From a virus, in IMG/VR virus record IMGVR_UViG_3300012936_000125, positions 1 through 27,959 of that record: a stretch of DNA of 27,959 bases; one strand, 5' to 3'. Below are positions 1 through 27,959 of the stretch, one piece after another (within the stretch, counting starts at the first letter, position 1; each line of letters starts with the position of its first letter). The notes under the pieces are model-generated. The model ran no database searches, was not told the origin of the DNA, and saw only the letters and a program-made list of their open reading frames with translations. A program made the position numbers and the translations under genes.

Positions 1-11
1 CTTCACCTGAT

Positions 12-494
12 ATGAACCTACCTAACCTACAATTCTGGAATTGTATGGATTATGGGGTCATGTCGATTCATAAGCAATTCATTGGATCAATGGATTTTGA
101 GTGTTATACAAGGGACCATGGTATCATTAAAGGTGAATATATTTGCACAATAGACAACTATCATCAAGATTGTGACCAGATTGATTATGCAACTAGTGAA
201 AATCCAGCTGAACACAAGTCACATAACCTAATTGAACTTGAAAATGGTCAATACGCACTATATCCTAACAACAGAATGCGTATTTTTGATAATAGTTTGA
301 CTCCTGTTGACCCCAAAATGCCTGATTTTAAGGTATCGACACAATATTATAGTGTTGAAAACGGTTTTGAACGTCTTGGAATGGGTCGTGAAGACGAATA
401 TTTCTGGAAAACCGCAAAAGAACGTCAAAATGAAGAAGAAAATCTTGAAGATATGTACAAATCTCAAGATGGGAGGCATTTAGACCCTCAATAA
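12..494 (+). CDS. Conserved-looking phage protein of unknown function, upstream of gp25
   Basis: A 160-residue soluble protein with no membrane segment or signal peptide. I do not recognise a domain. It is rich in aromatic and acidic residues, with four Cys in the first 55 residues (11, 31, 45, 54), a D/E/N-rich middle and a charged C-terminal tail (about residues 130-160) that looks flexible or helical. The frame stays open upstream to the window edge, so the true start could lie outside. The ATG at 12 gives a sensible N-terminus (MNLPNLQFWN) but has no visible Shine-Dalgarno sequence. It is followed after 19 bases by a small gene and then the baseplate cluster, so a structural or assembly role is possible, but this is inference from position only. 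Its TAA stop is embedded in a late-promoter-like motif. Confidence 0.85.
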   Translation: MNLPNLQFWNCMDYGVMSIHKQFIGSMDFECYTRDHGIIKGEYICTIDNYHQDCDQIDYATSENPAEHKSHNLIELENGQYALYPNNRMRIFDNSLTPVDPKMPDFKVSTQYYSVENGFERLGMGREDEYFWKTAKERQNEEENLEDMYKSQDGRHLDPQ

Positions 495-497
495 ATA
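490..497 (+). promoter_or_regulatory. Candidate late promoter AATAAATA before the 53-residue gene
   Basis: AATAAATA matches the NATAAATA form of the T4-type late promoter, recognised in T4 by the gp55 sigma factor with the gp45 sliding clamp. It ends 17 bases before the ATG at 514 and contains the TAA stop (492-494) of the preceding gene. It is an eight-base match in AT-rich DNA. The spacing is its main support. Confidence 0.45.
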
Positions 498-513
498 GCA
501 AAAAAGAGAAAAA

Positions 514-675
514 ATGACTCCAAGTAACGATTTTCTAGATAATTTAGCTAATCAACAGCATCAAAAAATGCTTCGTGAGATTTCAAATGATGATTTAACT
601 CCTAAAAAGAAGAAACTTCATCAGGAGGGAGAGATTTTCTCTACAGAAAGTAATCCTGAACCATTATATGAATAA
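514..675 (+). CDS. Small 53-residue protein of unknown function
   Basis: The ATG at 514 opens 53 codons (MTPSNDFLDN to NPEPLYE) ending in TAA at 673-675. The product is hydrophilic, with a helical-looking first half (residues 5-25) and a KKKK run at 31-34. No domain is recognised. The leader is A-rich (AAAAAAGAGAAAAA) with only AGAG as a weak ribosome site. It fills the space between the upstream gene and gp25, has a late-promoter-like motif 17 bases upstream and sits in the same orientation, so I consider it a real gene. In such phages, small proteins between baseplate genes can be assembly factors or minor virion parts. Nothing here shows which. Confidence 0.7.
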   Translation: MTPSNDFLDNLANQQHQKMLREISNDDLTPKKKKLHQEGEIFSTESNPEPLYE

Positions 676-694
676 AAAAATAAGTAAAATACTT

Positions 695-702
695 GATAAA
701 TA
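695..702 (+). promoter_or_regulatory. Candidate late promoter GATAAATA before gp25
   Basis: GATAAATA fits the NATAAATA late consensus. It lies in the 48-base gap between the 53-residue gene and gp25 and ends 22 bases before the GTG start at 724. With only small gaps downstream, this promoter could drive gp25, gp6 and the 4108-codon gene as one late transcript, as no other such motif was noticed in the gaps at 1126 and 3212-3228. Confidence 0.55.
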
Positions 703-723
703 ATACATAATTGCAACATTGTT

Positions 724-1125
724 GTGCCCATACAGAGGATCAGTCAAGGTTTTAAAGATGTTAGTATGACTTTTCAGACTAATCCTCTGACAAAGGACTT
801 GATTGTCTTAAAAAATGAAAATGCGATTGCAAGATCGGTAAAAAATATTGTTTTTACTGTTCCTGGAGAAAAACCTTTTAATCCAGAGTTTGGTTCTCGT
901 ATAACTGAGTCATTATTTGAAAATATTGACGACATTACAGCATCTCAAATTGAAACTGAGCTTAGAGATTCAATTAGTCGTTTTGAACCAAGAGTTTCAA
1001 TTAAAAAATTGGATGTAAATGCTAACATTGATGAAAATGGATTTGATGTCACAATAATCTATGACATCATCGGTGCAGAAGTTCTGCCACAACAATTAGA
1101 ATTCGTATTGCTACCAACCAGGTAA
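724..1125 (+). CDS. gp25: Baseplate wedge subunit gp25
   Basis: This 133-residue protein belongs to the GPW/gp25 family; T4 gp25 has 132 residues. In the baseplate it joins gp6 and gp53 at the inner wedge and nucleates sheath polymerisation. Recognisable family blocks are ARSVKNIVFTVPGEKPFNPE (T4: RSIKNSLLGI and RPFDPEFG), LFENIDDITA (T4: LFENMTPLTA) and the hallmark EPR triplet in SRFEPRV. The start is GTG. The N-terminus MPIQRIS agrees with what I recall of cyanophage gp25, and no in-frame ATG lies upstream before the promoter-like motif. The next in-frame ATG (766) would remove 14 residues. There is no Shine-Dalgarno sequence. The gene ends one base before the gp6 ATG, so the two are probably translationally coupled. 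Confidence 0.97.
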   Translation: MPIQRISQGFKDVSMTFQTNPLTKDLIVLKNENAIARSVKNIVFTVPGEKPFNPEFGSRITESLFENIDDITASQIETELRDSISRFEPRVSIKKLDVNANIDENGFDVTIIYDIIGAEVLPQQLEFVLLPTR

Positions 1126-1126
1126 A

Positions 1127-3211
1127 ATGCCACTAGTAAATTTCACAAATTTAGATTTTGAGCAGGTTAAAACCTCTCTGATAGAATATTTAAGATCTAA
1201 TTCTAATTTCACGGATTATGATTTTGAAGGTTCTAACTTATCTACAATTCTGGATGTATTAGCATACAATACGTATATTACTTCGTATAATGCTAATATG
1301 GTAGCAAACGAAGTTTTTATTGATAGTGCTACATTAAGAGAGAATGTAGTTTCATTAGCTAGAAACATTGGATATCTTCCAACCTCCAGAAAGGCATCTA
1401 CGTCCGCTATAACCTTCTTTGTTGACACAAGTAATATACAACCACCCCCAGCGTCTGTAACGCTCAATAAGGGCACTGTAGCGTCCTCTAACGGGTCGTT
1501 TGCAGGCACGTCAGGGTCTTTCTGCATCCTTGATGATGTTACGGTCCCTGTTATCAATAATATAGCAACCTTTTCAAATATTCCCATCTATGAGGGAACA
1601 TTTTTAACTAAGAATTTTACATACAATTCTCAAAACTCATTCCAAAAGTTCATTCTACCAAATGCAGGTGTTGATACTGAGTTACTTAGGGTTTCGGTAA
1701 AAAACAACGAGAACTCAACAACTTCTACAAAGTATTCTTTACAAGATAGCCTTTTTTATGTTGGATCTAATTCCAAAGTATATTATCTTCAGGAAATTGA
1801 AGATGAAAGATATGAGTTAATCTTTGGAGATGGTGTTTTTGGTAAGAAGTTAGAAGAATCTAATTATATTACTGTCAATTACATATCAACTAATGGAGAT
1901 TCTGGAAACGGAATGTCTAACTTTAGTTTTAATGGTCGATTGACATATGTAAGAGATGGAAATGAATATACGATTGGATCTGGCATCTCTCTTATAACTA
2001 CAGAGTTTAGATCAAGAGGTGGAAGTGCCATTGAATCTGTTGATTCTGTTAAAAAGTATGCACCAAGAATTTATGCATCTCAAAATAGAGCAGTCACTGC
2101 GGATGATTATGAAACTTTAATCCCTGCAAGAATATATCCAGATACTGAATCAATTTCTGTTTTTGGTGGAGAAGAAGTTGTCCCTCCACAGTATGGAAAA
2201 GTCTTTATTAGTATCAAACCAAGATTTGGTGACTTTTTACCAAATTTAATTAAAGAAAATATTAAACTAAAACTTAAAAAGTATGCTGTTTCTGGAATTG
2301 TACCAGAAATACTTGATCTTAAATATCTTTATGTTGAAGTAAGTTCAAGAGTTTACTATAACACAAACTTTGCACCATCTGCTGCTGAAGTTTCTACTAT
2401 TGTGCAAAACAATACGTCAAAATACGCAAATTCTACTGAATTAAATAAGTATGGTGCTAGATTTAAATACAGTAAGTTCTTGAAAATTATTGACGACAGC
2501 CATGAATCAGTAACCTCAAACATAACAATTGTTAGAATGAGGAGAGACTTAAGGATTGCTGCAAATGCAATTGCAGAGTATCAAATTGGTTTTGGCAATA
2601 GAATTCAAGTCATTAATAGTAATGGATTTAATATTAAAACTTCAGCATTTACTGTTTCTGGTATTGCAGGGAATGTCTACCTCTCAGATACTCCTGACTC
2701 TGATGGATTAACAGGATCTTTATTCTTATTCAGTCTTCCATCCGTTGGATCACAAAATCCAACAATTGTAAGAACGAATGTTGGATCAATTGATTACGTA
2801 AAGGGTATTATTACAATTAATGCGATTAATTTGACAGATGGAATGATAAAAGATGGTCAACCTGTTATTGAAATACAAGCAACTCCAACTTCAAATGATG
2901 TTGTTGGATTACAGGATCTTTATTTGCAACTAGATACTAGTAAGAGTACGTTTGATATGGTATCAGATCAAATTGAATCTGGAATTGATCCATCAGCATC
3001 TAATTACATAGTTTCTTCTTCTTATGCAAATGGTAATTTAGTTCGTGTTGGAGGACCAGCATCAACCGAAGTTTCTGCTACACCAGCAACTACAACAAAT
3101 AGTTCTTTTGGTGGATCTGTAGTAAGCACTTCGCAAATTTCATCTTCAGGACCTTCATCTTCAGGATCTTCATCTTCAGGATCTTCATCTTCTTCCGGCG
3201 GCGGATACTAA
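1127..3211 (+). CDS. gp6: Baseplate wedge subunit gp6
   Basis: This 694-residue protein is an orthologue of T4 gp6 (660 residues), of the gpJ-like baseplate family. gp6 dimers form the continuous ring that joins the six wedges around the hub and change shape when the sheath contracts. Blocks shared with T4 are DYDFEGSNLSTILDVLAYNT near residue 30, IGYLPTSRKA near 82, YISTNGDSGNG near 250 and VTADDYETLI near 325. The first 600 residues look complete. Two features differ from T4: a Ser/Gly-only tail in the last 40 residues coded by a 15-base tandem repeat, and a GC-rich patch at about 1435-1560 (residues about 103-145) unlike the rest of the gene. It is one base from gp25 and 17 bases from the giant gene, with an A-rich leader. 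Confidence 0.97.
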   Translation: MPLVNFTNLDFEQVKTSLIEYLRSNSNFTDYDFEGSNLSTILDVLAYNTYITSYNANMVANEVFIDSATLRENVVSLARNIGYLPTSRKASTSAITFFVDTSNIQPPPASVTLNKGTVASSNGSFAGTSGSFCILDDVTVPVINNIATFSNIPIYEGTFLTKNFTYNSQNSFQKFILPNAGVDTELLRVSVKNNENSTTSTKYSLQDSLFYVGSNSKVYYLQEIEDERYELIFGDGVFGKKLEESNYITVNYISTNGDSGNGMSNFSFNGRLTYVRDGNEYTIGSGISLITTEFRSRGGSAIESVDSVKKYAPRIYASQNRAVTADDYETLIPARIYPDTESISVFGGEEVVPPQYGKVFISIKPRFGDFLPNLIKENIKLKLKKYAVSGIVPEILDLKYLYVEVSSRVYYNTNFAPSAAEVSTIVQNNTSKYANSTELNKYGARFKYSKFLKIIDDSHESVTSNITIVRMRRDLRIAANAIAEYQIGFGNRIQVINSNGFNIKTSAFTVSGIAGNVYLSDTPDSDGLTGSLFLFSLPSVGSQNPTIVRTNVGSIDYVKGIITINAINLTDGMIKDGQPVIEIQATPTSNDVVGLQDLYLQLDTSKSTFDMVSDQIESGIDPSASNYIVSSSYANGNLVRVGGPASTEVSATPATTTNSSFGGSVVSTSQISSSGPSSSGSSSSGSSSSSGGGY
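3140..3199 (+). repeat. 15-base tandem repeat coding the Ser/Gly tail of gp6
   Basis: Four units of 15 bases start at 3140, 3155, 3170 and 3185. The second and third are identical (TCATCTTCAGGATCT), the first differs by one base and the last diverges after TCATCTTC. Each unit codes for S-S-S-G-x. Because the unit is a multiple of three, gain or loss of copies would keep the frame, so tail length may vary between isolates. Confidence 0.9.
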
Positions 3212-3228
3212 TTTAGAGATATAGCAAA

Positions 3229-6200
3229 ATGACAGAAAAAAGAATTCAATTCAGCAATATTGTAAAGAGCCAAGTTCCAACTTATGTTGCGAATGACTTC
3301 CCGCTTATCTCAGAGTTTTTAAAGCAATATTATTTGTCGCAGGAGTTCAAGAGTGCTCCCATTGATTTAATTCAAAATATAGATCAATATATTAAACTCG
3401 ATGAACAAGCAAGTATAAACCATACTGTAGTTTTATCTGAAGATATTGATGAATTTGCAACAACCATTAATATTGATGTATCAAAGTCTCCTCAGGGAAC
3501 TCAAAAATTTCCTGATACTTATGGACTTTTAAAAATAGATGATGAAATTATTACATATACTGGAAAAACGCAATTTTCTTTTACAGGATGTATAAGGGGT
3601 TTTGTTGGAATCTCTTCATACAAAGAAACTGCAAATTCAGAGAATCTTGTATTTAATTCTACAGAATCTGCTGATCATAAAGCATCTGCAACTATAGAGA
3701 ATTTAACTTGTTTATTCTTAAAGGAATTTCTCAAGAAAACTAAAGTTCAGTTACTTCCAGGACTTTCAAATAGAACTCTATTCTCAGGTTTAGATGAAAA
3801 TAAATTCATAAAGCAATCAAAAGATTTTTATAGTAGTAAGGGAACTGACGAATCATTTAAAATTCTCTTTAAGGCATTGTATGGTGAAGATATTAAAATT
3901 CTTAGGCCAAAAGAATATCTTTTTACTCCATCAAATGCACAAAATTTAGTAACTTCAAATTTTGTTGTAGAAGGTATTCTCGGAGATCCAAAAAAATTAG
4001 AATTACAAACTATTTTTCAAGATTATCCATCAAAAGCATATACTCCAATTTACAATGTAGAAGAGATTAAGGTTGGAGCAGGAAAAACCTATTATAGACT
4101 TTCGTTTGATGGCGGATACAATAGAGATGTCGGGGTTTTTGGATCTACATATGGAGACTTTAAAGTTTCTCCAAAAACTCATGTAATTGGTAACGTATCT
4201 GCAGGATCAACTTTTATTGACGTAGATTCAACTGTTGGATTTGAAACTTCTGGAAATCTTTATGTTAAGTATCCAAATGGCATTTCCGTACAAAGTGGTA
4301 TCGTTTCATATACATCTAAAACTTTAACACAGTTCCTAGGATGTTCTAATATTGAAGAAGAAATTGTTGATGGTGATAGTGTAGGTATTAGTAGTTTTTT
4401 ATATGTTAAACCAAATCCAGATCCTGTTGCTCCCTTTGATGATGTTGAAGTAAGAGTTGGATCTATACTAACTGGATTTTCAAAACCAGAAAATGCATCT
4501 GATTTCAAAGTAGATGATACCTTTATGGTAAAATCTCTTGGTGTAAGGAATGATAACCATAAATTTAAAAATTGGGTTTACAGTAATCCAGTTCAATATA
4601 CTATTGATAAAATAGAACTTATTAGTACAACTTCACCAAGAACTTATAAACTAACTTTAAAAGCAGATCATTATTTAAAAAATGGAGATAAGTTAGAAAT
4701 TAAATCTATAACTGGATCATCAACAGATGATGCTGATGTATCTGATATTATTTCGTCAAAAGTAATAACGATTAAAACCTCAGGTAATATCAACACTAAC
4801 GGAAGATATTATATTAAAAAGAAAATTAATAAAGTAAATTCTCTTGCTTTTCCTTTTTTACAAAAGTTTCAAGCAAACGTACAAAATGTATATAAGAAAA
4901 AATATTCAAGTTCACTTTTAGTTGCATCTAATTCTTTACCCTCATATGCAGTTCAACCAATAGTTACTGGCAAAAAAGAAATAACTTTTAGTGGAACCTT
5001 TACAGGATCTACTCTCAAAATTAATAATCATGGTTTTTATACAGGAGAGGCAGTTTATTATACTCCAGAGATATCAACAACCACACTCAGTCTTGATGGA
5101 GATGATATCATCTCAACATCTATCAAATCTTCTTTGTTCACTGGCATTAGTGGTGGAGAAGGTTTATATTTTATAAAGAGAATTGATGATAATAATATTC
5201 AATTAGCAAAATCCTTAGCAAATTTATATTTTGCAAAATTTATTGTTTTAGAAGGTTCACCTACTGTTAAAAATAACAAAATTGAACCGTTTAAAAATTA
5301 TTTAAAGATTTTAGAGCCACAAAAACTTTACAGAGAACTTGCTGTTCCAACAGAAACAAATTCTCCAATAGAGACAAATCCTGGATCAACTGGGATACTT
5401 GTTAATGGTGTAGAAATTTTAAACTATAAATCAAATGATTTAATTTATCATGGTAGTATTGAAAATATTGAAGTTACCGCTCCTGGTGATAGTTTTGATG
5501 TTATTAATCCACCACATTTAAAAATAGAAGACGTTGATGGAACTGCATCTGTAGCATTAGGTACAACCTCTACAGTAGGCACTGGAGCTACTGGATTCTT
5601 AGCAGTAAGTGGCAGTTTGAGAGAAATTAGATTGCTTGATAGAGGATTTGATTATATTGAAACACCAACTGTTTCTATATCTGGTGCTAATGGCAAAAAT
5701 GCAAAAGCACAAGTTTCTATGAAGTTGGTTGATCACTCTGTAGAATTTTTCTCAGATCCAGCTTCTGCAAGAGTTGGATTAGGATCAACTCTCTCTACAA
5801 TTGGTTTTTCAACCTATCACAAATTTAGAGTTGGAGAAGAAGTTGTTTATAGAACAAATTCTCAGAGAGGTGTTGGTGGATTATCGACAGATGCAATATA
5901 TTATACTTCCATTGTAAATCCAACAACGGTCAAGCTTCATAATAGTTTGGCAGATGCTGTAGTTGGAATTAACACGGTTACGTTGACTTTCCATGGAATT
6001 GGTAAACATAATTTACAATGTATTTCTAAAAAATCAATCATTGATTCTATTAATATTATTGATAGCGGTGTAGGGTATGAAAATAAAAAAAGATCAGTCT
6101 CTGTCAGTGGTATAAACACATCTCTGAATACAATAACAATTAAAAATCATAATTATAACTCTGGAGAAATCATAAGATATTCAGTTGGAACAGGAAACAC

Positions 6201-9200
6201 TATCGGTGGTCTTATTAATGATAGGGATTATTATGTAACAAAATTAGATACAGATACTTTCAAATTATCTGAAATTGGAACAGTATCGGAAGGCAGAGAA
6301 TTTTATTATTCAACAAACCAATATGTCGATTTAATTTCAAAAGGATCAAACACTCATTACTTTAATTATAGACCAATCTCAGTAGAAGTAAAAGGAGCTG
6401 TTGGAATTTCTTCTGTTGGAACTGAAACATTTAAGGCAAGAGTTCAACCAATTGTTAGAGGAAGTGTTACCTCCGTTCACTTAGAAAACAAAGGTGTTGG
6501 ATATGGCAATAATGAAATCATTAACTTTAACAGAAAACCTGCAGTTTCTGTAGTTTCGGGGAAGAATGCACAGGTAAAACCAATTGTTACTGCAGATGGA
6601 AGAATTGTTGAGGTAGTTATAGAAAACATTGGATCAAACTATACTTCGACTCCAGATTTAGTAATAAATGGTCCTGGTATTGGCTGTGTCTTAACTCCAA
6701 TATTTAAGAATGGACAGTTATCTGAAGTTTTGGTGATAGAATCTGGGATTGGATATTCTCAAGAATCTACAACTATTGACGTAATTGCAACAGAAACAAG
6801 AGCAGACTTTAACCCAGTTCTCAAAACCTGGAGATTTAATTTATTTGAAAAATTATATCAAAATAAACAAATTAAAGATGATGATGTAGTTTTATCACCA
6901 TCGTCAAGTGAAAAATATGGCCTTCAGTGTTATCACATGTACGCTCCCAGAAAACTTAGGGAGATTATGTTCTCAGTTGGAGAGGGTGGTGAAATCTTAT
7001 TTGGATCCCCAGATCTAAAAATTGTAAATTCAGAAGAAACAGAGTTTACCGATCACTCACCAATTATTGGTTGGGCATATGATGGAAATCCAATTTATGG
7101 ACCATATGGGTACAGCAATGTTGACGGTGGTATTGTCACCTTAATGAAGTCTAGTTACAAGTTGAATTCTCAACGAGTAAATGGACCACCAATTTCGATA
7201 TATCCTCTAGGATTTTTTGTTGAAGATTATTCTTACTATGAAAATAATGATGATAGTTTCTTGGATAGAAATAATGGAAGATTCTGTATAACTCCAGAAT
7301 ATCCAAATGGAACATACGCATATTTTACAACAATAAATCCTGGCAACATCGAGTCTGCTGGATCTTTTCAAGGTTATAAGTTACCTCAGTTTCCATATTT
7401 GATTGGTGATAAGTATCAATCCAAGGCACAACAATTTAACTTTGAAAATAGTTCAAATCAAGATGATTATGATATTAATAACACAGATTGGTGTAGAAAT
7501 ACTTTTCCATACAATCTAACAGATGATGTAGAATATCCTTACATTTTTACTCCAGATAAACTAAAACAAACTGGTAAAATTATTTCTACCGGAAAAGGAA
7601 CTGTTGAAAGAATAGAAATTAAGAGTGCGGGAGAATCTTATAAAGTTGGAGATTTGGTAAACTTCTCTGATACCGATACAACAGGTTTTGGTGCGGCCGG
7701 AAAAGTTTCTTTATTGAAAGGTCGTGAAGTAACTTCTATTGTATCAAATGAAACTGTAAAATTAAACTCTATAATTATTCCATCATCAGAAAAAGGAAAT
7801 TATATTGTAGAGTCTTCCACACCTCATGGTTTTGATAATTTAGATATTGTTAGTTTATCTGGTTTGTCTACAACCTCATCTAAAATTGAAGGATCTTATA
7901 AAATTGGTGTAAGTAATGAATCATTTAGAGTGGTTGGAACTGGGACTACAGGAGTTGCTGTTGGAGCAACCTCTGTTACTGGACTAGTAACTTTCTTTGA
8001 AGTTAGAGGTGGTGATTTAACTAGATCTTCTATTGTTCCAAATGATATTTTAGGAATAGGAACTGAAAGAGTAAAGGTTTTAAATATAGACCCACTTAAC
8101 TCTAGACTTAGAGTTTTGAGAGCAGTGGATGGAACTGTTGGAGAAACTCATGCAATTGGATCAACTATAACTGAAATATCAAGAAGATTTACCATAAATT
8201 CTGGATTTAAAACTACATATGACTTTAAGAGAAATAAAGAAATTTACTTTAGTCCAGTAGAATCTATTGGACTTGGAACTGAGTCTGGTGTTGGTATTGG
8301 CACCACTATAGTATTCTCACATCCAGGAGCTGGAGCAACTCAAATCTTTATTCCTACAAAGTCAATCTTTATTAAAAATCATAATTTGAATACAGGAGAT
8401 AGTTTAACATATTCCGCTAATGGTGGACAGGGAATAGTATATAACGAATATACAAACATTGGAGCAGCTAAGACTTTAAGTGAAGGCCAAACACTCTTTG
8501 TTGCTAAGATCTCAAATGATTTGATTGGAGTTGCTACTCAAAGAGTTGGTTTAGGAACCACAGGTGAATTTATAGGTATTGGAAATACGTCAAAAACTTT
8601 GTTCTTTACAGGAGTTGGTGCTGGTACAACTCATAGTTTCACTACAAACTATTCCAATATAATTGGAGATGTAACTAAGAGAGTTGTCACTGTTACAACT
8701 AAAGAAAACCATGGAGTAACCGTAGGTCATGTAGTCTATGTTGATGTAAATCCATCTGTTGCAAGTACGTACACAGTAAAATACAATCAATCAAACAGAA
8801 GAATTTTAGTCGGCATTAACACTTTTGCTTCCTCTGGAATTAATACTACTACTAATACATTTACTATTGTAGATCATGGATATGCTAGTGGTGATAAAGT
8901 TATTCATTCAGCATCTACTCCTAGTGGCGGATTAGAAAATGATAGGATTTACTATGTGACAAAAGTTGACGCAAATAATTTTAAATTAGCTAATACTCAT
9001 TATGAATCCGTTGCATTAAAACCAACAACAATTTCAATTACATCTGCTTCTTCAGGAGAATTTGGATTAATCAATCCTCCAATTTCAGCATATAGAAGTT
9101 CTACTGTAGTATTTGATTTAACAGACTCTACACTCTCATACACAAAACAGTCAACAAATTATTCTGCGTTTAAATTAAACTTCTATACTGACAGTTCTTA

Positions 9201-12200
9201 TACTTCAAAATGGGAAAGTGATGGAAGTGATCGTACTTTTAATGTAATAAGACAAGGAACTCCCGGAATAAGTACCGATGCAAAGGTAACTGTATCCATT
9301 GGAAATGTTACCCCAGAAACTCTATTTTATAAATTAGATCCTATTACAGACAATGATCTTCCTACAGATCAAATAGAAGTTTCAATTGATACAGAAGTTG
9401 TTGGATATAATCAACTTCAATCGAAGGCTAGTCTTTTCAGTGGAAATAGAACAGTTGCGATTGCTAGAACAAATTCATTTGACTATCATTTAACAGAGGT
9501 TCCTGAAAGAAATTCTTATGTTTCAACATCGTCCTCAATTACATACACGACAGACTGTACTCATACTGACGGTCCAATTGCAAAAGTTGATGTAACTAGT
9601 AGTGGAAGAAATTATAATATTCTTCCAGAAATAACATCAATTGATTCTATCGATGGAATTAAAGCAGATTTATTTGCTGTCAGTTCCAATATTGGTAATA
9701 TTGAAAAAGTAAAACTTAATGATATTGGATATGATTTTCCAACAGATAACACACTGAAACCAAGTGCTATTTTACCACAAATTATAAAGGTAGATGCTTT
9801 TGCAAAAGTAGGAACTATTGGAATAAATTCCGCTGGAAAAGGTTATAGTTCTGCACCTAAGTTACTTGCATTTGATGGAAAAACTGGAAATTTAATAAAC
9901 GACCTAGATGTTGGATATAATCTTGGTGATACTGAAGTGACTATCTTTAGTAATACGGATGGTATTAACAATTCAGTTCCAACAATACTTCCAACTAGAA
10001 ATAGCAATGGAGTTGGAATTAGCACGGTTGGATTTAATACAGTTACTAAAGATGTGGTAATAACACTGTCAGTTGGATTCTCAGCAGATGAAGTTTTCCC
10101 ATTTGCAGTAAATGACAAAGTTATGATTGAAAACGTCAGTGTTGGCGTTGGATCTACTGGAAAAGGATTCAACTCAAAAGATTATGGATATAAATTATTC
10201 ACACTGAAATCTGTTACTCCAAATATTGGCGGAATTGGCACTGTAACTTACAATCTAACAAATGACTTAAATCATGGAGAAAATCCAGGAATTTACGATG
10301 ATATAAACTCTTCTGGAATAATCATTCCAGAAAAATTCTTCCCAGTATTTGATCCAATATTAGAAGTTGGCGATTATTTACCTGGAGAGAAAGTAACCTC
10401 AAATGGTAAAGAAGGAACTGTTCAAAGTTGGGACAGAGGAACTAAGACTTTAAGAATTCTATCAACTGATGATTTCAAAGTTAATGATAAACTACGCGGA
10501 TTAACCTCAGATTTAGCTGGTATTGCTTCGACTATAACAAACTATGAATGCTATTTTGAAGTTGGTCCTTCTACAGAAATTTTTGATGGAATTCAATCTT
10601 ATTCTGGAGTGTTAAACAGTGATCTACAAAGACTGCAAGATAGTTTCTATTATCAAAACTTTGCATATTCCTTAAAATCAAAAATTCCTTTTGATACTTG
10701 GAATGATGTCGTATCAAGTACAAATCACACAATTGGATATAGAAAATTTGCAGATCTGCAAGTAGAATCTACAAATAACCAGGCTCTTATTGTTGGTCTT
10801 TCAACAGAAACAACAGATCTTTCTATTGTACAGGATCTTGATGGATTTGTTGATACAAATTGTGTATTTGATTATGATATTGCTAGAGAAAATAATTTAA
10901 ACTTTGATCTTGAAGGTGGCGTCTTATCGGATAAAATTATTTTTGAAAATAGAGTTTTATCTGATTTTACCGAATCCTTAGGAAACCGTGTTCTTTCTAT
11001 TGATGACATAAGTCCTCAATTTAATAGCAATCCTAGATCAACAGCATTCACTGTTGTTAATACGTTCCCACTTGCCGATTTCCGCACCAGAAAATACATT
11101 ACTTACGTAAGGGATTCTAGGTTTACACAAGAAAGACAACTCATGATCGTTGATTTGATTCATGATGATTCTTTTGCATATATCAATCAATATGCAAGAG
11201 TTGAAAGTGTTTATGATCAAGGATCTTTTGATTTTGCTATTTCTGGAAGTGAAGGTCAACTTCAATTCTACCCAACTAAGTCTTCTGTTAATGATTATGA
11301 TATTACAGCAATTTCTTATAATTTAAATGATAATTTCTTGAGTACTGGAAGTACTGTTGTTGGTGGATCTGTAGTAGACTCAAGTAGTGTAGTTGTAAAT
11401 TCTGGAATATCAACAACTATTGTAAGTATTGGTGATACCTATCACTCTGCAAAAGTTCTTGTTACTATCGCTCCAGATGTAGAAAATGTTTCTTATGGAG
11501 CTACATCTACATTCAATGTAAATGAATTTGAAGCACAAGAATTAAATATTGTTCATGATGGAACTAATGTTTCTATCTTAGAGTTTGGTAAATTAACAAC
11601 AAACCTTGGCGGTTTTCCTGCTACAGGATTTGGGACTTATACCGCATATCTCTCTGGTGGGCAATTAAAACTTGACTTTAATCCCGCAGGAATTGGAACT
11701 ACAGCGGTCGTCAATACAATAGTTGTTGGATTGTCCTCTATATCAAGCGGAACAACATTTGCTGATATGAAACATGCTAGATTGGAATCCAAGACTACTG
11801 GTATTGCCTCTTCTAGTTCTCCTGTAGAAAATGTCATTGGATCTTATCCAAGTCACATTTCAGTAAGCAACGATAGATATGATGCAGCACATTTCTTAGT
11901 TCAAGTTCATGACACTACAAACAATAGATATGAATTTTTAGAATACATTATAGTTGATGATCATGTAGAAAGTGTTGCAACTCACAATACCTATGATACT
12001 GAATATGGAAATATTGAAACTCATATTGGTTTAGGTACTTTTGGTAGTAGAATCAATGTAGTTGGCACTGCAGCGACAACAGAACTTCTTTACACTCCAA
12101 TATCTGGTATCGATACCAAAGTTCATGTCTTTATGAATGCGTTGAGATTGGAAGATGATACTAAAGATGTTATTTCTCTTGTTAACGGATCTATAGAAAC

Positions 12201-15200
12201 TGGATTCGCAGAATACACGGGTACTGATAGAGATATTAAGAGATCATTCGCACTTACGCACAAGAATGATCCTATCTTTGAAAGAAATTTCTTAGGTAAT
12301 AGTAGCAGTATTGTTAATGTAGATACAAACACTATTAAACTACCAAATCACTTCTTTGTAACAGGAGAAGAACTAAGATATGTTCATGCTGGTATTGGAT
12401 CGACACAGGCTATCTCAATTACATCTACAACATTCCCATCATCTGGCATAACGACAACAAAACTTCCTGAAAGAGGGTTTTTTGCAGTTAAAGTCAATGA
12501 TAATGAAATTCAACTCGCATCAAGCGCACAAAATTCATTATTATCCACACCACAAGTTGTTGATATAAGCAGTGTTGGAATTGGAACCTCTCACAGATTT
12601 GTTTCTGTAAATCAAAATCCAAAAGTTCTGGTTGCTCTTGATAACTTAATTCAATCTCCAATTGTATCAACTTCGATTACAACCACTTTACTTGATCAGG
12701 CATTAAGCACTGATGATATCATCAAGTTTACTGGAATAACTTCTTTCTTCGGTGGAGATCTTATTAAGATTGGCAATGAAATAATGCTTATAGAAGGTGT
12801 TGGTATTGGATCTACAAATCATATAAGAGTTCGTAGATCGTGGATGGGAACACCATTAAGTGGAATAGCAACAGGTGCATTAGTTACTAAAGTAGTTGGT
12901 AATTATAATATTGTTGATAATACACTTAACTTTGTTGAAGCTCCATATGGAAATATCCCACTAGGTACATCAACAAATCCACCAGATCAAAGAGATTTCC
13001 AAGGAATATCAACAAGTTCAACTTTCCAAGGTAGATCATTCCTTAGAAGTGGTGCTCAAAATACTTCTAATGAAACTTATTATAAAAACTATGTTTTTGA
13101 TGATATTTCTCAAAACTTTACTGGAATATCAAACACATTTACCCTTACTAATCAGGGAACTAATGTCGCTGGAATTTCAAATGAAGGTGCAATTGTTCTC
13201 ATAAATGATATCTTCCAAACTTCTGGTCTTAATGATAATTATGAACTTGAAGAAAGTGTTGGAGTTACTTCAATCACCTTTGTTGGTACTGGTAGAACAA
13301 CACAGTCAGCATTCCTTGAATCAATGGGGAGAGAAGTTGGGGTTTCTAGTTTTCCAAGAGGAGGAATGATCGTTTCTGTTGGATCTAGTGAAGGATTTGG
13401 ATATCAACCTCTCGTTGCTGCAGGAGGAACTGCTACAGTATCTGCAGGAGGAACAATCTCAGCGATTTCAATCGGCAATTCTGGTTCTGGATATAGAGTA
13501 GGAATTCAAACGATTGTAAATGTTAGTGTTGGAACTACGTCAGTGACAGGTTCAAATCTGGTTGCAATAGGAACCGCATCTATTGTTAATGGTAATATTA
13601 CTGGAGTAACTATTACTAATCCTGGATCTGGATATACTACTACCAATCCACCATTTGTTGTTTTTGATTCTCCACGCTCTTATTCATCAATTCCTCTTCA
13701 GTACAGTTCTTTCTCTTCAGGAATAGGAACCGGCGCATCTATTGACATTGTAGTTGGTCAAGGATCTAGTATTATTGATTTCAACTTGACAAATACTGGA
13801 TATGGTTATGGTGATGGCGAAATTTTAACTATTCCTACTGGAAATCTTACTGGAATCCCAACAACATCATCTTTTGGTTCAACTGAGTTCCAAATTCAAA
13901 TCGAAAAAGTAATTAGAGACGAGTTTACTGGATGGTCTCTTGGTGTTCTTGAGACTTTGGATAATGTTAATTCCTTTATTGACGGGACAAGAACAGACTT
14001 CCCATTAATTAGAGCTGGGCAAAACATTGCAATTATGAAGTCTAAGGGATCTAAGATCGAATTAGATCACCTTCTTCTCATCTTTGTAAATAGCATATTA
14101 CAAAAACCTAAAGTTGCATACGAATTTAACGGAGGTTCTTTAGTAACATTTAAAGAAGCACCAAAGGTTGGTGATGATATTAAGATTGTATTCTATAAAG
14201 GAAGTGGAGATAATCTTGATGTTATTGATAGAGAGGTTATTGAAACTATCAAGTATGGTGATGAAGTAACACTAAATTATGATCAAGATAAAGGTCAAAA
14301 GTCTTATTTGCAAGAAAATGCAAGAACAATAAGCACAGTCACTTCTATAGATTCTGCAAATACTCTTCCATATTATGGACCAGGTAATACTAGAGACACA
14401 AATTTGAAAAGACCTATTACTTGGTGCAGACAGACCCAAGATAAGATTATTAATGGCCAAGAAGTTGGCAAAGATAGGGAAATCTATGAACCAGTGATTA
14501 CTCCATGTGCAAATATCATTAAATCTGTTGGTATTGGATCTACTGTCATTTATGTTGATAGACTAAGACCTCTGTTTAATCTTGAAAGTGAATCTCAAGA
14601 TGCTTCATTTAGAAATGCTGTGCAAAAACAAGTAACATTTATTTCATCTAAAGTAACTGTTGCGGCTGCAGCAACTGCTGTAGTTTCTACTGCGGGAACT
14701 ATATCTTCTGCAGTTATTTCCACTGGAGGAGTTGGTTATTCAACAACTCCTGAAGTAAGTATTGGTATGGGATCTACGAGAGCAACTGCTACCGCCATTG
14801 TTAGTGGTGGAGTTGTAACTGGAGTAGCAATCAGCAATCCAGGTGCTGGATATACCACATCAACTCCACCAAGTGTTCTTATCGCTCCTCCAACACAAGA
14901 AACAGAAACCTGCAAGGTTTTCTCTTATTCTGGAGATTCTGGTGTTGTTGTTGGATTTGGAACAACATCGATTGGATCAATAAATGAACTTATCTTAGAA
15001 TTCCACATCCCATATGATTCTGTATTGAGAAACACCGATTTGGTTGGTTCTGCAACAACATTGAGTGGAATATCTACTGGAGATTACTTTACCATATTTA
15101 ATTCTAATGTCTCTATTGGGGCAACTGGATCACCTCTCACATCTTTTGATACCTCCAATAACATAATAGGAATTACAACATCATATATTGATTCAGTATT

Positions 15201-15555
15201 CCAAGTAAAATCTGTACAAATAGTTTCTAGAAGTATCGGTGGAATATCTACCAATGTTGTAAGAATAAATTCTGGAGTTACTGGAGTATCGACCATTGGT
15301 TTTAGTTCGACTACAGAATTCTTTGATTCTGCAAACTTTACTTTTGATGATTCTGGTATATTGACTTTTGCTGGTGGAATATCTACATCAAATTACTTCG
15401 CTGAATTTAGTTGGGGTAAACTTATACTTGATTCTAGAAATAAACAACTATCGCATGAAGCAAGGACTTTGAACGGATTCTCAGGTCTATCAACTTCAGA
15501 TTCAATATCTAGAACAAGATACCTTAGATTCAAAAACAATACCCATTCAATATAA
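3229..15555 (+). CDS. Giant 4108-residue baseplate/virion structural protein in the gene 7 position, with YHYH-type domain
   Basis: An intact 12.3-kb frame codes for about 440 kDa, four times T4 gp7 (1032 residues), which holds this position after gp6. I see no clear gp7 similarity by eye. The N-terminus (MTEKRIQFSNIVKSQVPTYV) resembles cyanophage virion structural proteins. Residues 105-127 carry a DDEIITYTG...CIRGFVG block. The body is built of repeats: about fifteen copies of a module ending in G-x-G-Y (from residue 740 to 3880) and about eight 'H-G/N-x-x-x-G-D/E ... YYV-x-K-x-D-x-x-x-x-K/Q-L-A' modules (near 475, 596, 859, 968, 1526, 1713, 1877, 3034). A YHYH-type domain spans about 1225-1375 (IGWAYDGNPIYGPYGY at 1280-1295). 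Further landmarks are a YYQNFAYSLKS block near 2474 and a VNSILQKP block near 3620. No signal peptide is seen and Cys is rare. I infer a multidomain wedge or tail-fibre network protein. Coding status is certain; role is by context. Confidence 0.93.
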   Translation: MTEKRIQFSNIVKSQVPTYVANDFPLISEFLKQYYLSQEFKSAPIDLIQNIDQYIKLDEQASINHTVVLSEDIDEFATTINIDVSKSPQGTQKFPDTYGLLKIDDEIITYTGKTQFSFTGCIRGFVGISSYKETANSENLVFNSTESADHKASATIENLTCLFLKEFLKKTKVQLLPGLSNRTLFSGLDENKFIKQSKDFYSSKGTDESFKILFKALYGEDIKILRPKEYLFTPSNAQNLVTSNFVVEGILGDPKKLELQTIFQDYPSKAYTPIYNVEEIKVGAGKTYYRLSFDGGYNRDVGVFGSTYGDFKVSPKTHVIGNVSAGSTFIDVDSTVGFETSGNLYVKYPNGISVQSGIVSYTSKTLTQFLGCSNIEEEIVDGDSVGISSFLYVKPNPDPVAPFDDVEVRVGSILTGFSKPENASDFKVDDTFMVKSLGVRNDNHKFKNWVYSNPVQYTIDKIELISTTSPRTYKLTLKADHYLKNGDKLEIKSITGSSTDDADVSDIISSKVITIKTSGNINTNGRYYIKKKINKVNSLAFPFLQKFQANVQNVYKKKYSSSLLVASNSLPSYAVQPIVTGKKEITFSGTFTGSTLKINNHGFYTGEAVYYTPEISTTTLSLDGDDIISTSIKSSLFTGISGGEGLYFIKRIDDNNIQLAKSLANLYFAKFIVLEGSPTVKNNKIEPFKNYLKILEPQKLYRELAVPTETNSPIETNPGSTGILVNGVEILNYKSNDLIYHGSIENIEVTAPGDSFDVINPPHLKIEDVDGTASVALGTTSTVGTGATGFLAVSGSLREIRLLDRGFDYIETPTVSISGANGKNAKAQVSMKLVDHSVEFFSDPASARVGLGSTLSTIGFSTYHKFRVGEEVVYRTNSQRGVGGLSTDAIYYTSIVNPTTVKLHNSLADAVVGINTVTLTFHGIGKHNLQCISKKSIIDSINIIDSGVGYENKKRSVSVSGINTSLNTITIKNHNYNSGEIIRYSVGTGNTIGGLINDRDYYVTKLDTDTFKLSEIGTVSEGREFYYSTNQYVDLISKGSNTHYFNYRPISVEVKGAVGISSVGTETFKARVQPIVRGSVTSVHLENKGVGYGNNEIINFNRKPAVSVVSGKNAQVKPIVTADGRIVEVVIENIGSNYTSTPDLVINGPGIGCVLTPIFKNGQLSEVLVIESGIGYSQESTTIDVIATETRADFNPVLKTWRFNLFEKLYQNKQIKDDDVVLSPSSSEKYGLQCYHMYAPRKLREIMFSVGEGGEILFGSPDLKIVNSEETEFTDHSPIIGWAYDGNPIYGPYGYSNVDGGIVTLMKSSYKLNSQRVNGPPISIYPLGFFVEDYSYYENNDDSFLDRNNGRFCITPEYPNGTYAYFTTINPGNIESAGSFQGYKLPQFPYLIGDKYQSKAQQFNFENSSNQDDYDINNTDWCRNTFPYNLTDDVEYPYIFTPDKLKQTGKIISTGKGTVERIEIKSAGESYKVGDLVNFSDTDTTGFGAAGKVSLLKGREVTSIVSNETVKLNSIIIPSSEKGNYIVESSTPHGFDNLDIVSLSGLSTTSSKIEGSYKIGVSNESFRVVGTGTTGVAVGATSVTGLVTFFEVRGGDLTRSSIVPNDILGIGTERVKVLNIDPLNSRLRVLRAVDGTVGETHAIGSTITEISRRFTINSGFKTTYDFKRNKEIYFSPVESIGLGTESGVGIGTTIVFSHPGAGATQIFIPTKSIFIKNHNLNTGDSLTYSANGGQGIVYNEYTNIGAAKTLSEGQTLFVAKISNDLIGVATQRVGLGTTGEFIGIGNTSKTLFFTGVGAGTTHSFTTNYSNIIGDVTKRVVTVTTKENHGVTVGHVVYVDVNPSVASTYTVKYNQSNRRILVGINTFASSGINTTTNTFTIVDHGYASGDKVIHSASTPSGGLENDRIYYVTKVDANNFKLANTHYESVALKPTTISITSASSGEFGLINPPISAYRSSTVVFDLTDSTLSYTKQSTNYSAFKLNFYTDSSYTSKWESDGSDRTFNVIRQGTPGISTDAKVTVSIGNVTPETLFYKLDPITDNDLPTDQIEVSIDTEVVGYNQLQSKASLFSGNRTVAIARTNSFDYHLTEVPERNSYVSTSSSITYTTDCTHTDGPIAKVDVTSSGRNYNILPEITSIDSIDGIKADLFAVSSNIGNIEKVKLNDIGYDFPTDNTLKPSAILPQIIKVDAFAKVGTIGINSAGKGYSSAPKLLAFDGKTGNLINDLDVGYNLGDTEVTIFSNTDGINNSVPTILPTRNSNGVGISTVGFNTVTKDVVITLSVGFSADEVFPFAVNDKVMIENVSVGVGSTGKGFNSKDYGYKLFTLKSVTPNIGGIGTVTYNLTNDLNHGENPGIYDDINSSGIIIPEKFFPVFDPILEVGDYLPGEKVTSNGKEGTVQSWDRGTKTLRILSTDDFKVNDKLRGLTSDLAGIASTITNYECYFEVGPSTEIFDGIQSYSGVLNSDLQRLQDSFYYQNFAYSLKSKIPFDTWNDVVSSTNHTIGYRKFADLQVESTNNQALIVGLSTETTDLSIVQDLDGFVDTNCVFDYDIARENNLNFDLEGGVLSDKIIFENRVLSDFTESLGNRVLSIDDISPQFNSNPRSTAFTVVNTFPLADFRTRKYITYVRDSRFTQERQLMIVDLIHDDSFAYINQYARVESVYDQGSFDFAISGSEGQLQFYPTKSSVNDYDITAISYNLNDNFLSTGSTVVGGSVVDSSSVVVNSGISTTIVSIGDTYHSAKVLVTIAPDVENVSYGATSTFNVNEFEAQELNIVHDGTNVSILEFGKLTTNLGGFPATGFGTYTAYLSGGQLKLDFNPAGIGTTAVVNTIVVGLSSISSGTTFADMKHARLESKTTGIASSSSPVENVIGSYPSHISVSNDRYDAAHFLVQVHDTTNNRYEFLEYIIVDDHVESVATHNTYDTEYGNIETHIGLGTFGSRINVVGTAATTELLYTPISGIDTKVHVFMNALRLEDDTKDVISLVNGSIETGFAEYTGTDRDIKRSFALTHKNDPIFERNFLGNSSSIVNVDTNTIKLPNHFFVTGEELRYVHAGIGSTQAISITSTTFPSSGITTTKLPERGFFAVKVNDNEIQLASSAQNSLLSTPQVVDISSVGIGTSHRFVSVNQNPKVLVALDNLIQSPIVSTSITTTLLDQALSTDDIIKFTGITSFFGGDLIKIGNEIMLIEGVGIGSTNHIRVRRSWMGTPLSGIATGALVTKVVGNYNIVDNTLNFVEAPYGNIPLGTSTNPPDQRDFQGISTSSTFQGRSFLRSGAQNTSNETYYKNYVFDDISQNFTGISNTFTLTNQGTNVAGISNEGAIVLINDIFQTSGLNDNYELEESVGVTSITFVGTGRTTQSAFLESMGREVGVSSFPRGGMIVSVGSSEGFGYQPLVAAGGTATVSAGGTISAISIGNSGSGYRVGIQTIVNVSVGTTSVTGSNLVAIGTASIVNGNITGVTITNPGSGYTTTNPPFVVFDSPRSYSSIPLQYSSFSSGIGTGASIDIVVGQGSSIIDFNLTNTGYGYGDGEILTIPTGNLTGIPTTSSFGSTEFQIQIEKVIRDEFTGWSLGVLETLDNVNSFIDGTRTDFPLIRAGQNIAIMKSKGSKIELDHLLLIFVNSILQKPKVAYEFNGGSLVTFKEAPKVGDDIKIVFYKGSGDNLDVIDREVIETIKYGDEVTLNYDQDKGQKSYLQENARTISTVTSIDSANTLPYYGPGNTRDTNLKRPITWCRQTQDKIINGQEVGKDREIYEPVITPCANIIKSVGIGSTVIYVDRLRPLFNLESESQDASFRNAVQKQVTFISSKVTVAAAATAVVSTAGTISSAVISTGGVGYSTTPEVSIGMGSTRATATAIVSGGVVTGVAISNPGAGYTTSTPPSVLIAPPTQETETCKVFSYSGDSGVVVGFGTTSIGSINELILEFHIPYDSVLRNTDLVGSATTLSGISTGDYFTIFNSNVSIGATGSPLTSFDTSNNIIGITTSYIDSVFQVKSVQIVSRSIGGISTNVVRINSGVTGVSTIGFSSTTEFFDSANFTFDDSGILTFAGGISTSNYFAEFSWGKLILDSRNKQLSHEARTLNGFSGLSTSDSISRTRYLRFKNNTHSI
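6466..6789 (+). repeat. Three tandem G-x-G-Y modules in the giant protein
   Basis: Residues 1080-1187 contain three consecutive modules of about 35 residues: VTSVHLENKGVGYGNNEIIN, then IVEVVIENIGSNYTSTPDLV, then LSEVLVIESGIGYSQESTTI. The pattern is I/V-x-x-V/I-x-I/V-x-N/S-x-G-x-x-Y, then a turn and a hydrophobic strand. The alternating hydrophobic residues suggest beta strands joined by Gly turns. DNA identity between copies is low, so the duplications are old. Confidence 0.8.
9577..9882 (+). repeat. Three tandem G-x-G-Y modules, second block
   Basis: Residues 2117-2218 hold IAKVDVTSSGRNYNILPEIT, then IEKVKLNDIGYDFPTDN, then VGTIGINSAGKGYSSAPKLL. The first and third fit the module well; the middle copy is degenerate. 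The spacing resembles the block at 6466-6789, which suggests that a triple unit is a recurring structural piece. Confidence 0.7.
13366..13840 (+). repeat. Four G-x-G-Y modules near the C-terminal part of the giant protein
   Basis: The copies include IVSVGSSEGFGYQPLV, ISAISIGNSGSGYRVG (from 13456), ITGVTITNPGSGYTTTNPPF and IIDFNLTNTGYGYGDGEILT. The pair at 13456-13674 has the same two-module layout as 14701-14892, as the gp8 insertion at 18589-18840 and as 25369-25578 in the DUF4815 protein. Confidence 0.8.
14701..14892 (+). repeat. Two-module G-x-G-Y unit, last copy in the giant protein
   Basis: ISSAVISTGGVGYSTTPEVS is followed by VTGVAISNPGAGYTTSTPPS. The second half is nearly the same as the module near 13597 (ITGVTITNPGSGYTTTNPPF), with clear DNA similarity (AATCCTGGATCTGGATATAC against AATCCAGGTGCTGGATATAC), which points to a fairly recent duplication. 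Confidence 0.8.
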
Positions 15556-15558
15556 ATA
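15551..15558 (+). promoter_or_regulatory. Candidate late promoter TATAAATA before the tail fibre gene
   Basis: This is an exact match to the T4 late consensus TATAAATA. It ends 20 bases before the ATG at 15578 and contains the TAA stop (15553-15555) of the giant gene. It is the best promoter match noted in the gene gaps and would let the fibre gene be transcribed without reading through 12 kb upstream. Confidence 0.65.
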
Positions 15559-15577
15559 TTTTTAAACCCAAAGAATA

Positions 15578-17920
15578 ATGGCAAGACAGGGAATAGGGAC
15601 GGGTACATTACCCAACGATGGAACAGGCGATACCTTAAGAGCTGGTGCTGCAAAGGTTAATGATAACTTTTCCGAAATTTATACTTATTTTGGAGATGGT
15701 AACAATTTAACCTTTACTGAAGGTGGTGTTGGTATCAATACCGTAGGTGGTTCTGCTGGAACTGGCGCTACTATCCTTGACTTTCGTGGACCTGGGATTT
15801 CGGCAGTTACTGTTAATTCTGGTATTGCTACACTCCTTATCACTGGAGGAGGTGGCAGTAGTGGTGTTATAGTTCAAGATGAGGGTAGTACACTACCAAC
15901 AACTGCCACTACATTGAACTTTGTAGGTAGTGCAGTTGCTGCAAGTGGAACTGGAGCAACTAAAACTATCACCATTGCTGGAGGTGGTACTCCTTATACT
16001 AATAGTGACGTTGATACACATTTAAACGTAGGGTCTGCAACTACCAATCAAATTTTGAGTTGGACTGGTAGTGATTATGCATGGGTTACTGATCAAACAG
16101 GTGGTGGTAGTGGAATTGACACTAGTGATGTAAGAACAAACTCCTTAGAAGTTTATACTGGTGTAAGCACATTCGTTGGTTATGCGGCTACTTTTGCTGC
16201 TCAGTTCTCTGGCAATATCTTTATTGATGCTGGTGTTTATGCAATGTTTGGTAACACTATTGACAAATTTTCAATTAGAAATACTACAGGAAAGAGTCAA
16301 TTAATTAGCGGACAAAATGGTGGAAATGTTGAGATTCTTTCACAACAAAGTGGAAGTGTAATTAAAATTGGTAAGTACTCTGGTGGCGCAAACGATATTG
16401 CACTGTTTACGGTTGATGCAGGCGTTGAGCTTTTCCACAATACTGCGAAGAAGTTTGAAACCCTTAGTACGGGTGCAACAATTACAGGAACTACTTTTTC
16501 AAATCAATTAAGTGTTTCTGGTCTTTCTACACTTTCTAATGTAACTGTTGGTGGTGCATCAACAGAAATGATTGTTGGTGGTGATTTAAGAGTTACTGGA
16601 ATTATTACCACTGGAACAGGTTCTGTTACAATTGATGGTAATACAAATGAGATAATTGTTGGCACTGGTGTTACTATTCAGGGTAATACTGGTATTGTAA
16701 GTGCCACTGAGTTTGAATCTCATCGTCTTACAATTTCCAAAAATAATGCAACAATTGCTGGAACTTCAGGAACTACTGGTAATATTAAGTTAATTGGCGG
16801 AGCTCCATTTTTCTATGATGGAACTTTCTGGAGAGAGTTTGTCCTTTCTTCTGGAACACCAGTATCAGTACCTGAAGATACTGAATGGGATAATACTATT
16901 TTTAGAAATGACTTTGATACTTCATTGACAGATCAAAGATTTGGACAAACAATTTATGTTGGTACTAGTAATGTTGATTTGGTTACATCGCCAGTTAAGA
17001 TTGGTACAAAATCAGCAAGAATTGGATATCCAAATAATGGAAGTTTGTTGTATTCAAAGAGAAGTGAATATGATTTTACAGGTACATGGACTATAGAAGG
17101 TTGGTTCTATCTGGATGGAAATCCCGCTGGAACAAACGTCAATGCAACACCATTAGTTTTTCACACAGGCACGCATATTTATACTTTTGGACTTGCTGTA
17201 GACTATTTAAACGGCGTTATTAATTTTAGATGGTACAATAACCAATCCTCTACTCATAGTTTTGCATCCACCACCAATGGAACTTTATTAGGAGCATACG
17301 CCGCCGGCATCCTTAATGGTGTATGGTGTCATCTTGCTCTTACTAGGAACGCAACAACTGGAGCACTTCACCTCTTTGTAAATGGTGTTGAGAGTAATAA
17401 TACTTCTTCAAATCAAGTTGTTGATAATGATATACCAGCATTCCAAAATGGTTATGAACTTGCTTTTGGATATGCTAAATTAAGCAGCACTAATGCTATT
17501 TACATGGATGGATTCATCGATGATGTAAGAATATCTACTGTTGAGAGATACACAGCTAATTTCACTCCACCAACAACTGCATTACCAATTACTGGTACTG
17601 CCGGAACAACATATGTACTCCCAGGTAGTTATCAAGGTGAAGTTGCACTTGGAACGACTACTGCAACTTGGACGGGAGACACAGGAGTAACTGCAAGTCG
17701 TGTTGCTGCTGGTCAATATAGACTTACCTTTGCTAGCAACTATAACAACTCTACTGATTATGTTGTTAATGCTACTATGAATGACCATGTACCAGTGACC
17801 ACAGCTATTGGTATTGGTGTTAGTAGATTTACCTCACATGCTGATTTCTTTGTGAATAGGGTAAGTGATGGTGTCGGTATACAATCAGGTAGTCTGGCAA
17901 TAGATGTCCAGAAAAAGTGA
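15578..17920 (+). CDS. Tail fibre / adhesin with LamG (concanavalin A-like) domain
   Basis: A 780-residue virion protein. The N-terminus carries the motif LPNDGTGDTLRAGAAKVNDNF (residues about 10-31), a piece common at the start of phage tail fibres and thought to serve attachment. Residues about 35-440 are Gly/Thr/Val-rich beta repeats typical of fibre shafts. Residues about 442-665 form a LamG_3/concanavalin A-like domain with the expected marks: WTIEGWFYLDG, WCHLALTRN, LHLFVNGVE, and DGFIDDVRIS followed by RYTANFTPP. LamG domains commonly bind glycans or surface proteins, so this is a good candidate for host recognition. The last 100 residues are a separate beta-rich tail. It lies between the giant gene and gp8, under its own late-promoter-like motif. 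The target and whether it is a long or short fibre cannot be seen. Confidence 0.9.
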   Translation: MARQGIGTGTLPNDGTGDTLRAGAAKVNDNFSEIYTYFGDGNNLTFTEGGVGINTVGGSAGTGATILDFRGPGISAVTVNSGIATLLITGGGGSSGVIVQDEGSTLPTTATTLNFVGSAVAASGTGATKTITIAGGGTPYTNSDVDTHLNVGSATTNQILSWTGSDYAWVTDQTGGGSGIDTSDVRTNSLEVYTGVSTFVGYAATFAAQFSGNIFIDAGVYAMFGNTIDKFSIRNTTGKSQLISGQNGGNVEILSQQSGSVIKIGKYSGGANDIALFTVDAGVELFHNTAKKFETLSTGATITGTTFSNQLSVSGLSTLSNVTVGGASTEMIVGGDLRVTGIITTGTGSVTIDGNTNEIIVGTGVTIQGNTGIVSATEFESHRLTISKNNATIAGTSGTTGNIKLIGGAPFFYDGTFWREFVLSSGTPVSVPEDTEWDNTIFRNDFDTSLTDQRFGQTIYVGTSNVDLVTSPVKIGTKSARIGYPNNGSLLYSKRSEYDFTGTWTIEGWFYLDGNPAGTNVNATPLVFHTGTHIYTFGLAVDYLNGVINFRWYNNQSSTHSFASTTNGTLLGAYAAGILNGVWCHLALTRNATTGALHLFVNGVESNNTSSNQVVDNDIPAFQNGYELAFGYAKLSSTNAIYMDGFIDDVRISTVERYTANFTPPTTALPITGTAGTTYVLPGSYQGEVALGTTTATWTGDTGVTASRVAAGQYRLTFASNYNNSTDYVVNATMNDHVPVTTAIGIGVSRFTSHADFFVNRVSDGVGIQSGSLAIDVQKK

Positions 17921-17931
17921 TCTTTATCCTT

Positions 17932-17939
17932 AATAAATA
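17932..17939 (+). promoter_or_regulatory. Candidate late promoter AATAAATA before gp8
   Basis: AATAAATA sits in the 38-base gap between the fibre gene and gp8, ending 20 bases before the ATG at 17959. It matches NATAAATA and has the same spacing as the other candidates. Here the upstream stop is TGA, so motif and stop codon do not overlap. Confidence 0.55.
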
Positions 17940-17958
17940 ACAAAAAAGTCCTAATAAA

Positions 17959-19512
17959 ATGGCAGCGATAATTACTGACCAAGTAAGAATATTAAACGCA
18001 AAGAATTTTGTTGCGGGAATTGCTAATGCTAGTAATTCCTATTATTCTTTCATCGGGTTACCAAACTCAAACGATTATTCTTCTAGTTGGAATGATTCAC
18101 CTCCTGCACCGAAAGATAATTTTGATCAGGAGAATGATTATTGGAATACTATGATCGCATTGAAGAAAATCAATACTGATGATGTGAGGCAAGTCATTCC
18201 AAAAAGAATTTGGTCTTCTGGAACAACTTATGACATGTATCGTCATGACTACAGCAGATCAAATACAGCTCCTGTTTCTGGTTCCACCAATTTATATAAT
18301 TCAAATTTTTATGTATTGAATAGTGACTATAGAGTTTATATTTGCTTACAAAACGGAACAGATCCAGAAAATACTTTAGGTAGACCTTCTCTTGATGAAC
18401 CAACTTTTGTTGATTTAGAACCAAGATCAGCGGGGACTAGTGGAGATGGATATATCTGGAAATACCTCTATACTATCAAACCTGCAGATATTGTAAAATT
18501 TGAATCAACCGATTTTATGCCAGTGCCCACCAATTGGAGCACTTCTAACGATACTGCTGCTGTAAGAGATAATGCGGTAGATGGATCTATTAAAATTATA
18601 TCTATCACAAATCGTGGAGTTGGTTTAGGAACAGCAAATCAAACATATACTAGAGTTCCCATTTCTGGAGATGGTATTGGTGCTGAATGTACCGTTACTA
18701 TTAATGGTGATAGTAAAATTGGAGAAATAACCATATCTGCTCAAGGATCTGGTTATACTTTTGGAAATGTTGATCTTGTTGCAGGTGGTGTTCCAACAGG
18801 AACTACTAGGCCAACTTTTGATGTCATCGTTACTCCACAGGGCGGGCATGGAGCAGACATCTATAGAGAATTGGGTGCATATAGTGTATTGATGTATTCA
18901 AGAATTGAAAATGATAATGAAAATCCAGATTTTATTACAGGAAATCAATTCTCAAGAATAGGAATAGTACAAAATCCAGAATCTCCAACTTCAAGTAATA
19001 TTTTAACATCTGATAAGGCAAGTGCTGTAACTGCTTTAAAATTAGTTGGTACTGGATATAGTGAAGCAACTTTTACCGCAGATTCCTTTGTTATTCAAAC
19101 TGTAGGAACTGGTCAAACCGCAGTGGGTAGAGTTATCAATTATGAACAAACTACTGGTGTTTTAAAACTGTGGCAAGATAGAAGAGTTGCAGGATTTAGT
19201 ACTGTAGGAACTGCACAAACAAATCCAACATATGGATATGAACTTAGATCATTTACAGGATCTCCAACTGGTAATGGAAGCAGAAATATCACTCCTACAA
19301 CTGGTCTTACATTAAGTATTGACAATACTTTTAACGACAACAAAACGACGATAAATAATCGTACATATTATCTTGGGATGGATTTTGTTACTGGTGTTGC
19401 TGCTCCAGAAGTAAAACAACACTCCGGAAATATTATATACGTAGATAATAGACCATCTATCACAAGATCGTCGAATCAAAAAGAAGACATAAAAGTTATC
19501 TTGCAGTTCTAA
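17959..19512 (+). CDS. gp8: Baseplate wedge subunit gp8, with two insertions compared with T4
   Basis: This 517-residue protein is an orthologue of T4 gp8 (334 residues), which binds gp7, gp10 and gp6 in the wedge. Shared blocks are VIPKRIW at residues 79-85 (T4 VIPRRDW), GDGYIWKYLYTI at 162-173 (T4 GDGYVWEYLFEI), VPTNW near 190, FSRIGIVQNP near 335 (T4 FRQISIITNP) and the C-terminal GNIIYVDNRPSI...EDIKVILQF (T4 GEMIYMENRPPI...EEINILFTF). The extra length falls in two places. Residues about 209-294 contain two G-x-G-Y modules like those in the flanking giants. Residues about 346-480 contain one weak copy and beta-rich sequence. The conserved gp8 core is therefore split into three pieces. It is preceded by AATAAATA and an A-rich leader and followed by a 6-base gap. 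Confidence 0.95.
   Translation: MAAIITDQVRILNAKNFVAGIANASNSYYSFIGLPNSNDYSSSWNDSPPAPKDNFDQENDYWNTMIALKKINTDDVRQVIPKRIWSSGTTYDMYRHDYSRSNTAPVSGSTNLYNSNFYVLNSDYRVYICLQNGTDPENTLGRPSLDEPTFVDLEPRSAGTSGDGYIWKYLYTIKPADIVKFESTDFMPVPTNWSTSNDTAAVRDNAVDGSIKIISITNRGVGLGTANQTYTRVPISGDGIGAECTVTINGDSKIGEITISAQGSGYTFGNVDLVAGGVPTGTTRPTFDVIVTPQGGHGADIYRELGAYSVLMYSRIENDNENPDFITGNQFSRIGIVQNPESPTSSNILTSDKASAVTALKLVGTGYSEATFTADSFVIQTVGTGQTAVGRVINYEQTTGVLKLWQDRRVAGFSTVGTAQTNPTYGYELRSFTGSPTGNGSRNITPTTGLTLSIDNTFNDNKTTINNRTYYLGMDFVTGVAAPEVKQHSGNIIYVDNRPSITRSSNQKEDIKVILQF
18589..18840 (+). repeat. Two-module G-x-G-Y insertion inside gp8
   Basis: The modules are IKIISITNRGVGLGTANQTY and IGEITISAQGSGYTFGNVDL, followed by a strand ending in TFDVIVTPQGG. 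T4 gp8 has no counterpart at this place. The unit matches those at 13456-13674, 14701-14892 and 25369-25578. Confidence 0.75.
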
Positions 19513-19518
19513 AGAATT

Positions 19519-22500
19519 ATGCCCCAGCAAACGAATTTAAACGTAGCACCATATTTTGACGACTTTGATCCGACAAATGATTACCATAAGGTGCTTTTTA
19601 AACCTGGATATCCGGTTCAGGCAAGAGAACTATCGACTCTGCAATCTATTCTGCAGAATCAAATAGAGAAGTTTGGACAGCACTTTTTCAAAGAGGGTGC
19701 AAAAGTTATTCCAGGAAACACAGGATATTCTCAATTATATTATGCAGTTCAGTTAACAAACACATATCAAGGTGTTCCTGTTGAAGCATATATTGATCAG
19801 TTAGTTGGGGCAACTATTACTGGACAGACTTCTGGAGTTACTGCTACGGTTGATAATGTTTTATATTCTGCAGATTCCGAAAGAGATAATTTAACTCTAT
19901 ATGTAGCATATAAGGGATCTTCTACTAGAGATAATGCAACTCAAACTTTTAGTGATGGCGAAGAATTAATTTCTAATCAAGTAATTGCATCAGGGCTTCT
20001 TGGCAACTCTGTTATAAATCCAGGAACTCCTTTTGCACGTACAATACCATCTGGATCATCAGCAACTTCTTCTGTTTTTCAAATTGAAGCTGGGGTGTAT
20101 TTTGTTCGTGGAAATTTTGTAAATGTAAATAGAGAGTCTTTAATTTTAGACCAATATTCAAATACTCCTAGTTATAGAGTAGGTTTATTTGTATCAGAGG
20201 AAATTGTAAATTCCAACGCTGATGAGTCTCTGAATGATAATTCTCAGGGATTTAATAATTATGGAGCTCCTGGAGCAGATAGATTAAAAATTTCATTGTC
20301 GCTCTTCAAGAAATCATTAACCGATTTTAATGATGATAATTTTATTGAATTAGCCACAATTGTTGATGGTGTTCTTCAAACTTCTCAAGTTAAAAGAGGA
20401 AGTGCTGGAAGAGGTGGTGCAGTATTTTATGATGATTTATCAGATGTTCTTGCAAGAAGAACTTTTGATGAAAGTGGACATTATATTGTAAAACCGTTTA
20501 ATGTCTCAATTATTAACTCATTAAACAATAATAGAGGAAATCAAGGATTTTTAGATGCTGGTAAATTTAGTCCTAGTGGAACTCCAGTATCTGATGATTT
20601 GGCACTTTGCAGAATAACTCCTGGTAAGGCTTATGTGAAGGGATATGAGATTGAAACAATCGCTCCAACATTTATTGATGTAGATAAACCAAGAGTAACC
20701 AGAACTATTGAAGATCAATTCTTTCAATATAATACTGGACCAACAGTAAGACTTAATAGTGTTTATAGATCTCCAAGCGTAGGTGTTGGAAATACCTTTG
20801 TATTAAGCTTAAGAGATCAAAGAGTGGGTGTAAACTCAGAAACTCCTTCAGGAAAGGAAATTGGACTAGCTAGAGTCTTTGATTTTAAATTAGAATCAGG
20901 ATCATATGATACTGCATTCCCCAAACTTAATGAATGGGGTGTATCTTTGTATGATATTCAACCATTTACTGAATTGACACTTAATCAATCAATTGATTTA
21001 ACTGTTCCTGTATATGTTGAAGGAAATAGCAGCGGAGCAACAGGATTTTTAAGAAGTTCTGTAAATGCAGGTACTGCAGTAACCGTTTATGATAAAAAAG
21101 GACAATTCCTTGAGAATGAAGTTTTAATTTTTAGAAGTGGAATTTCTACTCAAAGAATTACAGAAAATAGAACTGTTAGTAATATTACATCATATGGTAT
21201 TAGTGATGTAAAATCTGTCTATTCAAATACTGGAATTGTTGGTGGTACAAACGGAAATCCAACCGTAGGTATCAATACTTTTAGTGCAAATGTTATCCAA
21301 TCAATTAGTGATTCAGTAGAAAATGTTGCAAGTATTACTGCTGTAAGTGCTGGTGTAGCAACTATAACTTCTGTAAGTCCTAGAATTCCTGGTATTTTAA
21401 AAGTAAATGATTTGCTTGAGTTCTCAAATTTAAGTATCTCAGAGACTTTACCAATAGTTGTTAGAGTAACAGAAGTTGCATCATCAAGCGTAACAGTCGA
21501 AGCAGTAGCATCTGTTGAGGGTGAAGTAGCAGGAACACTCCCATCTACTCCATTCACTATGGCACAAGGTGAGTTAAAGATCCTTACTAGTGCTTTAGAT
21601 ATATCCTCTGATAATACTCTTTATACTCCTTTCCCCAAACAAAATATTGCGGCAGTAGATCTTACCGATGCTTCTCTTAGTATTAGAAAGACCTTCACTA
21701 TTGATATCGCAGCTAATCAAATTGCTGGATCGAGTTTAATCACTCTCACATTACCTGAAGGAGAATCCTATCTTCCATTTACCAATGAAAGATATACTTT
21801 GACCAGATCTAATGGATTAATTGAAGTATTGACAGCAGATAAGTTTACTTTTAGTTCCAATGGAAGAGAGATTCAAATTAGAAATCTTTCTAATGATGAT
21901 ACTGGTGCTAAATTAACTGTTACTGTAGAAAAAAGAAAAGTAAAATCCAAGAAGAAAGTAAAAAATAGAGTTAGAAGCGTTATTATTGATAAATCCATTA
22001 GTCCAGCATCTGGAATTGGATCTACAACTATAAATGATGGATTGACGTATGGAAATTATCCTTTCGGTACAAGAGTTCAGGACAAAGTTATTTCCTTGAA
22101 TTCTCCAGACATTATTGAAATTCATGGTATCTTTGAATCTGCAGATTCAAATCCATCCTCATTTGGATCTCCTTCAATGGAGTTAGTTCAACTTAATGGG
22201 CCTACTGCAACTACTACAGATATGCTCTTAGGTGAACTTTTTGTTGGTCAAACGAGTGGTGCCTCTGCAGTTGTTAGTGAAGTTGTTAACAATACAACAA
22301 TAAGATATATTAGCAAAAATAATTTTAAATTTGTAGAAGGAGAAACTATTATAGGTCAAGAAACTGAAGTTGGTGGTGTTATCAGTGATCTTGATACATC
22401 TGCTTTTGATATCTCAACAAATTATACCTATAACTCAGGACAGAAAAAAACTTTCTACAATCATGGATTTTTAACAAGAAATTCTGATGTAGAACCTCCT

Positions 22501-25500
22501 TCTAAGAAAATAAAAATTTATTTCAAAAGTGCTTCCTTTGATGCTACAGATACTGGAGATATTGTAACAGTAGATTCTTATAATGATTTTAATTATTCAA
22601 CAGAGATCAAATCTATTGATGGTTATATGAATACTGATATTATTGATTTAAGACCAAGGGTTAGTCAATATACAACCACTACAGGATCTAGATCTCCGCT
22701 AGAGTTTCTTGGTAGAACTTTTAACACTGTTGGAAATTCAGTACCCAATATTTTAGCATCAAATGAAAACATCTTCTTAGATTATTCATATTATCAAGGA
22801 AGAATTGATAGGTTGTATTTAAATAAAGATGGTAAATTCCAAATGAAGTTTGGACTTCCGTCAGATAATCCAGTAAGTCCAAACCCAGTTGATGATGCAA
22901 TTGAAATTGCAGAGATTAGATATCCACCCTATCTCCACAATGTACAGCAGGTATCTATTAACTACCTGAAGTATAAGAGATTCCAGATGAAGGATATCAA
23001 AAAACTGGAAGAAAGAATTAGAAATCTGGAGTATTATACTTCATTATCAATGCTGGAATCAAACACAGCAAATATGTTTGTTCCAGATAGTGATGGATTA
23101 AACAGATTTAAATCAGGATTCTTTGTTGATAATTTCTCATCATTTAAGACTCAAGATTATTTCCTATCAAGAAAGAATAGTATTGATCAAACTCACAAAT
23201 TGATGAGACCGTCTCATTTTACAACTTCGGTTGATTTAATGACTGGACCTGTGATTGATGTTGATCAAACAGCAGATAAAAGAACCTCTGTAGTTGAAGG
23301 TGTTAATGTAAGAAAACAAAATGATATTATTAGCCTTGAATATTCAGAGGTTGAATATGTAAAACAAACCTTCGCAACAAGGACTGAAAGTGTTACTCCG
23401 TTCCTTATTAGTTTCTGGCAAGGAACTATTTCTCTTGTACCTTCATCGGATAACTGGGTAACTCAAAATAGAATTGAAGCCGCAACTATTGATGTTCCTG
23501 GAAACTATGCTCAGGTCATGGCAGAAGCAGAGGAGCAATTTAATGTTGATCCACAAACTGGATTTGCTGCTACAATTTGGAATTCTTGGGAAACTAATTG
23601 GACTGGTGCTACTAGTGTGGTTAGAGAAACTAGACAAAGAGTAGATCATACTGGATTTGGACCTAGATTTGGTAGAGGTGGATGGATTAATGGTGGTAGT
23701 GGTGTTGCTCAGTGGGTTCAACAATCTAGGGCACAAACAGTTGAAGAAACTCTTGAAACAGTAACTCAAACAGGAGTTTCTAGTAGAACAGGAACAACAA
23801 CAATGGTTGTTGAAGAGTTTGAAGAAATTGATGCGGGAGATAAGGTTCTCAGTACCGAGATAATTTCTACTGTCAGGTCTAGAAATGTAGAATTTTATGC
23901 AAATAACTTAAAACCAACCACAAGAATTTATGCATTCTTTGATGGTAAAGATGTTACTAAGTATTGTGTTCCTAAACTTATTGAAATTGAAATGAAATCT
24001 GGAGTATTCCAGGTTGGAGAAACTGTATCGGGTAGAGTTCTTAATCTCGGTTTATCCGAAGAAGGAAGAGACACCAATCCTTCTATTAACTTTAGAGTTG
24101 CTCAGTCTAATCATAGAAGGGGTGATTATGATTCTCCAACAGAAACATATCCAAATAATCCATATGTAACTGGAAATATTGGCATTCCAGAGACGTATTC
24201 TTCAACATCTACCATATTAAATGTAGACACGTTCTCTCTTGCAAATCAACCACAAGGAAGTTTCTTTGGACACATTCAAACAGGAATGACCTTAGTTGGA
24301 GAAACTAGTGGTGCTGAAGCAACTGTAACTAATTTAAGACTTGTTACCGACATTTCTTCTGCTCTTGGTGGTAGTTTCTTTATTCCAGATCCATCTAATA
24401 GAGATAATCCAACTTTTGAAACTGGAACGAATACATTTACCTTGACAAATGATCCAGATAATGATCAAAATGCTGCTACTACAATTGGAGAAGAAGCATA
24501 TCCAACTTCAGGAAGTTTGGAAACTGTACAAGGACAGATTATTTCTGTTAGAAACGCAAGAATTGAAAACAGACAAGAATTTGAATCAGAACTTGTCAAC
24601 AGAACTCTTGATACGGAAGTTGTTTCCTCCAGAAATATTGGTGAGGCTATTATAAGCGAAACAGTTGTTGGATGGTATGATCCTCTAGCACAATCATTCC
24701 TAGTTCAAGAATCACCTGGCGTATTCTTGACCAAGTGTGATGTATTCTTCCGTACAAAGGATGATTCAAACGTTCCAGTTAGATTCCAACTGAGAACAAT
24801 GAAAGATGGTTTCCCAACACCAAATGTATTGCCGTTCTCTGAGGTGGTTTTACATCCAGAAGAAGTTATTACTTCAGATGATGGTACTGTCGCGACAACT
24901 ATTGAATTTGAAGCACCAGTTTATCTGGAAGGAAATGCCACTGAATATGCAATTTGTTTGATTTCTAACTCTACAAAGTATAGTGTTTATATTTCTAGAG
25001 TTGGTGAAAATGATATTATCAGCGACACATACATCTCTAACCAACCCACACTTGGATCTTTGTTCAAATCACAGAACGCATCTACATGGGAAGCAAGTCA
25101 GTGGGAAGATCTCAAATTTACTCTCTATAGAGCAGAATTTGAAACAACTGGAAGTATCGAACTTTATAGCCCAGAACTTGATGAAGGTAACAAACAAATT
25201 GCTACTCTAGTACAGAATCCAATCAATGTTGTTTCAAAACAAATTCGTGTTGGACTTGGAACTACTGTTCATGATGTTAATTATGAACTTGGAAATACTT
25301 TCTTCCAAGGTTCATCTTCAAAACCAACTGCAACTGGTAATCTTGTAGGAGTTGCTGCAAGTGCTACTGGAACATTGACTATCACAAATCCAGGTATTGG
25401 TTACACACCAGCAGACGGAACTGCAGGATTCTCTAATGTAAATCTAGTTACTGTTTCTGGAACTGGTGTAAATGCAACTGCAAACATTACCATTCAAAAT

Positions 25501-27171
25501 GGAGTTGCTATTGCGGCAACAATTACTGGTGATGGAGGAAATGGATACCAGATTGGTGACGTGCTGACTCTTGGAAATATTGGAGTTGCTAGTGTTGGTA
25601 GAAATGTTAGATTTACTGTAGCAGGAATTGGTTTAACAACACAATTAATACTTGATAATGTTCAAGGTGATTTTGCGGTTGGTGCTGCTGGAACTATCAA
25701 ATTTATTAATAACGCTGGTATTTCAACAGAACTTAATGGACTAACTGGTGGCGGTGATGTTACAATTCCTACTGGTGGAATAACTGAAGTCTCTGATGGT
25801 ATTCACATTAAGGTAAACCATAAGAATCATGGTATGAATTTTGATGATAACATCGTTAGAATATCTGGAGTTCTACCCGACATTAAACCAACAAAACTCA
25901 CTGTTGCATATGATAAAGCATCTACAGATCCAATAACAGTCTCAGATGCGTCTACATTTAGCAGTTTTGAAGGAGTTGGTATTGGTACAACTAATACAGG
26001 TTTACTTTTGATTGGAGAAGAACTGTTAGAATATACTTCTTCTACTGCTACTACAATCGGCGGAATTACAAGAGGTGTTCTTACAAAGTCATATCCAGTT
26101 GGAACTAAAGTTTATAAGTATGAACTTGGTGGAGTAAGTCTCGCAAGAATTAATAGAGCACATACTCTAAGTGCAGCTACTGTACCTGATCCAATTACCT
26201 TGGATTCATATCATATCAAACTTGATATGGCTCAAAAGTATGGCAATGGTAATACAGATTCTCTTGGTGCTACTAATAATGCTGATAGGAGTGTTAATAC
26301 ACCTTTCAACAAATTATTCATTGGAGGAAACAAATCGACTGGTGGAGAAAACGTAAAAGCAACTCAAAATATTGCATTTGAAGGTATTAAACCACTCGTT
26401 CATAATATGACAGTTGAAGGAACTACTCTCACAGCAACTGTTAGGACCACCACTGCTCAAAGTATCAGCGGAGATGAAATTCCATATGTAAATGCTGGAT
26501 TTGAAGATATTACTCTTAACCAGAATAATTACTTCAATACTCCTAGAGCAATTTTCTCTAAAGAAAATGAGGATGCTAAGTTGGATTCCTTGACGGGCAA
26601 TAAGTCACTTCAAATGAGACTTTTGCTTGGAACAACTAATACTAAAGTAACTCCACAAATTGATCTCCAAAGATGCAGTCTTGAAACGTTCTCAAATAGA
26701 ATTAATAGTGAGATTACAAATTATGCAACGGATCCTAGAGTAAATAGTCTCTTTGATGATCCAAGTGCATGTCAATATATCTCCAAAGAGATAACTCTTG
26801 ACAGCCCTGCTTCTTCTATAAGAATCATGCTCGATGCTCATGTCAATCAAGAAAGTGATATTAGAGCATTCTATTCTACAAGTGCTGACCCTGGATTTGA
26901 ACCAATCTTTATACCATTCCCAGGTTATGCTAATTTGAATACAAGAGGTGATATTATCAACGAAGAAGATAGTGATGGAACACCAAATGTATTTGTTGAA
27001 TCTTCGTCAAGACAAGGATTTAAGTATGAAGATTTTGAATTTAAAGAGCATGTGTTTGAAATTGATAAACTTGCCTCGTTTAGATCTTACAGAATCAAGA
27101 TTATTCTTGCTTCAACAAGTCAAGTACTTGTTCCAAAAGTAAAAAATTTACGAGTAATTGCCTTCGCATAA
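19519..27171 (+). CDS. Giant 2550-residue DUF4815-type baseplate/tail structural protein
   Basis: The N-terminal 560 residues match the DUF4815 pattern as I know it: NLNVAPYFDDFDPTNDYHKV, FKPGYPVQARELSTLQSILQ (about 27-46), GQHFFKEGAKVIPGN and RITPGKAYVKGYEIE near 366-380. After a basic stretch (residues 805-819, ten K/R of fifteen) come DYSYYQGRIDRLYLNKDGKF, a coiled coil (KDIKKLEERIRNLEYYTSLS, about 1155-1185), FFDGKDVTKYCVPKLIEI (about 1473) and GWYDPLAQSFLV (about 1718), then a LARINRAH block (2208-2215). The C-terminal 170 residues look like a beta sandwich ending in PKVKNLRVIAFA. Two G-x-G-Y modules occur at 1951-2020. Related proteins in marine T4-like phages are annotated virion structural. 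I infer a peripheral baseplate role replacing T4 gp9/gp10-type functions. It starts 6 bases after gp8 without a clear ribosome site and ends 1 base before the next ATG. Confidence 0.93.
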   Translation: MPQQTNLNVAPYFDDFDPTNDYHKVLFKPGYPVQARELSTLQSILQNQIEKFGQHFFKEGAKVIPGNTGYSQLYYAVQLTNTYQGVPVEAYIDQLVGATITGQTSGVTATVDNVLYSADSERDNLTLYVAYKGSSTRDNATQTFSDGEELISNQVIASGLLGNSVINPGTPFARTIPSGSSATSSVFQIEAGVYFVRGNFVNVNRESLILDQYSNTPSYRVGLFVSEEIVNSNADESLNDNSQGFNNYGAPGADRLKISLSLFKKSLTDFNDDNFIELATIVDGVLQTSQVKRGSAGRGGAVFYDDLSDVLARRTFDESGHYIVKPFNVSIINSLNNNRGNQGFLDAGKFSPSGTPVSDDLALCRITPGKAYVKGYEIETIAPTFIDVDKPRVTRTIEDQFFQYNTGPTVRLNSVYRSPSVGVGNTFVLSLRDQRVGVNSETPSGKEIGLARVFDFKLESGSYDTAFPKLNEWGVSLYDIQPFTELTLNQSIDLTVPVYVEGNSSGATGFLRSSVNAGTAVTVYDKKGQFLENEVLIFRSGISTQRITENRTVSNITSYGISDVKSVYSNTGIVGGTNGNPTVGINTFSANVIQSISDSVENVASITAVSAGVATITSVSPRIPGILKVNDLLEFSNLSISETLPIVVRVTEVASSSVTVEAVASVEGEVAGTLPSTPFTMAQGELKILTSALDISSDNTLYTPFPKQNIAAVDLTDASLSIRKTFTIDIAANQIAGSSLITLTLPEGESYLPFTNERYTLTRSNGLIEVLTADKFTFSSNGREIQIRNLSNDDTGAKLTVTVEKRKVKSKKKVKNRVRSVIIDKSISPASGIGSTTINDGLTYGNYPFGTRVQDKVISLNSPDIIEIHGIFESADSNPSSFGSPSMELVQLNGPTATTTDMLLGELFVGQTSGASAVVSEVVNNTTIRYISKNNFKFVEGETIIGQETEVGGVISDLDTSAFDISTNYTYNSGQKKTFYNHGFLTRNSDVEPPSKKIKIYFKSASFDATDTGDIVTVDSYNDFNYSTEIKSIDGYMNTDIIDLRPRVSQYTTTTGSRSPLEFLGRTFNTVGNSVPNILASNENIFLDYSYYQGRIDRLYLNKDGKFQMKFGLPSDNPVSPNPVDDAIEIAEIRYPPYLHNVQQVSINYLKYKRFQMKDIKKLEERIRNLEYYTSLSMLESNTANMFVPDSDGLNRFKSGFFVDNFSSFKTQDYFLSRKNSIDQTHKLMRPSHFTTSVDLMTGPVIDVDQTADKRTSVVEGVNVRKQNDIISLEYSEVEYVKQTFATRTESVTPFLISFWQGTISLVPSSDNWVTQNRIEAATIDVPGNYAQVMAEAEEQFNVDPQTGFAATIWNSWETNWTGATSVVRETRQRVDHTGFGPRFGRGGWINGGSGVAQWVQQSRAQTVEETLETVTQTGVSSRTGTTTMVVEEFEEIDAGDKVLSTEIISTVRSRNVEFYANNLKPTTRIYAFFDGKDVTKYCVPKLIEIEMKSGVFQVGETVSGRVLNLGLSEEGRDTNPSINFRVAQSNHRRGDYDSPTETYPNNPYVTGNIGIPETYSSTSTILNVDTFSLANQPQGSFFGHIQTGMTLVGETSGAEATVTNLRLVTDISSALGGSFFIPDPSNRDNPTFETGTNTFTLTNDPDNDQNAATTIGEEAYPTSGSLETVQGQIISVRNARIENRQEFESELVNRTLDTEVVSSRNIGEAIISETVVGWYDPLAQSFLVQESPGVFLTKCDVFFRTKDDSNVPVRFQLRTMKDGFPTPNVLPFSEVVLHPEEVITSDDGTVATTIEFEAPVYLEGNATEYAICLISNSTKYSVYISRVGENDIISDTYISNQPTLGSLFKSQNASTWEASQWEDLKFTLYRAEFETTGSIELYSPELDEGNKQIATLVQNPINVVSKQIRVGLGTTVHDVNYELGNTFFQGSSSKPTATGNLVGVAASATGTLTITNPGIGYTPADGTAGFSNVNLVTVSGTGVNATANITIQNGVAIAATITGDGGNGYQIGDVLTLGNIGVASVGRNVRFTVAGIGLTTQLILDNVQGDFAVGAAGTIKFINNAGISTELNGLTGGGDVTIPTGGITEVSDGIHIKVNHKNHGMNFDDNIVRISGVLPDIKPTKLTVAYDKASTDPITVSDASTFSSFEGVGIGTTNTGLLLIGEELLEYTSSTATTIGGITRGVLTKSYPVGTKVYKYELGGVSLARINRAHTLSAATVPDPITLDSYHIKLDMAQKYGNGNTDSLGATNNADRSVNTPFNKLFIGGNKSTGGENVKATQNIAFEGIKPLVHNMTVEGTTLTATVRTTTAQSISGDEIPYVNAGFEDITLNQNNYFNTPRAIFSKENEDAKLDSLTGNKSLQMRLLLGTTNTKVTPQIDLQRCSLETFSNRINSEITNYATDPRVNSLFDDPSACQYISKEITLDSPASSIRIMLDAHVNQESDIRAFYSTSADPGFEPIFIPFPGYANLNTRGDIINEEDSDGTPNVFVESSSRQGFKYEDFEFKEHVFEIDKLASFRSYRIKIILASTSQVLVPKVKNLRVIAFA
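25369..25578 (+). repeat. Two-module G-x-G-Y unit inside the DUF4815 protein
   Basis: TGTLTITNPGIGYTPADGTA is followed about 45 residues later by AIAATITGDGGNGYQIGDVL. The first copy resembles the NPGSGYTTTNPP copy at 13597 in the giant protein 12 kb away, which supports exchange or common origin of modules between the two genes. Confidence 0.75.
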
Positions 27172-27172
27172 A

Positions 27173-27400
27173 ATGGATATCTATTCTGTTAAAGGTCATA
27201 AGGATCTCGCCAGAGATCCTGAAACCAATACTATTGTAAATGTAAATAGACTTGAGTATGAGCAATACATTGCCAAAAGAAAAGCAAAATCTGAAAAGAA
27301 TCAACAAGTACAGACAATGGAAGAAGACCTTGCTAATGTAAAAAATGAACTTAATGAAATCAAGTCATTACTAAAGGAGTTAATTAATGGACCCAAATAA
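27173..27400 (+). CDS. Small 75-residue protein with C-terminal coiled coil
   Basis: The ATG at 27173 gives MDIYSVKGHKDLARDPETNT and continues for 75 residues. An in-frame ATG at 27158 would add five residues but lies inside the end of the 2550-residue gene. I prefer 27173, which follows that gene's stop by one base with the AAAATG leader seen at other starts here. The N-terminal 35 residues look ordered. Residues about 45-72 show heptad-spaced hydrophobics (M, L, V, L, I, L, L) with E/K flanks, a short coiled coil probably used to form an oligomer. The domain is not recognised. The position suggests an accessory virion or assembly protein. It overlaps the next gene by 14 bases. Confidence 0.8.
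   Translation: MDIYSVKGHKDLARDPETNTIVNVNRLEYEQYIAKRKAKSEKNQQVQTMEEDLANVKNELNEIKSLLKELINGPK
27376..27380 (+). promoter_or_regulatory. Strong ribosome binding site of the 55-residue gene
   Basis: AAAGGAGT (27373-27380) lies inside the end of the preceding gene, with the GGAG core (27376-27379) seven bases before the ATG at 27387. It is the only strong Shine-Dalgarno sequence seen at a gene start in this window and it decides this start. Confidence 0.8.
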
Positions 27401-27554
27401 AATTGAGATAAAAGGTTTAGAAAAATCTTTTGCGTATCAAAAGATTGCATCTGAGATAGATAGTTGTGATGACCGTGACATGCTAAAAAATATTGCAAAG
27501 TCTTTTGCAAAACTATATTATAAACAGCAAGAAACAATCGCAATTCTAGGATAA
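27387..27554 (+). CDS. Small 55-residue helical protein of unknown function
   Basis: The ATG at 27387 opens 55 codons (MDPNKIEIKG to QQETIAILG) and stops at TAA 27552-27554. It overlaps the preceding gene by 14 bases in another frame and has an AAGGAG ribosome site seven bases upstream, which makes it a convincing gene despite its size. The sequence looks all-helical and amphipathic: KSFAYQKIASEIDSCDD, then MLKNIAKSFAKLYYKQQETI. One Cys occurs at residue 28. I recall similar short helical proteins of unknown function in T4-like marine phages but cannot name a family. Overlap and coupling with the coiled-coil gene suggest that the two products may act together. Confidence 0.8.
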   Translation: MDPNKIEIKGLEKSFAYQKIASEIDSCDDRDMLKNIAKSFAKLYYKQQETIAILG

Positions 27555-27558
27555 TAAA

Positions 27559-27945
27559 ATGCCCAGTAGAAATATAACTTTTGATCCAGACTTAGGTGTA
27601 CCCTATGGCACTAATTTAACAATATATGGTGGGGCTAATTTTAGTACTACCTTTAATGTGACAACTGCGGCAAATACAGCGTTTGATTTAACTGACTACA
27701 CTGGATCTAGTGCTATTTCTAAAAGTGTTTCTGTTGGAGCAACCTTAGGAATAACAACATCTTTTACTGTTGGTATTACTAGTGCTCTGGGAGGAAAACT
27801 AAATATATCTCTTGGATCAACTGCAACTAGAAGCCTTGCGGAAGGTAGATACGTTTATGATGTATTAGTAAGTAGTGGATCAACCACATATACTTTAGTA
27901 AATGGAAATATTATGGTAGTTCCTCCCGTTTCATCAGCACCCTAA
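27559..27945 (+). CDS. Small beta-rich virion protein, possibly BppU N-terminal-like
   Basis: A 128-residue protein starting MPSRNITFDP four bases after the previous stop, with leader ATAATAAA. It is rich in G, S, T and V with alternating hydrophobic residues and almost no charge, as expected for a beta sandwich. The layout GTNLTIYGGANFSTTFNV, FDLTDYTGSSAISKSV, GGKLNISLGS, GRYVYDVLVSSGSTTYTLVN and a final GNIMVVPPV resembles a small structural domain found in many tail modules (the N-terminal domain of upper baseplate protein BppU is the nearest named family I know). The match is by eye and moderate. It probably decorates the tail tip or anchors a fibre. The last 14 bases of the window after its stop hold no gene. 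Confidence 0.85.
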   Translation: MPSRNITFDPDLGVPYGTNLTIYGGANFSTTFNVTTAANTAFDLTDYTGSSAISKSVSVGATLGITTSFTVGITSALGGKLNISLGSTATRSLAEGRYVYDVLVSSGSTTYTLVNGNIMVVPPVSSAP

Positions 27946-27948
27946 ATA
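27941..27948 (+). promoter_or_regulatory. Weak candidate late promoter CCTAAATA at the right edge
   Basis: CCTAAATA agrees with NATAAATA at seven of eight positions counting N. It contains the TAA stop (27943-27945) of the preceding gene, like the motifs at 490 and 15551. The gene it might serve lies outside the window, so spacing cannot be tested. Confidence 0.25.
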
Positions 27949-27959
27949 CAGTTAGGAAA

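Follow-up and report, generated by a model that had tools for sequence, protein, structure and literature searches.

The 4,108-codon gene that directly follows gene 6 in a 27,959-nt viral sequence (IMG/VR record IMGVR_UViG_3300012936_000125; this whole stretch is called the window, and its positions are used throughout) most probably encodes this phage's gp7, split into two separated cores, and we put the probability of this reading at about 0.88. The assignment to the role of T4 gene 7, first made in an initial annotation of the DNA, agrees with the position of the gene and with its sequence, as judged from a core1 profile, hhalign, the second core and a reciprocal model. The phage is a marine T4-type, Kyanoviridae-like virus and the gene belongs to a known, already annotated cyanophage family. 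Its interest lies in a discontinuous gp7, in the large size range of the family and in a conflict with a published statement.

The giant frame and its locus

The gene lies within a run of baseplate and structural genes:

724..1125, + strand: gp25, baseplate wedge (PF04965, E=2e-16)
1127..3211, + strand: gp6, baseplate wedge (PF21379, E=4e-16; phrog_219)
3229..15555, + strand: giant baseplate wedge gene of the gp7 type (4,108 aa, 444 kDa; phrog_2885)
15578..17920, + strand: gp9/gp10-like N-terminus on a 780-aa protein (PF07880, E=9e-8)
17959..19512, + strand: gp8, baseplate wedge (PF09215, E=2e-17)
19519..27171, + strand: VrlC-type structural protein (DUF4815), 2,550 aa (PF16075, E=2e-53; phrog_358), named from the equivalent position in S-SM2

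The frame at 3229-15555 is exactly as long and unbroken as initially described, with an ATG start and zero internal stops, and the computed mass of 444.4 kDa matches the earlier figure of about 440 kDa. Six copies would amount to 2.67 MDa, in line with the baseplate load of more than 2.6 MDa claimed before, if the copy number of T4 gp7 applies. The placement of gp6 directly upstream was also correct (1127-3211, preceded by gp25), and orthologue records show the same locus after gp25-gp6. The Bellamy orthologue aligns across residues 1-4103 of the giant protein, and an independent metagenome contig (L105) carries a homologous, complete frame of 4,062 codons. Comparison with this contig gives a dN/dS of 0.12-0.29 in each 400-codon block. 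The giant frame is thus under purifying selection along its full length, which excludes chance or an annotation artefact.

As the gp9/10-like, gp8 and VrlC-type proteins are encoded by separate genes in the window, these three, at least, are not incorporated in the giant protein. This bears on the idea of a composite, in which gp7 is fused with equivalents of gp10, gp11, gp12 or short fibres, each as a recognisable unit. While the size and modularity of the protein would suit such a fusion, as would phage S-SSM7, where the C-terminal part is separate and a gp9/10-like gene stands between the two halves, no match to a T4 gp9-gp12 family is found inside the 4,108-residue chain, and the gp9/10-like protein and gp8 have downstream genes of their own. 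We therefore regard a composite as improbable and favour a single gp7 with added modules.

Several smaller features of the locus were recorded. The end of gp6 (3139-3192) consists of a tandem 15-bp unit (3.6 copies, 97% match) that encodes a serine/glycine-rich tail. TAAATA-containing sites at 692-702, 15551-15560 and 17934-17939 resemble a T4-type late promoter (TATAAATA) and sit in the short gaps before gp25, the gp9/10-like gene and gp8; across the whole window the motif is not enriched (28 found versus 46 expected). Between the first open reading frame and gp25 there is a short frame of ~53 codons at 514-675 (start ATGACTCCAAGT), which is shorter than the minimum lengths set in the ORF scans. 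The first frame itself (3-494) matches phrog_3704 'ferredoxin' with E=3e-69 and by eye is unlike a 2Fe-2S ferredoxin, so this label may be wrong.

A widespread family with an eight-fold size range

In a profile search with the whole protein, phrog_2885 'baseplate wedge subunit' matches residues 1-3440 with 3,679 bits, and the match reaches the C-terminus when the C-terminal part is searched as a fragment. The first 334 residues match 469 phage records by tblastn, nearly all of them from cyanophages and a small number from phages of Pelagibacter and Methylophilales. Many orthologues are already labelled 'gp7, baseplate wedge initiator' in cyanophage records; those of P-RSM4 (6,603 aa) and S-PM2 (3,048 aa) are labelled merely structural or hypothetical. 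Orthologues that carry the gp7 label have 4,067 (Bellamy), 4,156 (S-SM2), 4,307 (P-TIM68), 4,446 (P-HM1), 5,195 (P-SSM2) and 7,312 (P-SSM4) residues, and the close relatives of the giant protein range from 4,024 to 4,307. The family spans 896 (Melnitz) to 7,312 residues (P-SSM4), i.e. 8-fold, with HTVC008M (1,016 aa) also at the short end. Since orthologues of 4,024-7,312 residues occur in many cyanophages, 4,108 residues is an ordinary size for this family, and the initial view of the gene as an exceptional object, the most striking of the stretch, does not hold.

The N-terminal region contains a core with homology to gp7

The N-terminal part of the gene comprises the following elements:

3229..3408, + strand: N-terminal helical segment, residues 1-60, conserved even in pelagiphage forms of ~1,000 residues
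3439..3681, + strand: repC copy 1, residues 71-151, with related pieces in S-CREM2 gp122 and VrlC
3700..4128, + strand: core1, residues ~158-300, gp7 homology (T4 gp7 ~727-815)
4192..4347, + strand: repC copy 2, residues 322-373

The gp7 label needed testing because database annotation is contradicted by a published statement that these phages lack T4 gp7 and have VrlC in its stead (PMC7029224). As a direct phmmer search of the whole 4,108-aa protein against the PDB yielded chance-level matches only, profiles were required. We built a profile from 14 diverse N-termini (A1) and searched it against all PDB sequences; only two sequences match core1 at E<=5, and both are gp7 (5hx2/5iv5, E=6e-6; 9f4a, E=9e-6). 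For the contig scan, a closer alignment took the place of A1, whose N-termini are the most divergent and vary too much for that purpose. The gp7 match is further supported by hhalign of the N-terminal profile with five T4-like gp7s (96.5%, E=8e-10), which pairs residues 193-294 of the giant protein with T4 gp7 727-814, and by a 64-residue query, which alone matches gp7 of many T4-like phages (best E~1e-4). The core1 motif DFYSSKGT..SFKILFKALYGE has its T4 gp7 counterpart in DFYSTKG..SYKFLFK. Homology of core1 to T4 gp7 is thereby established at the level of sequence. The helical segment ahead of it is matched by HTVC008M at residues 5-42 (E=2e-8).

In the reciprocal test, a gp7 model derived from T4-like phages only scores the giant protein at 1.6e-7 and VrlC at 3.2, i.e. 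within the range of shuffled sequences. These values speak to the proposal that gp7 was lost in cyano- and pelagimyophages, that VrlC substitutes for it and that the giant protein occupies the gp7 locus by chance. Apart from the explicit statement in PMC7029224, this proposal draws on the records of S-PM2, P-RSM4 and HTVC008M, which name the gene 'structural' or 'hypothetical' only. Against it stand the two model scores and the restriction of the PDB matches of the core1 profile to gp7, and a faint match of VrlC to core1 fits the presence of a shared repC module in the two proteins. The loss of gp7 is thus strongly disfavoured and in our estimate very improbable, and VrlC, which resembles gp7 no better than shuffled sequences do, is not supported as its stand-in. 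We note that repC is a module common to the giant gp7 and the VrlC-type protein (19519-27171, 2,550 aa).

The N-terminal ~640-residue part of T4 gp7 was not found in the giant protein with whole-gp7 models, using hhalign and the T4-only model, and core1 starts within its first 160 residues. This part is not family-defining, because a 503-residue wedge protein of Stenotrophomonas phage Marzo likewise has no room for it. Among the Pfam models for T4 gp7 domains (Gp7_helical, Gp7_5th, Gp7_6th) none reaches E=1 on the giant protein.

We also predicted the structure of residues 1-600, which had been proposed for comparison with gp7. The AF2 model (mean pLDDT 66.5, pTM 0.34) contains helices at residues 8-59, in a part of low confidence. 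In a Foldseek search the top match (7.6e-5) is a 9f4a chain of 1,031 residues, which is how long gp7 is in that structure; 5iv5_BJ comes fourth (3e-3), and superposition on gp7 is poor (TM 0.13). Given the modest model confidence and the low TM, the structural support is weak; we take the Foldseek result as supporting, not decisive. In a BFVD search the best match is the Bellamy orthologue.

A second core and the divided anatomy of gp7

A second region of gp7 homology lies more than two thousand residues downstream of core1:

4129..10461, + strand: inter-core stretch, residues ~301-2411 (~2,110 residues), with YHYH and the majority of the repA and repB copies
10462..10848, + strand: core2, residues 2412-2540, second gp7 homology (T4 gp7 ~864-898)

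Core2 carries the motif YYQ.F.YSLKS.IP...W.D.V...H..G and aligns with T4 gp7 864-898 in hhalign (85%, E=6e-6). Its search against PDB sequences is weak when taken alone, as the two matches at E<=10, both gp7, have E=0.13 and 0.41. Core2 also matches the minimal forms of the family (HTVC008M, E=7e-17; Melnitz, E=4e-15), both of which (1,016 and 896 aa) retain the two cores, and outside the N-terminus it is the sole stretch strongly common with them, repeat-type matches aside. In S-CREM2 gp122 (1,937 aa) core1 is found at 14-237 and core2 at 1824-1931, the very end of the protein. Core2 is thus collinear with T4 gp7, with a homology that, judged from these alignments, is weaker than that of core1. 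As core2 lies at 2412-2540, the comparison of residues 3500-4108 with gp7 that had been proposed would have been aimed at the wrong place.

The wedge protein of phage Marzo matches core2 with E=3e-14. In this protein (L019:4237-5748, 503 residues) the core1 motif, GxGY units and core2 follow in the same order, and it is apparently a near-minimal gp7 that bridges the T4 and marine forms.

Repeats and the YHYH module fill the inter-core stretch

The modular architecture with two repeat families that had been read from the sequence is real. Iterated HMMs (i-E<0.01) detect 11 copies of repA, a 26-residue 'GxGY' unit, and 7 copies of repB, a 56-residue unit, whereas a BLAST self-comparison reveals no internal repeats; repC, with 2 copies, adds a third family. 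Most repA and repB copies sit between core1 and core2. The modules of this region are:

5005..8991, + strand: repB copies at residues 593-660, 852-904, 962-1014, 1709-1769 and 1871-1921 (iterated HMMs)
7048..7341, + strand: YHYH domain match, residues 1274-1371 (PF14240, E=1.8e-24)

The remaining repB copies, at residues 475-531 and 3029-3097, lie beyond this interval. repA repeats also occur in gp8. PHROG labels the HTVC008M gp7 orthologue (L015:2936-5986; phrog_3465, phrog_460) 'head closure Hc2', and phrog_4406 and phrog_701 are labelled 'head and packaging' yet match gp7-type proteins. We rejected the Hc2 label for the giant gp7 family because the Hc2-type matches in the giant protein fall on repA, the repeat also present in gp8.

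The suggested YHYH-type domain is a genuine match (87 bits versus a Pfam cut-off of 25), although it covers only columns 91-184 of the 193-column model. It carries HSPIIGWAYDGNPIYGPYG, and H1276 and D1285 are invariant in the underlying alignment (A5), in which H1236 is conserved to 96%. YHYH has been predicted to be a Zn-binding, tail-associated hydrolase with a Zn site of a histidine triad plus aspartate (PMC7824862). On this basis, and as YHYH is the most widely retained portion of the inter-core stretch, the extra modules might mainly form an enzyme arm, with YHYH as a putative metal-dependent hydrolase for breaching the cell envelope. However, the conserved triad plus aspartate is not found in the giant protein: H1236 is not retained in P-SSM2, S-SSM7 and S-PM2, no third histidine for a Zn site is found within residues 1171-1520, and H1276 is the only histidine kept across all YHYH-bearing sequences inspected. 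Moreover, YHYH was not found in HTVC008M or Melnitz, nor its core motif in S-CREM2 gp122. As an AF2 model of the region (pLDDT 63) matched no solved fold in a structure search, we do not adopt the hydrolase role; an enzyme arm seems improbable to us, and a binding or structural role for YHYH is at least as likely as a hydrolase.

The C-terminal extension is variable and separable

Beyond core2 the gene continues for another ~1,570 codons:

10849..15552, + strand: C-terminal extension, residues 2541-4108 (~1,570 residues), absent in S-CREM2
13846..14328, + strand: residues 3540-3700, the most widely retained part of the extension (sequence comparison)

Residues 3540-3700 are retained in P-SSM2, S-T4, S-SSM7b, S-CAM9, P-HM1, P-RSM4 and P-SSM4. 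The conserved C-terminal section noted initially is thus seen among close relatives, with 44-60% identity over residues 3001-4000, but not throughout the family, as S-CREM2 terminates at core2 and therefore does without it; the minimal forms show repeat-type matches only.

In S-SSM7 (L007:20001-39095) the gp7 chain is encoded by two genes of 3,007 and 3,001 aa, each of which bears the annotation gp7. The split falls near residue 3200, and the second gene holds the distal extension, i.e. the C-terminal ~900 residues, not the gp7 cores. The distal extension is therefore separable in nature, and not every phage needs the chain to be covalently continuous. That these ~900 residues are able to be a chain of their own would also suit a protein that is made whole and cleaved in the virion, leaving a much smaller mature wedge protein. 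Yet frame and selection are continuous along the giant gene, and most relatives have a single gene; cleavage is in our judgement unlikely. For S-CREM2 ORF122, which sequence comparison confirms as an orthologue, mass spectrometry of purified virions has identified 91 unique peptides with 27.2% coverage (PMC10665884).

Proposed role of the added modules

T4 gp7 is present as six monomers per baseplate (PMC3004832), and the wedge heterotrimer of T4 and type VI secretion systems (T6SS) is (gp6)2-(gp7)1 (PMC6300606). By analogy with these structures, core1 and core2 would form the wedge core with gp6, with one copy per wedge and six per baseplate, and this wedge core would bind two gp6 chains. The insertion between the cores contributes beta-rich repeats and the YHYH module, followed by the further ~1,570 residues after core2. 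Together these modules may build a large peripheral arm of the baseplate with surface-contact or fibre-docking parts, replacing the N-terminal domains of T4 gp7 and some outer pins; we give this role an even chance. A broader and more speculative view, which we consider rather doubtful, is that marine gp7 acts as a plug-in scaffold, in which a small and conserved wedge core has taken up thousands of residues at the inter-core site and the C-terminus, to a length that depends on the lineage. Six giant chains would then supply the bulk of the outer baseplate ring, for which T4 uses several separate proteins.

Discussion

The disagreement between database labels and PMC7029224 is settled by the test described here, according to which marine phages have gp7 and VrlC is unlike it. 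The core boundaries given here can guide structural studies. It is unusual for one wedge protein to vary 8-fold in size (896-7,312 residues), and this variation allows the role of the additional residues to be tested across phages such as HTVC008M, S-CREM2, S-SSM7 and P-SSM4.

Among the closest known systems are Bellamy gp111, S-SM2 SSM2_097 and P-SSM2 PSSM2_111 (phrog_2885), which are full-length collinear orthologues, share YHYH and the repeat families and differ from the giant protein in sequence and length only. Bellamy gp111 is 52% and SSM2_097 47% identical to it, and PSSM2_111 has an additional ~1,100-residue insertion. S-CREM2 gp122 likewise has both cores and repA, but with 1,937 residues it terminates at core2, without the C-terminal extension. 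Pelagibacter phage HTVC008M (AGE60389, 1,016 residues) and Methylophilales phage Melnitz (gp161, 896 residues) have both cores and GxGY repeats at the same locus, with YHYH, repB and the C-terminal extension not detected.

T4 gp7 and the giant gp7 have in common the locus after gp6, as T4 gene 6 likewise directly precedes gene 7, and the order of core1 and core2. They differ in where the protein has grown: in T4 gp7 (1,032 residues) an additional ~640 residues precede the cores at the N-terminal end and the cores themselves are ~50 residues apart, whereas the giant protein has ~2,110 between the cores, compared with ~250 in the Marzo protein, and ~1,570 after core2. Thus, growth occurred between the cores and at the C-terminus here and at the N-terminus in T4. 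By published analogy, TssG of the type VI secretion baseplate and P2 gpI occupy the same (gp6)2-(gp7)1-type wedge position (PMC6300606).
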